A program made the position numbers and the translations under genes. From assembly GCF_004216695.1 (NCBI RefSeq), contig NZ_SGXC01000001.1, forward strand, positions 682,001 through 746,000: 64,000 bases of DNA, written 5' to 3'. Position 1 is the first letter of the stretch. Every line of letters begins with the position of its first letter. Under the pieces are notes generated by a model. It was not told where the DNA came from and searched no databases. It worked only from the letters and a program-made list of their open reading frames with translations. Source of the stretch: Pigmentiphaga kullae. GTDB taxonomy: Bacteria > Pseudomonadota > Gammaproteobacteria > Burkholderiales > Burkholderiaceae_B. This document shows positions 1-64,000 of this stretch, one piece after another.

Positions 1-965
1 CGCAGCGCCGACGCCGCCTCGTCCAGCTGCGCGGCGGCGCGGTCGCCGAAGGCAACCGCTGCCCACGGCGCCAGCGCCTCCTTGCCGCGCGCAAGCCAGT
101 CCTTCAACCACGTCGACAGCAAGGCCGCGTTCTCCGGCGATTCCTCGGCCGCCGTCTTCAGGCAGGCGTCCACCCAGCGCAGGTTCTCGCCATGCCAGTC
201 GCGCATGAACTCCACGCTCATCCCGAAACCATTGCCCGTGGCCGCCGACAGCTCCCGCTCCAGCGCCTGGAACACCAGCGGATAGACCAGCCCGTCCAGC
301 GCGAAGTCTTGCGCCACGAACACCTCGAACCAGTCCTTCGTCACGAACAGGTTCTCCATCTCGCGCCGCAGCCCCTGCCACTCCGGCGAGCCCAGCCAAT
401 GCTGCTTCGCCCGCGCCAGCGACGCCCCCTGATTGCCGTCCAGCAGCAGCCCGATACGGCTCAGGTACTGCGCCAGCCCCAGCCGGTCCATGCTCTGGTA
501 CTGCGCTGCCTGCGTGATCGCCGCGCCATAGCCATAGGCCGTCACATAACAGTTGTTCATGTTCGCGCCCCACTCGTAGTGGCGCAGCGGCAGCACCAGT
601 TCCTCGATGCGCTGCCGCGCCTCGCCCGGCGCCTCGCGCAGCAGGCCGCGCTTGTCCACGAACTCCAGCGCGCTTTCCTGCGCCTCCTGCTGCCGCGCGC
701 GGGCCTGCGTGTACGTGCCGTAGTAGTAATGACGCGGATCCTTGAACGCGTACCAGTCCCGCATCGCCACCGCCGTGCGGCGCGTGTCGTACAGCTCGAA
801 CTCCGGCTGCCACAACGGCCGGTAGTGGAAATTCACCTCCGGCTGCAGGTCATAGGTCGCCTCCTGATAGCGCGACGCCGGCTTGTCCGCGCCGAAACGG
901 CGCGCGATGTGGGAAAACGTCTGGCGAATCGGACGGATGTCGGAAGTCTTGATATCGACTTGCAT
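1..965 (-). CDS. dmpL: Phenol hydroxylase P1 oxygenase subunit DmpL (3' end cut by window edge)
   Basis: This is the beta (structural) subunit of the multicomponent phenol 2-monooxygenase, which turns phenol into catechol with the DmpM, N, O and P components. Read on the minus strand from an ATG at 965, the protein opens MQVDIKTSDIRPIRQTF and carries DKPASRYQEATYDL, HYRPLWQPE, DPRHYYYGTYTQARAR and PLRHYEWGANMNN, all typical of DmpL/PoxB-type subunits. About 321 codons are visible of a family length near 330, so only the last few residues are missing. It lies 36 nt behind dmpK, and the remaining hydroxylase genes should continue beyond the left edge. This subunit has no di-iron site; that sits in DmpN. 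Identification rests on motifs recalled from the family. Confidence 0.93.
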   Translation of the reverse strand, partial: MQVDIKTSDIRPIRQTFSHIARRFGADKPASRYQEATYDLQPEVNFHYRPLWQPEFELYDTRRTAVAMRDWYAFKDPRHYYYGTYTQARARQQEAQESALEFVDKRGLLREAPGEARQRIEELVLPLRHYEWGANMNNCYVTAYGYGAAITQAAQYQSMDRLGLAQYLSRIGLLLDGNQGASLARAKQHWLGSPEWQGLRREMENLFVTKDWFEVFVAQDFALDGLVYPLVFQALERELSAATGNGFGMSVEFMRDWHGENLRWVDACLKTAAEESPENAALLSTWLKDWLARGKEALAPWAAVAFGDRAAAQLDEAASAL

Positions 966-1001
966 GGCTGGGTCTCGTCGGAAGGGGAAAAAGGGAAGGC
1001 G

Positions 1002-1259
1002 CTACTCGGCCACGCCGGGCGAGCCGTAGCGCCACTTCATGCGCTCCAGGTCCAGGCGGGCCGCTTCCTCCGCGCCCACCATCCGCACGCGGTTGCGGCG
1101 GCAGAACTCCTGGAATTGGGGAAACTCCAGCACCAGCTCCACGGCCAGTTCCGGATCGCCTATCGAGAACTCGAACTCGACGTAGCGGCTTTCCAGCAGA
1201 CCCAGGACGCGGACATAGCGGGAGGGATGCGGTGGCGTGCCGGCGGCGGTTGCATCCAT
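1002..1259 (-). CDS. dmpK: Phenol hydroxylase assembly protein DmpK (P0)
   Basis: An 85-residue protein matching the small DmpK/PoxR-A/PhcK family. In known systems it helps assemble the phenol hydroxylase oxygenase and is not part of the final enzyme. The diagnostic stretch is RYVRVLGLLESRYVEFEF followed by GDPELAVELVLEFPQFQEFC. The start at 1259 has a GGAG Shine-Dalgarno eight bases upstream. It is the first gene of the operon and precedes dmpL, the order known from dmp and related clusters. A sigma-54 promoter lies about 80 bp upstream, so induction by phenol through a DmpR-type activator is expected. Confidence 0.92.
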   Translation of the reverse strand: MDATAAGTPPHPSRYVRVLGLLESRYVEFEFSIGDPELAVELVLEFPQFQEFCRRNRVRMVGAEEAARLDLERMKWRYGSPGVAE

Positions 1260-1339
1260 GGGCGTGTCTCCATGGGGCGTGATGCCCTCGTTGATTTCAT
1301 GACTTGGCGCAGCGGGGGCTGCGGTGGTGCCATGAGAAG

Positions 1340-1355
1340 TGCAACGGGCGTGCCA
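1340..1355 (-). promoter_or_regulatory. Sigma-54 (-24/-12) promoter of the phenol hydroxylase operon
   Basis: On the minus strand the sequence reads TGGCACGcccgTTGCA, an exact match to the -24/-12 consensus TGGCACG-N4-TTGCW. Transcription should start near 1328, giving a leader of about 70 nt before dmpK. A single TTGATC motif (1481-1486, plus strand) lies at about -155, where upstream activator sites for XylR/DmpR proteins usually sit. I see only a half-site there, not a clean palindrome. Confidence 0.9.
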
Positions 1356-1362
1356 GCGGGGG

Positions 1363-1375
1363 CAAGTGGTTGATT
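1363..1375 (-). promoter_or_regulatory. Integration host factor site
   Basis: Minus-strand AATCAACCACTTG matches the IHF consensus WATCAANNNNTTR at every fixed position. It lies eight bases upstream of the -24 element, inside the region that must bend so that an enhancer-bound activator can reach sigma-54 polymerase. The match and the position are seen; binding is inferred. Confidence 0.65.
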
Positions 1376-1525
1376 TGGCGGGGGATTTTTCTGCGCGAGA
1401 CCAGAGGTGCGGGATTTCCTGGATGCGGAAAAGGGGAAATGCTGCGGTGCAGCTTTATGAAATGGTGAAAGAGGACGGACTTGATCCAGCCACGGAACCA
1501 CCGCACGCGGAAGCCGCGCGCGTCC

Positions 1526-1545
1526 GGCGCGGGAACCTCCGCGCC
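1526..1545 (-). terminator. GC stem-loop after the Rieske oxygenase gene
   Basis: GGCGCGG and CCGCGCC form a perfect 7-bp stem with a 6-nt loop, starting just after the stop of the oxygenase gene. No T-tract follows, so it is at best a weak terminator or an mRNA 3'-end stabiliser between that gene and the dmpK promoter region. Confidence 0.3.
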
Positions 1546-1550
1546 CGAAC

Positions 1551-2756
1551 TTACACGCCTACAGGTTTCCGCACCCCCGTTCCCTCGTGCCGCAGTACCG
1601 CCTCGACCACTTCCGCATCGGGCCTTTCACCCATGGGCTCCCAGTTTTTCACGGGCCGCCCTTCCTTGAGCGCACGCAGCTCTCTCAGCCATATTTGCCG
1701 GAGCAGCATGACTCCCTTGTCCGTACGCGACAAGTGATCCTGCGACCGGTCGACCAGCCTGCCCTGGCCCACCTGGGCGATGTAGTCTTCCAGAGTAACC
1801 AGATTGGGATGATTCAGCGCATCGGCAAGATAGAGCTCGCCGGCCACGATGCGCTCTCCGTATTCCTTTACCGGCATCGCCTGGCGTTCGGCCAGGTAAT
1901 CGGCGTAATGCCGGCGGTACTCCGGCAGTTCATCCTCGCTGATGCGCACCTCTTGCGTGACGAACACCAGGTGATTCTCGTCGTCCGTCGGCACGTGGAT
2001 GATGTAGGTGTCGCGCCATGCCGGACCGGCTTGCCGGTACGCCAGCGCATTGTGCGTGGGCACCGGCAAGCGTATCGCAGCGGGCAGCATCAGCACGGAG
2101 GTGGACGGCAGCCCCGTGTCGCGCACGCTTCGCATGATCACGCCATAGGCGGTCTCCTCGAACGAGATGCGGGCGGGATCGACGGGTATGTGCAGCCCTC
2201 CGGTGCGATGCGTCCACGCAGCGTGATAGAGATCCCAATCGTTCTCGTAGCTCTGGAAGAAATTGCAGCCCAGTTCCTGGACGCGGGTCTCGACCACGCC
2301 ATGCCCGGCAAAGTCGGGATAAGGAAAATCCGGCGGATCCCCTTCCCCGAAATAGGCAAAGATGAGCCCCAACCGCTCCATCGTCGGATAACCCGCGATC
2401 CGCATACTGGCGGCAAAAGCCGCGGAGTTGGCCGGAATCTCGACGCACTGCCCCACGTGGTCGAACCGCCAGCCGTGATAGCGACAGCGTATCGTCTCGC
2501 CCTCCACCCACCCTACCGACAATTGCGTCCCTCTGTGCGGGCAACGTTGCCCGACCACATAGGGCTGGCCGCTTTCCCCCCGATACAGGGTGAACGACTC
2601 GCCGAGTATCTGGATCGGTCGGGCCCGCTCCCTGGGTAGATCCTCGCTCCGGCTGACAGGCTGCCAGAAACGGCGCATGTATCGGCCCCCGAGCGTGCCG
2701 GGGCCCGTCAAACAGTAGTCGAGATGGGTAAGCGAAGAACCATCGGTGCTATTCAT
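1551..2756 (-). CDS. Rieske [2Fe-2S] aromatic oxygenase, phthalate-dioxygenase type
   Basis: A 401-residue terminal oxygenase that should hydroxylate or O-demethylate an aromatic acid using electrons from a separate reductase. The Rieske centre is visible as C72-x-H74 and C91-x2-H94. The mononuclear iron site is D175-x2-H178-x4-H183. The C-terminal HLSRTDKGV block resembles single-component-oxygenase families such as phthalate 4,5-dioxygenase and vanillate demethylase. The ATG at 2756 was chosen because GGAG lies six bases before it; a second in-frame ATG four codons upstream lacks this. It follows a Bug receptor by 53 nt and is probably co-transcribed with it. No reductase gene is in the neighbourhood, so the partner must be encoded elsewhere. 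The substrate is unknown. Confidence 0.85.
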   Translation of the reverse strand: MNSTDGSSLTHLDYCLTGPGTLGGRYMRRFWQPVSRSEDLPRERARPIQILGESFTLYRGESGQPYVVGQRCPHRGTQLSVGWVEGETIRCRYHGWRFDHVGQCVEIPANSAAFAASMRIAGYPTMERLGLIFAYFGEGDPPDFPYPDFAGHGVVETRVQELGCNFFQSYENDWDLYHAAWTHRTGGLHIPVDPARISFEETAYGVIMRSVRDTGLPSTSVLMLPAAIRLPVPTHNALAYRQAGPAWRDTYIIHVPTDDENHLVFVTQEVRISEDELPEYRRHYADYLAERQAMPVKEYGERIVAGELYLADALNHPNLVTLEDYIAQVGQGRLVDRSQDHLSRTDKGVMLLRQIWLRELRALKEGRPVKNWEPMGERPDAEVVEAVLRHEGTGVRKPVGV

Positions 2757-2809
2757 CTGTAACTCCATTCGGGTTGCGCGAAAGAGCCGGATCAAGCCGG
2801 GACGCGGAA

Positions 2810-3805
2810 CTACTCCGGCTTGATATCGGCCGCCTTCAGCAGTTGGTCGAACTGCGATTGCTGATCGTTCAGGAACCGTTTGAAATCGCCGGCGGCGCCG
2901 CCCGCCACATCGGAGAGGCTGAACTGGGAGAAAATCCGGGCGGACACAGCGGGATCCGCGTAGGCGCCCCTGGCCAACGCGGCGTTGATCTTCTCGACGA
3001 TCGCAGGCGGGGTTCCGCGCGGCGCGAACAGCGCAAGCCACTGCATCACGCTGGGCATGCCTTCTTCCGCAAAAGTCGGAATGTCGGGCAGCGACGGCAT
3101 GCGCTGCGCAGTATTGACGGCAAGCAGCTTGACCTTCCCGCTGTTCATGTAAGGCAAGCCGGCGAGTATGGAATACGTCGTGCTCTGCACCTCTCCCGAT
3201 ACCAACGCCTGCCATGCCTGGGTGACCGACTTATAGGAGATGACATTGAACGTCGCGCCGGCGGTATGCCGAAAGAATTCGCCATACAGGTAGGGCGTGC
3301 TCATCCTGCCCCAGCTTCCCAATGTGATCTCTTCCGGTCTGCTTCGGACGCGAGCGAGCAATTCTTTCATGTTGCCCGCATCGAGCTTGGGCTGGGACCA
3401 AAAGCCGGCAGGGATGTATGCGAGCAGCATGACGGGCTCGAGATCGCTCGGCCGATAGGAAAGATTCGCCTTCATCTTCGGCAGGAGCGCCCAGTTGAAG
3501 AGATCCAGCATGCATAGCGTGTGTCCATCCGCAGCGGCTCGGGCACAGGCCTCCCCCGCCAGCAGTCCTTCCGCGCCCGGTTTGTTCTCGACCACCGCGG
3601 GCCGCGCCAGCTCTTTCGACAGGACCTCCGCAATGCTGCGTAGAAGCTGATCCGCGGAGCCGCCGGGCGAATTGGCGGTCAAGAGGCGGATCGGCCTCGA
3701 GGGGTAGGCGTCCGTGCCGTCGGCAGCCAAGACCGATGCGCATGGGGAAATCAGAACCGCGGCGACGGCCCCTGCCGCAAACCTCCGATGGCATGATGCA
3801 TTCAT
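2810..3805 (-). CDS. Bug/TctC-family periplasmic solute receptor
   Basis: Extracytoplasmic solute-binding protein of the Bug family, which usually binds carboxylated molecules for tripartite tricarboxylate-type uptake or sensing. A signal peptide occupies about residues 1-28 (hydrophobic core, then ASVLAAD). The family hallmarks YPSRPIRLLT, PGGSADQLLR, VVENKPGAEG and PDIPTFAEEG are present, at the usual length of about 330. The ATG at 3805 is preceded by AGGAG at a good distance; an adjacent GTG is too close to it. It sits directly upstream of the Rieske oxygenase and so probably brings in, or reports, that enzyme's aromatic acid. No TctA/TctB genes are nearby. Confidence 0.9.
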   Translation of the reverse strand: MNASCHRRFAAGAVAAVLISPCASVLAADGTDAYPSRPIRLLTANSPGGSADQLLRSIAEVLSKELARPAVVENKPGAEGLLAGEACARAAADGHTLCMLDLFNWALLPKMKANLSYRPSDLEPVMLLAYIPAGFWSQPKLDAGNMKELLARVRSRPEEITLGSWGRMSTPYLYGEFFRHTAGATFNVISYKSVTQAWQALVSGEVQSTTYSILAGLPYMNSGKVKLLAVNTAQRMPSLPDIPTFAEEGMPSVMQWLALFAPRGTPPAIVEKINAALARGAYADPAVSARIFSQFSLSDVAGGAAGDFKRFLNDQQSQFDQLLKAADIKPE

Positions 3806-3946
3806 CACTGTCTCCTCGCCTTGTATGAATGGCGTCTGGTCGCGCCATCGATCACACGAGGAACCCAGCGTATCAGTCAGGAAAGAGGGGACAAAGAAGC
3901 AAAACGGCTTTGTTCAGATACTGAACGTCCAGCCCTCCCGCGGGAT

Positions 3947-4768
3947 TCAGTCGAGGCGGGCAAGATTCTGCTCGATCGCCGCCGCGGCAGCCTGGAGCCG
4001 CTTGAGAAACAGGGTCGTGGCCACCTCGGACCGAAGCGCCGTGCGGATCCACATGATGTTGAGGCAGCCCGCAATATGCCCATCCGTCTTGATCGGAACA
4101 GCAAGCGCGGCAGAACGCTTGCAAACGCAGCCCTCCTGGATGGCATAGCCGTCGTCCTGAATCCGGGCAAGGCCCCGGGAAAGATCCGCGGCCGATGGTT
4201 CGCCAGACGCCTTGTCCTCGCCCAGCAGTTCGAGTATCCACCGACGCTCGTCCGGGCCGCAGAATGCAAGATAGGTGCGGCCGACGGCAGTGCCCAGCAT
4301 GGGAACGCGGGTCCCGGGCAAGGCGGCCACCAGCGAAAGCGGACTGTCGCGATGAGTGTTGGCCCGAAGCACCATGGCGCCGTCCTCATAGGTCGCGACG
4401 TTGACAGGCCATATCACTTCCGAAGACAACGACTGCAGAATGGGAGTCGCTGCCTCGACCAACTTGTCGACCCGGCGATACCCCACCGACAGTTGGGTGA
4501 CCCGAGAGGTCAGGTGATAGAGATCCCGAAGCCTTCCGCGATCGACATACCCGAGAAAGCGCAACGTCTCGAGCAATCTGTGCACAGTGGGGCGGGGTAG
4601 CCCGACCTGGGCGGAGACCTGCTGCGAAGAGGCTTCGCCCAGCCGGTTGAGCGCCTGCAGCACAAGCAGCCCACGCTCCAGGCCGCGTACCATGTGATAC
4701 GGAGAATCCCGGGATGGCGTGTCATCGAGCCTCCCGCTGCTTTCACGGGATGAAAGTGCATGCGGCAT
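3947..4768 (-). CDS. IclR-family transcriptional regulator
   Basis: A 273-residue regulator with an N-terminal winged helix-turn-helix (about residues 28-85, including ASSQQVSAQVGLPRPTVHRL) and a C-terminal IclR effector domain ending in GCLNIMWIRTAL. Its build resembles the MhpR/PcaR branch that controls aromatic-acid catabolism. GGAG precedes the ATG at 4768 by six bases. It starts 10 nt after the stop of an upstream LysR gene and is followed, 141 nt later, by the Bug/Rieske pair, which it most likely controls. Whether it activates or represses cannot be read from sequence. Confidence 0.88.
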   Translation of the reverse strand: MPHALSSRESSGRLDDTPSRDSPYHMVRGLERGLLVLQALNRLGEASSQQVSAQVGLPRPTVHRLLETLRFLGYVDRGRLRDLYHLTSRVTQLSVGYRRVDKLVEAATPILQSLSSEVIWPVNVATYEDGAMVLRANTHRDSPLSLVAALPGTRVPMLGTAVGRTYLAFCGPDERRWILELLGEDKASGEPSAADLSRGLARIQDDGYAIQEGCVCKRSAALAVPIKTDGHIAGCLNIMWIRTALRSEVATTLFLKRLQAAAAAIEQNLARLD

Positions 4769-4777
4769 GTTGGTCTC

Positions 4778-5713
4778 CTAGCCGGCTTCTTGCATGGCGA
4801 ACGGCAACCGGCCCGCCTTTTTGATGACTTCCCTCAAAAACATGTTGGCCGGGTCGGTTCCGACTCGGGCGTGCCAATACAGAAAGATGTCCACCTGGGG
4901 CAGTTGCACGGGCAGCGACACGGCTTCGATGCCGGCCGAATCCTTGAAAAGCGCGAAAACATCCTCCGCGACTACCGCCAGGAAGTCAGTAGCGCCGACG
5001 ATGAAGGGAATGGATGCGCCGTGTTGGCTGACCATGGCGATGGGCAGCCCCAGGCCCCGTTCGGTCAATTGTTCATGAAGCCACACGTAAGGCGCAGGCA
5101 TCAAGTCGTTCACGACCTGCGGCGTGCGGGCCAGTTGTTCGAATGAGACGGAACCCCTGGCCAGGGCATGCCCCCGTCTGGCGATGCACAGATACTTGCG
5201 CCGGAACAGCAGCTGGCGGAAAAGGTTGGCCCCCGCGGTGGGAAAGTGGCCGGCCGCCACGTCCAGTTCGCCCGAACTCAGCCTGCTCTCGAGTTCGGCC
5301 CCCTTTACCTGCATGGGAACCAGCCGCGCGGAAGGCGCCTCGATGTTCAACTTCCGGAGCAGCACCGGCAGCATGACGATGGAGCCCACCTCGTTGATCG
5401 CCACACGAAAAGTACGCTGCGTCGTGCGCGGATCGAAGCCGGAAAGCTCGTCGATTTCTCTTTCCATGTCCGCCACCAGGCGCTGGGCGAACTCCGCCAA
5501 TTTTTCCGCGCAGGGCGTGGGCACCATCCGGTTTCCGACCCGGACGAACAAAGGATCGCCCAGCCGGCTGCGGATGCGGTCAAGCGTGTAGCTCAGCGTC
5601 GATTGCTTGACACCCAACTCGGCCGCTGCATGCGTAATGGATGCATTCCGCAGAATCGCCGCCACGGCCTTCAACTCGGCAATGTCCGGCAGCCGCTCCA
5701 ACGATTTTTTCAT
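4778..5713 (-). CDS. LysR-family transcriptional regulator
   Basis: A protein of about 311 residues with an N-terminal LysR helix-turn-helix (LPDIAELKAVAAIL, then THAAAELGVKQSTLSYTLDRIR) and a substrate-binding domain. The opening pattern resembles the NahR/NodD branch, often tied to aromatic compounds. The ATG at 5713 was preferred over an upstream in-frame codon because the family normally begins only a few residues before the first helix and GGGG lies just before it. The gene is transcribed in tandem with the IclR gene and divergently from the dehydrogenase/Bug/M24 operon at 5849, so it may control either side. GATATCCGTCCATTATC (5743-5759), with GATA/TATC arms, is a possible binding site in the divergent gap. 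Confidence 0.88.
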   Translation of the reverse strand: MKKSLERLPDIAELKAVAAILRNASITHAAAELGVKQSTLSYTLDRIRSRLGDPLFVRVGNRMVPTPCAEKLAEFAQRLVADMEREIDELSGFDPRTTQRTFRVAINEVGSIVMLPVLLRKLNIEAPSARLVPMQVKGAELESRLSSGELDVAAGHFPTAGANLFRQLLFRRKYLCIARRGHALARGSVSFEQLARTPQVVNDLMPAPYVWLHEQLTERGLGLPIAMVSQHGASIPFIVGATDFLAVVAEDVFALFKDSAGIEAVSLPVQLPQVDIFLYWHARVGTDPANMFLREVIKKAGRLPFAMQEAG

Positions 5714-5848
5714 GATCCCCAAACGAAAAAAGGGTCTTCTCCGATATCCGTCCATTATCTAGCATGACCTCCAGCCGCGACCACCCGCGACTGCCCTAGC
5801 TCCGTTCCGCCCGCGAAGAAAGCGCCCATCCTGCCAGGTCGTAAGTCC

Positions 5849-6838
5849 ATGTCCATGCCGTCCTCATCCCGAGTTCTCATCATCGACTCCAGCGCCGCGT
5901 GGTACCGCGACGCATTGGCCCCCCGGTTCCCGGACGTGGAATTCGTCGCGGCATCCACCGCGGGAAACGCCGCTTCTGACATTCGACGCAGTGAAGTCCT
6001 GGCCGCTTTCGGCTCCAGCCTTCCCGATGGTTTTCTGGCCAACGCCGGGCGTCTTCGATGGATCCATGCCTTGAGCGCCGGCACGGACTACCTGCTCAAG
6101 CGGCCCGACCTGCCGGCGGATCTCTTGCTCACCTCGTCCAGCGGCATACACGGCGCGCAGTTGGCGGAAATGGCCATCTGGGCAATGCTCAGCCTTGCCC
6201 GCGCCACCCCCACACTCTTTCGCCAGCAAATGGAAGCGGCATGGCACCGGCCCAAAGGCTCCCTGCTCTCGGGCAAACGGGTCATGGTCATCGGCACCGG
6301 CACATCGGGCAATGAGATCCGCCGTCTCTGTTCGGCGTTCGGCATGCATGTAGTCGCCGCATCCCGAACCCCTCGCCAACTGTCCGACGCGCAGGCCTGC
6401 GTCACGTTTTCCGACGTCGCGGCGCACGTGGCGGATGTCGACTTCCTGGTTCTTGCCATGGCCTCCAACGCCATCACCCGCGGCGGCATCGGCCGCAGCG
6501 TATTGCGAGCGATCAAACCCGGAGCGTATCTGGTCAACCTGGCGCGCGGCGACGTGCTGGACGATGCCGAACTGCTTCACGCCCTGGAAACCGGACGCCT
6601 GGCAGGCGCTGCGCTCGACGTATTCCGCCAGGAGCCCCTGCCCGCCGATCATCCCTTCTGGCGCCACCCGCGCATCATCGTCACCCCGCACGTCGCGGGC
6701 CATGTCCAGGAATACGAGGCCCGGGCGCTGCCTTTGCTGGAGCGCAACCTGCGCGCCTACTTCCAAGGGCAGCCCGACATGCTGGAGAACGTGATCCTCG
6801 CCCCCAACGCGCATCGCAAACCATCCACGACGGCCTGA
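5849..6838 (+). CDS. D-2-hydroxyacid dehydrogenase, NAD-dependent
   Basis: A 329-residue member of the D-isomer-specific 2-hydroxyacid dehydrogenase family, interconverting a 2-hydroxyacid and a 2-ketoacid with NAD(P). The nucleotide-binding glycine motif is G149-x-G151-x2-G154. The catalytic triad is seen as R233 (NLARGDVLD), E262 (FRQEPLP) and H281 (TPHVAGH). It is the first gene of a plus-strand group with a Bug receptor and an M24 protein, suggesting that the acid taken up is oxidised or reduced here. The upstream gap is shared with a divergent LysR gene. The substrate is unknown; the family also includes glyoxylate/hydroxypyruvate reductases. Confidence 0.88.
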   Translation: MSMPSSSRVLIIDSSAAWYRDALAPRFPDVEFVAASTAGNAASDIRRSEVLAAFGSSLPDGFLANAGRLRWIHALSAGTDYLLKRPDLPADLLLTSSSGIHGAQLAEMAIWAMLSLARATPTLFRQQMEAAWHRPKGSLLSGKRVMVIGTGTSGNEIRRLCSAFGMHVVAASRTPRQLSDAQACVTFSDVAAHVADVDFLVLAMASNAITRGGIGRSVLRAIKPGAYLVNLARGDVLDDAELLHALETGRLAGAALDVFRQEPLPADHPFWRHPRIIVTPHVAGHVQEYEARALPLLERNLRAYFQGQPDMLENVILAPNAHRKPSTTA

Positions 6839-6889
6839 ATGCGATGCGGTCACCCAAACCGATAAAGACACACAAGAACGGAGACTACC

Positions 6890-7849
6890 GTGTTGCGATC
6901 CTTGACCATCGTTCTGGCGCTATCGCTGCCTTTCGCTTGCCTGGCTGACTCAGCCTCGCAGCGCCTGATCCGCATCGTCGTCCCGTATGGACCGGGAGGC
7001 ACGCCCGATCAGCTTGCCCGCATGCTGGCGGAAAAACTGTCCGCCGACCTTGGCCAATCCGTGGTGGTGGAGAACAAGCCCGGCGCGGGCGGAGCCATTG
7101 CCGCCCAATCCATCTTGAACGCTCCCGCTGATGGACAGACTCTATGGGTGGCCGACAGCGGCCAGCTCGCCATTACGCCCGCGCTCCAGAAAAACCTGAA
7201 TTACGAGCCGCTCAAAGACTTCACTCCTGTCGGACAGATCGGCTCGCAGCCGTTCTTCATCTGGACACGAGCCGATAGCGGCATTCCGGATCTCAGAACA
7301 CTGGTCGAACTCGCGCGCGCACAACCCGGCAAGCTCAACTACGGTACCGTCGGCAACGGCAGTCCGCATCATCTATGCATGGCAATGCTCGCCAACATCG
7401 CGGGCGTCGAACTGACCCACATTCCCTACAAGTCCGCCGCCCAGATGGTTACCGCGCTGGTGACCGGGGACGTATCCGCCATCTGCACGAGCCCCGTCAG
7501 CGCGGGACAACTGTTTTCCAGCGGGAAGGCCAAACCGATTGCCGTCGCCTCGCGACACCGCTACCAAGGCATACCGGATACGCCGACGGTCGAAGAAACC
7601 CTGCACGAACCGCTCGAGGTCGTTCCCACGATAGGCGTGCTGGTCAGGTCCGGCACGCCGCAGGCCGCTATCGGCCGACTATCGACGAGCATCCAGGCAG
7701 CGCTGAAGATGCCGGACGTCCAGGACAGGCTGGGCCGTCTCTATATGGAGCCATCGGATGGCCTGCCTTCCACGTACCTGGCCAGAATGAAAAGAGAGCG
7801 GACCTACTATGCGCGCATGGTCCGCGTATCCGGCGCGAGCATCGATTGA
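6890..7849 (+). CDS. Bug/TctC-family periplasmic solute receptor
   Basis: A 319-residue Bug receptor beginning at GTG 6890 with GGAG six bases upstream. The signal peptide is short (about 20 residues, ending ACLADS). The core motifs IRIVVPYGPGGTPDQLAR, VVENKPGAGGAIAA and HIPYKSAAQMV are intact, including the Asp of the first ligand loop. It lies 51 nt after the dehydrogenase and 58 nt before the M24 gene and is probably in one operon with them. It differs clearly from the Bug at 2810, so the two were not recently duplicated in place. Confidence 0.9.
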   Translation: MLRSLTIVLALSLPFACLADSASQRLIRIVVPYGPGGTPDQLARMLAEKLSADLGQSVVVENKPGAGGAIAAQSILNAPADGQTLWVADSGQLAITPALQKNLNYEPLKDFTPVGQIGSQPFFIWTRADSGIPDLRTLVELARAQPGKLNYGTVGNGSPHHLCMAMLANIAGVELTHIPYKSAAQMVTALVTGDVSAICTSPVSAGQLFSSGKAKPIAVASRHRYQGIPDTPTVEETLHEPLEVVPTIGVLVRSGTPQAAIGRLSTSIQAALKMPDVQDRLGRLYMEPSDGLPSTYLARMKRERTYYARMVRVSGASID

Positions 7850-7907
7850 ACGACGGCCGGCCCCAAGCGCCGGAACGCTTCGAGACTTTCTACAAGGAAC
7901 AAATTGA

Positions 7908-9104
7908 ATGATTCCACTGGATCAACGTCTGGCCCACCGGATTTCCCGTGCCGAGCTGGAACGGCGCTGGGCATCCGTGCGCCGTGAAATGGAATCGCAA
8001 GGCATCGACGTCCTGGTCATGCAGAACAGCAACGAGCACAACGGCGGTTATGTGCGCTGGTTCACCGATGTCGCGGCCCGTCATGGCGTTCCGATCACGG
8101 TTGTCTTCCCACGCGTCGGCCGGATGATCGTCGTGACATCGGGACCGCGGGGCGGCCGACAGATGCCGGCCGACGATGGCTCGGACCTGTTCAGGGGAGT
8201 CGCCGCGGTGTTGACGGGCCCGTACGGCACCGCGGAGTGCACCACGGACGAGATCGATGGCCGGCTGGCGGCAGGCGCGATCGCCGATCATCCTCATGCG
8301 ACCATCGGCATCATCGGCCAGGGGGCGATCCGATGGAGCTTCGGAGAATGCCTGCGGCGTTCCTTCCCGGATAGCGCTTTTGTCAACGTGTCCGCCATGG
8401 TCGACGGGATAAAAGCGGTCAAGAGCGCCGAGGAGATCTCGCTGATCGAGCGATCGGCGGCACTGCAGGACGAAGTATGGGCGGAGGTCCTCAACATCGT
8501 GAAACCGGGCATGCGCGAGGTCGATGTCGCATCGCATGCGTTCGCCCATGCGCAGCGTCTGGGCAGCACGGACGGGCTGATACTGACCGGTTCGGCGCCT
8601 TTGGGCACGCCGGCAATCAAAGGACACCGCCACTTTCAGAACCGGGTGCTGCAAAAAGGCGACCATTTCACCATGCTCATCGAGGTCAACGGACCCGGCG
8701 GCTACTACACCGAACTGGGACGGACCTGCGTGCTCGGCAAGGCCTCGAACGAATTGCGCGACGAATTCCGGATAGCCGTCGAGGCCCAGGCCGCCACCAC
8801 CGGAAAACTGCGTCCCGGCGCCACCCCGGCGGACATCTGGCATGCGCACAACGCCTTCATGCGCAACGTCGGACGCCCTGAAGAAAAGCGGCTCTTCAGC
8901 CACGGCCAAGGCTATGACCTGGTGGAACGCCCCTCGCTGCGCGATGACGATCCCATGGCGCTCGCGGCGGACATGAACATCGTCGTGCATCCCACCTATC
9001 GCACCGCATCGGTGTACAGCTGGGTATGCGACAACTACCTGATCGGCGCTGGCGGCGCGCGACGGCTGCATCGATCGGCACAGGTCATTACGGAACTGGA
9101 ATGA
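7908..9104 (+). CDS. M24-fold (creatinase/aminopeptidase P-like) hydrolase with altered metal site
   Basis: A 398-residue two-domain protein: an N-terminal creatinase-type domain (to about residue 165) and a C-terminal pita-bread M24 domain. True M24 peptidases use Asp, Asp, His, Glu and Glu. Here both Asp positions read Glu (LIEVNG and GYYTELGRT), the His is kept (SHGQGYD), the first Glu is replaced by His (IVVHPTY) and the last position reads Cys (VCDNY). Creatinase, a non-peptidase of similar length, also lost these ligands and shares the GYYT-x3-RT pattern. I infer a C-N or related hydrolase acting on a small molecule, probably the ligand of the preceding Bug receptor. The exact reaction is unknown. 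Confidence 0.72.
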   Translation: MIPLDQRLAHRISRAELERRWASVRREMESQGIDVLVMQNSNEHNGGYVRWFTDVAARHGVPITVVFPRVGRMIVVTSGPRGGRQMPADDGSDLFRGVAAVLTGPYGTAECTTDEIDGRLAAGAIADHPHATIGIIGQGAIRWSFGECLRRSFPDSAFVNVSAMVDGIKAVKSAEEISLIERSAALQDEVWAEVLNIVKPGMREVDVASHAFAHAQRLGSTDGLILTGSAPLGTPAIKGHRHFQNRVLQKGDHFTMLIEVNGPGGYYTELGRTCVLGKASNELRDEFRIAVEAQAATTGKLRPGATPADIWHAHNAFMRNVGRPEEKRLFSHGQGYDLVERPSLRDDDPMALAADMNIVVHPTYRTASVYSWVCDNYLIGAGGARRLHRSAQVITELE

Positions 9105-9407
9105 GGCGGATGTCCGCGCGGGCGCTCATTCGGCAATCGCTTGTACGCGCTGCGCCAGCAACGCCCCCCAACCGCCGCGTGCATAAGGAGATGTGTGCTG
9201 CGTTGAAGGTCTCTATCGAGGGCCATGGAAAAAACTGGAGGATCAAGAACGCTTCCATGTAGCATATGCTGCTGCTTGGCTTTGGGCATCCGACTGCGTC
9301 CTTGCAGCACTCAATCACCTTTAGCAGGAACCGATTTACCCACCACGCCAAAGATCACCGGGCCTCCTGCAAATTCGCTATTGATCTGAAAGCATGCTTG
9401 TCTTCAC
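9105..9407. other. Intergenic stretch with no recognised gene
   Basis: About 300 bp between the M24 gene and the ABC exporter. It is lower in G+C than its neighbours and short reading frames cross it, but none has a recognisable protein motif or a convincing ribosome site. It may hold the exporter promoter; I see no clear Fur site or strong -35/-10 pair. Confidence 0.5.
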
Positions 9408-11150
9408 GTGACGAAACCCGTTTCCCCGCACCGCCCACCTCCCATCGGCCTGGGCACCGCAGCCCGCGACCTCTACCGCGCCCTATGGCGCCACGCAGCC
9501 GGCGTTCGCCCCCACATGCTCGGCGCCGCCGGTTTGCTCTCGGCAGCCCAGCTACTCCGCCTGACCATGCCCTGGCTGGCCGCACAGGCCATCAACGCCC
9601 TGCAGCAAGGCGACATGCCAACAGCCGGCCGCTGGATCGCCTACCTGGTCGGCGTCTACCTCCTGTCCTGGCTCCTCCACGGCCCCGGCCGCATCCTGGA
9701 ACGCAACGTAGGCGTCCGGGTCCGCGAACGCCTGGCCGACCAACTCTACGCCCGCATCGCCGCCGCCCCGCTCGCCTGGCGCGACGGCCGGCACTCCGGC
9801 GAACTCCAACACCGCGTCGTCCAATCCAGCCGCGCCCTGTCCGACTTCGCCCAGAACCAGTTCGGCTACCTGCAAAGCGCCTTCAACTTCGTCGGTCCTC
9901 TGGTCGCCCTGGCCTTGCTGTCGCGCACCAGCGGCACCATCGCCATCACCGGCTACGTCATCATCGCGCTGATCATCATGCGCTTCGACCGCGCGCTGAT
10001 GCAGCTTGCCCGCGCCGAGAACGACGCGGAGCGACGCTATGCCGCCGCGCTGCTGGACTTCGTCGGCAACGCCGGCACGGTGATCGGCCTGCGGTTGCAA
10101 TCGGCCTCGCGCAAGGTGCTCGGCCGCCGCATGCAGGCGGTGATGGCGCCGCTGCGCCGCGCGGTCATGGTCACGGAAGGCAAGTGGTTCACCGTGGACA
10201 TACTCGGCATGGGGCTCACCTGGATACTGGTGGTGGTCTACGTGCTGCAATCGCGGCAGCCCGGGCAGGCGGTGATGCTGGGCACGGTCTTCATGATCTA
10301 CCAGTACGCCCAGCAGGCCGCGACGGTGGTGGGCGCGATGGCGTCGAACTTCCAGAGTTTCGCGCGCATGCATACGGACTACGGCAGCGCGGAGCCGATC
10401 TGGGAAGCGCCCGGCGACCCCGATGCGGTGGTGCCGGCCGTGGTGCGCGACGCGCCATGGCAAACGCTGGAGCTGCGCGGCGCCACCTGGCGCTATGCCG
10501 ACGACGCGCGCGGCGGGCTGCATGGGATTGATCTGCTGCTGCGACGAGGATCGCGGGTGGCGCTGATCGGTCCGAGCGGGGGCGGCAAGAGTACGTTGCT
10601 GCGCATGCTGGCCGGCCTTTATCCGCCGCAGCAGGGCGAACTGTTGCGCGACGGCCTGACGGTGGATTGGGCCGGACTGCGCACCTTGGCCACGCTGATC
10701 CCGCAGGAGGCCGAGGTGTTCGAAGCCACCGTGGAGGAGAACCTTACCTTCGGCGAGCCGGCCGACGCGGCGGCGCTGCAATCGGCCGTGCATGCGGGGG
10801 TGTTCGACGAGGTGCTGCAACGCCTGCCCGAGGGTTTGGCCAGTCCGCTGAACGAACGCGGCGGCAATCTTTCGGGTGGCCAGCGGCAGCGGCTGGCCCT
10901 GTCCCGCGGCGCGCTGGCGGCGCAAGGGAGTTCGCTGCTGTTATTGGACGAGCCCACCAGCGCGCTCGACCCGCAGGCCGAGGGCCGGGTGTTCGACCGC
11001 ATGGTGGCGGCGTTCCCGTCGGCCTGCATCGTGGCCTCGGTACACCGGCCCAGCCTGCTCGAACGGTTCGACACCGTTGTCGTGATGGAAGCCGGCAAGG
11101 TGGTCGATGCCGGCCCGCGTGACCAGGTGCTGGCCAGGCGCAATCCCTAG
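9408..11150 (+). CDS. ABC exporter, fused membrane and ATPase domains
   Basis: A 580-residue half-transporter with an N-terminal six-helix membrane domain (about residues 30-310) and a C-terminal ATPase. The ATPase shows Walker A GPSGGGKST, signature LSGGQRQR, Walker B LLLLDEPTSALD and the switch histidine in ASVHRPS. It would work as a dimer in the inner membrane. The start is uncertain: GTG 9408 is the first start in the open frame and has no good ribosome site. Its stop overlaps by four bases the stop of the convergent TonB receptor gene at 11147, so the two sets are packed tail to tail. Export or import of a siderophore is a reasonable guess from that neighbour, but nothing in the sequence proves it. 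Confidence 0.85.
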   Translation: MTKPVSPHRPPPIGLGTAARDLYRALWRHAAGVRPHMLGAAGLLSAAQLLRLTMPWLAAQAINALQQGDMPTAGRWIAYLVGVYLLSWLLHGPGRILERNVGVRVRERLADQLYARIAAAPLAWRDGRHSGELQHRVVQSSRALSDFAQNQFGYLQSAFNFVGPLVALALLSRTSGTIAITGYVIIALIIMRFDRALMQLARAENDAERRYAAALLDFVGNAGTVIGLRLQSASRKVLGRRMQAVMAPLRRAVMVTEGKWFTVDILGMGLTWILVVVYVLQSRQPGQAVMLGTVFMIYQYAQQAATVVGAMASNFQSFARMHTDYGSAEPIWEAPGDPDAVVPAVVRDAPWQTLELRGATWRYADDARGGLHGIDLLLRRGSRVALIGPSGGGKSTLLRMLAGLYPPQQGELLRDGLTVDWAGLRTLATLIPQEAEVFEATVEENLTFGEPADAAALQSAVHAGVFDEVLQRLPEGLASPLNERGGNLSGGQRQRLALSRGALAAQGSSLLLLDEPTSALDPQAEGRVFDRMVAAFPSACIVASVHRPSLLERFDTVVVMEAGKVVDAGPRDQVLARRNP

Positions 11151-13597
11151 AAGTCGATGGTGGCCGACAGCACGACCGCGCGCGGCAGGCCGAGATAGGC
11201 GGATTGCCAGGTGCCTATCGTCCAATAGCGTTTGTCGAAGGCGTTCTCGAGCATCGCCCGGAAGGTCACGTTGCGGTCCATGACCCGGGTGGCCCAGCGC
11301 GCGCCGAAGTCGAAGCGGGTCCAGCCCGATACGCGCGTGGCGTTAGCGCCGTCGGCGTATACCGAGCCGGTATGGATGGCGGCGGCGGTCAGGGTGACGC
11401 CGGCCAGCGCGGGCACGTCCCACTCCAGCCCGACGTTGGCGGTCATGCGCGGCACGCCCACCGGGTCCTTGCCCGTCGTGGCCGCGGAGTTGGTCCGGGT
11501 CATCTCCGCATCCATCCACGCCAGGCTGCCCAGCATGCGCAAGCCGGGCGTCACTTCGCCCCAGACGTTCAGCTCCACGCCGCGATGCCGCTGTTCGCCG
11601 TTCGCCTCGTAGCGGTTGGTGGCCGGGTCGAGCAAGCCGCTGGGTTTGCGGATCTGGAACAGGCTGACGGATGTCGCCAGGCGCCCCCAGTCGCGCTTGA
11701 TGCCGACTTCGGCCTGGCGGGTTTTCAGGGGCTTGAGGACTTGTCCGGCATTGGCCACGCCATCCGGCGCGGTACCGCCCTGGGCCAGCCCTTCGACGTA
11801 GTTGGCGTACAGCGAGACGTTGTCCCAGGGTTTGACGACGATGCCTGCCAGCGGTGTGACGGCGGACTCGTCGTACTGGCCGGCGGTGGCCGGGAAGTTC
11901 TGCACCTTGACCTGTTGGTGGCGCAGCCCCAGCGTCAGCAGGATGCGGTCATCCGCGAAACCCAGCGTGTCGGCGAAGCCAATGCTGCGCAATCGGGTTT
12001 GCGATGCCGGCTGTGCGGCCACGCCGGGAATGCCGTCCGGTTGGGGGTAGATGACGGGGTCGTAGATGTTCGACTCGAACGTCGCCACCGATGTCGAGAA
12101 ACCATAGGCAACGTCGCGCTTCAGGGTGTTCGCGCTGAGCGCCCAGCGATGCGAGACCGGTCCGGTCCGCAGGCGTCCGCGCACGCCGGCCTCGGCCGAG
12201 GTCGTATGCAGGTCGAAGGCGGAGGCCGCGGCGTTCTGCGTGGTGTCGCCGTCGGCCGACATCAGGTAGATGTTGCCCCCTATACCGCCGTGCCAGCCGC
12301 GGGAGCGGCCTATCGCGGCATAGGCCGTCGCGTCGTCGGCCAGGTCGTATTCAACGCGGGCCGCCAGGGTTTCGTCGCCGCTGCGCAGATAGCTCCAGGG
12401 CTGGCCGAAGTTCGTGCTGCCGGCGGGTGCCGGCAGGGACACGCCGGGCGCCACGGCGAAGCTGCTCAGGACGGTGCGTACCGCGTGACCCCGGTGCGAC
12501 TGCTTGACGTAGTCCAGCGACGCGCGCAGCCGCTGCCCGCGATAGTCCAGGGCAACGGCGCCCATGCCCATCTGTTCGTCCTGGTGGTCGCGTGCGGTAT
12601 CGCCCCGCCGCAGGACGCCGTTGACCCGCACGCCGAACTCGCCGTCGGCGCCGAACCGGCGGCCCACGTCGGCATGCAGGCCGATGCGCGAATCCGAGAA
12701 GTAGCTGGTCGTAAGCCGCGTCAACGGCGCGTCGTCCGCGCGCTTGGTCAGGATGTTCACGGCGCCGCCCGCCGCGCCGCTGGGCGACATGCCGCTCAGC
12801 ATCGCGCCCGGCCCCTTGAGCACTTCGATGCGGTCCATGAATTCGGCCGCACTGCGATACTGCGCAAGCAGTCCGGGCAGGCCATTGAAGGCGATTTCGT
12901 CGGTGGCCAGATCGAAGCCGCGGATGCGCAGCGTGTCGGTCGAATCGCCCTCGCCGCCCACCACCCGCACCGACGCATCGTTGCGGGCCAGGAAGGAGGC
13001 CACGCTGCGGGGCAGTTGATCTTCGACGGCCTGCGCGGTGTAGCTGACGACGTTGAAGGGCGTATCCATGAAATCGGTGTCGCCCAAGAGGCCGAGGCCC
13101 CCGCCGCGCGCCACCAGCCCGCCGGCATAGGCGGGCGGACGCTCGCCGCCCAGGGCATCGGCGCGCGCCGTCACCGTCACGGCCGGCAGGGTCGTGACGG
13201 CATCCGATCCGCGCACCACCGTCATCGCCGAGGCGCCGCTGCGCACGGCAACCAGGCCCGAGCCTTCCAAGGCATGCCGCAACGCCTGCTCCAGGGTCAG
13301 GGCCCCATTCAGCGCGGGCGCCTGGCGGCCGTCCAGTAACCCGGCCTCGCCGCCGATGGAAACACCGAACTGCCTGGACAACGCGGCCAGCGTCCTGGCC
13401 AGGGGCTGGGCGGGCAGCGACAGATCGACAGGCGTCGAGGCGAGCGCGGGCTGGGGCTGGGCCCGGACGGACCCGGCCGGCAGCAGGCCCGCGGCGCCGA
13501 CGGCGCAGGCCAGAAGAAACGGAGCCATGGCCGCGCCATGGCGGCTGCGCCGGGCGGCGAACGGTCGGAAGAATCGGGAAGCGTCGTGTGCGGTCAT
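11147..13597 (-). CDS. TonB-dependent siderophore receptor with N-terminal signalling (STN) domain
   Basis: Outer-membrane receptor of the FecA/FpvA transducer class, about 816 residues. After the signal peptide comes an STN signalling domain (PAQPLARTLAALSRQFGVSI, about residues 60-130). A plug follows, with IRGFD and DRIEVLKGPGAMLSG, then a long beta-barrel ending in the outer-membrane signature LSATIDF. STN domains touch a FecR-type anti-sigma factor when ligand binds, and genes for FecR and a sigma factor lie directly upstream in the same direction. The ATG at 13597 was chosen because the signal peptide fits it, but no strong ribosome site is visible and an earlier start at 13669 cannot be excluded. 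The siderophore is not known. Confidence 0.9.
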   Translation of the reverse strand: MTAHDASRFFRPFAARRSRHGAAMAPFLLACAVGAAGLLPAGSVRAQPQPALASTPVDLSLPAQPLARTLAALSRQFGVSIGGEAGLLDGRQAPALNGALTLEQALRHALEGSGLVAVRSGASAMTVVRGSDAVTTLPAVTVTARADALGGERPPAYAGGLVARGGGLGLLGDTDFMDTPFNVVSYTAQAVEDQLPRSVASFLARNDASVRVVGGEGDSTDTLRIRGFDLATDEIAFNGLPGLLAQYRSAAEFMDRIEVLKGPGAMLSGMSPSGAAGGAVNILTKRADDAPLTRLTTSYFSDSRIGLHADVGRRFGADGEFGVRVNGVLRRGDTARDHQDEQMGMGAVALDYRGQRLRASLDYVKQSHRGHAVRTVLSSFAVAPGVSLPAPAGSTNFGQPWSYLRSGDETLAARVEYDLADDATAYAAIGRSRGWHGGIGGNIYLMSADGDTTQNAAASAFDLHTTSAEAGVRGRLRTGPVSHRWALSANTLKRDVAYGFSTSVATFESNIYDPVIYPQPDGIPGVAAQPASQTRLRSIGFADTLGFADDRILLTLGLRHQQVKVQNFPATAGQYDESAVTPLAGIVVKPWDNVSLYANYVEGLAQGGTAPDGVANAGQVLKPLKTRQAEVGIKRDWGRLATSVSLFQIRKPSGLLDPATNRYEANGEQRHRGVELNVWGEVTPGLRMLGSLAWMDAEMTRTNSAATTGKDPVGVPRMTANVGLEWDVPALAGVTLTAAAIHTGSVYADGANATRVSGWTRFDFGARWATRVMDRNVTFRAMLENAFDKRYWTIGTWQSAYLGLPRAVVLSATIDF

Positions 13598-13691
13598 GGT
13601 GAAAGAACTGAACGTGTCATGCAGAAGACACGCCACGGCGCATTTGCCCCCCCTCCCCACTTGCAACAAAAAGCAACTTCGCCGGCGGGAA

Positions 13692-14714
13692 TCAACCGCG
13701 CGCCCGGATCTCGATACCCTGCTCGTCCGCGGGCATCACCCGCACCGGCAGCATGTGCGCCAGGCTGTCGAGAAAGGACTGAGGGTCCTTCAGCAAATAG
13801 CTGCCGGTCACCCGCATCTCGCGCAGGGCCGCATCCCGCGGGGACAACCTCAGGGGGCGAGACAGGTAGTCGTTCCACCGGGATACGACTTCCGGCAGCG
13901 GCGTGTCGCGGAAGAACAGCCATCCCTGCCGCCAGCCGCCAACTTCGCCCGGATCCACCGGACGAGGCGAACCGACCCCCCGGCCGTCGATGTCGGCAGC
14001 CTGGCCCGCCTCCAAAAAAACGGAAGGCGCCGGATCCGCCGCCTGGCCGTTCTCCGCGCCCCACACGGCGACCCGGCCTTCGGCGACCTCCACCCGCATG
14101 CGGGCCTCGCGGGTGGAAACCGTGAACACGGTGCCGACCACGCGCACGCGGCCCCAATCCGTTTCCACCCAGAATGGGCGCTCGGCGTCGGACGCCACGG
14201 AGAACCGCGCCTCGCCCTCGGTCAACCTGACGGTTCTCCTGGCACGCAAGAACGTCACCTGGGCCGCGGTACGCGCGGACAAGTCCACGCTGCTGCCGTC
14301 CGGCAACGCCTGCGTCATCCGTTGCGCGCGTCCGGTTCGCAGCGCAATCTCGTACACCGGCAGCCGCCATGCCCAGCGCCCGCCCACGCCCAACAGCCCC
14401 AGGCCCACCCCCACACCGGCCAAGCCAAGCGCGCGGCGCCGCAGGCGCTGCCTCTGCGCCGCGCTGGCGGGCTTGGCGATTTGCGAGCGCAGGGCACCCG
14501 GCTCGGTGGCATTCCAGATACGCTGCGCGGTCAAGGCGGCTTCGGCGTGTTCGGACGAGGACTCGCGCCACGTTTGCAGCGCCAGCTCGGCACGCTGGGC
14601 GGCGGCCGCATCCCCATGGTGAATGCGGCCGATCAGGATCAGCGCGTGCTCGACCAACTGGCGTGGCGCGCGCCGCTCTTCGCGGTCGAACAGGGGGACA
14701 GGCTTCGGTGCCAT
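13692..14714 (-). CDS. FecR-type anti-sigma factor / sigma regulator
   Basis: Inner-membrane regulator linking an outer-membrane receptor to an ECF sigma factor. It has an N-terminal DUF4880 cytoplasmic part (residues about 8-80, with QTWRESSSEHAEAA), one membrane helix (GLAGVGVGLGLLGVGGRW) and a periplasmic FecR domain (LPDGSSVDLSARTAAQV, and VVGTVFTVST). The C-terminal part should bind the STN domain of the receptor encoded next. Two starts are possible: ATG 14714, used here, or TTG 14732, which would overlap the sigma-factor stop and has a GGGGA just upstream. The gene order sigma-FecR-receptor is the classical iron-starvation cell-surface signalling arrangement. Confidence 0.9.
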   Translation of the reverse strand: MAPKPVPLFDREERRAPRQLVEHALILIGRIHHGDAAAAQRAELALQTWRESSSEHAEAALTAQRIWNATEPGALRSQIAKPASAAQRQRLRRRALGLAGVGVGLGLLGVGGRWAWRLPVYEIALRTGRAQRMTQALPDGSSVDLSARTAAQVTFLRARRTVRLTEGEARFSVASDAERPFWVETDWGRVRVVGTVFTVSTREARMRVEVAEGRVAVWGAENGQAADPAPSVFLEAGQAADIDGRGVGSPRPVDPGEVGGWRQGWLFFRDTPLPEVVSRWNDYLSRPLRLSPRDAALREMRVTGSYLLKDPQSFLDSLAHMLPVRVMPADEQGIEIRARG

Positions 14715-14728
14715 GGCGTGAACGGGCT

Positions 14729-15205
14729 TCAATCTTCCCCGGGAGCATAGCCCGCGCAGTCGAGCAGCGCGCGCGCCATCTGCCGCTCCACCGTTCGCAC
14801 GGTCATGTCCATGTGCGCGGCGGTCTGCGCATAGCTCATGCCATGGATGCGCACCAGGATGAACACGTCGCGCCGCCTGGACGGCATGCTCTTCAACAGG
14901 ACCAGCAAACGTTCGAGCTGCTGCCGGGCGCCGACCTCGCGCTCCACCGACGGCCGGCTGTCGTCGCCCACCAGCGCCAGTGTTTCCAGCACCCTTGCCT
15001 CGACCGCGCTGCGCAGACGCAATGTCGCCAGGATGTTGCGGCCGGCCTGGTACAGCACCGCGCGGGGCTCGAATATGGGGGCGCCGGTGCGCTGCAATGC
15101 CAATACCCGGGCATAGGCCTCCTGCACGACATCCGCTGCCGTGTCGCCATTTCCCGCCCGGCGGGTGAAATAGCGCAACAGCTCGCGGTAGTAGCGCTCG
15201 TGCAT
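14729..15205 (-). CDS. ECF sigma factor, FecI type
   Basis: A sigma-70-family ECF factor of about 158 residues that should direct transcription of the receptor gene downstream when the siderophore is present. The region 2 segment (YYRELLRYFTRRAGNGDTAA, then DVVQEAYARV) and the region 4 segment (MPSRRRDVFILVRIHGMSYA, then TVRTVERQMARAL) are clear. The ATG at 15205 is used because an upstream extension in the same frame would run through the AT-rich Fur-like box and gives a low-complexity Asn-rich leader. The next gene follows closely, so sigma and anti-sigma are probably translated together. Confidence 0.9.
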   Translation of the reverse strand: MHERYYRELLRYFTRRAGNGDTAADVVQEAYARVLALQRTGAPIFEPRAVLYQAGRNILATLRLRSAVEARVLETLALVGDDSRPSVEREVGARQQLERLLVLLKSMPSRRRDVFILVRIHGMSYAQTAAHMDMTVRTVERQMARALLDCAGYAPGED

Positions 15206-15255
15206 AGGGGTTCGGGTGCGCCGTGGGGAGCGGGGCGCAGAAGCTTTGGTGAAAG

Positions 15256-15274
15256 GTAATTGATTATTATTATT
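15256..15274 (-). promoter_or_regulatory. Candidate Fur box for the first iron cassette
   Basis: Minus-strand AATAATAATAATCAATTAC agrees with the 19-bp Fur consensus GATAATGATAATCATTATC at 14 positions. It stands out as an AT island in G+C-rich DNA, 51-69 bp upstream of the sigma-factor start, where the promoter should be. Iron-bound Fur repression of the cassette is inferred. Confidence 0.65.
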
Positions 15275-15573
15275 GTTTGAACAAGCCTTGCTTGGCAAGT
15301 TGCCCGTGGATGCGGACCCGCGCCTACTCCGGCACGTGAACCCTTTCCTTGATGTGCTTCAGATTGGCCACGATCGTGAAGGTCATGATGACCAGCAGCG
15401 CGTCGTAGCGGGGAATGCCGGTCAGGCCTGGCCGGTCGCGGCCGAGCAGCAGATGGGCATCGAGCGCGCTCAGGCGCAGCGACGAGGGACGGGATGGAAG
15501 GCTCACGTCTCGGCCGAATCGTATGAATCCTAGCCGGGATTGTGCCTCAACTATGGGACGGAGCCGGCGGCCG
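15275..15573. other. Intergenic stretch with a possible gene remnant
   Basis: About 300 bp between the Fur box and the racemase gene. On the minus strand an open frame ending with a stop at 15324 gives LLVIMTFTIVANLKHIKERV near its end. That looks like a membrane helix followed by a basic tail, as in the C-terminus of an inner-membrane protein. No start, ribosome site or family could be recognised. It may be the tail of a decayed gene or chance. Confidence 0.25.
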
Positions 15574-16299
15574 TCATGCCAATGCCCGCCTCGCCAGTTC
15601 CCGGGCCGACAACCGCCCCGGGTCATACAACCGGCATTCCGTCGGCACATCACTCGCGCCCAGCGCCAGCGGAATCTCCGTGCACGCCATCAGGAAACCC
15701 GTCACGCCGGTACGCCCGCGCATCCGTAGCAATGCACTGGTAAAGCAGGCTCGCCCCAGTTCGCTGTCGCCCGCCTTCACCCCGTCGTAGATGCCCCGCA
15801 TGACCAGATCCAGCTCGTCGCCATCCGCCGCCCTGCACGCGATCCCCACCCGAGCCAACGCTTCGGCATAGACGCCCGACTTCACCGTCCCGGCCGTGGA
15901 CAACAGCCCGACTTCCGTCTCGCCTTGTCCAACCAGATAGTCTGCCGTGGCATCGCCGATGTGCAGCAGCGCCATGTCCGGATGCATGCGCCGCAACTCG
16001 GCATGCCACGCATGCGCCGTATTGCACGACATCGCAACCACCCTGGCCCCCAGCGCCCGCAGCCCGTCCATCTGCCCGGACAACGCATGCAGCACGCGCC
16101 CGTACTCGTCCCGCGCCCCCAACAGCGCCGACGTCCTGTCGGGCACCGGCAACTGGAACAGATAGTGGGGCGGGAAGCGCTGGTCGGTCACGCCTGCCCC
16201 GCCCGCCTCGATCAGCCGCGCGCATTCATCCAGGAACAGGCCGACATAGTGCGCCCCCGCGAACGGGCCCATGCCCCCGATGATGCCGACTGGAACCAC
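15574..16299 (-). CDS. Aspartate/glutamate racemase family protein
   Basis: A 241-residue cofactor-independent racemase/isomerase of the Asp/Glu superfamily. The two catalytic cysteines are C92 (MSCNTAHA) and C206 (ACTEIPL), and the N-terminal motif GIIGGMGPFAG is typical. GTG 16299 was chosen because it begins just before the conserved first strand and avoids overlap with the upstream Bug gene; an AGAAG lies nearby as a weak ribosome site. It follows the Bug and argininosuccinate-lyase-like genes on the same strand, so it likely inverts an acidic amino acid or its derivative produced by that lyase. Members also include hydantoin racemase and maleate isomerase. Confidence 0.85.
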   Translation of the reverse strand: MVPVGIIGGMGPFAGAHYVGLFLDECARLIEAGGAGVTDQRFPPHYLFQLPVPDRTSALLGARDEYGRVLHALSGQMDGLRALGARVVAMSCNTAHAWHAELRRMHPDMALLHIGDATADYLVGQGETEVGLLSTAGTVKSGVYAEALARVGIACRAADGDELDLVMRGIYDGVKAGDSELGRACFTSALLRMRGRTGVTGFLMACTEIPLALGASDVPTECRLYDPGRLSARELARRALA

Positions 16300-16331
16300 G
16301 TTCTTCTGCCCCTGTGCTGCATGCCGTGCGT

Positions 16332-17294
16332 TCAGTTCAACTGGATGTTGGCGCGCGAGATGATGTCTTTCCACCGCTTCGTCTCTTCGCTGGAAAGCTT
16401 GGCCAGATCCTCGCTGGTCCCGGGGAACGGCAAGGCGCCCTGCTCGGCCAGTTGCGCAGCCATGGCTTTTTCCTTGGCGATGCCGATGATCGTTGTTTCC
16501 AGTTTCTTGATGATCTGCGGACTGGTGCCGGCCGGCGCCATCAGCCCGTACCAGGACTCGACCGTCGCATCCTTCACGCCGGCTTCCTCCAGCGTGGGCA
16601 CGTCGGGCGCGGCGGGACTGCGTTTCTCGCTGGCCATGGCCAGCACGCGCAGTTTGCCCGGCTTGATATAGGGCAGCACGTTGGGCAGGTTGGCGAACAT
16701 TACGTGTACCTGGCCGGCCAGCAGGTCGGCGGTCGCGGGCCCCGCGCCCCGATAGGGCACATGCGTGAACTTCACCCCCGAGCGCAGCATGAAGAGTTCG
16801 CCGGTCAGATGGTTGGCCGACGCAATGCCGGCGGAAGCCATGTTCAGCTTACCGGGATGCTTGTTGGCGTACGCGATCAGTTCCTGGACCGTCTTCACCG
16901 GCACGTTGGTCGATACCGCCAGCGCGTTGGGCACGGTGGAGAACAAGGCGATGGGCGCGAAATCCTTCTCCGCGTCATAGGGCAGGTCCTTGGACAGCAG
17001 CGGCTGGATGGACTGCTGGCCCATGGTGGCCAACAGCAGCGTATAGCCATCGGGCGCCGCCTTGGCGACGATGGCCGCGCCGATGCTGCCGCCCGCGCCA
17101 CCCTTGTTCTCGACGACAACGGGCTGGCCCAGCACTTCCGACATGCGGGTGGCCAGGATGCGGCCCATCAGGTTGACCGTGCCGCCGGGCGCGAACGGCA
17201 CGACCAGCGTGACGGGCTTGTTGGGATAAGTCTGGGCCTGGGCCCCGGGGCAGACGCCCAGGGCAATCGCGAGCAAGGCGATGGGCTTGAACAT
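16332..17294 (-). CDS. Bug/TctC-family periplasmic solute receptor
   Basis: A 320-residue Bug receptor starting at ATG 17294 behind AGGAG. The signal peptide ends PGAQAQ at about residue 20. YPNKPVTLVVPFAPGG, VVENKGGAGGSIG, HVPYRGAGPATADL and PDVPTLEEAG are present. Unlike the other six receptors here, the first ligand loop reads TVNLMGR: Asn replaces the Asp that in several Bug proteins contacts the ligand amino or carboxylate group. It lies between the lyase gene (48 nt upstream) and the racemase gene (32 nt downstream), which points to an acidic amino acid or an N-substituted derivative as ligand. Confidence 0.9.
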   Translation of the reverse strand: MFKPIALLAIALGVCPGAQAQTYPNKPVTLVVPFAPGGTVNLMGRILATRMSEVLGQPVVVENKGGAGGSIGAAIVAKAAPDGYTLLLATMGQQSIQPLLSKDLPYDAEKDFAPIALFSTVPNALAVSTNVPVKTVQELIAYANKHPGKLNMASAGIASANHLTGELFMLRSGVKFTHVPYRGAGPATADLLAGQVHVMFANLPNVLPYIKPGKLRVLAMASEKRSPAAPDVPTLEEAGVKDATVESWYGLMAPAGTSPQIIKKLETTIIGIAKEKAMAAQLAEQGALPFPGTSEDLAKLSSEETKRWKDIISRANIQLN

Positions 17295-17341
17295 GATTGC
17301 TCTCCTGCACATGATTATCAAGTGATTGAAGGGATCCGTGC

Positions 17342-18853
17342 TCACTTCGCTTCGACGGCGACCAGCGCGCGGATGCGTTCCTGCAACGACTCCCGGGCGT
17401 CGTGGATGCGCCGGGCCGTCCGGTCGATGACGGTTCTTTGCTTGTCCAGGCGGGCGCGCTGCTCGCCCAGGTGCTCGAGCACGCGCTTAGGTGCGGGACC
17501 GCCCTGCGACTGGCGGGCGGCCACGTTGCCATGCGGGTCCAGGCAACTGGCCAGGTCGTCCTCGCGCAGCTCGATCCGCCGCCCCAGTTGCTCTCTGGCC
17601 GCCGTCGCGATCATCGCGGGCGTGATCTGCCTGGCCGACAAGCCCTGGTCCAGCGCCTGCCGCACGACGGCGCCGATGATGTGATGCGCGTCGCGGAACG
17701 AGGTATCGGCCTTGCGGACCAGCAGATCGGCCAGATCGGTTACGGTGGAGAAGTCCTCCGCCGCGCGCGCAGCCATGCGCTCGCGGTTGGGCTCCACCCG
17801 TTCCACCAGCAGCTTCATCAAGGTCAGGGCTTTCAGCGCTTCCTCGCAGGCCTCCCAGCAGGTCCGGGTGCTTTCCCGGCTGCTGTCGCCCGAGTGCGTG
17901 AAGTGCGTGGACTTCACGGTGGAGAAAGCCGCCGTCGTCAGGCCGATCAAGTGGCCCGCCTTGCCCCGCAGGTTCTCCAGCACCGCCGGGTTCTTCTTCT
18001 GCGGCATGATGCTGGACGTACTGGCGATGCTGTCCGGGAAGGACAGGAAACCGAACTCCGGCGTGGACCAGATGTAGAAATCCTGCACCAGGCGGCTGCA
18101 CGTGATCATCATGATAGCCAGCGCCGCGCTCAGCTCCAGCGCGAAATCCCGCGAGGCCACGCCGTCCAGCGCATTGGCCAGCGGCTGGCTGAAGCCCAGC
18201 ATGGAACTGGTCAGCGCACGGTCGATGGGGAACGACGTGCCGGCCAGCGCGCAGGAACCCAGGGGCGACGCATTCGCCGTATCCAGCGTGTGCAGCACGC
18301 GATCGATGTCGCGCGACCACGCGTCCACCAGCGCCGACAAGTAGTAGCCGTAGGTGATCGGCTGGGCCGCCTGCATGTGCGTGTAGCCGGGCATCACGCA
18401 ATCGGCATATTGCCCGGCCCGATCCAGCGCGGCCTGCGCCAGGCCGATCAACGCCGTACCGATGCGCATCCCGAAATCCCGCGCCCGGATGCGATCGATG
18501 GTCGCGCCCATGTCGTTGCGGCTGCGCGCCGTATGCAGCCGGCCGCCCACGTCCTGGCCCGCCAGCTTGATCAGATGGGCCTCGTAGTTGAAATAGGCTT
18601 CTTCCCGCGCCGGGTCGAGCTCCACGACGTCCGGGCCGTCGGCCTGCATTTTCAGCAGCGCCTTGGCGAGCTGGATGGACGTGCTTTTGTCCAGGATCCC
18701 TTGCTCGTCCAGCATCAGCAGATGGGCAAGATTGATCTGATGCAGCAATTCGAAATTGGCGAAGAACTCCCGGTTCAGGCGCGGCAGGAAGATGAACTCG
18801 ATCACCTCCTGCGCGAGGGGTTGCTTCAGGCGGGCACTGACTTTGGATTCCAT
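17342..18853 (-). CDS. Argininosuccinate-lyase-like fumarase-superfamily lyase
   Basis: A 503-residue member of the fumarase/aspartase superfamily that should split a C-N bond and release fumarate. The family signature SSIMPQKKNP is intact, as are TARSRNDMG and MPGYTHMQAAQP, which are specific to the argininosuccinate lyase branch. It is longer than the housekeeping enzyme (about 460) and lacks its GGRF opening. It is grouped with a Bug receptor, a racemase and a divergent LysR gene, not with arginine genes. A catabolic role on an N-substituted aspartate is therefore likely; EDDS lyase is a known relative of this kind. ATG 18892 is an alternative start; neither start has a strong ribosome site. 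Confidence 0.82.
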   Translation of the reverse strand: MESKVSARLKQPLAQEVIEFIFLPRLNREFFANFELLHQINLAHLLMLDEQGILDKSTSIQLAKALLKMQADGPDVVELDPAREEAYFNYEAHLIKLAGQDVGGRLHTARSRNDMGATIDRIRARDFGMRIGTALIGLAQAALDRAGQYADCVMPGYTHMQAAQPITYGYYLSALVDAWSRDIDRVLHTLDTANASPLGSCALAGTSFPIDRALTSSMLGFSQPLANALDGVASRDFALELSAALAIMMITCSRLVQDFYIWSTPEFGFLSFPDSIASTSSIMPQKKNPAVLENLRGKAGHLIGLTTAAFSTVKSTHFTHSGDSSRESTRTCWEACEEALKALTLMKLLVERVEPNRERMAARAAEDFSTVTDLADLLVRKADTSFRDAHHIIGAVVRQALDQGLSARQITPAMIATAAREQLGRRIELREDDLASCLDPHGNVAARQSQGGPAPKRVLEHLGEQRARLDKQRTVIDRTARRIHDARESLQERIRALVAVEAK

Positions 18854-18907
18854 GTGGTGGGCCGGTGATGAATGCAGGAATGCAGTCTCCATCTCGGCCA
18901 ACCCATA

Positions 18908-18927
18908 CGTCAAATCACAGATTGACG
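18908..18927 (+). promoter_or_regulatory. LysR-type operator overlapping a -35 element
   Basis: Perfect inverted repeat CGTCAA-N8-TTGACG in the divergent gap between the lyase gene and the LysR gene. The right arm TTGACG can serve as -35, with GATATG at 18945-18950 as -10 (17-bp spacing), for LysR transcription on the plus strand. This layout is usual for LysR autorepression and divergent activation. The repeat is seen; the function is inferred. Confidence 0.55.
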
Positions 18928-18982
18928 GTTTCAAATACAAAAATGATATGCTCGACGCGCATGCATCGGAATGGAATCAGCC

Positions 18983-19882
18983 ATGAACTTCAAGCAGGTC
19001 GAAGCCTTTCGCGCGGTGATGATGACGCGGTCGATGACCACCGCGGCGGGGCTGCTGCATACGTCGCAGCCGAACGTCAGCCGATGGATTGCGTTGCTGG
19101 AGAAGACGCTGGGTTTCGCGCTGTTCCAGCGATTGGGGACACGCTTGATTCCGACACCGGAAGCGGAAGCGTTCTACGCGGACGTGGAGCGCGCGTTCAT
19201 CGGGTTGGAGTCGCTGAACGACAGCGCCAACTCGATCCGGCTGCGCGGCAAGGGATTGCTGCGCGTGGGGGCGGTGGGGATGATCACGCAATGTGTGATG
19301 CCGGATGCCATGCGGATCTTCCGGGAAAAGGTTTCGGACATCCCGGTGGTGGTCAATACCGGTGGATCGGATGTCGTGGCGAAATGGGTGGCGACAGGGT
19401 ATTGCGATATCGGGTTTTGTTCGATACATACCGATCTGCCGAGTTTGCAGTATGAGCGGATCAATACGGCTTACGGTGTGGGGGTCGTGCCGAAGAAGCA
19501 CAGGCTTGCCAGGAAGAAGGTGCTCAAGCCTTCGGACTTCGACGGGGAGGATTTCATTTCGCTGCCGGCGGGGAGTTTCAATCGGGCGGCGATTGATCGG
19601 CACTTTGTGCGGGATAAGCGGGTGCTGTCGATCGAGACACCTTATGCGACGACGATATGCACCATGGTGGCTAAGGGGTTGGGGGTATCGATTGTGAATC
19701 CGGTGGTAGCGAGGGCGATGCGGGTTCCGGGGGTTTGCGAGGTGGGGTTTTCGGAGAAGGTGGAGCTTTATAGTTATGCGGTTACGTCGGAGAATTTTCC
19801 GGTTGGGGCGTTGGCTAGGCGGATGGGGGATTGTGTGAAGGAGGTTTTTTCCGGTTTCAACAACGCCCTGGTGGACGTCTGA
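18983..19882 (+). CDS. LysR-family transcriptional regulator
   Basis: About 299 residues, with an N-terminal helix-turn-helix (MNFKQVEAFRAVMMTRSMTT, then AAGLLHTSQPNVSRW) and a C-terminal effector domain containing DIGFCS and CTMVAKGLGVSIVNP. It is transcribed divergently from the lyase/Bug/racemase genes and is their probable regulator. Start ATG 18983 has GGA seven bases upstream; ATG 18971 is in frame too. Anomaly: from about 19600 the coding strand turns strongly G- and T-rich with GGG, GGT and TTT codons unlike the first half, while the reading frame stays open. Confidence 0.9.
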   Translation: MNFKQVEAFRAVMMTRSMTTAAGLLHTSQPNVSRWIALLEKTLGFALFQRLGTRLIPTPEAEAFYADVERAFIGLESLNDSANSIRLRGKGLLRVGAVGMITQCVMPDAMRIFREKVSDIPVVVNTGGSDVVAKWVATGYCDIGFCSIHTDLPSLQYERINTAYGVGVVPKKHRLARKKVLKPSDFDGEDFISLPAGSFNRAAIDRHFVRDKRVLSIETPYATTICTMVAKGLGVSIVNPVVARAMRVPGVCEVGFSEKVELYSYAVTSENFPVGALARRMGDCVKEVFSGFNNALVDV

Positions 19883-19946
19883 AAAGCCCCTTGGCGTACT
19901 CTTCTATGTGTGGAACAAGGCGGCGATGGACGAAACGCCACGCCGC

Positions 19947-21146
19947 CTACGATTGCGAGCGCAATTTGTTCGCTATCCGGCCTCGGCGCTTGCGCACCCA
20001 TATCACCAGGCCTGTCACGCTCAGCGCGGCGACAAACACCCCCATGAACGACATCAGCACGCGCCCCGGCATGCCCAGCAGCCGGCCGGAGTGAAGCGGC
20101 AACTGGGCCTGCATGAAGACGTCGCCCGCGGTGCCTTGACCCGGCACCTTTTCGCCAACGACCGCCCCCGAGTCCCCGTCCAGGTAGAGAACCTCGTTGC
20201 CCATGCCGTCGTCATCCCGGTCGTTTTCGGGCGTGAAGAACGCCACGCCGTAGATGCCGAAGCGCTGGGCATAGAAGATGGATCCGGCGGGAGCGGTCCA
20301 GCCGCGGCGGCGGCCCTCGGCCTCGGCCACTTCGATAGCCCGCTCTCGGCTCAGCAGCGGGTCGGCCAGTTCCCGCTCGCGACTGCCCTGGCGCGACTGA
20401 AATGGCGAGGGAGTCAGAGGCGATAGCATCGATACCAGCGGCCGCATCACCTGAGTCCCCAGGTTCAGCGATACCGAGGTCACGGCCAGCATCAGCAGCA
20501 GACCCCATACCCACACGCCGCCGGAGCGGTGGAGATCGAAATTGAGCTTGGCGCCGCCCTGGCGCAGCCGGAAGCTCAGCGACTTGCGCCAGGAGCGCGC
20601 GCTGGGAAAGGAAATCCAGAGCGCAAGAAAACAGTCGACGGTCCACACCGCCGACACAACCCCCATCAGCCACACCCCGAATTCGATGCCCCAACCTTTG
20701 GGAATGTGCATGGTGTAGTGCAGCTTATAGAGGAAGGGCAGCAGGTTCTCGCGCGACAACGATATTCGTCCCCACTGCCTGTGGCCCTGGGCCTGGCCGG
20801 TGGCCGGGTCCAGGGCCAACTGGTTGAAGCCGAGGGCGTATGGTGCGCCGGTGTCGGGATCGATGCGCGCGGCCACGCCCAGCATCGCCGTGTGGCCGGG
20901 TTCCAGCGTCAGCGGCAGGAAGCTGACCCGCAGGCGCGGATCGGCCGCCTCGGCCCGGCGCGCCAGTTCCAGAGGTGCAAGCGGGGTATCCGTCGCACCG
21001 GAGTCAGCCCGGAACAGTCGGGGATTGGCCCACTCGTCGAGTTCGTGGTCCCAGGCAATCACCGCGCCCGTCAAGCCGGCGATGAACAGGAAACCGGCGA
21101 TGAACAGGCCGCACCAGCGGTGCAGCACTACCAGCGCGCCGCGCAT
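19947..21146 (-). CDS. PepSY-associated membrane protein, iron-uptake linked
   Basis: A membrane protein of about 399 residues with the PepSY-associated helix pattern: an N-terminal helix after LHRWCGLFIAGFLF, further helices around GWGIEFGVWLMGVVSAVW and VWVWGLLLMLAVTSVSL, and a last helix LMSFMGVFVAALSVTGLVIW followed by a basic tail. Two periplasmic loops carry the PepSY-like segments. Such proteins (FpvG- and PiuB-like) act with siderophore receptors, probably reducing ferric siderophores at the inner membrane. ATG 21146 is used; TTG 21161 would overlap the receptor stop. It is the last gene of the second sigma/FecR/receptor cassette. Confidence 0.85.
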   Translation of the reverse strand: MRGALVVLHRWCGLFIAGFLFIAGLTGAVIAWDHELDEWANPRLFRADSGATDTPLAPLELARRAEAADPRLRVSFLPLTLEPGHTAMLGVAARIDPDTGAPYALGFNQLALDPATGQAQGHRQWGRISLSRENLLPFLYKLHYTMHIPKGWGIEFGVWLMGVVSAVWTVDCFLALWISFPSARSWRKSLSFRLRQGGAKLNFDLHRSGGVWVWGLLLMLAVTSVSLNLGTQVMRPLVSMLSPLTPSPFQSRQGSRERELADPLLSRERAIEVAEAEGRRRGWTAPAGSIFYAQRFGIYGVAFFTPENDRDDDGMGNEVLYLDGDSGAVVGEKVPGQGTAGDVFMQAQLPLHSGRLLGMPGRVLMSFMGVFVAALSVTGLVIWVRKRRGRIANKLRSQS

Positions 21147-21157
21147 GCCGCCGCGTT

Positions 21158-23707
21158 TCAAAACCGGTAGCGCGCGGACAGCATCACGTTGCGCGGCTCG
21201 CCATAGACGTTGCTGGGGAAACTCGCGCTGCCGGACAACGCGTTGTAGTACTTCTTGTCGAATACATTGTTGATGTTGAGCCGCAGGTCCAGATTTTGTG
21301 TGGCCTGCCAGCCCACCACCAGGTCGACCACGACGTAGGCGCTTTGAGTAATGTTGAAGGGGACGCCACTCGTGGTGCCCTTGTTGTAGATGAAGCCCTG
21401 GCGATAAACCGACCCACCGATGCGCCAGCCCTGCAGGTCACCGGACAGCCGGTACATGGTCGACAGCTTGAACAGGTGCCGTGGCGTATCGGTGTCGAAG
21501 AGCGCGCCTACATTGCTGGCGGTCGCATCCTTGCGATAGCGCGCGATGGCAACCGTGTAGCCGGCACCCACCTGCCAGTTGGGCGTGATGGCGCCCTGCA
21601 CCTCAAACTCCACGCCCTGACTGCGGACCTCTCCAGCGGCCGAATAGCACGTGACGGTCGGGTAGTTTGCGCATTGAGTCTGGTCGGTGCTGCGGAATGC
21701 GCGGTTTTTCTGGTCCATGCGGAACACCGCTGCCGAGGCATTCAGTGCGCCATCGAAGTATTCTCCCTTGATACCGATTTCGTAATTGCGGCCCACCACC
21801 GGATCGAGCAGCTTGTTGCTGGCATCCCGGTAGTTCTGGGGTTTGAAGACGTCGGTATAGCTCGCATAGATCGCATGCTGATCGTTCAGGTCGTAGACCA
21901 GGCCGGCGTATTTCGTCAGATGGTTGTTGACGCTGTAGCGGTTGTTAGCGCTGACGGAAGGCGTGTTGGAGCTGAAGTTCGGATACGTGTTGACGGTGTC
22001 GTTGTAGTCGAACCAGTCCACCCGCCCGCCCAGTATCAGCTTCAGCCGGTCGGCCAGATTCAGGCGCGTCGTGGCGTACACGCTTTGCTGGGTGATCTTC
22101 GCGTCCATCCAGTCGCGCAAAGGGATGTTCGGGTCGGCCACGGCGCCGGGATCGAAGTTGTACGGGTCGAGGCTGCTGTTGAGCACCAGGCCTTGGCGGC
22201 TGTTGCCGTCGAAATCGATGTTGCGGTAGCTGGCGCCCAGCACGAGCTCGTGCTTGCGGCCCAACAGTTCGAAGGGGCCGTTGGCATACAGGTCCACGCT
22301 GCTCTGCTTTTCCCGGTGGGCGTTGCGCGCGCCGAGCTGGCTGTAGTTGCCGGTGGTAACGCTGTGGCTGAGGTAATGGCCCTGCATGTCGACATCGGCC
22401 TGTGCATAGTAGGCCGAGAGGTGCATACGCCAGCCGTTGTCGAATCGGTGGTCCAGCCCCATGAAGGCGGAGTCGGTAGTCTTGTTCCAATGTTCCCAGT
22501 TACTGGCGTAGGACGTGGACCGGGGCAGTCCCAGATCGCTGCCGTCGCTAGCCACGGGAAGGCCGGTGAAGCCGTTGCCGTGCAGCCGGTTTTCCTGGTG
22601 CAACGCACTGAGCGTGACCGTGGTGGAGGCATCCAGATCCTTCTCCAGGATCCCATAGAGCGTCTGGCCCTTGCTGCTTTCGCCGCGCTTGTAGCTTCCG
22701 TAGTCTTGAGTGGCGATCACCGTGCGACCGCGCAGACTGCCGTCCTCCGACAGCGGACCGGAGGCGTCCAACTCTGCCCTGTAGCGGTCCCAACTTCCAG
22801 CGCTCACGCCGACGGACATTTGCGGCACCTTGGTCGGTCGCTTGCGCACCAGGTTGATGGCGGCTGAGGGGTTGCCCGCGCCCTGCGCCAGGCCGGTGGC
22901 GCCACGCACGATCTCCACGCGGTCGTAGATGGCCATGTCGGTGGCCAGCAGGTCCTGCGACAGGTTGGAGCTGTCCAGGCTCACCGGCAGGCCGTCGTAC
23001 ATGATGTTGTCTACGTACATGCCGCGCGAATAGAAGGATGCGCGCTCCGGCCCGAACCGCCGAAAGGTCAGGCCGGGGGCGGTCTGGACCACGTCGTTGA
23101 CCGTCGCCAGGCCTTGGTCCTCAATGCGCTCGCGGGTGATGACGGTGACGGCCTGCGGCGTATCGCGCATCGACAGGTTGAGCCGGGTGGCCGTGCTCGT
23201 GCTGCCCGTGGTATACGAGTGCGTACCTTCGGTGGTGCTGTCGGCAACAGCCGTGCCGATCACGGTGACTAATGGCAGCATGCCGGCCGCGGGCGCCTCG
23301 GCAGCCGAAGCCGGTGGCGAGGCTGCGGGAGTGCTGTCGGCTCGCAGCACGAATGCGCCGTTGTCCAATTGCACAGCCCGAAGGCCGGTCCCGTCCAGCA
23401 GCAGGCCCAAGGCGCTAGCGACTGGGTAGCGACCGTTCACGCCGGTCGTGCGCTTGCCGTCGCTCTGCTCAGCCGTGAAGCTCAACATGATGTTGGCGGT
23501 GCTTGCCAGCTCGCGCAACGCTGGGGCCAACGGCCCGGCGGGTATGCGGAAGTCGGTGACGGACGTACCGGACGCTTGCGCAGCGCCCTGCGCCCTCGCG
23601 AGAGACGGTGCCCCGACCGTAACGCTCAGGGCCAGTGCCAGGACGGCGAGCGCGACGGGAGATGGATGTGGCCCCCCCGAATGGCGGCCCCGCTGCAAAT
23701 TCGACAT
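21158..23707 (-). CDS. TonB-dependent siderophore receptor with STN domain (second cassette)
   Basis: An 849-residue outer-membrane receptor. The ATG at 23707 has GAGGA upstream. The signal peptide ends near SLARAQG. An STN domain follows (IPAGPLAPALRELASTANIM, about residues 55-125), then a plug with YSRGMYVDNIMYDGLP and DRVEIVRGATGLAQGAGNPS. The barrel ends in a phenylalanine (VMLSARYRF). The barrel resembles receptors for hydroxamate or pyoverdine-type ferric siderophores (FpvA/FhuE branch). It belongs to a sigma-FecR-receptor-PepSY set on the minus strand and differs in sequence from the receptor at 11147, so the two cassettes probably serve different siderophores. Confidence 0.92.
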   Translation of the reverse strand: MSNLQRGRHSGGPHPSPVALAVLALALSVTVGAPSLARAQGAAQASGTSVTDFRIPAGPLAPALRELASTANIMLSFTAEQSDGKRTTGVNGRYPVASALGLLLDGTGLRAVQLDNGAFVLRADSTPAASPPASAAEAPAAGMLPLVTVIGTAVADSTTEGTHSYTTGSTSTATRLNLSMRDTPQAVTVITRERIEDQGLATVNDVVQTAPGLTFRRFGPERASFYSRGMYVDNIMYDGLPVSLDSSNLSQDLLATDMAIYDRVEIVRGATGLAQGAGNPSAAINLVRKRPTKVPQMSVGVSAGSWDRYRAELDASGPLSEDGSLRGRTVIATQDYGSYKRGESSKGQTLYGILEKDLDASTTVTLSALHQENRLHGNGFTGLPVASDGSDLGLPRSTSYASNWEHWNKTTDSAFMGLDHRFDNGWRMHLSAYYAQADVDMQGHYLSHSVTTGNYSQLGARNAHREKQSSVDLYANGPFELLGRKHELVLGASYRNIDFDGNSRQGLVLNSSLDPYNFDPGAVADPNIPLRDWMDAKITQQSVYATTRLNLADRLKLILGGRVDWFDYNDTVNTYPNFSSNTPSVSANNRYSVNNHLTKYAGLVYDLNDQHAIYASYTDVFKPQNYRDASNKLLDPVVGRNYEIGIKGEYFDGALNASAAVFRMDQKNRAFRSTDQTQCANYPTVTCYSAAGEVRSQGVEFEVQGAITPNWQVGAGYTVAIARYRKDATASNVGALFDTDTPRHLFKLSTMYRLSGDLQGWRIGGSVYRQGFIYNKGTTSGVPFNITQSAYVVVDLVVGWQATQNLDLRLNINNVFDKKYYNALSGSASFPSNVYGEPRNVMLSARYRF

Positions 23708-23802
23708 GTCGTTCCTCGTGATCGGACCTCCGGAAATTCCGGTCCCTCATGAGGTAGGTGCCGCGAGAATGCCAATCGGGCAGTCAATGCGGAAAAAATA
23801 TT

Positions 23803-24828
23803 TCAGAGGCGCCGATCCGCAGGGACAACCGTCGCCCAGTAACGGGTACGCCACTGCACGCGTACCGGCAGCACGCTGGGCAGCGTGGCCAGAATGCGAT
23901 CGGTGTCCGCCAAGGGAAAGACGCCTGACAGGCGCAGACCCGCGACCTGGGGATCGACACGCAGCATGCCCGGCCGGTAGCGATCCAACTCGGCCAGGAA
24001 ATCATCGAGGCGCTGCTCGTCAGCCAGGAGTTGGCCCCGAGTCCACGCGTCCGTGTGCTCACCGGCCAGACCGGGTGCCTCGATCGTCTCGCGGCTGAAC
24101 TGCGTCTGCTCGCCAGCGTGCAGCACACGCGTGCTGGCTGGCGTTCCCCGGGAAGAGATCTCAACGGCGCTCTCCAGAACCGCTACGCTGGTGCGTTCGG
24201 GGCGCTGGCGTACGGTGAAACGGGTGCCCAGCGAGCGGATGATGCCTTCGGCGGTCTCCACCAGCAGCGGCCGGGGATCGGCGGACAAACTCGGCCCATG
24301 ACGAGTCGCGACCATGATTTCGCCCGCCACCAGCAGGATGCGGCGCTCACTGGCATCGAATCGAAGATTCACTGCGCTGCCCGTGTTGAGCATGAGCTGC
24401 GTGCCGTCCGCTAGTGCAAAGCGGCGCTGCTCTCCTGTAGCACTCCGGCAGTCGGCCATACTGGCCTGCCAGGGACCGGTACGTGAAACGAGAAACCCGG
24501 CGCCGGCGGCTAGACCGCCCCACACGAGTACCTGCGTGGTCCGTCGACGAACCACGGAAGATGGCCGGCGGCTCGCACCATAGGATGACAGAGCCGTGTA
24601 TGCCGGACTGGGTCCCAACGATTTCATTCGACCCGTGACGGACTCGACGTGCTGCCAGGCAGCTTCATGGTCGGCATGCGCCTGGCGCCACTGGCGCCAC
24701 TGTCTTTGCTGCTCCTCACCCGCCTCACCAGACATCAACAGCGTGAGCCAGTCCGCGGCAGCATCCGCAGTGGCCCGGCTGATCACCCGACCATTGGGCA
24801 GGGTCAAGGTGTCGCTATGGGTGGCCAC
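23803..24828 (-). CDS. FecR-type anti-sigma factor / sigma regulator (second cassette)
   Basis: A 341-residue regulator. The N-terminal DUF4880 part includes AADWLTLLMSGEAGEEQQRQ. A membrane helix lies near VLVWGGLAAGAGFLVS. The periplasmic FecR domain shows LADGTQLMLNTGSAVNL, LLVAGEIMV and SLGTRFTVRQ. The C-terminal part (RLSGVFPLADTDRILATL) is the STN-contacting region. The start is GTG 24828, four nt after the sigma-factor stop, so translation is probably coupled. The gene sits between the sigma factor and the receptor, as in other cell-surface signalling systems. Confidence 0.9.
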   Translation of the reverse strand: MATHSDTLTLPNGRVISRATADAAADWLTLLMSGEAGEEQQRQWRQWRQAHADHEAAWQHVESVTGRMKSLGPSPAYTALSSYGASRRPSSVVRRRTTQVLVWGGLAAGAGFLVSRTGPWQASMADCRSATGEQRRFALADGTQLMLNTGSAVNLRFDASERRILLVAGEIMVATRHGPSLSADPRPLLVETAEGIIRSLGTRFTVRQRPERTSVAVLESAVEISSRGTPASTRVLHAGEQTQFSRETIEAPGLAGEHTDAWTRGQLLADEQRLDDFLAELDRYRPGMLRVDPQVAGLRLSGVFPLADTDRILATLPSVLPVRVQWRTRYWATVVPADRRL

Positions 24829-24832
24829 GGCG

Positions 24833-25345
24833 TCAGAACGTCATTGCGAACAGGCATTCGCGGTTGGCCCTGGCGAGATACTGCTTGACCGAGCTGGCCG
24901 AGACCCCTAGCCGCTTGGCGATCTCGGCGTAGCTCAGTTCGGCCAAGTGTGCCAACAGAAAAGCTTCCCGCACCTTGAGAGGCAATCCATCAAGCACGCG
25001 GTCAATCTCCTGAAGACTCTGGACCGCGATAAGTCGCGTCTCTGGTGAAGGGGCCACTTCTTCGGGCAGGCTCGCGATGGCTTCGAAATAGGCGGTTTCG
25101 AGCAGTTGCCGACGATGGCGGTGCGCAAGCAGCCGATTGGCGATCGTCGCCAGGAACGGCCGCGGCTCACGGATCTCCTCGGTCGCAGTTTTGCGGTCCA
25201 GCAGGCTTAGGAAAGTATCCTGCGCCACATCAGCCGCCGTAAATGTGTCGCCGATGCGCCTGCGCAGCCAGCCCTGAAGCCAAGTGCTGTGCTCGGCATA
25301 CAGGCCGGTCAAGTCATCGGCAAGCGGTAAATCCGGAGCGGGCAT
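24833..25345 (-). CDS. ECF sigma factor, FecI type (second cassette)
   Basis: About 170 residues with region 2 (LYAEHSTWLQGWLRRRIGDT, then AADVAQDTFLSLL and ATIANRLLAHRHRR) and region 4 (LPLKVREAFLLAHLAELSYA, then LGVSASSVKQYLARA). ATG 25345 was chosen; an upstream TTG at 25363 would bring the start almost into the operator. The palindrome at 25369-25387 lies 24-42 bp upstream, so iron control is likely. It should activate the receptor/PepSY genes once the siderophore binds. Confidence 0.9.
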   Translation of the reverse strand: MPAPDLPLADDLTGLYAEHSTWLQGWLRRRIGDTFTAADVAQDTFLSLLDRKTATEEIREPRPFLATIANRLLAHRHRRQLLETAYFEAIASLPEEVAPSPETRLIAVQSLQEIDRVLDGLPLKVREAFLLAHLAELSYAEIAKRLGVSASSVKQYLARANRECLFAMTF

Positions 25346-25368
25346 CAGGGCGAAAGGGAGCAAGTAAA

Positions 25369-25387
25369 AATGAGAATTGATCTCATT
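25369..25387 (-). promoter_or_regulatory. Candidate Fur operator for the second iron cassette
   Basis: AATGAGA-N5-TCTCATT, a 7-bp perfect inverted repeat. Read as the 7-1-7 Fur model it agrees with TGATAAT-N-ATTATCA at 10 of 14 positions. It lies immediately upstream of the sigma-factor start in an AT-rich patch. Fur is the obvious candidate; another regulator is possible. Confidence 0.55.
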
Positions 25388-25459
25388 TTAAATACTCGAA
25401 CGATAATCCGCAAGCAATCGGACCACAGGCTATGAAAGGGCCCGGCCGTCGGCCCCCCC

Positions 25460-27112
25460 CTAAACCGGTATCCCCTCCCTCTTCAACCGATAAGCCAACT
25501 GCGCCCTGGTAATCCCCAACAACCGAGCCGCCTTACTCAAATTCCCCCCCGCCCGCTGCATCGCCACGCGCATCATCCCCTGCTCCAGCGTCCCCAGCGG
25601 CACATTCCTCTCGATCAGATCTCCACAAACCAGATCGATCTCCCCACCTTCCCCTTCCACCACCTCCCCACCATCCGCCACACGCCCCGGACAATCCCCG
25701 CCCGGCAGCCGCTGCCCGAACAAATGCGTCGCCTCGATCGACTCCCCATCCGGACTCAACAACACCGCGCGCTCGATCACGTTCTCCAGCTCGCGCACGT
25801 TCCCCGGCCAATGGTGATTCAGCAACTCCTGCATCGCCCGATCCGTCAGCCCGCCCGGCTTCTTACCGTATAGCCCGCCGTACTTCTGCAGGAAACGGCT
25901 GGCCAGCACGGGAATATCCGCCCGCCGCTCGCGCAATGGCGGAATGGTGATGGGAAAGGTATTCAACCGGTAGTACAGATCCGGCCGGAAGCGCCCGTCC
26001 TGCATGGCCTTCTGCAAATCGACATTGGTGGCCGCAACGATGCGGACGTCGACGCGTTGCGATTTTTCGCTGCCCAGGCGTTCGATTTCGCCGCTTTGCA
26101 GCGCGCGCAGCAGCTTGACCTGGATGGCCAGGGGCAGATCGCCGATTTCGTCCAGGAACAGGGTGCCGCCGTTGGCGCGCTCGAAGCGACCGGAGCGGGC
26201 CAGGTGGGCGCCGGTATAGGCGCCCTTCTCCACGCCGAACAGTTCGGCCTCGATCAGGTCGGCCGGAATCGCGCCGCAGTTGACCGCAATGAACGGTCCC
26301 TTGGCCCGTTCGCCGTTGTCGTGCAGCCAGCGGGCGAACACTTCCTTGCCGACGCCGGTCTCGCCTTGCAGCAGGACGGTGATGGGGCTGCCGGCCGCGC
26401 TGCGCAGCAGTTCGAACGCCGCCTGGAAGGCGGCGGAAGCACCGGCCAGGGGTTGGTTGGCGGGCTTGCGGGTGGAGGACGAACGCAGGTGTTCGAGGCC
26501 GATGGAATATTCGATCAGCTGGCCCGCGAAGGGATGGGGCGCGAAGTAGTTGAGGTAGGCCTCGTCCTGCCAGGCGTCGGCGGGCTGGCCGACGATGCGG
26601 CAGTGGGTGTCTCCCTGGGCGCGGCACTCGATTTCCTTGTAGACGATGGGCGAGCCCATGAAGGCGCTGGAATAGCCGGAGGCATAGCCGATCTGGGTCC
26701 AGCATGCCGGGTCTTCGCCGTGGCCGTATTCCTGGACGTCGGCTTCGCATTCCCAGGAGTTGCGCCACAGGAATTCGCCGTAGAAGTGATTCCTGGCAAG
26801 GTCGATGCTGAGTTCTATGGGTTCGACCTGGACGACGCCTTCTACGGCGTGCAGCTTGGGGCCGAGCAGGAAGGCTTCGTTGGTCTGCATGCCGGCGCGG
26901 CGGCGCTTGACGGCGTAGGCGCCGTCGCGCATGCCGGAGGCGTAGCCCATGCGGACCAGGAGGCCCCGGGTGCGCTCCACGCCCAGGGAGTCGAACAGTT
27001 CCTTGCGCAGGGCGCCCAGGGCGCGCGCGTGCAGGAGCAGCATGCGCTCTTCGTCCAGCCAGATGTGGCCGGAGGCGGTGCTGAATTTGAGGGAGGACAG
27101 GGGGCTCTGCAA
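25460..27112 (-). CDS. dmpR: Phenol-sensing sigma-54 activator, DmpR/MopR type
   Basis: A 550-residue NtrC-family activator: an effector-binding XylR_N/V4R region (about 1-205), a linker, a central AAA+ domain (about 225-460) and a Fis-type C-terminal helix-turn-helix (NLSKAARLLGITRAQLAYRL). Walker A is GETGVGKE (250-257) and Walker B is GGTLFLDEIGD. The sigma-54 loop reads GAYTGA (297-302) instead of the common GAFTGA. The MopR zinc ligands C155, E178, C181 and C189 map exactly to C137, E160, C163 and C171 here, and its phenol-contacting H106 and W134 map to H88 and W116. Start is TTG 27112 with AGGAG six bases ahead. The last third of the gene is strongly G/T-biased. It probably drives the sigma-54 promoter of dmpK, 26 kb away. 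Confidence 0.88.
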   Translation of the reverse strand: MQSPLSSLKFSTASGHIWLDEERMLLLHARALGALRKELFDSLGVERTRGLLVRMGYASGMRDGAYAVKRRRAGMQTNEAFLLGPKLHAVEGVVQVEPIELSIDLARNHFYGEFLWRNSWECEADVQEYGHGEDPACWTQIGYASGYSSAFMGSPIVYKEIECRAQGDTHCRIVGQPADAWQDEAYLNYFAPHPFAGQLIEYSIGLEHLRSSSTRKPANQPLAGASAAFQAAFELLRSAAGSPITVLLQGETGVGKEVFARWLHDNGERAKGPFIAVNCGAIPADLIEAELFGVEKGAYTGAHLARSGRFERANGGTLFLDEIGDLPLAIQVKLLRALQSGEIERLGSEKSQRVDVRIVAATNVDLQKAMQDGRFRPDLYYRLNTFPITIPPLRERRADIPVLASRFLQKYGGLYGKKPGGLTDRAMQELLNHHWPGNVRELENVIERAVLLSPDGESIEATHLFGQRLPGGDCPGRVADGGEVVEGEGGEIDLVCGDLIERNVPLGTLEQGMMRVAMQRAGGNLSKAARLLGITRAQLAYRLKREGIPV

Positions 27113-27151
27113 AATCGTCTCCTGCCGGGCTATGCCGTGGTGTTATGCCGT

Positions 27152-27178
27152 ATTCTCGCACCCCGCGCGGGGGCGCGC
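27152..27178. repeat. Dispersed GC-rich repeat, copy 1
   Basis: ATTCTCGCAC followed by the palindrome CCCCGCGCGGGG and GCGCGC, between the Bug gene at 27237 and the sensor gene. A related copy occurs at 33248-33278 after the lipoprotein amidohydrolase. The block is short and palindromic, like REP-type intergenic elements. Two copies are too few to define a family. Confidence 0.4.
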
Positions 27179-27236
27179 ATCCGGTACGGATACCAGGCAC
27201 CGGGGCAAGCCGGCGGGAGACGCGGCGGCGCCGCGT

Positions 27237-28214
27237 TCAGTCCAGGCGGATTCCTCCGTTCTTGATGACCGGCGCCAGGCGTTCGATCTCGGCTCGGGCG
27301 AAGTCCATGACGGCCTCCGGAGGGCCGGGCATGACGTCCAGCGCCTGGCCGGCCAGTTGCTTGGCGACCGCGGGGTCGCGCAGGACGGCGTTGAGTTCGG
27401 TGTTCAGGCGGCCGATGACGGCGGGCGGGGTGGCGCTGGGGGCGATCAATGCATAGCGCACGGAAAAGTCGAAGTCCTTGTAGCCCAGCTCGCGCAAGGT
27501 GGGCACGTCGGGCAGGGCGCCGCTGCGCCGGCCGCTCAGGACCGCCAGCGGCCGCAGCCGGCCGCCGTCGATGAAGGGTTTGGCCGAGGCGACGAGGTCG
27601 AACACCGAGGCGATGTCGCCGGCCAGCAGCGCGTTCAGCGCCGGCGGGCTGCCTTTGAAGGGCACGTGCATGAGGTCGGCGCCGGCCTGGCTCTTGAACA
27701 GTTCGCCGGCGATGTTCATGGCGGTACCGTTGCCGGCCGAACCATAGGCCAGCGAGCCCGCCCGCGATGCCTTGACGAAGTCGCCCACGGACCGGACCGG
27801 GGATTGCGCGTTCACCACCAGCACCAGCGGCGAGTAGGCCAGCATGCCGATGCCGGTGAAGTCCTTGCGGGCGTCGTAGGCCTGGCGTTCGTACAGCAGC
27901 GGATAAAGTACCAGGGGCGTGGTGCCGCCCAGCATCATGGTGTAGCCGTCGGCGGGGGCATCGGCCACGTATTTGGCGGCGATGGCGCCGCCCGCGCCGG
28001 GTTTGTTCTCGACGATGACCGGCTGGCCGAGCCGGCGCCCCAGGCCATCGGCCACGACGCGGCCCAGGATGTCGGCGGCGCCGCCGGGCGTGTAGGGAAC
28101 CACGAGCTTGACCGGCCTGGCGGGAAAGCCCTGCGCCATGGCCGGGGCGCCCAGGGCTAGGACGGCATGGGCGGCCGCCGCGGCAATGCCGCGCAGGCAG
28201 TGTGAAATCTTCAT
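27237..28214 (-). CDS. Bug/TctC-family periplasmic solute receptor
   Basis: A 325-residue Bug receptor. The signal peptide ends APAMAQG at about residue 28. FPARPVKLVVPYTPGGAADI, VENKPGAGGAIAAKYV, HVPFKGSPPALN and PDVPTLRELG are present. It lies 33 nt after a flavin reductase-family gene, in a minus-strand series hydrolase-cupin-reductase-Bug. It is separated from the phenol sensor gene by 124 nt that hold a dispersed repeat, so the sensor is probably transcribed on its own. The ligand is unknown. Confidence 0.9.
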   Translation of the reverse strand: MKISHCLRGIAAAAAHAVLALGAPAMAQGFPARPVKLVVPYTPGGAADILGRVVADGLGRRLGQPVIVENKPGAGGAIAAKYVADAPADGYTMMLGGTTPLVLYPLLYERQAYDARKDFTGIGMLAYSPLVLVVNAQSPVRSVGDFVKASRAGSLAYGSAGNGTAMNIAGELFKSQAGADLMHVPFKGSPPALNALLAGDIASVFDLVASAKPFIDGGRLRPLAVLSGRRSGALPDVPTLRELGYKDFDFSVRYALIAPSATPPAVIGRLNTELNAVLRDPAVAKQLAGQALDVMPGPPEAVMDFARAEIERLAPVIKNGGIRLD

Positions 28215-28247
28215 GTTGTCTCCTTTTCTTGGGAAGCCTGCGGTGGT

Positions 28248-28904
28248 TCAGCCGCTGGTGGCGGGCACGCCGGGAATCTCGGGGCGTCCCATCTGGAAGC
28301 GGTCGGTCACCCGCGTGTACATGCCGGCGCCTTCCAGCCGGCCGATGGGGGCCAGCCGCGCGGCGTCCACATAGAACTTGGCCGGGTCCACGATGCCTTC
28401 CCGGTAATGCATCATGACCACTTCGCCGATGACGAGATGGTTGGGCCGGCGGCCGACCTTGATGATGTCGATCAGGCGGCATTCGAACTGGGCCGGGCAT
28501 TCCACCAGACGGGGCGGTCGCACCTTGACGGACGGTGCCGTCCGCAGCCGGGCGAAGTCGATCTCGCTGGTGCCCGGCGGGAAATCGGCCGAACAGATGT
28601 TCATCTTTTCCTTGACGCCTTCGTCCACGATATGGACGACGAATTCCGGCAGGCGCTCGATGTTGCGGCCGGTGTCCTTGACTTCCCCTGCCCGCGGCGT
28701 CAGCGAGAACATCAGCATGGGCGGATCGACGCCGACCATGTTGAACAGGCTGAAGGGCGCCGCGTTGGCCACGCCGTCGGGCGCCAGGGTCGTCACCAGC
28801 GCGATGGGGCGGGGAATGATGGTCCCGCTCATCAGCTTGTACTGTTGCCTGGGCTCCAGCGCGTCCGGGTCGAAGGACGCCATGTCAGGCTCGCGCGGGT
28901 TCAT
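28248..28904 (-). CDS. Flavin reductase-family (FMN-binding split barrel) protein
   Basis: A 218-residue protein with the flavin reductase-like split-barrel fold. Motifs are SGTIIPRPIALVTTLAPDGV and NAAPFSLFNMVGVDPP near the N-terminus, and CRLIDIIKVGRRPNHLVIGE in the middle. Members either supply reduced FMN to a partner monooxygenase or are flavoproteins of unclear role. No two-component monooxygenase is in this operon. Its start overlaps the upstream cupin gene by 20 nt, so the two are co-translated. This larger, FMN-binding subtype often accompanies catabolic genes. Confidence 0.82.
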   Translation of the reverse strand: MNPREPDMASFDPDALEPRQQYKLMSGTIIPRPIALVTTLAPDGVANAAPFSLFNMVGVDPPMLMFSLTPRAGEVKDTGRNIERLPEFVVHIVDEGVKEKMNICSADFPPGTSEIDFARLRTAPSVKVRPPRLVECPAQFECRLIDIIKVGRRPNHLVIGEVVMMHYREGIVDPAKFYVDAARLAPIGRLEGAGMYTRVTDRFQMGRPEIPGVPATSG

Positions 28905-29493
28905 GGGCCGCCTCCTTGCCTATCGTGAATTTCCAGCCGGCCGTCTCCAGCCTGGAGACGATCTCGGGCCCGAAGCGGGCGGCGATTTTCTCCGCGGTGG
29001 CCGGATCGCGGTCGATGTCGTCGAACTGGTCGCGTTCGCCCTGCACGATCACGAGCAATTGCGCGTCCTGCTCCGACAGGTTCTGGAAGCGGCGGGTGAC
29101 GGCGGGCGGCAGCGCGATCAGGTCCAGGTGTTCGAGCACGGTGCTTTCCTCGCCATGGTCGCCCCACTGGATCAGCCAGCGCCCCGTCAGGCACATGAAG
29201 GTCTCGTGGGTGTGATAGTGCACGTGAAGCCCCGGCCCCTGCCCGGGCGGGCAGGTGACGATGCCCAGCCGGAACACGCCGGCGTCCCCGCCTTCCACGG
29301 CGGGACGGGGCGAGATCTGCCCCGGCAACGGCCCTGGGGACATGACGTTGAAGGTGGCCTTGGCCGTGATCATTTCCATGACCTCCTGGGGCAGGCCCAG
29401 TTTTTCCTGGATGCGCGCCTTGGTCGAGACCAGATCCTTGAACCTGGCGATGCGGCCTTGCATTTCTTCCTGGGTGGGGGTGTATCGCTTCAT
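28885..29493 (-). CDS. Cupin-domain protein
   Basis: A 202-residue single-cupin protein. The metal-binding cupin motif is GPGLHVHYHTHETFMCLTGR, where H, H and E would hold a metal ion, and the second motif is LPPAVTRRFQNLS. An N-terminal helical segment (residues 1-45) precedes the barrel. Its ATG at 29493 overlaps the stop of the hydrolase gene by four bases (ATGA) and its end overlaps the flavin reductase gene, so the three are translationally linked. It could be a small dioxygenase, isomerase or ligand-binding protein; the reaction cannot be told from sequence. Confidence 0.75.
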   Translation of the reverse strand: MKRYTPTQEEMQGRIARFKDLVSTKARIQEKLGLPQEVMEMITAKATFNVMSPGPLPGQISPRPAVEGGDAGVFRLGIVTCPPGQGPGLHVHYHTHETFMCLTGRWLIQWGDHGEESTVLEHLDLIALPPAVTRRFQNLSEQDAQLLVIVQGERDQFDDIDRDPATAEKIAARFGPEIVSRLETAGWKFTIGKEAAHEPARA

Positions 29494-30428
29494 GATGGAA
29501 GGGTTTCCATGAGGGGGAAATCGAACAGGCTGCGGACCTGTGCCGCGGCCTGCTCCAGTGCGAGGCGGGCCGGGCGCAGCGCGGCCGCGTGCATCACGAA
29601 CGCATGCGGCATGTCCGGGAAGCGCGCGAGCTGGTGGGGGACCGCCGCCCGTTGCAGGCCGTCGGCAAGCGCCTGGGCATCGGCCAGCAAGGGGTCCGCC
29701 GTGCCGCAGCCCAACCATACGGGAGGCAGCCCGTGCAGGTTCTGGCGCAGAGGGACCGGTCCGGGTACGGCGTCGGGATCCGCGTCGCCGAGATAGCTGC
29801 GCCATACCCATTGGGAATACGGCCGCGCGCCGGGTCGGGGGCCGCCGCAATTGGGATAGAACAGGACGAGTCCGGCGGGCAGGTCTTGCTGCCCGTCGCG
29901 CAGCGCCAGCGTGGCGGACAGCGCCAGTGTCGCGCCCGCGGATTCGCCGAAGAACACCCATGCGCCCTGCCGCAGGCCCAGTTCCGCGCCATGGCGCCGG
30001 AGCCATGCCAGCACGCACAGGATTTCGTCCTGCTGGACGGGATAGCGGTGCTCGGGGGTCTTGCGGTAGTCGATGGCGGCGACCACGCAGCCGGTCAGCA
30101 CCGCCAGGCGATGCAGGGTACCCAGGTGCGAATCGATGCCGCCGGCCCAGAATCCCGCGCCGCGCAGGAATACCAGGCAGGGCGCGTGCGGACGCCGGTG
30201 GGCGCAGATCATCCGCACCGGGATATCTCCATGCGGCCCGCCGATGGCGTGGTCGTCCGACCGGGCCACGTCCGAGACGCCGGTGTTCAAGGCCTGGAAG
30301 TAGCGCGACTGCCGCAGGCGGGCTTCCTCGATGGGCTGGGCAAGCGGATCGCCGGGCGCTTGTCCGGCCAGCGCCTGCTGCGCTTGCTGAAAGGTCGAGT
30401 ACATGGTGGCGGGCGGGTCATTGATCAC
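29490..30428 (-). CDS. Alpha/beta hydrolase, hormone-sensitive-lipase-like, atypical oxyanion motif
   Basis: A 312-residue esterase-like protein. The nucleophile elbow is GESAG (in FFGESAGATLAL), the acid is in GTADPLLADA and the histidine in FPDMPHAF, all as in HSL-family esterases. The HGG(G/A) oxyanion-hole motif of the family is replaced by LRGAGFWAGG, so the enzyme may be altered in activity. It is the first gene of the hydrolase-cupin-reductase-Bug series, divergent from a LysR gene at 30497. The GTG at 30428 gives the longest frame; ATG 30404 is an alternative. It may hydrolyse an ester or lactone in the pathway served by the Bug receptor. Confidence 0.75.
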   Translation of the reverse strand: MINDPPATMYSTFQQAQQALAGQAPGDPLAQPIEEARLRQSRYFQALNTGVSDVARSDDHAIGGPHGDIPVRMICAHRRPHAPCLVFLRGAGFWAGGIDSHLGTLHRLAVLTGCVVAAIDYRKTPEHRYPVQQDEILCVLAWLRRHGAELGLRQGAWVFFGESAGATLALSATLALRDGQQDLPAGLVLFYPNCGGPRPGARPYSQWVWRSYLGDADPDAVPGPVPLRQNLHGLPPVWLGCGTADPLLADAQALADGLQRAAVPHQLARFPDMPHAFVMHAAALRPARLALEQAAAQVRSLFDFPLMETLPS

Positions 30429-30496
30429 GACCGGATTAGACTCCAGCCCCCCTGCCCGTTACCATGGGCATTCGCTAATCTTTAAAATCACCAACC

Positions 30497-31420
30497 ATGG
30501 ATAATATGGATTTTCGCCTGCTGCGTGCCCTGCTCGTCCTGGTCACGGAAAGGAACGTCACCCGCGCCGCGAATCTCCTTGGCGTCGGCCAGCCGGCCCT
30601 GAGCCAGACGCTGGGCAAGCTGCGGGAACACTTCAACGACCCGCTGCTGGTCCGCACGCGCGGCGGCATGGTGCCCACCGAACGGGCGCGCGAACTGGAA
30701 CAGTCGGCGCGCCAGATCCTGGCGGAATACGACCGGATGGTGTCGCCCGCCGACCGCTTCGATCCCGCGACCTCGCGCCGGCGCTTCGTGGTGACCATTC
30801 CCGAATATGCCGAGCACATGTTGATGCCGCCCCTGCTGGAGCGCCTGCGGCGGGAATCGCCCGACATCCGCATCGAAGTGCGCCCGCCGCAGCCGGCCCG
30901 GGCGATCGAACAACTGGAGGCGGGCGACCTGGATCTGCGCATTGCCTGGCTGCTGGCCCCCACGCCCACGCTGCGTTCCATGCCCTTGTTCCAGGACCAG
31001 GTCGTGTGCCTGGCCAGCCGCTCGCACCCCACGATCCGGGACCGGCTGACGGTCGAGGACTTCCTGGGATGTCCACACGTGCGCCCGCTGGGAACGGGAC
31101 GGCCGACCACGGCCGTCGTGCTGGACGAGGCGTTGGCAAGAGAGGGGCGGAAGATCGAACGGCCGTTCCTGGTCCAGAACTTCCTGACCATCCCGGCCAT
31201 CGTCTCGCGCACCGACATGCTGGCGACCCTGCCGCGCATGCTGGCCCGGCCATTCGCCGACCAGTACCCGCTGCGGCTGCTGGAGGTTCCGCTGCGCCTG
31301 CCCCGCATCCGCTACGCGGCGTACTGGCACGAACGCAGCCACAAGGATCCCGGGCACCGGTGGCTGCGCGGCATGTTCCAGCACGCCGGACGCGAGCTGG
31401 CGGCGCGCCCGGCCGGTTAG
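30497..31420 (+). CDS. LysR-family transcriptional regulator
   Basis: A 307-residue regulator with the N-terminal helix-turn-helix MDFRLLRALLVLVTERNVTR, then AANLLGVGQPALSQTLGKLR. The C-terminal effector domain ends PRIRYAAYWHERSHKDPGHR, a tail typical of the NahR/NodD-like branch that responds to aromatic compounds. It is divergent from the hydrolase/cupin/reductase/Bug genes with a 68-bp gap and is their likely regulator. GATTAG and CTAATC lie near the two ends of this gap. Confidence 0.9.
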   Translation: MDNMDFRLLRALLVLVTERNVTRAANLLGVGQPALSQTLGKLREHFNDPLLVRTRGGMVPTERARELEQSARQILAEYDRMVSPADRFDPATSRRRFVVTIPEYAEHMLMPPLLERLRRESPDIRIEVRPPQPARAIEQLEAGDLDLRIAWLLAPTPTLRSMPLFQDQVVCLASRSHPTIRDRLTVEDFLGCPHVRPLGTGRPTTAVVLDEALAREGRKIERPFLVQNFLTIPAIVSRTDMLATLPRMLARPFADQYPLRLLEVPLRLPRIRYAAYWHERSHKDPGHRWLRGMFQHAGRELAARPAG

Positions 31421-31450
31421 TCCCGACCGGCGCTGCCGGTTCCTCCGGAC

Positions 31451-31717
31451 CTATCCCCGGATCCGCCCCCACAGATACGCCACCGCCGCGACCGCCGCCA
31501 CGGACGTGATGGGATGGCGGCGGATGACGTCCCTGGCGCACAGAAGCGCGTTTTCCAGCGTATCGCTGCCTTCGTCCAGGGCATCCGCGGCGGCGTCCTT
31601 GGCGCGCCGCGTGGCGCGGGTCACCTTGTCGGCGGTGGCGTGCGCCGCCTTGTCGACGGCGTCAGCGCCTTCTTCCAGGACGTCCTTGGCTTTTTCCACG
31701 TTGCTATCCGAGGCCAT
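31451..31717 (-). CDS. DUF883 (ElaB/YqjD-like) membrane-anchored protein
   Basis: A small protein of 88 residues, rich in Ala, Asp and Lys and predicted to be largely helical (VEKAKDVLEEGADAVDKAAH, then ADKVTRATRRAKDAAADALD). It ends in a membrane helix and GRIRG, the usual DUF883 tail. E. coli relatives ElaB and YqjD tether inactive ribosomes to the inner membrane in stationary phase. The ATG at 31717 has GGAG seven bases upstream. It is a single gene convergent with the LysR gene at 30497; stress or stationary-phase control would be expected but no signal is evident. Confidence 0.8.
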   Translation of the reverse strand: MASDSNVEKAKDVLEEGADAVDKAAHATADKVTRATRRAKDAAADALDEGSDTLENALLCARDVIRRHPITSVAAVAAVAYLWGRIRG

Positions 31718-31917
31718 GCTGTGCTCCTGTCGTGGGTGGGATGAGTTCGCCTCCAGTATTCCCAACTATCCTGGAACAAGCGGCAACGGGGTGCAACAGG
31801 TGGTGCGCGCCCTACCGATACCTCGCGGGTATCGTCGTGGCAAAGCCGCCATCTCCTCGGCCGTGCCAAGGCCTCCTAAGATCCGACGCGGATAACGACA
31901 CCAAAAGGAGACAGGCC

Positions 31918-33246
31918 ATGACACGACACAAGCACGCCTTTCTTGGCGCCCTCTCGGCGCTGCTGCCCATTCTTGCCGCCTGTGGCGGCGGGGGGGACGG
32001 CGGCATCGACGTGGCCGGCGGCACGATCCTGCAGAACGCGACGGTGGTGAATACGCGCGACGGTTCGCTCGCCGCAGGCATGAACGTCCACGTGGAGGGC
32101 GGGAAGATCCGGCGCATCACCTCGCAGCCGCTGCGCGCCACGGGCGGCGCGCAGGCCATCGACGTCTCGGGCAAGTACGTCGTGCCCGGCTACCTGGACA
32201 TGCATGCGCATGCGGTGGAAAGTGCCGACCGCGATCCGCCCTATTGGCCCATGATGCTCGCCAGCGGCATCACGGGATTCCGCGAGGAATCCGATTCCCC
32301 GGCCAACATGGAACGCGGCAAGGTCCTGAACCAGGACAGCGCCGCGGGGCGGGTGCTGGCGCCGGAGGTCATTTTCCATGGCGGCGAGGCGCACCTGAAC
32401 CCCACCATCAGCGCGCGGGACGCGAGCAACGCGGGCGCACCGTCCTTCGATCACCTGGGCGCCGGCTGGGGGCTGCTGATGGACTGCTCGAGCGAGGAAC
32501 AGACGCTGCGCCCGGCGGCGCTGGCCGGGTCGCTGAAGCCGCCCTTCCCGCCCACCTTCGTCACCAACCCGCGCGCCTACGACGGCGCCCAGAACGCGCC
32601 GTTCTACCAGCGCATCCTGGACACCTACGATGAAGCCAAGTGCGTCGAGCTGAGCAAGCTGTTCGCGAAGAACGGCACCTGGCAGACGCTGACGCTGATC
32701 CGGCTGCGCACGCAGGACTACGGCAACGATGCGCAGTACCGCAATGACCCCAACCTGGTCTATATCGACAAGTCCACGCGCGCGATCTGGCAGCAGGTGG
32801 GTGACCAGTTCGCCAAGCTGCCCGCGAGCGCGGTTACTACGCTGCAGCAGTTTTATGAATTGCAGAAGCGGGTTTCCAAGCTCATGAAGCAGAACGGCGT
32901 CAAGATCATGGCGGGGTCGGACTTCAGCGGCGACATGAGCATCTGGCTGGTGCCGGGCGTCAGCCTGCACCAAGAGTTCCGCGAACTGGCCTCGGCGGGT
33001 TTTTCGCCGCTGGAAGTCCTGCAGATGGCGACGCGGGATCCGGCGGAGTTCCTGGGGCGCCAGTCCAGCCTGGGCTCGGTGGAGGAAGGCAAGGACGCCG
33101 ACCTGGTGGTGCTGGACGCCAATCCGGTGGCCGACGTGGCGAACCTGGACAGGATCTCGGCCGTGGTGCTAAAGGGCCGGTATCTTTCCGGCGCGGCGCT
33201 GGGCAAGATGAAGGCCGATGCCGCCGCGGCGATCGCTAGGCAATAG
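31918..33246 (+). CDS. Amidohydrolase-family lipoprotein with missing metal-lysine segment
   Basis: A 442-residue protein starting at ATG 31918 behind AGGAG. A lipoprotein signal peptide ends LPILAAC, so it should be anchored in an envelope membrane. The amidohydrolase fold is clear: N-terminal strands, DMHAH metal histidines, SFDHLGAGW, GVKIMAGSDF with the catalytic Asp, and VEEGKDADLVVLD. In relatives about 55-60 residues, including the carboxylated lysine, separate the VIF-type strand from the HLNPTISARDASNAG block. Here they directly follow each other (VIFHGGEAHLNPTISA). Activity is therefore doubtful. It stands alone with no obvious operon partners. The family includes prolidases and imidazolonepropionase-like enzymes. 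Confidence 0.78.
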   Translation: MTRHKHAFLGALSALLPILAACGGGGDGGIDVAGGTILQNATVVNTRDGSLAAGMNVHVEGGKIRRITSQPLRATGGAQAIDVSGKYVVPGYLDMHAHAVESADRDPPYWPMMLASGITGFREESDSPANMERGKVLNQDSAAGRVLAPEVIFHGGEAHLNPTISARDASNAGAPSFDHLGAGWGLLMDCSSEEQTLRPAALAGSLKPPFPPTFVTNPRAYDGAQNAPFYQRILDTYDEAKCVELSKLFAKNGTWQTLTLIRLRTQDYGNDAQYRNDPNLVYIDKSTRAIWQQVGDQFAKLPASAVTTLQQFYELQKRVSKLMKQNGVKIMAGSDFSGDMSIWLVPGVSLHQEFRELASAGFSPLEVLQMATRDPAEFLGRQSSLGSVEEGKDADLVVLDANPVADVANLDRISAVVLKGRYLSGAALGKMKADAAAAIARQ

Positions 33247-33247
33247 G

Positions 33248-33278
33248 ATTCTCGCACTCCGAGCCTGGGGCGCGCGGG
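33248..33278. repeat. Dispersed GC-rich repeat, copy 2
   Basis: ATTCTCGCAC-x-CCG-x-GC then GGGGCGCGC, shared with 27152-27178. It runs into the palindrome GGGGGCGCCCCC. It lies directly after the amidohydrolase stop and could also act as a transcription-ending stem-loop on either strand. Confidence 0.4.
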
Positions 33279-33315
33279 GGCGCCCCCTGCGCCCCATGGC
33301 CCGGTTTGCTGGCAG

Positions 33316-34501
33316 CTAACTCGGCATGGCCGCCAATCTGGCGGCGGACTGACGCATTCCCGAGGCAATCGACTCAAAGACATCGGCAGGAAAGCCCGCT
33401 AGCAGCTTGTTACCCACATCCTCCAGCGCACCATCGACGTTCGCCAACGTTTCCCCGATGATCTGCTCCATATCCGGCCCGTAGCCGCACAAGCGCGCGG
33501 TGTTGTTGAAATGCCGGCGTTGCACCTCGGCCAGCTTGTAGTGCTTGTTCTTGCCGGGCAACGCCATCGCCAGCTTCAACTTCTTGTAATCGAGCCGATT
33601 AGCACCCTTGCCGATCACGGGCCATGCCGATAGCACATCGTAGAGCGGCGTCAGTTGGTAATGCGCCTGAGGCAACAGATGAATGGAGAAATTCTTGGCA
33701 TGCCCGTCCGTGGCCGCGAGCAGCCAGAACAGTAATTGGGCCTGCAATAGTGTGCGCAAGTCAGTGTCACGGCGGTCGGAGTTGGCCAGGATGGCGGCAA
33801 TCTCTTTCAAACCCGGGCCGCCGTCCGCTTCGTATTTGACGTCCGCCCATACGCCGCAGGCTTGGCAGAAGTCCTCCTGAGGCAGGCGCAACCAATAGCC
33901 TCCGTCGGCAAGCCGTCGATCAAAGCGCTCGACGATCAATACTTTCTGCTCGCCAAACTCCCCGATCCGGCACGATGCCGCAGGCACGCCGAACGCTGAC
34001 AGTATTTGCGCGCACAGCCATTCGTTTTCTACGGAGGTACGCATGTCGGCTTGCCGGTTCCCAACCAACCCGAGCGGCAGTTTGAAGATATGCGTCGTGG
34101 GCGTCGCACCTAGCGGCCGACACCACCGCCCCTCATGCCACAGCAACGCGGTCTTCTCCTGAGCGCCGGCGATCGAGATCCTGAGCTCTTCGTCATCGTC
34201 ATCGAGTTGGCCGACTCCTCGCGGCGAACCAGCGGCTCCTCGCAAAATGCGCTCGACGTTGGCGTATCCGATCGCTGTCAGGCAGCAGATTGTCGAAAAA
34301 ACTACGGACCGCCGCTCCGCGCAGCGGAATCGGATCCAATGGCACAGGCAAGGACAGGGAAAGCGGGCGTCCGACCGGCGAAACCGCCCAAGCGTCGTCG
34401 TAGAGGAATTCGTCCGCGCCCCGGGCAGGAAGGTGCCATTGCCCAACTCGAATGCCATTGGCCCATACGTCCAGAGCCCGGGTTTGGGAAGGACGGCCCA
34501 T
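33316..34501 (-). pseudogene. hipA: HipA kinase toxin, frameshifted with internal deletion
   Basis: The minus strand encodes HipA in two frames. From ATG 34501 the first frame gives the N-terminal subdomain (LDVWANGIRVGQWHLPARGA to FFDNLLPDSDRIRQR) and then runs out of homology. The second frame picks up at VERILRGAAGS and continues through ISIAGAQEKTALL (ATP loop), TDGHAKNFS (catalytic Asp/Asn) and PLYDVLSAW (metal Asp) to the stop at 33316. The linker expected between the two, about 40 residues with the GRDCVGA motif, is missing. The event was thus an out-of-frame deletion near 34255-34275. Intact HipA phosphorylates GltX or other synthetases. Whether the two parts act separately, as HipS and HipT do, is unknown; the kinase part lacks a good start. 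Confidence 0.82.
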
Positions 34502-34503
34502 GG

Positions 34504-34746
34504 TCACCACTCGACGCCGGCCGTCGACGGTTTCCCCTTCTCCTGCAGCACCAGGTCCAAACCCAAAATCGCCGTCAACGCCAACAAGCGATCCAGCGTC
34601 AGATGCGCGGGGTTCTTTTCGAGTTCCGACAGACGGTTCTGGCTGATACCGAGACGTGAGGCAACCACGGTCTGGGAAAGGCCCATGGACTTGCGGCGAC
34701 TGACCAACATGGTTCCAACCTGAGAAGACATGGAAATTCGGAACAT
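34504..34746 (-). CDS. hipB: HipB antitoxin (Xre-family DNA-binding protein)
   Basis: An 80-residue helix-turn-helix protein (MLVSRRKSMGLSQTVVASRL, then GISQNRLSELEKNPAHLTLD) matching HipB. Its stop is two bases before the hipA start, the usual toxin-antitoxin arrangement. Two start codons are possible, 34746 or 34731; neither has a strong ribosome site. Paired operators upstream (34766-34796 and 34845-34875) fit autoregulation. The antitoxin is intact although the toxin is broken, so it may now act only as a regulator. Confidence 0.85.
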   Translation of the reverse strand: MFRISMSSQVGTMLVSRRKSMGLSQTVVASRLGISQNRLSELEKNPAHLTLDRLLALTAILGLDLVLQEKGKPSTAGVEW

Positions 34747-34765
34747 GGCTTTTCATCGGCTATAT

Positions 34766-34796
34766 CGATAAAATCAATTTATCGCCATTCTCGATA
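34766..34796. promoter_or_regulatory. HipB operator 1
   Basis: Two interlocked inverted repeats: CGATAAA-N5-TTTATCG (34766-34784) and TATCG-N7-CGATA (34780-34796). The E. coli HipB site TATCC-N8-GGATA has the same design. The block recurs 79 bp upstream as operator 2. Confidence 0.65.
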
Positions 34797-34844
34797 TAGC
34801 GCAATAACAAATGTTGGCTTGTAATGCCAAGAAATCGGCAATGT

Positions 34845-34875
34845 CGATAATTCTAAAATATCGCCAATACCGATA
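34845..34875. promoter_or_regulatory. HipB operator 2
   Basis: CGATA-N9-TATCG (34845-34863) overlapping TATCG-N7-CGATA (34859-34875), with the same spacing as operator 1 but diverged spacer bases. Conservation of the arms alone points to a true protein-binding site. It ends just before the dmpG terminator. Confidence 0.62.
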
Positions 34876-34881
34876 CTACGT

Positions 34882-34914
34882 AAAAAAGCCCGGAATGGAA
34901 AACCATCCCGGGCT
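34882..34914 (-). terminator. Rho-independent terminator of dmpFG
   Basis: On the minus strand AGCCCGGgATGG-N4-CCATtCCGGGCT is followed by TTTTTT. The 12-bp stem with one mismatch and the T-run lie about 75 bp after the dmpG stop. This is the clearest intrinsic terminator in the window. Confidence 0.9.
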
Positions 34915-34987
34915 ACCAAAGCGCCCTTCGGCGCCACGTGCTAACTACTACTCAAACACCGCGGCGGCCGTCGCAACGGCCTGCCGA

Positions 34988-35995
34988 TTACTTCTTCAGG
35001 TCCAGCGCCACGTCGACGATCATGTCTTCCTGGCCGCCCACCATTTTCCGGCGGCCCAGTTCGACCAGGATGTCCACGGTCTTCAGGTCGTACTTGGCGG
35101 CGGCGGTTTCCGCGTGGCGCAGGAAGCTGGAATACACGCCGGCGTAGCCCAGGGCCAGGGTTTCGCGGTCGACGCGCACGGGGCGGTCCTGCAGCGGACG
35201 GACGATGTCGTCGGCGGCGTCCATCAGGGTGTACAGGTCGCAGCCGTGGTTCCAGCCCATGCGCTCGGCGGCGGCGATGAACACTTCCAGCGGCGCATTG
35301 CCGGCGCCGGCACCCATGCCGGCCAGGCTGGCGTCGATGCGGTCGCAGCCTTCTTCCACCGCGACGATGGAGTTGGCCACGCCCAGGCTCAGGTTGTGGT
35401 GGGCGTGCATGCCGGTTTGCGTTTCAGGCTTGAGCACGTCCTTGAAGGCGCGGAAGCGGTCGCGCACGTCGTTCATGTTCAGGGCGCCGCCCGAATCGAC
35501 CACGTACACGCACGAGGCGCCGTAGCTTTCCATCAGCTTGGCCTGCTGCGCCAGCGCCTGGGGCGTGGTCATGTGGCTCATCATCAGGAAGCCCACCGAG
35601 TCCATGCCCAGGTTGCGGGCGTATTCGATGTGCTGTTTGGAGACGTCGGCCTCGGTGCAGTGGGTGGCCACGCGCACCACGCGCGCGCCGGCGTCGTAGG
35701 CGTTGCGCAGGTCGTGCACGGTGCCCACGCCGGGGATCAGCAGGGTGGCGACCTTGGCGTGCTTGACCGTGTCGGCCACGGCCTCGATCCATTCCAGGTC
35801 GGTGTGCGCGCCGAAGCCGTAGTTGAAGCTGGAGCCCGACAGGCCGTCGCCGTGGGCGACTTCCAGGCTGTCGACCTTGGCTTCGTCCAGCGCCTTGGCG
35901 ATGTCGCGGACGTTCTTGATGCTGTACTGGTGGCGGATGGCGTGGCTGCCGTCGCGCAGCGTGACGTCGGAAATGTAGAGTTTCTTGTTGCTCAT
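34988..35995 (-). CDS. dmpG: 4-hydroxy-2-oxovalerate aldolase
   Basis: A 335-residue DRE-TIM metallolyase that cleaves 4-hydroxy-2-oxovalerate into pyruvate and acetaldehyde, the last carbon-splitting step of catechol meta-cleavage. The catalytic/metal motif LRDGSHA (R14, D15, H18) and the metal histidines of [10 protein letters not shown] are intact. The length equals that of DmpG/BphI. The ATG at 35995 has AGGA upstream and lies 10 nt after the dmpF stop. DmpG and DmpF form a complex that channels acetaldehyde. The other meta-pathway genes are not in this window. Confidence 0.95.
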
Positions 35996-36005
35996 AGTTC
36001 GATCC

Positions 36006-36956
36006 TCAGGCGGCTTCGACCAGGTGGGTCTGCGCGAAGCGCTCGGCGCACGCCAGGGCGGCCGAGGTCATGATGTCCAGGTTGCCGGCGTAGGCGGGCA
36101 GGTAGTGCGCGGCGCCTTCCACTTCCAGGAACACCGAAGTCTTCAGGCCGGACAGCTTGCCCAGGCCGGGGACGTTCAGCGGCGCGCTGGCCGGGATTTC
36201 GTCGAACTGCACGCGCTGCTTCAGGCGGTAGCCCGGCACGTAGCTCTGCACCTTGGCGACCATGTCGGCGATGCTTTGCTCGATGGCCTTGGTGTCGGCC
36301 ATCTCGGACAGCGTGAACACGGTGTCGCGCATGATCAGCGGCGGCTCGGCCGGGTTCAGGATGATGATGGCCTTGCCGCGGGCGGCGCCGCCGATCACTT
36401 CGATCGCCTTGGAGGTGGTCTCGGTGAATTCGTCGATGTTGGCGCGCGTGCCGGGGCCGGCCGACTTGCTGGAGATCGAGGCGATGATTTCGCCGTAGTG
36501 CACCTTGGCCACGCGCGAGACGGCGTTGACCATCGGGATCGTGGCCTGGCCGCCGCAGGTGACCATATTGATGTTGGGCGAGTCGAGGTGCTCGTCGATG
36601 TTGATCGCCGGGATCACGTAGGGGCCGATGGCGGCGGGGGTCAGGTCGATGACCTGCACGCCCTTGGCCTGCAGCAGTTCATTGTGGCGCTTGTGGGCGC
36701 CGGCCGAGGTCGCGTCGAAGGCGATGCGGATCTCGCCGAAGTTGGGCATGGCCAGGAGGCCGTCGATGCCGCCCGCCGTGATGGGCACGCCCAGGCGCTC
36801 GGCGCGGGCCAGGCCGTCCGATTTCTGGTCGATGCCGACCATGGCGCCCATTTGCAGGGCCTTGCCATGGCGCATGATCTTGATCATCAGGTCGGTGCCG
36901 ATATTGCCCGAGCCGATGATCGCCACTTTGGATTTGTTGTCGTCTTGCCGCCCCAT
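36006..36956 (-). CDS. dmpF: Acetaldehyde dehydrogenase (acylating)
   Basis: A 316-residue enzyme converting acetaldehyde, NAD and CoA to acetyl-CoA. The Rossmann motif [12 protein letters not shown] is at residues 13-24 and the catalytic cysteine is C134 in [14 protein letters not shown] lies seven bases before the ATG. It is the first gene of a two-gene unit with dmpG, ended by a terminator at 34882. A near-palindrome 33-50 bp upstream may be its operator. It completes phenol/catechol degradation begun by the hydroxylase at the left edge. Confidence 0.95.
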
Positions 36957-36988
36957 GAGCCGCTCCTGAGTGTGGTGATGCCGATACA

Positions 36989-37006
36989 GATACGATCGAT
37001 AGTATC
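36989..37006. promoter_or_regulatory. Near-palindrome upstream of dmpF
   Basis: GATAC-N8-GTATC, with the inner ATCGAT adding further symmetry; a single base pair breaks an 18-bp palindrome. It lies 33-50 bp upstream of the dmpF start, where an operator would be. The binding protein is unknown. Confidence 0.4.
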
Positions 37007-37176
37007 TTCCAGGCGGGCGGAAATAGCCTTGCTTTTTTTGGGCATTCCGCCGGCCCGGAAAGAAGATTCTTCCTTATTTAGTGATTTTCAAGGAAGAAAT
37101 CCCTAGACATCCATCCAGACACCCAAAAAGTCCCAAAAACCCCATCAGGGCTACACTGGCGGGGACAGACCCTCCC

Positions 37177-38367
37177 ATGCCCCATACCGATACGCTGCTC
37201 GCGCTTTCCCACCCTCTCGTGGCGCTGCTGATCTCCGCGCTGCTGGTGGGCGCGTGGCGATTCATGGGGCGCCCTGCGCACCTGCGGTATTTCATCGGCG
37301 CCTTCGCCGGCTACGGCACAGGGCTGATCCTGCAGATCACGCTCTGGCCCGCCAACCAGACGGTCAACATCGCGGCGACCGGCGTGCTGTACGGCGCCGC
37401 GGCCTTCCTGTTCGCCAGCGGCATCGCGCAGCTGGAACGCAAGCGCCTGCCGGCCTGGCCATCTGCCCTGGTCCTGGCGGCCATGCTGGCGGTGCGCCTG
37501 TGGAGCACCCGCGATCCGGCCTGGTCGGGCCTGCGGATAGGCGCGCTGTACGCGGCGGTGACCCTGCTGTTCCTGCTGGCGTTGTGGCGGATCCGGCATC
37601 TGGCGCGGGGAACGGCGCTGGAACGGCTGCTGTTCGGTTTCCTGCTGCTGGGCACCGTCAGCCTGCTGCCGCGCGTGCTGCTGACCATGAACGCCAAGAC
37701 CCTGACCTATGGCTACGACGGCGGCATGTACTGGGTGCTGACCCAGCTCAGCTTCTATCTTTTCAGCGTGGGCGCGGCGGGGCTGCTGGTGCTGCTGACG
37801 GCGTTCCGCACCATCGCCCATTTCAGCCTGGTATCTGAACGCGATGCGCTGACCGGGCTGCGCAACCGCAACAGCCTGCTCGATTTCCTGGCCAGGAGCC
37901 GCAGAGCGACGCAGTACTACGGGCTCGTCATCCTGGACGCGGACCACTTCAAGCAGATCAACGACCGTTACGGCCACCCCGTGGGCGACGCGGTGCTGCG
38001 GGCCATGGCGGGCGTGCTGGCGCAGCACGTGCGCAAGATGGACGCCATCGGCCGCATAGGCGGCGAGGAATTCATGCTGGTCCTGCCCGGGGCGACACTA
38101 GGGGAAACCGAGCAGGCCGCGGCGCGATTGCAGGCGGCCCTGGCGCAGCACGATTTCTCTTCCATCGTGCCTGGGCTGCGCTGCACGGCCAGCTTCGGCA
38201 TAGGCAGTTTCGGACGCGAAGTGTCTTTCGAAGACGCCTATGCCCACGTCGATCGGCTTCTGGCGCAGGCCAAGCGCCAGGGCCGAAACCGCATCGGCAG
38301 GAATGATCTCGCACCGACGCAGACGGAAGCGACGACCGATACGGCGCTCACGTCCCATATGGGATAA
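37177..38367 (+). CDS. Membrane GGDEF diguanylate cyclase
   Basis: A 396-residue protein with about six N-terminal membrane helices (residues 10-215, starting LVALLISALLVGAW) and a C-terminal GGDEF domain. The active site reads GGEEF (in IGRIGGEEFMLVL), with the upstream substrate motif LDADHFKQINDRYGHPVGDA. It should make cyclic di-GMP. No RxxD inhibitory site is apparent five residues before the active site. The ATG at 37177 was chosen because it directly precedes the first helix; the ribosome site is weak. It is a single gene, divergent from dmpF across a 220-bp gap. Confidence 0.88.
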   Translation: MPHTDTLLALSHPLVALLISALLVGAWRFMGRPAHLRYFIGAFAGYGTGLILQITLWPANQTVNIAATGVLYGAAAFLFASGIAQLERKRLPAWPSALVLAAMLAVRLWSTRDPAWSGLRIGALYAAVTLLFLLALWRIRHLARGTALERLLFGFLLLGTVSLLPRVLLTMNAKTLTYGYDGGMYWVLTQLSFYLFSVGAAGLLVLLTAFRTIAHFSLVSERDALTGLRNRNSLLDFLARSRRATQYYGLVILDADHFKQINDRYGHPVGDAVLRAMAGVLAQHVRKMDAIGRIGGEEFMLVLPGATLGETEQAAARLQAALAQHDFSSIVPGLRCTASFGIGSFGREVSFEDAYAHVDRLLAQAKRQGRNRIGRNDLAPTQTEATTDTALTSHMG

Positions 38368-38370
38368 AAT
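38353..38370 (+). promoter_or_regulatory. Palindrome and -10 element of the Xre/RES toxin-antitoxin operon
   Basis: TCCCATATGGGA (38353-38364) is a perfect 12-bp palindrome and is followed at once by TAAAAT, a good -10. CTCA-N2-TGAG (38377-38386) adds a second small repeat before the ATG. Autorepression by the antitoxin is the natural reading. The palindrome overlaps the 3' end of the GGDEF gene. Confidence 0.5.
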
Positions 38371-38393
38371 ATTGGCTCACATGAGATGAAGCC

Positions 38394-38891
38394 ATGACTC
38401 AAGCCATTCACGGCAAACCCGCCAAGAACGCGCCTCGCCGCCCAACGCGGCGTCCGCCGTCCTTGGTCGACTACACCACAGCCTTTCTTGCCTCGGATGG
38501 GGAAATTGTCGACTGGATCAAGGCGCGCGTGGACGCCCGCGAGTTCCAGCGGTTCGTCAGCCGGCTGTCCACCAGCGAAGACCGAGTCTACAGCCTGCTG
38601 GGCTTCGGTCGTTCGACCATCAAACGACGGCTCGGCAACGACGACAAACTCAGCCAGGAGGAATCCGAACGCGCCATCGGGCTGTCCCAGTTGGTGGGCC
38701 TGGCCGAAACGATCGTCCGGGAATCGGGATCCACTGAGCCCTTCGATGCCGCCGCCTGGGTAGGCGCATGGCTGGAACAGCCCAATCCGGCGCTGGGCAA
38801 TGCCACACCGGCAAGCTACATGGATACGATGAAAGGGCAACAACTCGTTCGCCACATTCTCGCCATGGCCCAGGGCAGCGCTTACGCATGA
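38394..38891 (+). CDS. Xre/MbcA/ParS-type antitoxin (DUF2384)
   Basis: A 165-residue antitoxin. The middle holds the Xre-like helix-turn-helix (VYSLLGFGRSTIKRRLGNDD, then SQEESERAIGLSQLVGLAET). The C-terminus is the DUF2384 toxin-binding domain, ending MKGQQLVRHILAMAQG. The stop overlaps the toxin start by four bases. In characterised pairs the antitoxin blocks the active site of the RES toxin and represses the operon. Confidence 0.88.
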   Translation: MTQAIHGKPAKNAPRRPTRRPPSLVDYTTAFLASDGEIVDWIKARVDAREFQRFVSRLSTSEDRVYSLLGFGRSTIKRRLGNDDKLSQEESERAIGLSQLVGLAETIVRESGSTEPFDAAAWVGAWLEQPNPALGNATPASYMDTMKGQQLVRHILAMAQGSAYA

Positions 38892-39373
38892 CCTATTTTG
38901 CGTGGCGCATCGCGTCCGATGGGCTGGGATACCTGGCCGAGGACCTGGGTGGAGAAGGCGCCGGGCAAAGGGGTGGCAGGTGGAACCGTCCCGGCTTCCC
39001 CGTCGTTTATGCCGCCTCGTCCATTTCCCTGGCGTGCCTGGAAACGCTCGTGCACATCAATACAGGGACCCTGCCAGTCCGGCGCTTCCTCGTCCGCCTG
39101 GAAATACCCGACGATGTCTGGCAGGCGGCAAAGCGACTCGATCACGCCGACGCGCCCGCCAATTGGGACGCCACGCCCTGGGACAGAGCAAGCGTCGAGC
39201 TCGGCACCCGCTGGCTCGACGACAGGTCTGCGCCCGCGCTTTTCATGGTTCCTTCGGTCGTCGTTCCCGAAGAATTCAATGTCTTGCTGAATTCCCTGCA
39301 CGCGGACAGCGGACGGATCTTGTCGAAGAAACTCCGCCCTTGGATTTACGATTTCAGGCTAAGGGCCGGATGA
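38888..39373 (+). CDS. RES-domain toxin (NAD-degrading)
   Basis: A 161-residue RES toxin. The family residues are seen in GQRGGRWNRPGFPVVYAASS and LACLETLVH, with the Arg, Tyr, Glu and Ser pattern of the active site, and in EEFNVLLNSLH near the end. RES toxins such as MbcT break down NAD and stop growth. It starts inside the antitoxin stop codon (ATGA) and appears intact in length. Lrp follows 28 nt later on the same strand. Confidence 0.88.
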   Translation: MTYFAWRIASDGLGYLAEDLGGEGAGQRGGRWNRPGFPVVYAASSISLACLETLVHINTGTLPVRRFLVRLEIPDDVWQAAKRLDHADAPANWDATPWDRASVELGTRWLDDRSAPALFMVPSVVVPEEFNVLLNSLHADSGRILSKKLRPWIYDFRLRAG

Positions 39374-39394
39374 AAGAAGAATCTCCTATTAAAA

Positions 39395-39419
39395 TGGAGC
39401 AATGAAAAAGAATGCTCCA
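39395..39419 (+). promoter_or_regulatory. Inverted repeat over the lrp-type start codon
   Basis: TGGAGCA-N11-TGCTCCA, perfect 7-bp arms. The left arm contains the GGAG ribosome site and the spacer begins with the start codon of the Lrp gene. It could be a DNA operator for Lrp itself, or an RNA hairpin that hides the ribosome site. Confidence 0.55.
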
Positions 39420-39887
39420 ACCGAATCCCTGGACCAGACCGACCTGCAACTGATGCGTCACCTGCAGGAAGACGGCCGCCTGTCCAACGCCAAGCTGGCC
39501 CAGCGCGTGGCGCTGAGCGAAACCCCCTGCTGGCACCGGCTGCGCAAGCTGGAATCCGAAGGCTACATCCAGGGCTATCAGGCGATGCTGGACCGCCGCA
39601 AGCTGGGGCTGGGCGAACTGGCCTTCATCAGCCTGAATTTCTCGCCGCACACGGCCCAGGCCTTCGAGGCGCTGGAACAACTGGTGGCGGCGAACGACCA
39701 GGTGCTGACCTGCCACCGCGTCACGGGCGAGGCCGACTTCGTGATGATGGTGGTGGCCGAGGACCTGGATTCGGTGCGCGACTTCATCGACAAGGTGCTG
39801 CGCACGCTGCCCAACGTGGCCACGGTGCGCACCAGCCTGTCGCTGCGGGAAGTGAAGTTCTCGAGCAAGCTGCCGCTGCCGGCGTGA
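39402..39887 (+). CDS. Lrp/AsnC-family transcriptional regulator
   Basis: A 161-residue regulator with an N-terminal helix-turn-helix (LMRHLQEDGRLSNAKLAQRV) and a C-terminal RAM/AsnC ligand domain (VLTCHRVTGEADFVMMVVAE, ending VRTSLSLREVKFSSKLPLP). The ATG at 39402 is fixed by GGAG, though only two bases apart, and it lies inside an inverted repeat. No amino-acid gene sits next to it; the neighbours are a toxin-antitoxin pair and a convergent membrane protein. It is probably autoregulated. Confidence 0.9.
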   Translation: MKKNAPTESLDQTDLQLMRHLQEDGRLSNAKLAQRVALSETPCWHRLRKLESEGYIQGYQAMLDRRKLGLGELAFISLNFSPHTAQAFEALEQLVAANDQVLTCHRVTGEADFVMMVVAEDLDSVRDFIDKVLRTLPNVATVRTSLSLREVKFSSKLPLPA

Positions 39888-39891
39888 AACT

Positions 39892-40560
39892 TCAGCCTCC
39901 GCGCAGGCGCGCCGCCGTGGCCTCGTCCGCCGGCTTGGCCAGCAGGCCGCCGCGATCGTTGAACAACACGTCGTAGCGCGCGCCGTCGAACATGGGCATG
40001 AAAGTGGCGCTGCCGTATTCGGCGTCGACGTAGGGCAGCCAGCGCGAGAACTCGCGCTTCAGCACCCACAGGTCGGGCAGGCGCCGGTCGTCGTCCAGCG
40101 CATACACGGTGCGCAGGACGCTGCGTTCGCGCTCGATGTCGTCATAGCGCCCGCCGATGCGGTCCAGGCGATACAACGAGGGCACCCCGGCCAGCGCCGC
40201 CGGCAGCCGCCAGCGCAGCACGCGCGCATCGATCTGCCACGCGTCGCCCGACAGCACGAACTGGCGCTCGCCCTGGGGCGCGCCCGCCGGCCCGGGCGGC
40301 AGCACGACGGTGGCGCGGAAACGCTGCTGGCCGTCCTGCTTGAGTTCGATGGTGGCCACGTGCCGGTCCTCGAACAGTTCCAGGTAGCGGTAGACGGTGA
40401 AGGCCAGCAGTCCGGAGACCAGGCTCAGGGCAACCAGCGCCAGCCCCAGCAGGCGCCGCAGCGGCCGCAGGCCGCGCGACCCGAAGGCCATGCCCAGTCC
40501 GGGAACGGCAAGAATGATCGCCGCCACGGCGATCCAGAGAGAAGGGCTTAGCGCATCCAC
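39892..40560 (-). CDS. Membrane protein of unknown function
   Basis: A 222-residue protein with two N-terminal membrane helices (LWIAVAAIILAVPGLGMAF and LLGLALVALSLVSGLLAFTV) separated by a basic loop. A soluble domain of about 165 residues follows that should face the periplasm. The soluble part has motifs ELKQDGQQRFRATVVLPPG and ERSVLRTVYALDDDRRLPDL. The GTG at 40560 has AGGAGG eight bases upstream, which fixes it. I do not recognise a function; similar proteins in this group of bacteria are annotated as hypothetical or loosely as multidrug-transport associated. Convergent with the Lrp gene. Confidence 0.7.
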   Translation of the reverse strand: MDALSPSLWIAVAAIILAVPGLGMAFGSRGLRPLRRLLGLALVALSLVSGLLAFTVYRYLELFEDRHVATIELKQDGQQRFRATVVLPPGPAGAPQGERQFVLSGDAWQIDARVLRWRLPAALAGVPSLYRLDRIGGRYDDIERERSVLRTVYALDDDRRLPDLWVLKREFSRWLPYVDAEYGSATFMPMFDGARYDVLFNDRGGLLAKPADEATAARLRGG

Positions 40561-40603
40561 CCGTGTTGCCTCCTTGGCGTGTGTCGTCCAGGCGTGCCCG
40601 GAC

Positions 40604-41539
40604 CTAATCCCCGGCCCCGCCCACGTCGTGCGGCCCCGCCTGCTTCTCGATGGCCGCCTGCCGCAAATGCACTCGCATGAAATCGGCGGCGGCTTCGCGC
40701 TGCCCCGACAACAGCAGATCGATCAACACCAGGTGTTCCCGGCAGCGGCGCTCGGCCTGCTGCCGATCCACCGCCTTCTGGTACTCCATGAGGCGGCGCA
40801 GGCGGTCCAGCCGCTTCAGCGCATCCAGGATGAAGGCATTGCCGGAGCACGCCGCGATGGTTTCGTGCAGGCGGCTGTTGGCGTCGAACAGATAGGCGGG
40901 CGAAGCGGTATGGACCGCGCCCGCGACCAGGGCTTCCTGTTCCGCGCGGCATTGCAGCAGCGCCTCGCGATCGAGCTTGAAGCTGGGTTCCAGTATCCCT
41001 CCCGACTCCAGCATCAGCCTGAACCGATAACCCTGCCCGTAGGCCTCGGCCGAGGCCAGCGTGGGCAGGAAGGCCCAGCCGTGGCCGGGCAGCCGTTCGG
41101 CCCATCCCTCTTGCGCCATGCGCCGCAGGATGGCCGCCAGTTCCCCACGGGTCACGCCATAGCGGCGCATGAATTCGCTTTCGGTGAAGCGGTCGGGCAA
41201 GAGGCCCGCCAGGCGCTCGCGCGCGATGCGGAAATAGACGTCGTCCTCGCTGGCTGCGCCGTAGGCCTCTTCGGCCTGTTCCCGGGGCAGGCGCATTGCC
41301 GCCTCGGTGACCACGTAGCCGCCCTCGGGCCGCGCCTCGACCACCCGCTCGACGGCCAGCCGCTCCAGCGCGCGGCGAATGGGCGAACGCGACACGCGGA
41401 ATTGTTCGGCCAGCGCGCGCTCGGGCAGGCGCTGGCCGGCTCCCAGGCCCTGGGTGGCGATGTAGCGGTGGATGTCGGCCGCGAGCGTATCGGTAAGGGG
41501 TCGAGTCACGAAGGGGCGGAAAAGGGAAGGCTCCGGCAA
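40604..41539 (-). CDS. GntR-family regulator with two winged-helix domains and FCD domain
   Basis: A 311-residue regulator. The first winged helix (LPERALAEQFRVSRSPIRRA, about 38-80) is a standard GntR domain. A second segment (FTESEFMRRYGVTRGELAAI, about 117-160, then GWAERLPGHGWAFLPT) has the same helix-wing shape. An FCD ligand domain follows (RFRLMLESGGILEPS, with later His residues). Ordinary FadR-type proteins have one such domain and are about 240 residues. The start is uncertain: TTG 41539 is the first codon, and a GTG 30 bases further on is possible. It is divergent from the 41678 operon and is its likely regulator, acting at the palindromes in the gap. Confidence 0.85.
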   Translation of the reverse strand: MPEPSLFRPFVTRPLTDTLAADIHRYIATQGLGAGQRLPERALAEQFRVSRSPIRRALERLAVERVVEARPEGGYVVTEAAMRLPREQAEEAYGAASEDDVYFRIARERLAGLLPDRFTESEFMRRYGVTRGELAAILRRMAQEGWAERLPGHGWAFLPTLASAEAYGQGYRFRLMLESGGILEPSFKLDREALLQCRAEQEALVAGAVHTASPAYLFDANSRLHETIAACSGNAFILDALKRLDRLRRLMEYQKAVDRQQAERRCREHLVLIDLLLSGQREAAADFMRVHLRQAAIEKQAGPHDVGGAGD

Positions 41540-41557
41540 TCATACACGCCGTCCTAT

Positions 41558-41572
41558 CAACACTTCTTGTTG
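41558..41572. promoter_or_regulatory. Small palindrome near the GntR gene start
   Basis: CAACA-N5-TGTTG, 19 bp upstream of the GntR reading frame in the divergent gap. It could be the autoregulatory site. Half-site sequence differs from the larger palindrome at 41631. Confidence 0.35.
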
Positions 41573-41630
41573 GAACTTATCAATCAAAAAGAACCTTTCA
41601 ATAGCTTTTTAAAGCTGGTTTTTCTTTTTA

Positions 41631-41662
41631 TTTTGGTACTATGATTCCATAAAATACCAAAA
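41631..41662. promoter_or_regulatory. Nested palindromic operator before the amidohydrolase operon
   Basis: TTTTGGTA and TACCAAAA are perfect 8-bp arms with a 16-bp spacer that itself contains TATG-N4-CATA. The block lies 16-47 bp upstream of the first gene in an AT-rich island. The TGGT/ACCA core is common in GntR/FCD operators. The adjacent GntR gene is the obvious candidate regulator. Confidence 0.6.
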
Positions 41663-41677
41663 AGAGGAAGACCAGAA

Positions 41678-42643
41678 ATGAATGAAGCGCACCTGGACAC
41701 CGGCCCGTCCCGGGTCTCGCTGGCGGCGGTCGAGGCACCCATGGTGCCGCCGCCCCTGGGGGCCTGCGATTGCCACGTCCATGTGTTCGCGCCCGCCCGC
41801 CATCCCTATGCGGCGGACCGCGCCTATACCCCGGGCGCGGCCGAGACCGGCGACCTGGACGCCTTCCTGTCGCGGCTGGGCATGGCGCGCGTGGTGCTGG
41901 TGCAGCCCAGCGTCTATGCCTCGGACCATGCCGCGCTGCTGGAAGGCTTGCACGCGTTCGGTCCGGACCGGGCTCGCGGCATCGCGGTACTGGAAGAACT
42001 GGCGGATCCGCTGCTCGATCTGCCGGCCTTGCATGAGCAGGGCGTGCGCGGCGTGCGCCTGAACCTGGCGGTGCGGAACCCCGCCGGCGGACCGGATACC
42101 GTCAGCCAATTGCTGCGCGCCCGGGACCGGATCGCGCCGCTGGGATGGCACCTGCAACTGCACGCGGACATCGGCCGGGTGGCCGCCCTGGCCGAGACGC
42201 TGTCGGCGCTGGAGATTCCCGTGGTGCTGGATCATTTCGCGGGCCTGCTCGCCCATCCTGGCGCCGCGACGGCCGAACCGGCCGACACCGTGGTGGCGCT
42301 GGTGCGCGCCATGCCCCTGTACGTGAAGCTGTCGGCGCCCTATCGCGCCGCGCCGGGCGGCGCGTACCTGGACGAACTGGCGGCGTTCACCCGGCGCCTG
42401 GCCGATGCCGCCCCCGAGCGCCTGTTGTGGGCATCGGACTGGCCTCATACCGGCGGCCACGGCATCCGCCAGGGCGGGCTCGGCCGCATCGAACCCTTCC
42501 GGTCCGAGAACGCCGGGGCTGCACTGGATCGCCTGCGCGCTTGGCTGCCGGACCCGGCCGACCGGCAACGCATCCTGGTGGACAACCCCGCCCGGCTCTA
42601 CGCATTTCCGGTGCCCGGCGCACCGGCCTCTTCGCTTTCCTAG
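41678..42643 (+). CDS. Amidohydrolase, 2-pyrone-4,6-dicarboxylate lactonase (LigI)-like
   Basis: A 321-residue TIM-barrel hydrolase of the amidohydrolase-2 family. Metal and catalytic residues are visible as CDCHVHVF (HxH), LQLHAD, VLDHFAG and WASDWPHTGG. LigI opens a pyrone/lactone without needing a tightly bound metal; relatives act on other cyclic dicarboxylates. The ATG at 41678 follows GAGGA. It leads a five-gene plus-strand operon (ALDH, cupin, isopropylmalate-dehydrogenase-like, Bug). It probably opens a lactone taken up by, or derived from, the Bug ligand. Confidence 0.83.
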   Translation: MNEAHLDTGPSRVSLAAVEAPMVPPPLGACDCHVHVFAPARHPYAADRAYTPGAAETGDLDAFLSRLGMARVVLVQPSVYASDHAALLEGLHAFGPDRARGIAVLEELADPLLDLPALHEQGVRGVRLNLAVRNPAGGPDTVSQLLRARDRIAPLGWHLQLHADIGRVAALAETLSALEIPVVLDHFAGLLAHPGAATAEPADTVVALVRAMPLYVKLSAPYRAAPGGAYLDELAAFTRRLADAAPERLLWASDWPHTGGHGIRQGGLGRIEPFRSENAGAALDRLRAWLPDPADRQRILVDNPARLYAFPVPGAPASSLS

Positions 42644-42655
42644 ACAGGATCCGAC

Positions 42656-44026
42656 ATGCTGATTTCCACCAACCCCGCCACCGGCGAAACCATCGCCCGA
42701 TATCCGCTGCATGACTCGACGCAGGTCGATGCCGTGCTCGATGCCGCGGCCCGGGCCCAGGCGCGCTGGCGCACCCTGCCCATCGCGGCGCGCTGCGAAG
42801 ACATGCGCCGCGTGGGCGAGCTGCTGCGCCAGCGCAAAGCGGCCTACGCGCGGCTGATCACGCTGGAGATGGGCAAGCCCCTGTCCGAGGCACTGGCCGA
42901 GATCGAGAAATCCGCCTGGACCTGCGACCACTACGCGGACCACGCGGCACGCCTGCTGGCCGACGAACCCGTGCCGGCCAACGGCAGCTACAGTGCGGTC
43001 ACCTACGATCCGCTGGGCGTCGTGCTTGCGATCATGCCGTGGAACTATCCGCTCTGGCAGTTCGTGCGCTTTGCCGCGCCCACGCTGTGCGCCGGCAACG
43101 GCGCGGTGCTCAAGCACGCGGGCAACGTGCCGCAATGCGCGCTGGCACTGGAGGAACTGTTCCGCGACGCCATCGACGTCCCCGGCCTGGTCGGCAATGT
43201 GTTCGTCGAACCGGAACGCGTGGCCGCGCTGATCGACGATCCGCGCATCGCCGCCGTCACGCTGACCGGCTCGACCGCCGTCGGCAAGCTGGTGGCCGCG
43301 CAGGCCGGGCGCGCCATGAAGAAGCAGGTGCTGGAGCTGGGCGGTTCCGATCCCTTCATCGTGCTGGCCGATGCCGACGTCGAGCGCGCCGCCGCCGCGG
43401 CGGCCAAGGCACGCTTTTCGAACACGGGCCAGAGCTGCATTTCCGCCAAACGCTTCATCGTCGACGAACGCGTGGCCGACGATTTCTCGGCCCGCTTGTG
43501 CGCCCATGCCGGCGCGCTGGTCATGAACGATCCGCTGCAAGCCGGCACCGGACTGGGCCCCATGGCGCGCGCCAATCTGCGCACGGCGCTGCACGACCAG
43601 GTCGAGCGCTCGCGGGCCCAGGGCGCCGAACTGAAGCTGGGGGGCCGCATGCCCGACGGCCCCGGGTTCTTCTATCCGGCCACCGTGCTGGACCACGTCA
43701 CGCCCGGCATGGCCGCAGGCTGCGAGGAAACCTTCGGCCCCGTGGCCGCCGTCATGCGGGTGCGCGACACACAGGCGGCCATCGCCCTGGCCAACGCGAC
43801 CGAGTTCGGCCTGGGCGCGGCGCTGTGGACGGGAGACGTGCAAGGCGCGCGCGAACTGGCCCGCGGCATCGAAGCGGGCGCGGTATTCGTCAACGGCATC
43901 GTCGCCTCCGACGCGCGGCTGCCGTTCGGCGGCATTAAGCAGTCGGGCTATGGCCGCGAGCTGGGCGCGGCCGGCATCCGCGAGTTCACCAATATCAAGA
44001 CCTACTGGGTGGGCCCCGCCACCTGA
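42656..44026 (+). CDS. Aldehyde dehydrogenase, succinate-semialdehyde-dehydrogenase-like
   Basis: A 456-residue NAD(P)-dependent ALDH. The catalytic Cys lies in NTGQSCISAKRF, the general-base Glu in LELGGSDPF, and the cofactor loop is TLTGSTAVGK. MPWNYPLWQF and FGGIKQSGYGRELG are typical of the Sad/GabD branch. It starts 12 nt after the amidohydrolase stop and is followed 20 nt later by a cupin gene. It should oxidise a semialdehyde acid produced in this pathway. The natural substrate is not certain; Sad-type enzymes accept succinate semialdehyde. Confidence 0.88.
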   Translation: MLISTNPATGETIARYPLHDSTQVDAVLDAAARAQARWRTLPIAARCEDMRRVGELLRQRKAAYARLITLEMGKPLSEALAEIEKSAWTCDHYADHAARLLADEPVPANGSYSAVTYDPLGVVLAIMPWNYPLWQFVRFAAPTLCAGNGAVLKHAGNVPQCALALEELFRDAIDVPGLVGNVFVEPERVAALIDDPRIAAVTLTGSTAVGKLVAAQAGRAMKKQVLELGGSDPFIVLADADVERAAAAAAKARFSNTGQSCISAKRFIVDERVADDFSARLCAHAGALVMNDPLQAGTGLGPMARANLRTALHDQVERSRAQGAELKLGGRMPDGPGFFYPATVLDHVTPGMAAGCEETFGPVAAVMRVRDTQAAIALANATEFGLGAALWTGDVQGARELARGIEAGAVFVNGIVASDARLPFGGIKQSGYGRELGAAGIREFTNIKTYWVGPAT

Positions 44027-44046
44027 ACCTCACCAGGACGACAACC

Positions 44047-44460
44047 ATGACCATCAAGACCCCCTCCGGCGCGGCGCTGCTCGAGCTGGACAAGCTTCCC
44101 ACCTACGACCGCGGCGGCGGCGCCTCGACCACGCCGCTGGTCGGCCGCGCCATCGGCTCGAACAGCTTCATCACCGGCTACACGAGCTTCGGCCCCGGCG
44201 CGCAGATCCCCTTCCACAGCCACAACTGCCAGGAAAGCGTGGTGCTGATCGAAGGCGACGCCGTGCTCGACATCGACGGCCAGGAACACCGGCTCAAGCC
44301 GCTGGACGCTACCTTCATCCCACCCAACGTGCCGCACCGCTTCCGCAACCTCTCGGCCACGCAGCCCATGCGCATCCTGTGGATCTACGCGGTGCTGGAT
44401 GCCACCCGCACGCTGGCCGACTCGGGCGAGACCCGCCCCGTGTCGGCCGAACACCACTAA
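44047..44460 (+). CDS. Small cupin protein
   Basis: A 137-residue single-domain cupin. Metal-binding motif 1 is IPFHSHNCQESVVLIEGDAV and motif 2 is FIPPNVPHRFRN, with His and Glu ligands present. It lies between ALDH and an isopropylmalate-dehydrogenase-like gene with short gaps, so it belongs to the operon. It may be an isomerase, an epimerase-like sugar-acid enzyme or a small dioxygenase. Confidence 0.78.
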   Translation: MTIKTPSGAALLELDKLPTYDRGGGASTTPLVGRAIGSNSFITGYTSFGPGAQIPFHSHNCQESVVLIEGDAVLDIDGQEHRLKPLDATFIPPNVPHRFRNLSATQPMRILWIYAVLDATRTLADSGETRPVSAEHH

Positions 44461-44485
44461 CCTTCCCGAACAAGGCCAACCCATC

Positions 44486-45547
44486 ATGCGTTTCCTCGTA
44501 CTTCCCGGCGACGGCATCGGCCCCGAGATCGTCGCCTCCGCCGTCGACGTCCTGCGCCAGGCCGACGGCGCCTACGGCCTGGACCTCGCCTTCGATTATG
44601 AAGACGTCGGCTTCGCCAGCCTGGAGAAACACGGCACCACGCTGCGCGAATCGGTGCTGGACCGGGCGCGCGGCTACGACGGCATCGTCCTGGGCACCCA
44701 GTCCCACGCCGACTACCCCGCGCCCGAACAAGGCGGCCGCAACATCTCGGCCGCCTTCCGCTGCGATCTCGACCTCTACGCGAACGTGCGTCCCGCCCGT
44801 TCGCGCCCGTTCCTGGGCCGCGGCGCGCACGGCATGGACCTGGTCATCATGCGCGAGGCCACCGAAGGCTTCTATCCCGACCGCAACATGCACCAGGGCT
44901 GGGGCGAGATGATGCCTTCGCCGGACATGGCGATCTCGGTGCGCAAGATCACCGCCCATTGCAGCGAACGCATCGCCCGCCGCGCCTTCGAGCTAGCGCG
45001 CAAGCGGCGCGGGCGCGTCACCGCCATCCATAAGGCCAACAGTTTCCACATGACCGACGGCCTGTTCCTGCGCGAAGTGCGCAAGGTCGCGGCGGACTTC
45101 CCCGACGTCGTGCTGGACGACCTGCTGGTCGATGCCTCGACCGCCTATCTGGTGCGCGACCCCGCGCGCTTCGACGTCATCGTCGCCACCAATTTCTATG
45201 GCGACATCCTGTCCGACCTGGCCAGCGAGCTGTCCGGCAGCCTGGGGCTGGCCGGATCCGTGATGGCCGGCGACACGCTCTGCTGCGCGCAGGCCCAGCA
45301 CGGGTCGGCGCCCGACATCCAGGGCCAGGACAAGGCCAACCCGACGTCGATGATCCTGTCGGTGGCCATGCTGCTGAGCTGGCTGGGCGAGCATCGCGGC
45401 CTGGCGGCCTGCACCCGCGCCGGCGCGGCCATCGAACAGGCCGTGGACGCCGTGCTGGCCGATCCCGCCACCCGCACGGCCGACCTGGGCGGCACGCTGG
45501 GATGCCGCGCTTTCGGCGAAGCCGTCGCCCGGCAGCTCGCGCGTTGA
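44486..45547 (+). CDS. Isocitrate/isopropylmalate dehydrogenase-family enzyme
   Basis: A 353-residue NAD-dependent beta-decarboxylating dehydrogenase acting on a 3-substituted malate. The N-terminus is LPGDGIGPEIV. Substrate and metal residues are in IMREATEGFY, IHKANSFHMTDGLF and ATNFYGDILSDLASELSGSL. It is not in a leucine operon and is divergent from housekeeping LeuB, so a catabolic malate or tartrate derivative is likely. The ATG at 44486 begins the conserved first strand; AAGG lies upstream. It is followed 61 nt later by a Bug receptor. Confidence 0.87.
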   Translation: MRFLVLPGDGIGPEIVASAVDVLRQADGAYGLDLAFDYEDVGFASLEKHGTTLRESVLDRARGYDGIVLGTQSHADYPAPEQGGRNISAAFRCDLDLYANVRPARSRPFLGRGAHGMDLVIMREATEGFYPDRNMHQGWGEMMPSPDMAISVRKITAHCSERIARRAFELARKRRGRVTAIHKANSFHMTDGLFLREVRKVAADFPDVVLDDLLVDASTAYLVRDPARFDVIVATNFYGDILSDLASELSGSLGLAGSVMAGDTLCCAQAQHGSAPDIQGQDKANPTSMILSVAMLLSWLGEHRGLAACTRAGAAIEQAVDAVLADPATRTADLGGTLGCRAFGEAVARQLAR

Positions 45548-45608
45548 TCACGAGGGCGGCCCTGACCGCCCCAACCCTTGCTCATTCGAAGAACACACTG
45601 GAGACACC

Positions 45609-46577
45609 ATGAAGATCGCATCGCTTATCGCCGCTTCCCTGGCCGCGGCCCTGGGTACCGCCACCGCGCCGGCCCATGCCGCCTATCCCGACAAACCCGT
45701 CACGATCATCGTGCCTTTCGCGCCAGGCGGCGGCAGCGACAACATCGCCCGCTATGTCGCCTCGCGCCTGTCCGAGCGCACTGGTTCCACCTTCGTGATC
45801 GAGAACAAGCCCGGCGCCGGCACCAACATCGGCAACCAGCTCGCCGCGCGAGCACCGGCCGACGGCTACACGCTGCTGTTCGGCCAGGTCACGCTGTCCA
45901 TCAACCCCTACCTGTACAAGGACCTGGGCTACGACGTGAAGAAGAACTTCGTGCCGGTCGGCATGATCGCCACGTCGCCCACCGTGCTGATCGTGGCGGA
46001 CCAGTTCCCCGCGCGCACGCTGAGGGAAGCCATCGACCTGATCCGCGGCAAGCCCGGCACCGTCAACTTCGGCTCCGGCGGCGCGGGGACCTCGGTGCAC
46101 CTGTCGGGCGAACTGTTCAAGTCCCTGATCCAGGGCGACATGCAGCACGTTCCCTACAAGGGCAGCAGCCCGGCCATGACCGACCTGATAGGCGGACGGC
46201 TGCAAATGATGTTCGACACCGCGCCCTCGGCGCTGCCCCAGATCAAGGGCCGCAAGGTCCGCGCGCTGGCGGTCACAGGCAAGTCGCGCCTGGCCGACCT
46301 GCCCGACGTCCCCACCTTCGCCGAGGCCGGCCTGCCCGCCTTCGACGCGCCCGCCTGGTACGGCATGCTGGCGCCGGCGGGAACCCCGGCCGGCGTGGTC
46401 GCCACCCTGAATGAGCAGATCAATGCGGTTCTGGGCGAAGCGGCCACCAGGCGGCGCATGCAGGAACTGGGCGTGGCGCCCAGCCCCGGCACGCCCGAGG
46501 ACATGGCGGCCTTCATGGACACCGAGGGCCGGCGGTGGCAGGCCACGGTGCGTTCGGCGAACGTCAGCCTGGAATAG
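45609..46577 (+). CDS. Bug/TctC-family periplasmic solute receptor
   Basis: A 322-residue Bug receptor with a signal peptide ending APAHAA (about residue 22). YPDKPVTIIVPFAPGGGSDN, FVIENKPGAGTNIG, HVPYKGSSPAMTDL and PDVPTFAEAG are complete. GGAG precedes the ATG. It ends the amidohydrolase operon and presumably binds that pathway's acid. Its first ligand loop holds Asp (GSDNIAR). Confidence 0.92.
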   Translation: MKIASLIAASLAAALGTATAPAHAAYPDKPVTIIVPFAPGGGSDNIARYVASRLSERTGSTFVIENKPGAGTNIGNQLAARAPADGYTLLFGQVTLSINPYLYKDLGYDVKKNFVPVGMIATSPTVLIVADQFPARTLREAIDLIRGKPGTVNFGSGGAGTSVHLSGELFKSLIQGDMQHVPYKGSSPAMTDLIGGRLQMMFDTAPSALPQIKGRKVRALAVTGKSRLADLPDVPTFAEAGLPAFDAPAWYGMLAPAGTPAGVVATLNEQINAVLGEAATRRRMQELGVAPSPGTPEDMAAFMDTEGRRWQATVRSANVSLE

Positions 46578-46677
46578 GGGGACAATCAGGGCAGATTTTT
46601 TCCGCCGAAGGGAATACTGGACGGCCCGCCCCCGTATACCGTTCAAGCACCCTTCATCAACCACCAAGGAGCATCCC

Positions 46678-47064
46678 ATGGTAGCCAGGAAAACATCGCT
46701 TCTGCCCTCCCTGCTGCTGGCGACGGCGGCCCTGTTCGGCGCGTCGGCCGCGCAGGCGGCCCCCGCCCAGGCGAAGGACGGCGTGCTGGCCGGCGGCAAC
46801 GGCATGACGCTTTACGTGTTCGACAAGGACGTCGCCGGCAGCGGCAAGAGCGTGTGCAACGGCCCGTGCGCGACCAACTGGCCGCCGCTGATGGCCGCGG
46901 CCTCGGACAAGGCCGAGGGCGACTACACGGTCATCACCCGCGACGACGGCAAGGCCCAGTGGGCGTACAAGGGCAAGCCCCTGTACTTCTGGGTCAAGGA
47001 CCAGAAGCCGGGCGACAAGACCGGCGACGGCGTCAACAACGTCTGGCACGCCGCCAAGCCCTGA
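46678..47064 (+). CDS. Secreted COG4315-type repeat protein
   Basis: A 128-residue exported protein. The signal peptide ends SAAQAAPAQ at about residue 25. The mature part holds the two characteristic units GGNGMTLYVFDKDVAGSGKS, then CNGPCATNWPP, and AQWAYKGKPLYFWVKDQKPG, then VWHAAKP. The Cys pair may form a disulfide. AAGGAG lies before the ATG. It is seven bases ahead of an ECF sigma gene and probably in its operon, a common arrangement; the sigma factor may control it. Function is unknown; membrane or envelope stress is suggested only by context. Confidence 0.82.
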   Translation: MVARKTSLLPSLLLATAALFGASAAQAAPAQAKDGVLAGGNGMTLYVFDKDVAGSGKSVCNGPCATNWPPLMAAASDKAEGDYTVITRDDGKAQWAYKGKPLYFWVKDQKPGDKTGDGVNNVWHAAKP

Positions 47065-47071
47065 CCGGCCC

Positions 47072-47575
47072 ATGGACAGCCGTGCGGTCACAGCCCTGCT
47101 TCCGCGTCTGCGGCGCTATGCCCGCGCGCTGGCGGGCGATCGCGCGGCGGCCGACGATCTGGTGCAGGACACCCTGGAACGCGCCTGGGCGCGCCTGCAC
47201 ACGTGGCACACCGGGCGGGACCTGGGCGCGTGGCTGCTGTCCATCATGCACAACCTGCGCGTGGACCAGTTGCGGGGGCAGCGGTTGAATACGGTGCCGT
47301 GGAACGAGACCCTGGACGATATGCCGTCGCGGCCCACGCAGGCGGACGGCATCGAACTCGAGGACCTGGAGCACGCGCTGGCGCAGTTGCCGGAGGAACA
47401 GCGGGCGGTCCTGCTGCTGGTCGCGCTGGAAGGAATGCGCTACGCGGAGGTCGCGGACACCCTGGGCATCCCGCTGGGGACCGTCATGTCCCGGCTGTCC
47501 CGGGGCCGGGAGCGGCTGCGCCTGATCCTGGACGGACAACCGCCCGCGGCCGGAACCCTGCGGATGATCAAGTGA
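47072..47575 (+). CDS. ECF sigma factor
   Basis: A 167-residue ECF sigma factor. Region 2 is ALLPRLRRYARALAGDRAAA, then DDLVQDTLERAWARL, and WLLSIMHNLRVDQLR follows. Region 4 is LPEEQRAVLLLVALEGMRYA, then VADTLGIPLGTVMSRLSRGR. It differs from the two FecI-type factors in this window and has no FecR partner. The gene that follows after four bases encodes a membrane anti-sigma factor. Autoregulation is likely. Upstream it is coupled to the secreted COG4315 gene. Confidence 0.92.
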   Translation: MDSRAVTALLPRLRRYARALAGDRAAADDLVQDTLERAWARLHTWHTGRDLGAWLLSIMHNLRVDQLRGQRLNTVPWNETLDDMPSRPTQADGIELEDLEHALAQLPEEQRAVLLLVALEGMRYAEVADTLGIPLGTVMSRLSRGRERLRLILDGQPPAAGTLRMIK

Positions 47576-47579
47576 AACC

Positions 47580-48359
47580 ATGATGCCCATCACCGAAGCC
47601 GATCTGCATGCCTACGCCGATGGCGAGCTGTCGCCCGCGCGGCGGGCCGACGTGGAGGCCCATCTTGCCGGCCACCCGGACGCTGCCGTGCGCGTGCGGG
47701 CGTGGCAGGAACAGAAGCGCGCACTGCAACGGCTGTTCGAACCCGTGTTGGACGAACCGATCCCGCCCGCGCTGGAAACCGCGGCGATTCCCCCGGGCGC
47801 CCGCCGTGGCCGGTCGACGCAGCCCGCCCTGCGCATAGCCGCCGGCATCATGCTGGTCCTGCTGGGCGGCATGGCGGGTTGGTGGGGACACGGCCGCTAC
47901 CAGGCCCCGGCGATCGCCGACGCCCGGCCATCCCTGCCCCAGCAGGCCGCGATCGCCCATGCGGTCTACAGCCCGGACGTGCGCCGGCCGGTCGAGATCG
48001 GCGCGGACCAGGAAACCCAGCTCGTCACCTGGCTGTCGCGCCGGCTGGGCCAGGACGTGCGGGCGCCCAAGCTGGGCGGCCTGGGCTTTGAACTGGTCGG
48101 CGGCCGGCTGCTGCCCGGCAGCGAAGGCCCGGTGGCCCAGTTCATGTACCAGGACGCCGGCGGGCAGCGCCTGACCCTGTACGTCAGCACCGAGCGCGAC
48201 GGCAATCCGGACACGGCCTTCCGCTTCGCACGCGAGGGCAACATCAATGTCTTCTATTGGATAGACGGGCCCTTCGGCTATGCGCTGTCGGCCGGGGTTT
48301 CCAAGGACGAGCTGGCGCGGGTGGCGTCGGCCGTGTACGACCAGTTGGACAAGCGCTGA
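47580..48359 (+). CDS. Membrane anti-sigma factor
   Basis: A 259-residue protein with an N-terminal anti-sigma segment (MPITEADLHAYADGELSPAR, then ADVEAHLAGHPD), one membrane helix (RIAAGIMLVLLGGMAGWW) and a periplasmic domain of about 145 residues. The zinc-binding HxxxCxxC of ZAS domains is not present; only the flanking His residues occur. The periplasmic part includes FELVGGRLLPGSEGPVAQFM and RLTLYVSTERDG, like the anti-sigma factors annotated RskA/DUF in this group. It should hold the preceding sigma factor at the membrane until a signal arrives. Confidence 0.85.
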   Translation: MMPITEADLHAYADGELSPARRADVEAHLAGHPDAAVRVRAWQEQKRALQRLFEPVLDEPIPPALETAAIPPGARRGRSTQPALRIAAGIMLVLLGGMAGWWGHGRYQAPAIADARPSLPQQAAIAHAVYSPDVRRPVEIGADQETQLVTWLSRRLGQDVRAPKLGGLGFELVGGRLLPGSEGPVAQFMYQDAGGQRLTLYVSTERDGNPDTAFRFAREGNINVFYWIDGPFGYALSAGVSKDELARVASAVYDQLDKR

Positions 48360-48379
48360 CCCGTCAGGCCACGAATCCG

Positions 48380-49246
48380 TCAGTGTCCGCCATTCTCCAG
48401 ATCGTTCTGGCCACGCGTCGCCCACGTCGTGGTGCGTTTTTCGATGGCGGCCGCGATGGTGTACATCGCGATGCCCATGACACTGGTCACGATCAACCCG
48501 GCAAATACCAGCGGCACGTCGAAACTGGCGGAAGCCGCCATCATCAAATGGCCGATCCCATGCTCGGAGGACACCGTTTCCGCGGTGATGCTGCCGACGA
48601 AGGCCACGGTGATCGCGATCTTGAGCGAGGCGAAGAAATACGGCATGGCGCGCGGCAGTCCGACCTTGCGCACGATGTCCAGCGGACGCGCCCCCAATGC
48701 CCGCAGCACGTCGCGTTGTTCCGGTTCGATGGTGGCGATGCCGGTGGCGACGTTGACCACGATGGGAAAGAAACTGATGGCGAACGCGGTAATGATGGCC
48801 GGCACGGTATTGACCCCGAACCACAACACCAGCACCGGCACCAACGCGACCTTGGGAATGCTGTTGAACGCCACGAGCAGCGGATAAAGCCCCCGATAGA
48901 CCAGGGTGGACGCCCCGATGGCGACGCCGGTGACGATGCCCAGCACGACCGCGAAGGCAAAGCCTATGGTGGTCGACAGCAGCGTATGCGCGGCATCGAT
49001 CAGCAACGGCTCCCACCACTTGATCATGCCCTGGACGATGGCCGAAGGCGGCGGCAATACGAAGTCCGCGACACCCAGGGCGCGGACGGCGGCCTCCCAT
49101 ACCAGGAAGAAACCCAGGATGACCAGCCATGGCAGGACGCGCTCCAGGCGGCGCCGGCGTTTCAGGGCGGCGGTACGCGCGGCGGCCCGGCTGCTGCGCG
49201 CGGCTCGGCGCACCTCGTTGACAGGCAAGGCATTCTCACGCTGCAT
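48380..49246 (-). CDS. ABC transporter permease, SsuC/TauC type
   Basis: A permease of about 288 residues with an N-terminal basic tail and six membrane helices (starting LPWLVILGFFLVWEAAV). The EAA loop is VLRALGARPLDIVRKVGLPR, AMPYFF. It pairs with the ATPase encoded just upstream, whose stop it overlaps by 11 bases. Such permeases carry sulfonates, taurine, nitrate, pyrimidine precursors or aromatic acids. ATG 49246 was chosen since the earlier part of the frame lies within the ATPase gene. Confidence 0.9.
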   Translation of the reverse strand: MQRENALPVNEVRRAARSSRAAARTAALKRRRRLERVLPWLVILGFFLVWEAAVRALGVADFVLPPPSAIVQGMIKWWEPLLIDAAHTLLSTTIGFAFAVVLGIVTGVAIGASTLVYRGLYPLLVAFNSIPKVALVPVLVLWFGVNTVPAIITAFAISFFPIVVNVATGIATIEPEQRDVLRALGARPLDIVRKVGLPRAMPYFFASLKIAITVAFVGSITAETVSSEHGIGHLMMAASASFDVPLVFAGLIVTSVMGIAMYTIAAAIEKRTTTWATRGQNDLENGGH

Positions 49247-50075
49247 GTTCGACCCCTTCAGGATTTTCGTGCTGGCCGCGAGCGACTTCGATCGCTTCGC
49301 GCAACTCGTGGACCAGGCCGTTGAATTCGGGCGAGAACGTATCCTCGCGCCTGCGGGGACGAGGGAAGGGCACGATGTGCTCGGCAATCACCCGACCGGG
49401 ACGCGACGACATGACCACCACGCGGTCGGCCAGATAGACGGCTTCGCGCAGATCGTGCGTCACCAGCATCACGGTCGGGCGTCGGGCCATCCATACGTTC
49501 TGCAAGACCGACCACAGATCCTCGCGCGTGAAGATATCCAGCGCGGCGAACGGTTCGTCCAGCATCAACAGCGCCGGCTCGTGTATCAGCGCGCGGCATA
49601 GCGACGCCCGCTGCTGCATGCCGCCCGACAATTGGTGCGGCAGCTTTGCGCCGAACCCTCCCAGGCCGACCAGCTCGAGCAGTTCCTGGGCCTTGGCCAC
49701 GTACTCGGCCTTGTGGGCCCGCAGACGGCTGCGATGCCCGGTCGCCACCTCGAGGGGCAGCATGACGTTGTCCAGTATCGTGCGCCACGGCAGCAACGTG
49801 GGATTCTGAAACGCCATGCCGACGATAGACAGGGGTTGGTCCACCTCCTTGCCATCGATGATCACGCCGCCGTCGGTGGGCAGCCACAGGCCGCTCATCA
49901 ACCGCATCAGCGTCGATTTCCCGCACCCCGACGGTCCCACCACGGCGACCAGCTCGCCGCGGTTGACGGTCATGTTCAGATTCTCGAGCGCAAGCGTGCC
50001 ATCGAGGCCGCCATAGTGCATGGCGACGTCGTACAGTTCCGCGAAGGGGCGGCCTTCAGGAGACAGGCTGTTCAT
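49236..50075 (-). CDS. ABC transporter ATPase, SsuB/TauB type
   Basis: A 279-residue ATPase. Walker A is GPSGCGKST, the Q-loop lies in GMAFQNPTLLPW, the signature is LSGGMQQR, and Walker B is LLMLDEPFAALD followed by LVTHDLREA. ATG 50075 lies inside the last codons of the upstream flavoprotein gene (overlap of 20 bases), with AGGA further up. It works with the permease at 48380 and the binding protein at 52002. Confidence 0.93.
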   Translation of the reverse strand: MNSLSPEGRPFAELYDVAMHYGGLDGTLALENLNMTVNRGELVAVVGPSGCGKSTLMRLMSGLWLPTDGGVIIDGKEVDQPLSIVGMAFQNPTLLPWRTILDNVMLPLEVATGHRSRLRAHKAEYVAKAQELLELVGLGGFGAKLPHQLSGGMQQRASLCRALIHEPALLMLDEPFAALDIFTREDLWSVLQNVWMARRPTVMLVTHDLREAVYLADRVVVMSSRPGRVIAEHIVPFPRPRRREDTFSPEFNGLVHELREAIEVARGQHENPEGVEHAA

Positions 50076-51255
50076 GGGCGGACGTCCTGGAGAGTTCAAG
50101 GGTTTCTTCGCGCTTCTGCAGCCACCATGCATAGTTCCGCGGCAGCAGTTCATGCGGCCGCGCCAGGCCCAGTTCCCGCGCCGCGTGCGCGGCCCAGTTC
50201 GGGTTCCACATCATCTCGCGCGCCAACGCCACCAGGTCGCAGTCGCCCGCCCGAAGATAGCCCTCGGCCTGCTGCGCCTCGCGGATCAGACCCACCGCCA
50301 TGGTGGGCATGCCGACCTCGTCGCGGATGCGCCGCGCGAACGGCACGTGGTAGCCGGGCACGCGCGGCACCACGTGCAGCGTCAGCGGACCGTCGATGCC
50401 GCCCGACGAGCAGTCGAACATATCCACGCCGCGCTCTTTCAGGCGGCCCGCCAGCACGACCGTGTCGTCCAGGCTCCAGATGCCGCCGCGGCCGTCGACG
50501 CACGAACCGCGGAAGAACAGCGGCCGGTCGGCCGGCCACGCCGCCCGGACCGCTTCGATCAGCTCCAGGCCGAAGCGCATGCGTCCTTCGATGTCGCCGC
50601 CGTAGCCGTCGGTGCGATGGTTGGTGATCGGCGACAGGAACTGCTGGACGATGTAGCCGTGGGCGCCGTGGATCTCGCAGATGTCGAAGCCCGCGTCCAA
50701 TGAACGTTTGGCCGCATCGACGTGCGCCTGGATCACCGCGCGGATGTCGTCGCGGTCCATTTCCTTGGGCGCCATCGCGCCCTCCTTGAACGGAATGGGG
50801 CTGGGGGCCAGGCCCGACCAGGGCGGGCGGCCCTGCGCGGCGTCCGCCTCGCCCAGCGGCGAGAAGCCTTCCCACGGCGCCCGCGTCGCCACCTTGCGGC
50901 CGGCATGGCCCAGCTGGATGGCGCTGACCGTACCCTGCTCACGCAGGAAGTCGGTGATGCGGCGCCAGGCCTTGGCCTGCGCATCGGTGTAGATGCCCGG
51001 GCAGTCGTAGGTCTTGCGCGAGCGCTGCGAGACCGAGGTCTCTTCGCAGAAGACGATGCCGGCCCCGCCCAGCGCGAACTTGCCCAGGTGCACCAGGTGC
51101 CAGTCGGTGGGGCAGCCATCGACCGACCTGTACTGCGACATCGGCGACACGACGACACGGTTGCGCGCCGTCACGCCCCGCAGCGTCAGGGGCTGGAACA
51201 ACATCGGAACGTCCGTGTCCGGACCTTGTTCATGGGAAAGATTTTTTTCAGTCAT
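50056..51255 (-). CDS. Old-yellow-enzyme family NADH:flavin oxidoreductase (YqjM-like)
   Basis: A 399-residue FMN enzyme that reduces activated C=C bonds or oxidises related substrates. Motifs are SPMSQYRSVDGCPTDWHLVH near the N-terminus, IQLGHAGRKV (substrate His), EIHGAHGYIVQQFLSPITNH and GGDIEGRMRFGLELIEAV. It belongs to the YqjM/xenobiotic reductase branch by its GHAGRK motif. It is encoded between a GntR gene and ABC transporter genes, so the imported compound is probably an unsaturated cyclic molecule that it reduces. No monooxygenase for desulfonation is present. Confidence 0.9.
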   Translation of the reverse strand: MTEKNLSHEQGPDTDVPMLFQPLTLRGVTARNRVVVSPMSQYRSVDGCPTDWHLVHLGKFALGGAGIVFCEETSVSQRSRKTYDCPGIYTDAQAKAWRRITDFLREQGTVSAIQLGHAGRKVATRAPWEGFSPLGEADAAQGRPPWSGLAPSPIPFKEGAMAPKEMDRDDIRAVIQAHVDAAKRSLDAGFDICEIHGAHGYIVQQFLSPITNHRTDGYGGDIEGRMRFGLELIEAVRAAWPADRPLFFRGSCVDGRGGIWSLDDTVVLAGRLKERGVDMFDCSSGGIDGPLTLHVVPRVPGYHVPFARRIRDEVGMPTMAVGLIREAQQAEGYLRAGDCDLVALAREMMWNPNWAAHAARELGLARPHELLPRNYAWWLQKREETLELSRTSAHEQPVS

Positions 51256-51277
51256 GGTGGGGGGTATCCTGCAACGC

Positions 51278-51985
51278 CTAACGCTTCATCAGGCGGGAAA
51301 GAATGTTGTCGAGCACGTGGTCGAGATGCTCGGCCATGGCCTCTCTTGCGCGATCCTTGTCGCCCGTGGCCACGGCATCCAGCAAACGGAGATGCTCGGC
51401 CACGGTTTGGCGGAAATCGCCGGGAACCGGCGGCGTGGCGAACAGCATGGACCGGCGGCGCAACTGCTCGATCAGTTCGGCCATGGAGCGGCTGCCGCAG
51501 GCATCGCAGATGGCGCGGTGCAGTTCGAGATCGAGCGCGACGCGCTGCCGGTTGTCCCGGACCTCGCCCGCCAGCAACCGCTCCAGGGCCGCACGGAGAT
51601 CGGCGGCCGTATGGGGATCGATCCGGCCCGCGGCCTCGCCGGCCGCCTCGACCTCCAGCAGGCGCCGGATCTTGAGCAGTTCGAGGAATTCCTCCAGCGT
51701 GATGCGGCGCACTTCCAGCACGCCGTTGTTGCGCTGGATGAAGCCTTCGCCTTCGAGCCGCCGCAGGGTCTCGCGCAAAGGGGTGCGGGACACCCCCAGC
51801 CGTATCGACAGCTGCCGCTCCGAGATCGGCACCCCCAGCGGGATTTCATGAGTCAGCAGCATCTCGTGCAACTGCGCATGCAGCCGGTCGACCAGGCCCT
51901 TGCCGCCCTCCAGCAGCGGCTCGGTTCCGTCAGCGCCGGCTTCCTCGATGGGACGCACGCCGGCGCCGGATGAAATGATTGCCAT
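51278..51985 (-). CDS. GntR/FCD-family transcriptional regulator
   Basis: A 235-residue regulator with the winged helix ISERQLSIRLGVSRTPLRET, then LRRLEGEGFIQRNNG, and an FCD domain containing LHRAICDACGSRSM and AEHLRLLDAVATGD. The Asp and His metal/ligand positions of FCD are present. It lies inside a minus-strand operon, 16 nt after the ABC binding-protein gene and 22 nt before the flavoprotein gene, and likely represses it through sites in the 53020-53398 gap. Confidence 0.9.
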   Translation of the reverse strand: MAIISSGAGVRPIEEAGADGTEPLLEGGKGLVDRLHAQLHEMLLTHEIPLGVPISERQLSIRLGVSRTPLRETLRRLEGEGFIQRNNGVLEVRRITLEEFLELLKIRRLLEVEAAGEAAGRIDPHTAADLRAALERLLAGEVRDNRQRVALDLELHRAICDACGSRSMAELIEQLRRRSMLFATPPVPGDFRQTVAEHLRLLDAVATGDKDRAREAMAEHLDHVLDNILSRLMKR

Positions 51986-52001
51986 GAAGCGATGCTCCGC
52001 T

Positions 52002-53019
52002 TTATTGCACGGCCGACTTGCCGCCCGGCGCGAACTGCGGGTCGTACACCAGCGACACCGGCGGCGCGGCCGGCAGCTCGAAGCTTTCGGTGATGGTTGC
52101 GATGTTCTTCTTCATCCGGTCGGCATCGACATAGCCGATCCCGTGCTTCTGGACATTCGGCGTCCTAACCTTGTGGTCGATCAGGAACTGCAAGCGCTCG
52201 GTTTCGAGCACGGGATCGATCAACCTGTTGCGAGCGGCCACCGCCTTCGTCGCCGCCGCCGGGTCGGCTATCGCATCCCGCCATCCTTTCAGCGCGGCGG
52301 CGATGAACTTGCGGACCGCCTCGGGCTTGTCACGCAGCAATGCCTGGCTGGCGATGATGGAGTTGCTGTAGACATCCAGGCCGAAGTCCGCATATTCCAG
52401 AATGTCGACGTTCTCGCGCTTGGCGCCGCGCCCTTTCAGGTTGAACCAGGACGTGTAGTCATTGCCGATCACCGCGTCGACCTGTCCGGTCAACAGCATG
52501 GAGTCGCGCAACTGCGGCGAGATCTGCTTGTAGGTGATCTTGGACGGATCGACGTCGGCGATGCGCATCAGCGCCGGGAACAGACGCGCCGGCCCGTCGG
52601 CGTTGCCGCCGCCCACGGTCTTGCCTGCCAGGTCGGCCGGCTTCTTGATGCCCGCGCTCGACAGGCTGATGATCGCCTGCGGCGCGCGCTCGTACATCAC
52701 GAAAACAACCTTGGGCGTTACCGCGGGTTGACGGCTGGCGAACTCGACGAGCGTGGAGAAATCGGCCGAGGCCATCTGATAGGTCCCCGACGCCACGCGG
52801 GTTACCGCATCGCCCGATCCCGACGAAGGATCGATGGTGACATCGAGGCCCTGCTCTTTGAAATAACCGCGTTCGAGCGCCAGCAGATACGGTCCGGCAC
52901 TTCCATCGAGCGCGAAATTGAAGGCGAACTTGATGCGGGTCGGCTCGGCCGCTTGCGCCGAGCCCACCGCGAACAAAGCGCCCACGGCGAGAAGCTTCAA
53001 ACCTGAAAACAGTTTCATC
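52002..53019 (-). CDS. ABC transporter periplasmic binding protein, SsuA/NMT1 type
   Basis: A 338-residue binding protein. ATG 53019 has AGGA six bases upstream. The signal peptide ends GSAQAAEP (about residue 23). The SsuA/THI5-like fold shows GYFKEQGLDVTIDPSSGSGD, KPADLAGKTVGGGNADGPAR and ASQALLRDKPEAVRKFIAAA. It leads the minus-strand operon binding protein-GntR-flavoprotein-ATPase-permease. Relatives bind sulfonates, thiamine precursors, nitrate, or phthalate-like acids, so the ligand cannot be named. Confidence 0.9.
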
Positions 53020-53064
53020 GAAATCCTTTCCGGCTGTGGATGACAGGAAAGGCGGCATGCGAAC

Positions 53065-53089
53065 GTGGTGCATACATGTGGCATACCAC
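53065..53089. promoter_or_regulatory. Candidate GntR operator upstream of the ABC/OYE operon
   Basis: GTGGT-N15-ACCAC, 46-70 bp upstream of the binding-protein start. The GCATAC sequence occurs twice inside the block. The TGGT/ACCA arms fit FCD-type GntR sites, but the spacer is longer than in the classical site. Confidence 0.4.
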
Positions 53090-53333
53090 CTTGATGCCAC
53101 GGTTATGCAAGTCACATGCCAGCATGGAAACCCGCGTTCGGAAATGGCCTGCATTGCCCGGAAAACCGGGCTTTCGAGGGAATGGCAAGCGCACCGCGAC
53201 ACGAAGCGTGCAGCCGCCGCAACAGCCAGGCGGCGCACCACCAAGGGGCTGGCGCCGGCCTATGTTGGTGCCGGGAAAGACAACGAGCCTTCTCGGCTGA
53301 ATACGGGTTAACCCTGGATAGTGGGCGCGTTTT

Positions 53334-53366
53334 AACTGGTCTACTATCCGTACCAGCAGACCAGTT
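53334..53366. promoter_or_regulatory. Candidate GntR operator before the sulfatase/aldonate operon
   Basis: AACTGGTCT-N15-AGACCAGTT, perfect 9-bp arms, ending 32 bp before the Bug start at 53399. Each arm equals half of the FadR-type operator AACTGGTC/GACCAGTT, here pulled apart. TGGTCTACTA inside the left part is an extra imperfect site. The GntR regulators at 56090 or 51278 are candidates to bind it. Confidence 0.6.
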
Positions 53367-53398
53367 ATCCGATTCCACCCGCAAGGACCTCCCCGCTC

Positions 53399-54391
53399 AT
53401 GAGCCCCCGTCTTCCCCACATTCCGCGCCGCCGGTCGCTGGCCGCGCTGGCCGCCGGCCTGCTGCTGGGCGCGGCCGGCACCGCCGCCGCCCAGGACTAT
53501 CCGCGCCAGCCCATCAAGCTGCTGGTGCCGTCGGTGCCCGGCAGCGCGCCCGACGCCTTCGCCCGGATCCTGGCGGAACCCTTGTCCGGCGGGCTGGGGC
53601 AGAAGGTCGTGGTCGAGAACAAGCCCGGCGCGGGCGGCCTGATCGCCATGGAGACGCTGGCCAAGGCGGAGCCCAACGGCTACACGCTGGCGATCGCCCA
53701 CGACGGCAACATGGCGATCAACACCATCGTCTACAAGCAACTGCCCTACCGGCCCTTGCAGGATTTCACGCCGGTCTCGCTGCTGGGCTTCAACGAGTTC
53801 GTGCTGGCCGCCAACCCCACCCTGAAGATCAAGACCTTCGCCGAATTCGTGGCCTACGCGCGCGGCAGGCAGGGCAAGGCCACGTACGGGTCGGCGGGCG
53901 TGGGTTCGCCCAACCACCTGTTCATGGAGCAACTGATGCAGGCCGCCGGCATCCCGCTTTCGCACGTGCCCTACAAGGGCGGTCCGGCGGCGATGCAGGA
54001 TCTGCTGGGCGGCCAGATCGACGTCATGCTGGTCGGGCTCTCGCCCGCGCTGCCGCACATCCAGGGCGGCAAGCTGGTGGCCGTGGCGGTGCCGCAGGCC
54101 GCGCGCTCGAAGATGCTGCCCGGCACGCCCACGGTGGCCGAGTCCATCCCGGGCTTCTCGACGCGCACCTGGTTCGGCCTGTACGGTCCGGCCGGCCTGC
54201 CGGCGGCCGTGGTCGAGCGCCTGAACCGGGAACTGCGCCGCGTGCTGGCCGATCCGTCGGTGAAGGACCGCATCGCCGCGCAGGGCATGGTGGCCGAGGC
54301 CGGTTCGCCGGCCACGCTGGCGGCCATGACGGAAGAAGACATCCGCCGCTACCGCCAACTGGCCGACGCGATCAAATTAGAAGCCAATTGA
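53399..54391 (+). CDS. Bug/TctC-family periplasmic solute receptor
   Basis: A 330-residue Bug receptor; the twin-Arg-rich leader PRRRSLAALAAGLLLGAAG ends near AAAQD (about residue 32). Hallmarks are YPRQPIKLLVPSVPGSAPDA, VVENKPGAGGLIA, SHVPYKGGPAAMQD and PGTPTVAESI. Its first loop, SAPDAFAR, matches that of the receptor at 63428 (SAPDVLAR). The two flank the sugar-acid operon and are more alike than other Bugs in the window. It starts the operon behind the palindrome at 53334. The expected ligand is a sugar acid or a sulfated acid. Confidence 0.92.
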   Translation: MSPRLPHIPRRRSLAALAAGLLLGAAGTAAAQDYPRQPIKLLVPSVPGSAPDAFARILAEPLSGGLGQKVVVENKPGAGGLIAMETLAKAEPNGYTLAIAHDGNMAINTIVYKQLPYRPLQDFTPVSLLGFNEFVLAANPTLKIKTFAEFVAYARGRQGKATYGSAGVGSPNHLFMEQLMQAAGIPLSHVPYKGGPAAMQDLLGGQIDVMLVGLSPALPHIQGGKLVAVAVPQAARSKMLPGTPTVAESIPGFSTRTWFGLYGPAGLPAAVVERLNRELRRVLADPSVKDRIAAQGMVAEAGSPATLAAMTEEDIRRYRQLADAIKLEAN

Positions 54392-54403
54392 ACCCACCCC
54401 TAC

Positions 54404-54453
54404 GCGCTTCGCGCGCCCCTCAAGGGGCGGCACTGGCGGACCGGCAAAGCCGG
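54404..54453. repeat. Cluster of three GC-rich hairpins
   Basis: GCGC-TTC-GCGC (54404-54414), GCCCCT-CA-AGGGGC (54415-54428) and CCGGC-AAA-GCCGG (54441-54453) follow each other in the gap between the Bug and sulfatase genes. Short hairpin blocks like this are common intergenic elements in Burkholderiales. Here it may reduce read-through or stabilise the Bug mRNA, letting the receptor be made in excess over the enzymes. Confidence 0.5.
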
Positions 54454-54510
54454 ATCCGCTGTGCCCTGGATCGGACCGCGCACTTCCGCGCGGCGTCATA
54501 GAGCATCGAA

Positions 54511-56079
54511 ATGTCTACCCTGCGGCCTAATTTTCTGATCTTCGTGACCGACCAGCAGCGCGCGGACCACCTCGGCTGCTATGGCAACACGCAGGTGCGC
54601 ACCCCGCACATCGACGGCATCGCCGCGCGCGGCACGGTGTTCGAGCGGTGCTACGTGGCCTCGCCGGCGTGCATGCCCAACCGCGCCGCGATCATGACCG
54701 GGCGCATGCCCGGCGCGGCCGGGGCGCGCATGAACGGCGTGCCGCTGCCGCTGGACAGCCGCACCTTCGCCGACGCGCTGCGCGAGGCCGGCTGGCGCAC
54801 GGCGCTGATCGGCAAGAGTCACCTGCAGAACATGACGGACTTCCAGCCGTCCTGGCGCCAAGGCGAGGCCGCCGACCGGCCGCAGGCGCGGCGGGACGAC
54901 CGCGACAGCCCGGCCTACGAGCAGGAGTCGGTGGTGCGCTGGCGGGATCCGGACCATGCCGTGCGCCTGCCGTACTACGGTTTCGATCACGCCGAACTGT
55001 GCCTGGAGCACGGCGACGAAGTGGGCGGCGCCTACGACCGCTGGTTGCATGCCCGCTGCCCCGAGGCCGACACGCTGCGCGGCCCGGACCACGCCCTGCC
55101 CGGCGGCAAGACGGCGGCGCCGCAGGCCTGGCGCACCGCGCTGCCCGAGGACCTGTATCCCAGCGCCTTCGTCCGGGACCGCGCCATCGACTGGCTGGAA
55201 GACCATGCGGCACGGGGCGGCCAGCCCTTCCTGCTGGCCTGTTCCTTTCCCGACCCGCACCACCCCTTCACCCCGCCCGGCCGCTACTGGGACATGTACC
55301 GGCCCGAGGACATCGAACTACCCGCGACCTGCGGGCCGGCCACGCCGGCCGACACGCCGCTCAAGCGCGCGCTGCACGAGGAACTGGTTGCCGGGCGCCG
55401 TTCCACGGCCGGCAGCCGGGTCATCGCCGTGACGCAGGACGAGGCCCGCGCGGCCATCGCGCTGAACTACGGCGCCATCACCTGCATCGACGACATGGTC
55501 GGCGCCATCCTGGCCAGGCTGCAAGCCCTGGACCTGGCGCGCGACACCGTGGTGCTGTTCCTGAGCGACCACGGCGATTTCATGGGCGACCACGGCCTGC
55601 TGTTCAAGGGGCCGCTGCACTATCGCAGCGTGATCCGCATGCCGCTGATCTGGGCCGACCCCCAGGCCGGCGCGGGCGGCCGGCGCGCCGATCTCGCCAG
55701 CGCGATCGACATCGGCCCGACCATCCTGGCGCGCGCGGGCCTGGCCGCGCCGCATGGGACGCAGGGACGCGACCTCGCCCCCGCCGCCGCGCCGGCCGCG
55801 GCGCGCGCCTCGGTCCTGGTCGAGGAAGAAGGCCACCGCCCCATGCCCGGCAGCGGCCTGCCCAAGGTTCGCACGCTGGTCACGCCGGACTGGCGGCTGT
55901 CGGTCCACGCCTTCGAGGAATGGGGGGAACTCTACGATCTGCGCGAAGACCCCGACGAACGCGTCAACCGCTGGGACGATCCGGCCTGCGCCGCCGTGCG
56001 GGCGGAACTGACGCTGGAACTGGTGCGCGCCATGGCGCGCCACGCGGACGAATGCCCGCTGCCCACGCGGATGGCCTGA
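54511..56079 (+). CDS. Type I sulfatase (formylglycine-dependent)
   Basis: A 522-residue alkaline-phosphatase-superfamily sulfatase. The cysteine to be converted to formylglycine is C54, in C54-M-P56-N-R58, within SPACMPNRAAIMTGR. Metal sites are near FVTDQQRADHLG and SDHGDFMGDHGLL, and LIGKSH carries the sulfate-binding Lys/His. No signal peptide is present, so it acts in the cytoplasm. It is related to choline- and arylsulfatases. Placed in a sugar-acid operon, it points to a sulfate ester of a sugar or aldonic acid as substrate. It lies 119 bp after the Bug gene; the formylglycine-generating enzyme is not in this window. Confidence 0.9.
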   Translation: MSTLRPNFLIFVTDQQRADHLGCYGNTQVRTPHIDGIAARGTVFERCYVASPACMPNRAAIMTGRMPGAAGARMNGVPLPLDSRTFADALREAGWRTALIGKSHLQNMTDFQPSWRQGEAADRPQARRDDRDSPAYEQESVVRWRDPDHAVRLPYYGFDHAELCLEHGDEVGGAYDRWLHARCPEADTLRGPDHALPGGKTAAPQAWRTALPEDLYPSAFVRDRAIDWLEDHAARGGQPFLLACSFPDPHHPFTPPGRYWDMYRPEDIELPATCGPATPADTPLKRALHEELVAGRRSTAGSRVIAVTQDEARAAIALNYGAITCIDDMVGAILARLQALDLARDTVVLFLSDHGDFMGDHGLLFKGPLHYRSVIRMPLIWADPQAGAGGRRADLASAIDIGPTILARAGLAAPHGTQGRDLAPAAAPAAARASVLVEEEGHRPMPGSGLPKVRTLVTPDWRLSVHAFEEWGELYDLREDPDERVNRWDDPACAAVRAELTLELVRAMARHADECPLPTRMA

Positions 56080-56089
56080 GGAGACAGGT

Positions 56090-56857
56090 ATGCTTACCGA
56101 ACCAGTGGCCAAAGTGACAGGGATCACCCGTATGCAGCTTATTTCCCGTATCCCCGGCGATACCCCCAACATCACGCGCCGGACCATCCGCGACCAGATC
56201 AGCGACAAGCTGGCCTACATGATCCATTCGGGCCTGCTGCGGCCGGGCGACGAGCTGCCTTCCGAGCGCGAGCTGGCGACCACGCTGGGGGTGTCCCGCG
56301 AGACGGTCCGGGCCGCCATCGGCATGTTGCAGGCATGGCGCATGCTGGAGGTCAGCCAGGGGGCGCGCACGCGCGTGCTGGGGCCGGGCACGGTGGCGGT
56401 GCAGGACTCGGTCAGCACGCTGCGCGACCTGGGCGACCGCTCGCTGGAAGAAGTGGCCGAGGCGCGCGCCGCGGTGGAAGTACAGGTAATCCGCCTGGCG
56501 AGCCGCCGCATCACGCCCGCGCAATTGAACCGGCTGGACCGCCTGGTGGCGGACCAGGAAACCATGATGGACGACCCCGTCCGCTTCCAGATCTCGGACC
56601 AGGAATTCCACGAAGTGCTGTACCGCGCCTGCGGCAACGGCCTGCTGGCCGACGTGGTGTTCGATTTCTACGGCTACGCGCTGGAGCACCGGCGCCGCGC
56701 CTTGCAGCGGTCGGGCGCCATCGCGCACAGCGTGACCGACCACCGCGCCATCGTCGCCGCGCTCAAGAGCGGCGACCCGGAAACGGCAGTGGCCGCCATG
56801 CAGCGGCACCTGGACCAGGTCCACCGCACCACGCTACAGGAAATCGATCACTCATGA
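56090..56857 (+). CDS. GntR/FCD-family transcriptional regulator
   Basis: A 255-residue regulator. The winged helix (LPSERELATTLGVSRETVRA, residues about 60-105) and FCD domain (AEARAAVEVQVIRLASRRIT, then DQEFHEVLYRACGNGLL and VTDHRAIVAALKSGD) are clear. GGAG lies six bases before ATG 56090. Its stop overlaps the next start (ATGA). Being inside the sugar-acid operon, it most likely controls the operon through the AACTGGTCT palindrome and responds to a sugar acid, as do GntR proteins of this branch (UxuR, ExuR, LldR relatives). Confidence 0.92.
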   Translation: MLTEPVAKVTGITRMQLISRIPGDTPNITRRTIRDQISDKLAYMIHSGLLRPGDELPSERELATTLGVSRETVRAAIGMLQAWRMLEVSQGARTRVLGPGTVAVQDSVSTLRDLGDRSLEEVAEARAAVEVQVIRLASRRITPAQLNRLDRLVADQETMMDDPVRFQISDQEFHEVLYRACGNGLLADVVFDFYGYALEHRRRALQRSGAIAHSVTDHRAIVAALKSGDPETAVAAMQRHLDQVHRTTLQEIDHS

Positions 56858-57774
56858 GCACTCCCGTTTCCCTGGACCCGCGCGCCGCGGGCCTGTTCGG
56901 GCCCGACAGCCGGCTCGAGCGCCTGTACACCGGCGCCACCTGGAGCGAAGGCCCCGTATGGCTGGCCGCGCGGCGCATGGTGTTGTGGAGCGACATCCCC
57001 AACAACCGCATCCTGGCCTGGGACGAGCGCGAAGGCGGACGGGTCTGGCGCGACCGGGTCGAGTTCACCAACGGCCACACGGCTTCGGCGGACGGTTCGC
57101 TGCTGCACTGCTCGCACGGCATGCGCGCCATCCTGCGCACGCGCTTCGACAGCGACGGCCGGCCCGGCGCGCCCGAGGTGCTGGTCGACCGCTACCAGGG
57201 CCGCCGCCTGAATTCGCCCAACGACCTGGTCGAGAAGCGCGACGGCAGCATCTGGTTCACCGATCCGCCCTACGGCATCCTGTCCGACCGCGAAGGCCAC
57301 CAGGCGCCGTCCGAGCTGCGCGCCAACTACGTGTTCCGCTACGACCCGGCCACCGGCGCGCTGGACGTCGCCAGCGACCTTGCCGAAGAACCCAACGGCC
57401 TGGCGTTCTCGCCCGACGAAAGCGTGCTGTACGTGACCGACACCTCGGCAGCGCTGCGCCAGGACGGCGGCGGCAACCATCACATTCTCGCCTTCGACGT
57501 GACCGGCGGGCGCACGCTGGCCCGCCCCCGCGTATTCGCCGTGGTCGAGCCGGGGCTGGCCGACGGCATACGGGTGGACGAACGCGGCTGGGTCTACACC
57601 AGCAGCGAGGACAGCGTCCAGGTCTACCACCCCGACGGCACCCGCCTGGCCCGCATCCCCGTCCCGGAGAAGGTCGGCAACCTGACTTTCGGCGGCGCCG
57701 CGCGCGACGAACTCTACATCTGCGCGTCGACGTCGCTGTACCGCATCCGCCTGAACACGCACGGTCATTCCTGA
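56854..57774 (+). CDS. SMP-30/gluconolactonase-family lactonase
   Basis: A 306-residue six-bladed beta-propeller lactonase. Calcium/active-site residues match SMP-30: Glu in WSEGPVW, Asn in RLNSPNDLV and Asp in LADGIRVDERG. It hydrolyses aldono-lactones to aldonates. Its start is inside the GntR stop (ATGA). It is followed after nine bases by another beta-propeller gene. In this pathway it would open the lactone before the dehydratase acts. Confidence 0.9.
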   Translation: MSTPVSLDPRAAGLFGPDSRLERLYTGATWSEGPVWLAARRMVLWSDIPNNRILAWDEREGGRVWRDRVEFTNGHTASADGSLLHCSHGMRAILRTRFDSDGRPGAPEVLVDRYQGRRLNSPNDLVEKRDGSIWFTDPPYGILSDREGHQAPSELRANYVFRYDPATGALDVASDLAEEPNGLAFSPDESVLYVTDTSAALRQDGGGNHHILAFDVTGGRTLARPRVFAVVEPGLADGIRVDERGWVYTSSEDSVQVYHPDGTRLARIPVPEKVGNLTFGGAARDELYICASTSLYRIRLNTHGHS

Positions 57775-57783
57775 GATCCCGCC

Positions 57784-58710
57784 ATGAGCCAAGACATCCT
57801 TTTACTGGTAGAAAAATGTTCGCACTGCATCAGCTGGTACGACCCCGAGTCGGGCGAGCGGCTGCGCAGCCTGCCTCTTCCTGATTTCCCGCATGAGTTC
57901 GCGATCGACTCGGCCCAGCGCCATGTCTACGTGGGGCACTACGGCGTCGAGACCTCCGGCCACGTCGGCCCGGGGGGATCCGCGATCCTGCAGATCGATA
58001 TTCGTTCGGCCCAACTGGTAAGGTCTATAGACCTGTTTCCGTTCAACCGCATCCACGGCATGCAGATGGACCAGCACGACCGGCTCTACGCGCTGAGCGA
58101 GGAAAAGGCCATGCTGCTGGTGCTGGACCAGCCCGACACCGACACGGCGCCCAAGCGCGCCATGCCCTCGGGCGGCGTGAAAAGCCATTTGTTCGCTCTG
58201 ACGCGCGACGGCCAGACCGCCTTCAGCATGAACCTGCTCAGCCACACGGTGACCAAGCTGCGCCCCTGGGAGCCGCTGTCCCAGCCCGTGGCCTGCCACC
58301 CCGGCCTCAAGCCCGAGGGCTGCTGCCTGAGCGAGGACGAGCGCACGCTGTTCGTCAGCAACCGCTGGAGCAACACGCTGTCGGCCATCGACACCGACAC
58401 GATGCAGGTGCGCCTGACCGTGCCCTCGCGCGAGGACGCGACCCGCATCTACCGCGCCGGCAACCGCCTTTTGGTGACGAACTACGGCGACCGCAGCGTC
58501 TCGGTAGTCGACCCCGCCACGTTGCAGGAAACGGGCCACGTGAAGATGGACGCGCGCGCCATCGCGCTGTCGCTCGACCCCACCCGGCCGCTGGCCTACA
58601 TCTCGCAGGACGACGACCGCGTCGGCGTGCTGGACCTGCAATCGCTGCGCTTTACGCGCTTCATCGCCACGCAGCGCGAACCCGACGTCTCCCGGATCGT
58701 CCGGATCTGA
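57784..58710 (+). CDS. YncE/WD-like beta-propeller protein, cytoplasmic
   Basis: A 308-residue repeat protein. Repeat units such as DQHDRLYALSEEKAMLLVLD, DERTLFVSNRWSNTLSAIDT and GNRLLVTNYGDRSVSVVDPA mark a YncE-type seven-bladed propeller. There is no signal peptide, although most YncE proteins are exported. A Cys-rich start (LVEKCSHCISWYD) is unusual. It is encoded between a lactonase and a PdxA-like enzyme and co-transcribed. It may be an isomerase or a lactonase of the 6-phosphogluconolactonase class; no catalytic motif is certain. Confidence 0.72.
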   Translation: MSQDILLLVEKCSHCISWYDPESGERLRSLPLPDFPHEFAIDSAQRHVYVGHYGVETSGHVGPGGSAILQIDIRSAQLVRSIDLFPFNRIHGMQMDQHDRLYALSEEKAMLLVLDQPDTDTAPKRAMPSGGVKSHLFALTRDGQTAFSMNLLSHTVTKLRPWEPLSQPVACHPGLKPEGCCLSEDERTLFVSNRWSNTLSAIDTDTMQVRLTVPSREDATRIYRAGNRLLVTNYGDRSVSVVDPATLQETGHVKMDARAIALSLDPTRPLAYISQDDDRVGVLDLQSLRFTRFIATQREPDVSRIVRI

Positions 58711-58740
58711 ACCCTTGACCCTCTTGATGGCTGACACTCC

Positions 58741-59769
58741 ATGACTACCCCTCTTCGTCCCGTCGTCGCGCTTACCCTGGGCGACCCGGCGGGCATCGGT
58801 CCCGAACTCGTCGCCCGGCTGCTGTCGCGGCCGGACGTCCCGCGCCAGGCCAACATCGTGCTGGTGGGCGACCCCTGGCTCTGGCAGCAAGGCCAGCGCG
58901 TGGCCGGCGTGCGGGTCGAAACCCGCCCCGTGGAAGATTTCGCGCAAGTCCGCGCGCGTCCCGACAGCGGCGTGCCCGCCTTCCTGCCCATGGACACCGT
59001 GGACCCGGTGGACGTGATCGTGGGCACGGCGCGGGCGGCGGGCGGAAAGTCCGTGCTGCAAGTGCTGGACCGCTGCATGACCGCTGCCACGGGCGGCGAG
59101 ATCGACGCCATCTGCTTCGCGCCGCTGAACAAGCACGCGATGAAGCTGGGCGGCCTGCGCCACGAGGACGAGCTGCATCATTTCGCCGAATACCTGGGCG
59201 TGACGACCTATTTCTGCGAGTTCAACACCATGGGCTCGCTGTGGACCTCGCGCATCTCGTCGCACATCCCCATCAAGGACGTGCCGCGCTATATCGACAA
59301 GGACCGCATCAAGGACGCCACGCGCCTGATCCACCGCTCGCTGCTGGCCAACGGCATCGAAACCCCGCGCGTCGCGGTAGCGGCGCTCAACCCGCATGGC
59401 GGGGATGGCGGCACCTGCGGGCGGGAAGAAGTCGAGATCATCGAACCCGCGGTGCGCGAACTGGTGGCCGAAGGCCTGCCCATCGAAGGCCCGTATCCCG
59501 CCGACACCATCTTCCTGAAGGCCCGCGACGGCCAGGTAGACGCCGTCGTCACCATGTACCACGACCAGGGCCAGATCGCGATCAAGCTGCTGGGATTCTC
59601 CAAGGGCGTGACGGTCCAGGGCGGGCTGCCCATTCCCATCACCACGCCCGCCCACGGCACGGCCTACGACATCGCCGGCCAGGGCCGGGCCGACGACAAC
59701 GCCATCGCCAACGCCTACGCCATCGCCTGCCGCATGGGCCTGGCCCAGCGCCAGGCCGCCACCCGATAA
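58741..59769 (+). CDS. PdxA-family dehydrogenase (PdxA2-like)
   Basis: A 342-residue member of the 4-hydroxythreonine-4-phosphate dehydrogenase family. Metal-binding regions are [30 protein letters not shown] and [15 protein letters not shown], all as in PdxA, and [13 protein letters not shown] opens the protein. In a catabolic operon this matches PdxA2, which oxidises 4-phospho-D-threonate or -erythronate; TphB of terephthalate catabolism is also in this family. No DUF1537 kinase, the usual PdxA2 partner, is present, so the phosphorylated substrate may be absent and the role different. Not the housekeeping B6 enzyme by context. Confidence 0.82.
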
Positions 59770-59789
59770 CTTCCTTTCTGCGAACCATC

Positions 59790-60962
59790 ATGAAAATCCA
59801 ATCCGTCCGCGCCCGTGTCTTCGAATGGAAGGGCAAGACCGTTCCGCCCCAGGCCAACTTCTGCTCCAACGCCATGGACGCCCTGTACGACCGCGGCGAT
59901 TCCATGAAGACCTTCCGCTTCCACGGCTGGACCGTGGTCGAGATCGAGACCGACGACGGCATCGTCGGCCTGGGCAACGTCGCGCTGGCGCCCCATATCG
60001 CCAAGGCCATCATCGATCAGTACCTGGCCCCGCTGGTCGTCGGCCAGGACCCCTGGGACTACGAATACCTGTGGCAGCGCATGTACCGCTCCACGCTGGC
60101 CTGGGGCCGCAAGGGCGTGGCCATGGCGGCCATCTCGGCGGTGGACCTGGCGATCTGGGACATCCTGGGCAAGTCGGTGAACAAGCCGGTGTTCAAGCTG
60201 CTGGGCGGCCGCACCAAGGAACGCATCCCCTGCTACTACTCCAAGCTGTACCGGGGCGACCTGAAGGCCATGCAGGAAGAGGCGCAGACCTTCCTGGACC
60301 AGGGCTTCACCGCCTTCAAGATGCGCTTCGGCTACGGCCCCAACCACGGCACGCGCGGCGTGGCCGAGAACCTGAAGTCGGTGCAGGCCGTGCGCGAGGT
60401 CATCGGCTACGAGTCGGACCTGATGCTGGAGTGCTACATGGGCTGGGACCTGGACTACGCGCGCCGCATGCTGCCCAAGCTGGAGAAGTTCGAGCCGCGC
60501 TGGCTGGAGGAACCCGTCATCGCCGACGACGTGGACGGCTATGCCGAACTGTCGCGGCTGAGCGCCATTCCCATCTCGGGCGGCGAACACGAATTCACGC
60601 TGCATGGCTTTCGCCAGTTGCTGGACAAGAAGGCGGTGTCGGTCGTGCAGTACGACACCAACCGCGTCGGCGGCATTACCGCGGCCCACAAGATCAATGC
60701 GCTGTGCGAGGCGCATTCGATACCCGTGATCCCGCACGCCGGCCAGATGCACAACTACCACCTGACCATGAGCACGCTGGCCTCGCCCATGAGCGAATAC
60801 TTCCCGCAGTTCGACGTGGAAGTGGGCAACGAGCTCTTCTACTACATCTTCAAGGGCGAGCCGGTCGCCAAGGACGGCTTCCTGCAGCTGGACGACACGC
60901 TGCCGGGCCTGGGCCTGACCCTGAACACCGATTATCTCGATCAATTCCAGATCAGCGAGTAA
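59790..60962 (+). CDS. Enolase-superfamily sugar-acid dehydratase, L-rhamnonate-dehydratase-like
   Basis: A 390-residue mandelate-racemase-type enzyme that removes water from an aldonate to give a 2-keto-3-deoxy acid. Metal ligands are seen as [19 protein letters not shown] and ISGGEHEF, and the base/acid His in [12 protein letters not shown]. RhmD of E. coli has Asp (LMLDCWM) where this has Glu (LMLECYM), so the assignment is to the group, not the enzyme. The N-terminal cap ([20 protein letters not shown]) should set specificity. It follows PdxA by 20 nt and precedes the FAH gene by five. Confidence 0.85.
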
Positions 60963-60967
60963 AGACC

Positions 60968-61957
60968 ATGCGCGTCATCCAATTCATCGAGGACGGTCAG
61001 CTTTGCGTGGGCGTCGTGGCCGGCGACGACGAGATCGAAGTCAGCGGCGCCCGCGAGGGCGTGTACGGACTGGCCTTGCAGGCGGCCCGCGAAGGCGTGG
61101 CGCTGGAAGCGCTGGTCCGGCGCCTGGACTCGGGCCGCCGCGTCCGCTACCAGTCGCTGGTGGACGAGCGGCGCCTGCTGCCGCCGGTCACCCATCCCGA
61201 CGCCGCCCGCATGCTGATCTCGGGCACCGGCCTGACCCACCTGGGCAGCGCCGCCTCGCGCGATGCCATGCACGCCAAGCTGCAGGAAGACACCAACCTG
61301 ACCGACTCCATGAAGATGTTCAAGCTGGGCGTCGAGGGCGGCAAGCCGGCGGCGGGCCAGGCGGGCGCGCAGCCCGAGTGGTTCTACAAGGGCGACGGCA
61401 GCCTGCTGGTGGCGCCGGAGTGCGACTTCCCCGTGCCCGGCTTCGCGCTGGACGCGGGCGAGGAGCCCGAGCTGGTGGGCGTGTACGTGATCGACGACCA
61501 GGGCGCGCCGCGCCGCATCGGCTTCGCCGTGGGCAACGAATTCTCGGACCACCTGACCGAGCGCTTCAACTACCTGTGGCTGGCGCATTCCAAGCTGCGG
61601 CCCTGCGCGTTCGGGCCGGAACTGCTGCTGGGCGAGCCGCCCGCCGACCTGCGGGGCGCCAGCCGCATCGTGCGCGGCGGCGAGGTCCTGTGGGAAAAGC
61701 CCTTCGTCACCGGCGAGGCCAACATGAGCCACACCCTGGCCAACCTGGAACACCACCACTTCAAGTACCCGCAGTTCCGCCGCCCCGGCGACCTGCACGT
61801 GCACTACTTCGGCACGGCCACGCTGAGCTTCTCCGACCAGATCCGCACCGTGGACGGCGACCGCTTCGAGATTTCGCTGGACGGCTTCGGCCGCCCCCTG
61901 CGCAACGCCGTCCGCTTCGAGCCCGCGCCGGCCGTGGTCGGCGTCACGTCCCTGTAG
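60968..61957 (+). CDS. Fumarylacetoacetase-fold protein (AraD1/KDG-type)
   Basis: A 329-residue FAH-family enzyme. The C-terminal catalytic domain shows LISGTGLTHLGSAASRD, PELVGVYVIDDQGAPRRIGF, AVGNEFSDHLTERFN and LGEPPADLRGASRI. In sugar-acid pathways such proteins either dehydrate 2-keto-3-deoxypentonates to alpha-ketoglutarate semialdehyde or hydrolyse 2,4-diketo-3-deoxyaldonates. A semialdehyde-type ALDH follows eight bases later, which favours the first. It starts six bases after the dehydratase stop. Confidence 0.85.
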   Translation: MRVIQFIEDGQLCVGVVAGDDEIEVSGAREGVYGLALQAAREGVALEALVRRLDSGRRVRYQSLVDERRLLPPVTHPDAARMLISGTGLTHLGSAASRDAMHAKLQEDTNLTDSMKMFKLGVEGGKPAAGQAGAQPEWFYKGDGSLLVAPECDFPVPGFALDAGEEPELVGVYVIDDQGAPRRIGFAVGNEFSDHLTERFNYLWLAHSKLRPCAFGPELLLGEPPADLRGASRIVRGGEVLWEKPFVTGEANMSHTLANLEHHHFKYPQFRRPGDLHVHYFGTATLSFSDQIRTVDGDRFEISLDGFGRPLRNAVRFEPAPAVVGVTSL

Positions 61958-61964
61958 AACCGAC

Positions 61965-63407
61965 ATGAACACACCCGAATACCATCTTTACATCGACGGC
62001 GAATGGATGCCGGGCGTCTCGGCCCGCCCCAACGTCAATCCCTCGGACACCAGCGACGTAATCGGCCTGTACGCCCAGGCCGACGCCGGGCTGGCGCACC
62101 GCGCCATCGCCGCGGCGGCGCGGGCCCGGCCGGCCTGGGCCGCGTCCACGCCCCAGCAGCGCTTCGACGTGCTGGACGCGGTCGGCAACGAACTGCTGGC
62201 GCGCAAGGAAGAGATCGGCCGCATGCTGTCGCGCGAGGAAGGCAAGACCCTGCCCGAGGGCATGGGCGAAGTCGCGCGCGCCGCCATGATCTTCAAGTTC
62301 TTCGCCGGCGAAGCGCTGCGCACGCCCGGCGACCTGCTGCCCTCGGTGCGGCCCAACGTCGGCGTCGAAGTGTTCCGCCAGCCCGTGGGCACGGTCGGCC
62401 TGATCACGCCGTGGAACTTCCCCATTGCCATCCCCGCGTGGAAGATCGCGCCGGCGCTGGCTTACGGCAACACCGTGGTCTTCAAACCCGCCGAACTGGT
62501 GCCGGGTTCGGCCTGGCTGCTGGCCGAGATCCTGTCGCGCACCGCGCTGCCCAAGGGCGCGTTCAACCTCGTCATGGGCGCGGGCTCGGCCGTGGGCCAG
62601 GCATTCGTCGACTCCCCCGAGGTGCAGGCCATCAGCTTCACCGGATCGGTGGCCACCGGCCGCCGCATCATCGCCGGGGCCGCCGCGCGCGGCGCCAAGG
62701 TGCAATGCGAGATGGGCGGCAAGAACCCGCTGGTGGTGCTGGACGACGCCAACCTGGAGCAGGCCGTGGAAACCGCGGTGCAGGGTTCGTACTTTTCCAC
62801 CGGCCAGCGCTGCACGGCGTCGAGCAAGCTGATCGTGACCGAGAACATCCATGACCGCTTCGTGAAGGCGATGCAGGCACGCATGGCCACGCTGAACGTC
62901 GGCCACGCGTTGCGGGCCGGCGTGGACATCGGCCCGGTCGTGGACGAGCGCCAGTTGGCGCAGAACCTGTCCTACCTGGACATCGCCCGGCGCGAGGGAG
63001 CGCAGGCCATCACCGGCGGCGAAACGCTGGAGCGCGACACCACGGGCTATTTCCAAGCGCCCGCGCTGGTGGCCGGCACCGAGCCCGGCATGCGCATCAA
63101 CCGCGAGGAAGTCTTCGGCCCCGTTGCCAGCGTGCTGCGCGCCCGCGATTACGACGAGGCCCTGCACCTGGCCAACGACACCGAGTTCGGACTGGCCTCG
63201 GGCATCTGCACGACCTCGTTGAAGTACGCCGCGCATTTCCGGCAGCACGCCCAGGCGGGCATGGTGATGGTGAACCTGCCCACGGCCGGCGTCGACTATC
63301 ACGTGCCCTTCGGGGGGACCAAGGCTTCGTCCTACGGCCCGCGCGAGCAGGGCCGCCATGCGGCCGAGTTCTACACCACGGTCAAGACCGCCTACATCGC
63401 AAGCTGA
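61965..63407 (+). CDS. Aldehyde dehydrogenase, alpha-ketoglutarate-semialdehyde type
   Basis: A 480-residue NAD(P) ALDH. The cofactor motif is ISFTGSVATGR, the general base lies in CEMGGKNPLVVL and the nucleophile Cys in FSTGQRCTASSK. The C-terminal PFGGTKASSYGPREQGRHAA matches 2,5-dioxopentanoate (alpha-ketoglutarate semialdehyde) dehydrogenases. It would turn the semialdehyde into 2-oxoglutarate, linking a pentonate to the TCA cycle. It is preceded by the FAH gene (eight bases) and followed after 20 nt by a Bug receptor. Confidence 0.88.
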   Translation: MNTPEYHLYIDGEWMPGVSARPNVNPSDTSDVIGLYAQADAGLAHRAIAAAARARPAWAASTPQQRFDVLDAVGNELLARKEEIGRMLSREEGKTLPEGMGEVARAAMIFKFFAGEALRTPGDLLPSVRPNVGVEVFRQPVGTVGLITPWNFPIAIPAWKIAPALAYGNTVVFKPAELVPGSAWLLAEILSRTALPKGAFNLVMGAGSAVGQAFVDSPEVQAISFTGSVATGRRIIAGAAARGAKVQCEMGGKNPLVVLDDANLEQAVETAVQGSYFSTGQRCTASSKLIVTENIHDRFVKAMQARMATLNVGHALRAGVDIGPVVDERQLAQNLSYLDIARREGAQAITGGETLERDTTGYFQAPALVAGTEPGMRINREEVFGPVASVLRARDYDEALHLANDTEFGLASGICTTSLKYAAHFRQHAQAGMVMVNLPTAGVDYHVPFGGTKASSYGPREQGRHAAEFYTTVKTAYIAS

Positions 63408-63427
63408 AAACCATCCAGGAGACAAAC

Positions 63428-64000
63428 ATGCACTTCCCCACCCGCCACAGGCTGGCCCTGGCCGCCGCCTGCACGCTGCTAGCCGCGCCCGCCGTCCAGG
63501 CCCAGGGCAACTTTCCCAGCCAGCCGGTCAGGATCATCGTCGGCTCGGAGGCCGGCAGCGCGCCCGACGTGCTGGCCCGCGTGCTGGGCAAGGAACTGTC
63601 CGCGGGACTGGGGCAGGCCATCATCGTCGAGAACCGCGCCGGCGCCACCGGCACCATAGGCGCCAATGCGGTGGCCTCGGCCGCGCCCGACGGCTACACG
63701 CTGCTGATGGGCACGGTGTCCAACATCGCGCTGGCCCCATCCTTCTACCCCATCAAGTACAAGCCCACCGAAAGCTTCACCCCCATCAGCATGGTCGCCT
63801 CGGTGCCGCTGGTGCTGGTGGCGTCCCCCGCCACCGGCATCGCCAGCGTCGAACAGTTGCGCGCCAAGCTGAAACAGGCTGCCAAGGGTTCGTACAGCTA
63901 TTCGTCGCCCGGCGTGGGCGGCCCCCAGCACCTGGCCGGCGTGCTGCTGGGCAAGCAGATGGGCACGGAACTGCTGCATGTTCCCTACAAGAGCGGCGGC
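63428..64000 (+). CDS. Bug/TctC-family periplasmic solute receptor (runs off the right edge)
   Basis: The first 191 codons of a Bug receptor (about 325 expected). GGAG precedes the ATG. The signal peptide ends APAVQAQG at about residue 26. FPSQPVRIIVGSEAGSAPDV, IVENRAGATGTIG and HVPYKSGG are typical. It is the last gene seen of the sugar-acid operon and the second Bug belonging to it; its first ligand loop (SAPDVLAR) is close to that of the Bug at 53399. The downstream part lies outside the window. Confidence 0.9.
   Translation, partial: MHFPTRHRLALAAACTLLAAPAVQAQGNFPSQPVRIIVGSEAGSAPDVLARVLGKELSAGLGQAIIVENRAGATGTIGANAVASAAPDGYTLLMGTVSNIALAPSFYPIKYKPTESFTPISMVASVPLVLVASPATGIASVEQLRAKLKQAAKGSYSYSSPGVGGPQHLAGVLLGKQMGTELLHVPYKSGG

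Follow-up and report, generated by a model that had tools for sequence, protein, structure and literature searches.

A conserved Bug receptor–sulfatase operon in Pigmentiphaga kullae as a candidate module for sulfated L-pentonate catabolism in a genome that lacks FGE

We analysed a window of 64,000 nucleotides from Pigmentiphaga kullae (contig NZ_SGXC01000001.1, positions 682,001-746,000) and found that a ten-gene operon, all on the + strand, occupies 53399-64000 of the window; neighbouring genes overlap by as much as 4 bp or stand up to 119 bp apart, and protein families are backed by Pfam and NCBIfam profile matches. It opens with BugA, a TctC-type periplasmic receptor (53399..54391; PF03401, 224 bits) paired with sulfatase 1 (54511..56079; PF00884, 140.9 bits), a Cys-type enzyme (C54-M-P-N-R) with no evident signal peptide, as judged throughout by eye from N-termini with no predictor. 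Downstream lie a GntR/FCD regulator (56090 or 56132..56857; PF00392, PF07729), an SMP-30/gluconolactonase-type lactonase (56854..57774; PF08450, 138 bits) whose nearest solved structure is the exported gluconolactonase 3dr2 (E 8e-64), and a YVTN-type beta-propeller protein, again without evident signal peptide (57784..58710; TIGR02276 repeat above cut-off). A PdxA-like dehydrogenase (58741..59769; PF04166, 291 bits) precedes an acid-sugar dehydratase of the mandelate-racemase group of the enolase superfamily (59790..60962; PF13378, PF02746), a GguC/AraD1 protein of probable FAH fold (60968..61957; NF040903, 503.8 bits, cut-off 340), an aldehyde dehydrogenase (ALDH) nearest to the alpha-ketoglutarate-semialdehyde (KGSA) type (61965..63407) and a second TctC receptor, BugB (63428..64408, C1:745428-746408; PF03401), whose last 408 bp lie beyond the window. 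The operon itself reaches past the window end: sulfatase 2 (C1:746409-747857) begins right after the BugB stop codon and is followed by a membrane-like protein of 269 aa (C1:747895-748704), both of which belong to it. The first-pass annotation had read ten genes, in one direction and with short gaps, as one operon; all are present, in an order conserved in relatives.

The signatures of the two sulfatases, CMPNR and CVPAR, match the C-x-P-x-R pattern of type I formylglycine sulfatases, and the catalytic residues of sulfatase 1 are complete (D14, C54, R58, K102, H104, H250, D353, H354, K366). Its best fold matches include SpAS1, SpAS2, an Enterococcus arylsulfatase and the phosphonate monoester hydrolases 4uph, 2vqr and 2w8s, at only 20-27% identity; by sequence, sulfatase 1 is nearest to the sulfatase 4upi (SpAS1) and sulfatase 2 to choline sulfatases, with both under the choline sulfatase cut-off TIGR03417 (206 and 300 against 433 bits) and under the PehA cut-off. 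Fold, motif, metal and catalytic residues and a probable cytoplasmic location are thus shared with SpAS1/SpAS2, BetC and phosphonate monoester hydrolases, while the low identity, the pairing with Bug receptors and the lack of an FGE in the genome set the operon enzymes apart; the sulfatase fold alone cannot tell whether such an enzyme hydrolyses sulfate esters, phosphonates or phosphodiesters. The suggestion that a cytoplasmic sulfatase is unusual finds no support here, as this genome alone has 17 Cys-type sulfatase genes without an evident signal peptide, and choline sulfatase is already known to be cytoplasmic. In alignment, Cys and Arg of the motif are present in all 17, with Pro in 14 and Ser in 3; 16 are full-length and one (C1:234180) is truncated.

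A formylglycine-generating enzyme (FGE), whose presence had been named as a check on the sulfatase, was not found in the genome, which is 99.9% complete: the true FGE has been deleted, the sole PF03781 protein is a DinB+FGE-like protein (EgtB-type), and the anaerobic-type maturase model (anSME, TIGR03942) has no match. At the deletion scar the two flanking sulfatase genes are fused, and six genomes of the genus have the undeleted order with FGE. Assembly collapse was rejected as the cause, the flanking sulfatase genes being merely 30-73% alike per 100 alignment columns. Because FGE is deleted, the sulfatases would be fully active in this strain only if matured without it.

It is a serious possibility, falling little short of probable, that the sulfatases are dead weight here, with all 17 carrying an unmodified Cys after a recent FGE deletion and the operon working on an unsulfated substrate only. 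The clean deletion between its flanking sulfatase genes fits this account, as does the one truncated sulfatase, and among the genomes listed the FGE-bearing members of the genus mostly have more A1 matches (19, 14, 25, 26, 22 and 3) than the FGE-less ones (21 in this genome, then 10, 7, 3 and 0). The full-length state of the other 16 speaks against it, and so does selection: median dN/dS against G073, over a span that includes time before FGE loss, was 0.076 for ten sulfatases and 0.098 for their neighbours. Two further points tell against it: excerpts of PMC6189696 report slow turnover by unmodified choline sulfatase, and other lineages without any PF03781 match retain such sulfatases.

We surveyed PF03781 matches against sulfatases across genomes of the family, scoring up to 10 candidates in most genomes. 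Paenalcaligenes hominis DSM 26613 gave no PF03781 match. Among the matches listed, 37 of 73 sulfatase-bearing genomes had no high-scoring PF03781 match (these 37 include nine with matches of 130-170 bits), and 9 had none at all; high-scoring matches occurred in 36/73 genomes with A1-type sulfatases and 28/78 without, no significant difference (Fisher p 0.10, among the matches listed). An anSME scored above cut-off in one of the 38 genomes searched (G108), and one match of 213 bits, below cut-off, came from G130. Sulfatases examined in FGE-less genomes of the family retain their catalytic residues and are under purifying selection. Loss of the catalytic Cys in such genomes was considered and rejected: five apparently motif-less loci all have CMPNR, differing only in the G of the TG that follows; a further locus, L111, breaks off ahead of the motif. 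Replacement of the motif Pro by Ser or Ala is not limited to FGE-less genomes.

We tentatively propose that Burkholderiaceae hold a large class of Cys sulfatases, cytoplasmic and coupled to receptors, that may be active without FGE or anSME, via a novel maturase or formylglycine-free catalysis, and, jointly with this, that the present genome may serve as a natural FGE deletion mutant with 17 such sulfatases and the six FGE-bearing genomes of the genus as comparators. The situation resembles that of E. coli, whose Cys-to-formylglycine activity is called elusive in the available portion of PMC6189696, in that Cys-type sulfatases occur in cells without known FGE; the E. coli results reported there concern recombinant enzymes, whereas the Cys sulfatases described here are native ones, retained across many genomes. 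Native Cys sulfatases under selection without a known maturase make FGE-independent formylglycine formation directly testable, with close FGE-bearing relatives as natural controls.

We next consider the carbon route. The dehydratase has 15 matches among 151 family genomes, its own included, at 78-100% identity, and matches the solved structures 3stp, 3ssz and 3sqs (E 1e-186 to 1e-190), which are named as putative. In 10 of these 15 loci a DHDPS-type gene lies near the dehydratase gene, 71-92% identical to the copy in L090, whose protein matches L-2-keto-3-deoxyarabonate (L-KDA) dehydratase (7c0c/3fkk, E about 1e-150). GguC lies near the dehydratase in 3 of the 15, occurs where the L-KDA dehydratase relatives are missing, and replaces that relative in the operon described here. 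It has no Pfam match at E 0.001, and its best Foldseek match is 2-keto-3-deoxy-D-arabinonate dehydratase (2q1a, E 2e-9), from a low-confidence model (pTM 0.63); GguC is probably a 2-keto-3-deoxy-pentonate dehydratase, a role that such a fold match supports without proving. Dehydratase and ALDH are both under every NCBIfam cut-off listed, the best family for the ALDH being the KGSA-type NF042993 (501 bits, cut-off 770). L-rhamnonate was set aside as first-choice substrate, as the dehydratase falls under the L-rhamnonate dehydratase cut-off NF011968 (241 against 393 bits) and its partner in relatives is the L-KDA dehydratase homolog. Since that homolog stands near the dehydratase in GguC-less relatives, and GguC in its place here, L-pentonate is favoured over L-rhamnonate, and the route probably leads, on sequence grounds, from L-pentonate to 2-oxoglutarate; this supports and narrows the earlier proposal of a path from a lactone or aldonate to 2-oxoglutarate.

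A lactonase and an acid-sugar dehydratase together with a probable 2-keto-3-deoxy-pentonate dehydratase and an ALDH closest to the KGSA type recall the oxidative L-arabinose/pentonate (Weimberg-type) route, as does the close L-KDA dehydratase homolog in the operon's relatives. The usual dehydratase of that route is of the IlvD/EDD type; unlike it, the operon enzyme belongs to the enolase superfamily, and the operon further differs in that GguC takes the place of L-KDA dehydratase and that sulfatases and Bugs, two of each, are present in addition, as is a PdxA-like enzyme. The last falls under the PdxA equivalog cut-off TIGR00557 (264.4 against 290.35 bits) and is by its sequence a predicted paralog, set apart from the vitamin B6 enzyme. 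The route as proposed contains no step for it, despite its gene lying within 4.4 kb of the dehydratase gene in all 15 loci, and within 150 bp in 11.

Both G073 (L086) and the single-contig genome G183 (L301) retain the complete gene order, BugA through membrane-like protein. L107, L108 and P. humi (L109, 77-94% identity) retain it as far as GguC or the start of ALDH, where those stretches end; the operon is therefore not a chance assembly. Other lineages, too, have receptor–sulfatase pairs next to these pathway genes, in rearranged order and mostly at 54-85% identity (membrane-like protein 48-59%). In L184, a Burkholderiales MAG, BugA–sulfatase 1 and BugB–sulfatase 2 both lie among PdxA, dehydratase, SMP-30 and propeller genes (56-85% identity; 56%/61% for the BugA/sulfatase 1 pair); in L097 and L099 the BugB–sulfatase 2 pair adjoins SMP-30 and dehydratase genes, and in L110 BugA–sulfatase 1 (60%/64%) is beside SMP-30. 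This recurrence supports the link between sulfatase and sugar acid that had been suggested from the operon alone. The propeller gene stays next to SMP-30 in L096, L097 and L184.

Coupling of sulfatases to Bug receptors extends across the genome, which has at least 150 Bugs. A same-strand Bug lies within 400 bp of 15 of the 17 sulfatases, by a reading of neighbourhoods that was script-checked for genes called by script, compared with 31 of 308 other genes (Fisher p 2e-12), a background that is overstated since it was drawn from sulfatase-centred loci. Automatic counting gave 13 of 18 sulfatase-model genes, of which three have no Cys motif and from which two of the 17 are omitted (Fisher p 5e-9). 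Distances between receptors and between their sulfatases are correlated (Mantel r 0.60, reached in 0 of 10000 permutations). In 86 loci selected among the matches listed (58 FGE-less, 28 FGE-bearing; sulfatase fragments under 700 bp left out), Bug adjacency did not clearly differ between FGE-less (49/59) and FGE-bearing genomes (20/29; p 0.17), the former label taking in G001 and G011, which has a 154-bit PF03781 match.

On balance we favour the view that the operon serves to catabolize a sulfate ester, either of an L-pentonate or of its lactone. What was observed is how the genes are ordered, their families, the catalytic residues, the synteny kept in relatives and the exchange of GguC for the L-KDA dehydratase relative; the substrate, the stage at which desulfation occurs, the TTT protein involved and what the PdxA-like and propeller proteins do are inferred. 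The receptor–sulfatase pairing speaks for this view, as do the dN/dS values of the two operon sulfatases, 0.137 and 0.104 (G000 versus G073). Against it weigh the FGE deletion, the PdxA-like enzyme left without a step, the low-confidence GguC model, the dehydratase and ALDH scores under the cut-offs, a sulfatase fold shared with phosphonate hydrolases and the dehydratase loci in which no sulfatase is seen. The two orphan Bug receptors would bind two forms of the ester and pass them to a common TTT membrane component encoded elsewhere; neither operon Bug adjoins a TctA or TctB gene, and none is among the identified operon proteins. The sulfate groups would be removed by a pair of cytoplasmic type I sulfatases, one for each receptor and each from a different subfamily, SMP-30 (perhaps also the second propeller) would open the lactone, and the enolase-type dehydratase would form L-2-keto-3-deoxy-pentonate. 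GguC, whose place is taken by the DHDPS-type L-KDA dehydratase in most relatives, would convert this to 2-oxoglutarate semialdehyde, which the ALDH would oxidize to 2-oxoglutarate, with GntR regulating the operon from within.

We consider it unlikely that this is an ordinary pathway for L-pentonate or a similar sugar acid, into which the two Bug–sulfatase pairs, as independent scavengers of unrelated sulfate esters, were inserted by chance within a sulfatase-rich island. A stretch of about 55 kb (C1:735399-790312) does contain five such pairs, of which three sit among other genes; moreover, no sulfatase is seen in 11 of the 15 dehydratase loci (9.5-20 kb covered per locus) and sulfatase 1 is missing from 13, so the core pathway is independent of desulfation. 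Both sulfatase subfamilies, however, recur by pathway genes in the four rearranged loci described above. It is improbable that the enzymes are instead phosphonate monoester or phosphodiester hydrolases serving import of a phosphorylated or phosphonylated sugar acid: although such hydrolases are among the nearest folds, PdxA relatives act on phosphorylated acids and a PdxA-like gene accompanies every dehydratase locus, the sequence matches of both sulfatases favour sulfatases, and no kinase, phosphatase or C-P lyase is among the identified operon proteins.

The module thus offers a concrete candidate pathway for sulfated L-pentonate. Most orphan Bug receptors have no known ligand; a Bug fixed next to a sulfatase predicts a sulfate ester as ligand, which would apply to about 16 Bugs here and 69 more in further loci examined. 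Functions of Bordetella Bugs are mainly unassigned, according to excerpts of PMC11452294. The massive Bug expansion, and operon Bugs without TctA/TctB, resemble the Bug/orphan TTT receptors of Bordetella, Cupriavidus and Rhodoplanes described in the accessible parts of PMC5994714 and PMC5812351; unlike in those reports, whose texts do not use the word sulfatase, a subset of Bugs here is coupled to sulfatases. Literature listings yielded nothing relevant on a sulfatase–arabonate link, Pigmentiphaga sulfatases or 3STP/3SSZ/3SQS, and PMC6277516, the single paper to cover sulfatase, TTT and Bordetella, does not link them in the portion available. Four relatives, L095, L097, L098 and L099, have a Bug accompanied by TctA close to PdxA.

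All ten genes of the operon that the first-pass annotation had delineated lie where it had placed them, on the forward strand and spaced by anything from a 4-bp overlap to a 119-bp gap, and Pfam and NCBIfam confirmed their families; the operon and pathway it proposed were largely right. The first gene, for a TctC-type periplasmic receptor (Bug; here BugA), is paired with a sulfatase (SULF1, 54511-56079), while the tenth, BugB, ends beyond the window at C1:746408 (C1 and C3 are contigs of this genome). A second sulfatase, SULF2, begins on the forward strand at the very next base (C1:746409-747857, outside the window) and is followed by a 269-residue membrane-like protein with no Pfam or NCBIfam match. 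The operon is also carried by G073, a genome of the same genus. Upstream, a divergent cluster on the reverse strand (48380-53084) comprises, as labelled by eye, an ABC permease, an ATPase, an NADH:flavin oxidoreductase-like protein, a GntR regulator and a solute-binding protein.

A cytoplasmic sulfatase had been thought unusual, which does not hold in this genome: it has 25 PF00884 matches, and 17 Cys-type genes have no evident signal peptide, as judged by reading N-termini. The unusual features are instead receptor pairing and a missing maturase. Gene neighbourhoods place a same-strand Bug directly adjacent, within 191 bp, to 15 of the 17; another (C1:26932) has a Bug 487 bp off with one gene between, and only that at C3:90856-92442 has none nearby. 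Upstream of the latter are TRAP transporter-like genes and a MarR-like regulator, the same pairing logic with another transporter family. An automatic count overlooked two of the 17, took in three genes without the Cys motif and gave 13 of 18. Against a background of 31 of 308 other genes of the same loci with a same-strand Bug within 400 bp, Fisher p values were 2e-12 (15/17) and 5e-9 (13/18). The 6.2-Mb genome holds at least 150 Bug genes (150 of 422 candidates were scored, with 150 matches), making the base rate matter, yet this abundance does not explain the pairing. Within the genome, Bug distances correlate with sulfatase distances (Mantel r 0.60 over 16 pairs; 0 of 10000 permutations).

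The pairing extends to 86 further loci, where a Bug lies within 400 bp of 49 of 59 sulfatases from genomes without a formylglycine-generating enzyme (FGE) and of 20 of 29 from FGE-bearing ones, all 69 on the sulfatase's strand. Among the 80 best named loci, metagenome-assembled genomes (MAGs) included, the Bug was on the same strand in 33 and the opposite strand in one; many others were alphaproteobacterial by title or incomplete. The operon's two receptors presumably share a membrane partner of the tripartite tricarboxylate transporter (TTT) type. A text word search did not find "sulfatase" in two papers on TTT/Bug expansion (PMC5994714, PMC5812351), the portion of PMC6277516 consulted draws no link between sulfatase and TTT/Bug, and no Bug-sulfatase pairs appeared in titles or abstract openings among the matches listed in a literature search on sulfatase with TTT or Bug. 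An island at C1:735399-790312 packs five Bug-sulfatase pairs into about 55 kb, among genes labelled by eye as oxygenase-like, nitrilase-like and ABC transporter.

The first-pass annotation had proposed checking the genome for an FGE. PF03781 matches a single protein here, which is DinB+FGE-like, of the EgtB type and adjoins an EgtD-like methyltransferase; a genome search for the other known maturase (anSME, TIGR03942) gave no match. In six genomes of the genus (G073, G181, G182, G183, G184 and G185), FGE is flanked by a pair of exported-type sulfatase genes (A and B); the window's genome has a single such gene (C3:325984-328227; locus L047:8984-11227), an in-frame A/B fusion from which the intervening FGE is gone. 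Its first four fifths resemble A (mostly about 88-98% per 100 columns) and the rest resembles B (about 82-95%), against only 30-73% similarity between A and B; its upstream flank is as in A and its downstream flank as in B. FGE was therefore lost in this lineage through deletion between A and B.

A high-scoring FGE is present in 6 of the 11 genomes of this genus and missing from the window's genome (G000), G043, G096, G116 and G135. Cys-type sulfatase matches (A1; some genes give two) number 19, 14, 25, 26, 22 and 3 in FGE-bearing genomes and 21 (window's genome), 10, 7, 3 and 0 in FGE-less ones, G135 having none at 1e-40; the tendency of FGE-bearing genomes to more matches is evidence against full FGE independence.

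Of 185 aligned sulfatases, 184 keep the catalytic Cys; the exception (L111) is truncated. Comparisons of FGE-less genomes within a single genus gave a dN/dS of 0.036-0.29 for 15 of the 16 pairs with at least 60% identity, and the remaining pair was saturated; between the window's genome and G073, a comparison that also spans time before the deletion, the median was 0.076 for ten sulfatases versus 0.098 for 93 other genes. Selection thus still retains Cys sulfatases in genomes that show no known maturase. According to the parts of the sources consulted, the E. coli formylglycine-forming machinery is unidentified and unmodified choline sulfatase turns over slowly (PMC6189696), and residual activity in M. 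tuberculosis without FGE may stem from type II and III sulfatases (PMC3141025). The motif Pro is replaced (CMANR, CMSNR), with other catalytic residues kept, in L141, L161, C1:203244, C1:473788 and C1:788693. One of the 17 Cys sulfatases, near C1:234180 (L014:1393-2703), is truncated to 436 residues although it shares about 82% identity with an intact paralog; it is probably a pseudogene.

In the wider family, 73 of 151 genomes have A1 sulfatases at 1e-40, 36 with and 37 without a PF03781 match of at least 200 bits; such high-scoring matches were not significantly commoner than in the 78 genomes without A1 (28/78, p 0.10). Nine of the 37 have no PF03781 match whatsoever (G013, G065, G071, G076, G086, G095, G099, G104 and G150; completeness 82% for G065, 95% or more for the others) and together hold 23 A1 matches; of the other 28, nine have 130-170-bit matches that may or may not be true FGEs and 19 only weaker ones. 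anSME exceeded its cut-off in one of 38 genomes searched (G108), a 213-bit match in G130 falling below it. Among 30 chosen named genomes, completeness not given, 11 have no PF03781 match of 190 bits, including Paenalcaligenes hominis DSM 26613, with none at all.

Receptor-sulfatase pairs recur beside pathway genes outside Pigmentiphaga. A Burkholderiales MAG locus (L184) reads Bug-PdxA-dehydratase-BugA-SULF1-L-2-keto-3-deoxyarabonate (L-KDA) dehydratase-BugB-SULF2-membrane-like protein-SMP30-propeller, its eight named operon and pathway proteins, first Bug excepted, being 56-85% identical. SMP30-propeller-membrane-like protein-SULF2-BugB (L097, genome G041) and the same without propeller (L099, G063) adjoin a dehydratase and a Bug-TctA-PdxA set; at L110 the genes run BugA-SULF1-SMP30-membrane-like protein, and at the short locus L111 SULF1-SMP30-membrane-like protein. 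Because content is kept while order varies across lineages, chance is hard to invoke. Counting against the link, 11 of 15 dehydratase loci have no sulfatase in the stretch fetched; at L096, GntR, SMP30, propeller, PdxA, dehydratase and L-KDA dehydratase are all present with no sulfatase among them. The likeliest reading is that the sulfatases act as feeders extending the pathway to sulfated substrates, which they would desulfate in vivo. SULF1 and SULF2 belong to different subfamilies (28-30% identity), suggesting that they serve either two positions of esterification or two separate esters.

Counting the dehydratase itself, the 151 family genomes contain 15 matches to it, at 78-100% identity. 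Near it, a DHDPS-type gene (71-92% identical to the L090 copy) occurs in 10 of 15 loci (L087-L094, L096 and L098) and GguC in three (own genome, L086 and L095); neither lies within the 20 kb fetched for L097 and L099. The L090 protein matches L-KDA dehydratase (7c0c, 3fkk; E about 1e-150). GguC had no Pfam or PDB sequence match at E 0.001, and its model (mean pLDDT 58.5, pTM 0.63) gave 2-keto-3-deoxy-D-arabinonate dehydratase (2q1a, E 2e-9) as first fold match. It thus seems that a single step falls to GguC in some loci and to L-KDA dehydratase in others, which points to an L-pentonate substrate and 2-oxoglutarate semialdehyde as product; for the sulfated sugar acid or lactone first proposed, a sulfated L-pentonate or lactone is the better description. 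In the reaction order we propose, ALDH would oxidise the semialdehyde; its best NCBIfam match is alpha-ketoglutaric semialdehyde dehydrogenase (NF042993), under cut-off. The dehydratase very closely matches 3stp, 3ssz and 3sqs (E 1e-186 to 1e-190), entries named only as putative or by superfamily, and a literature search for them listed no paper on the subject. A PdxA-like gene (here 58741-59769) is no more than 4.4 kb from the dehydratase in all 15 loci; despite this association, the proposed route has no step for it.
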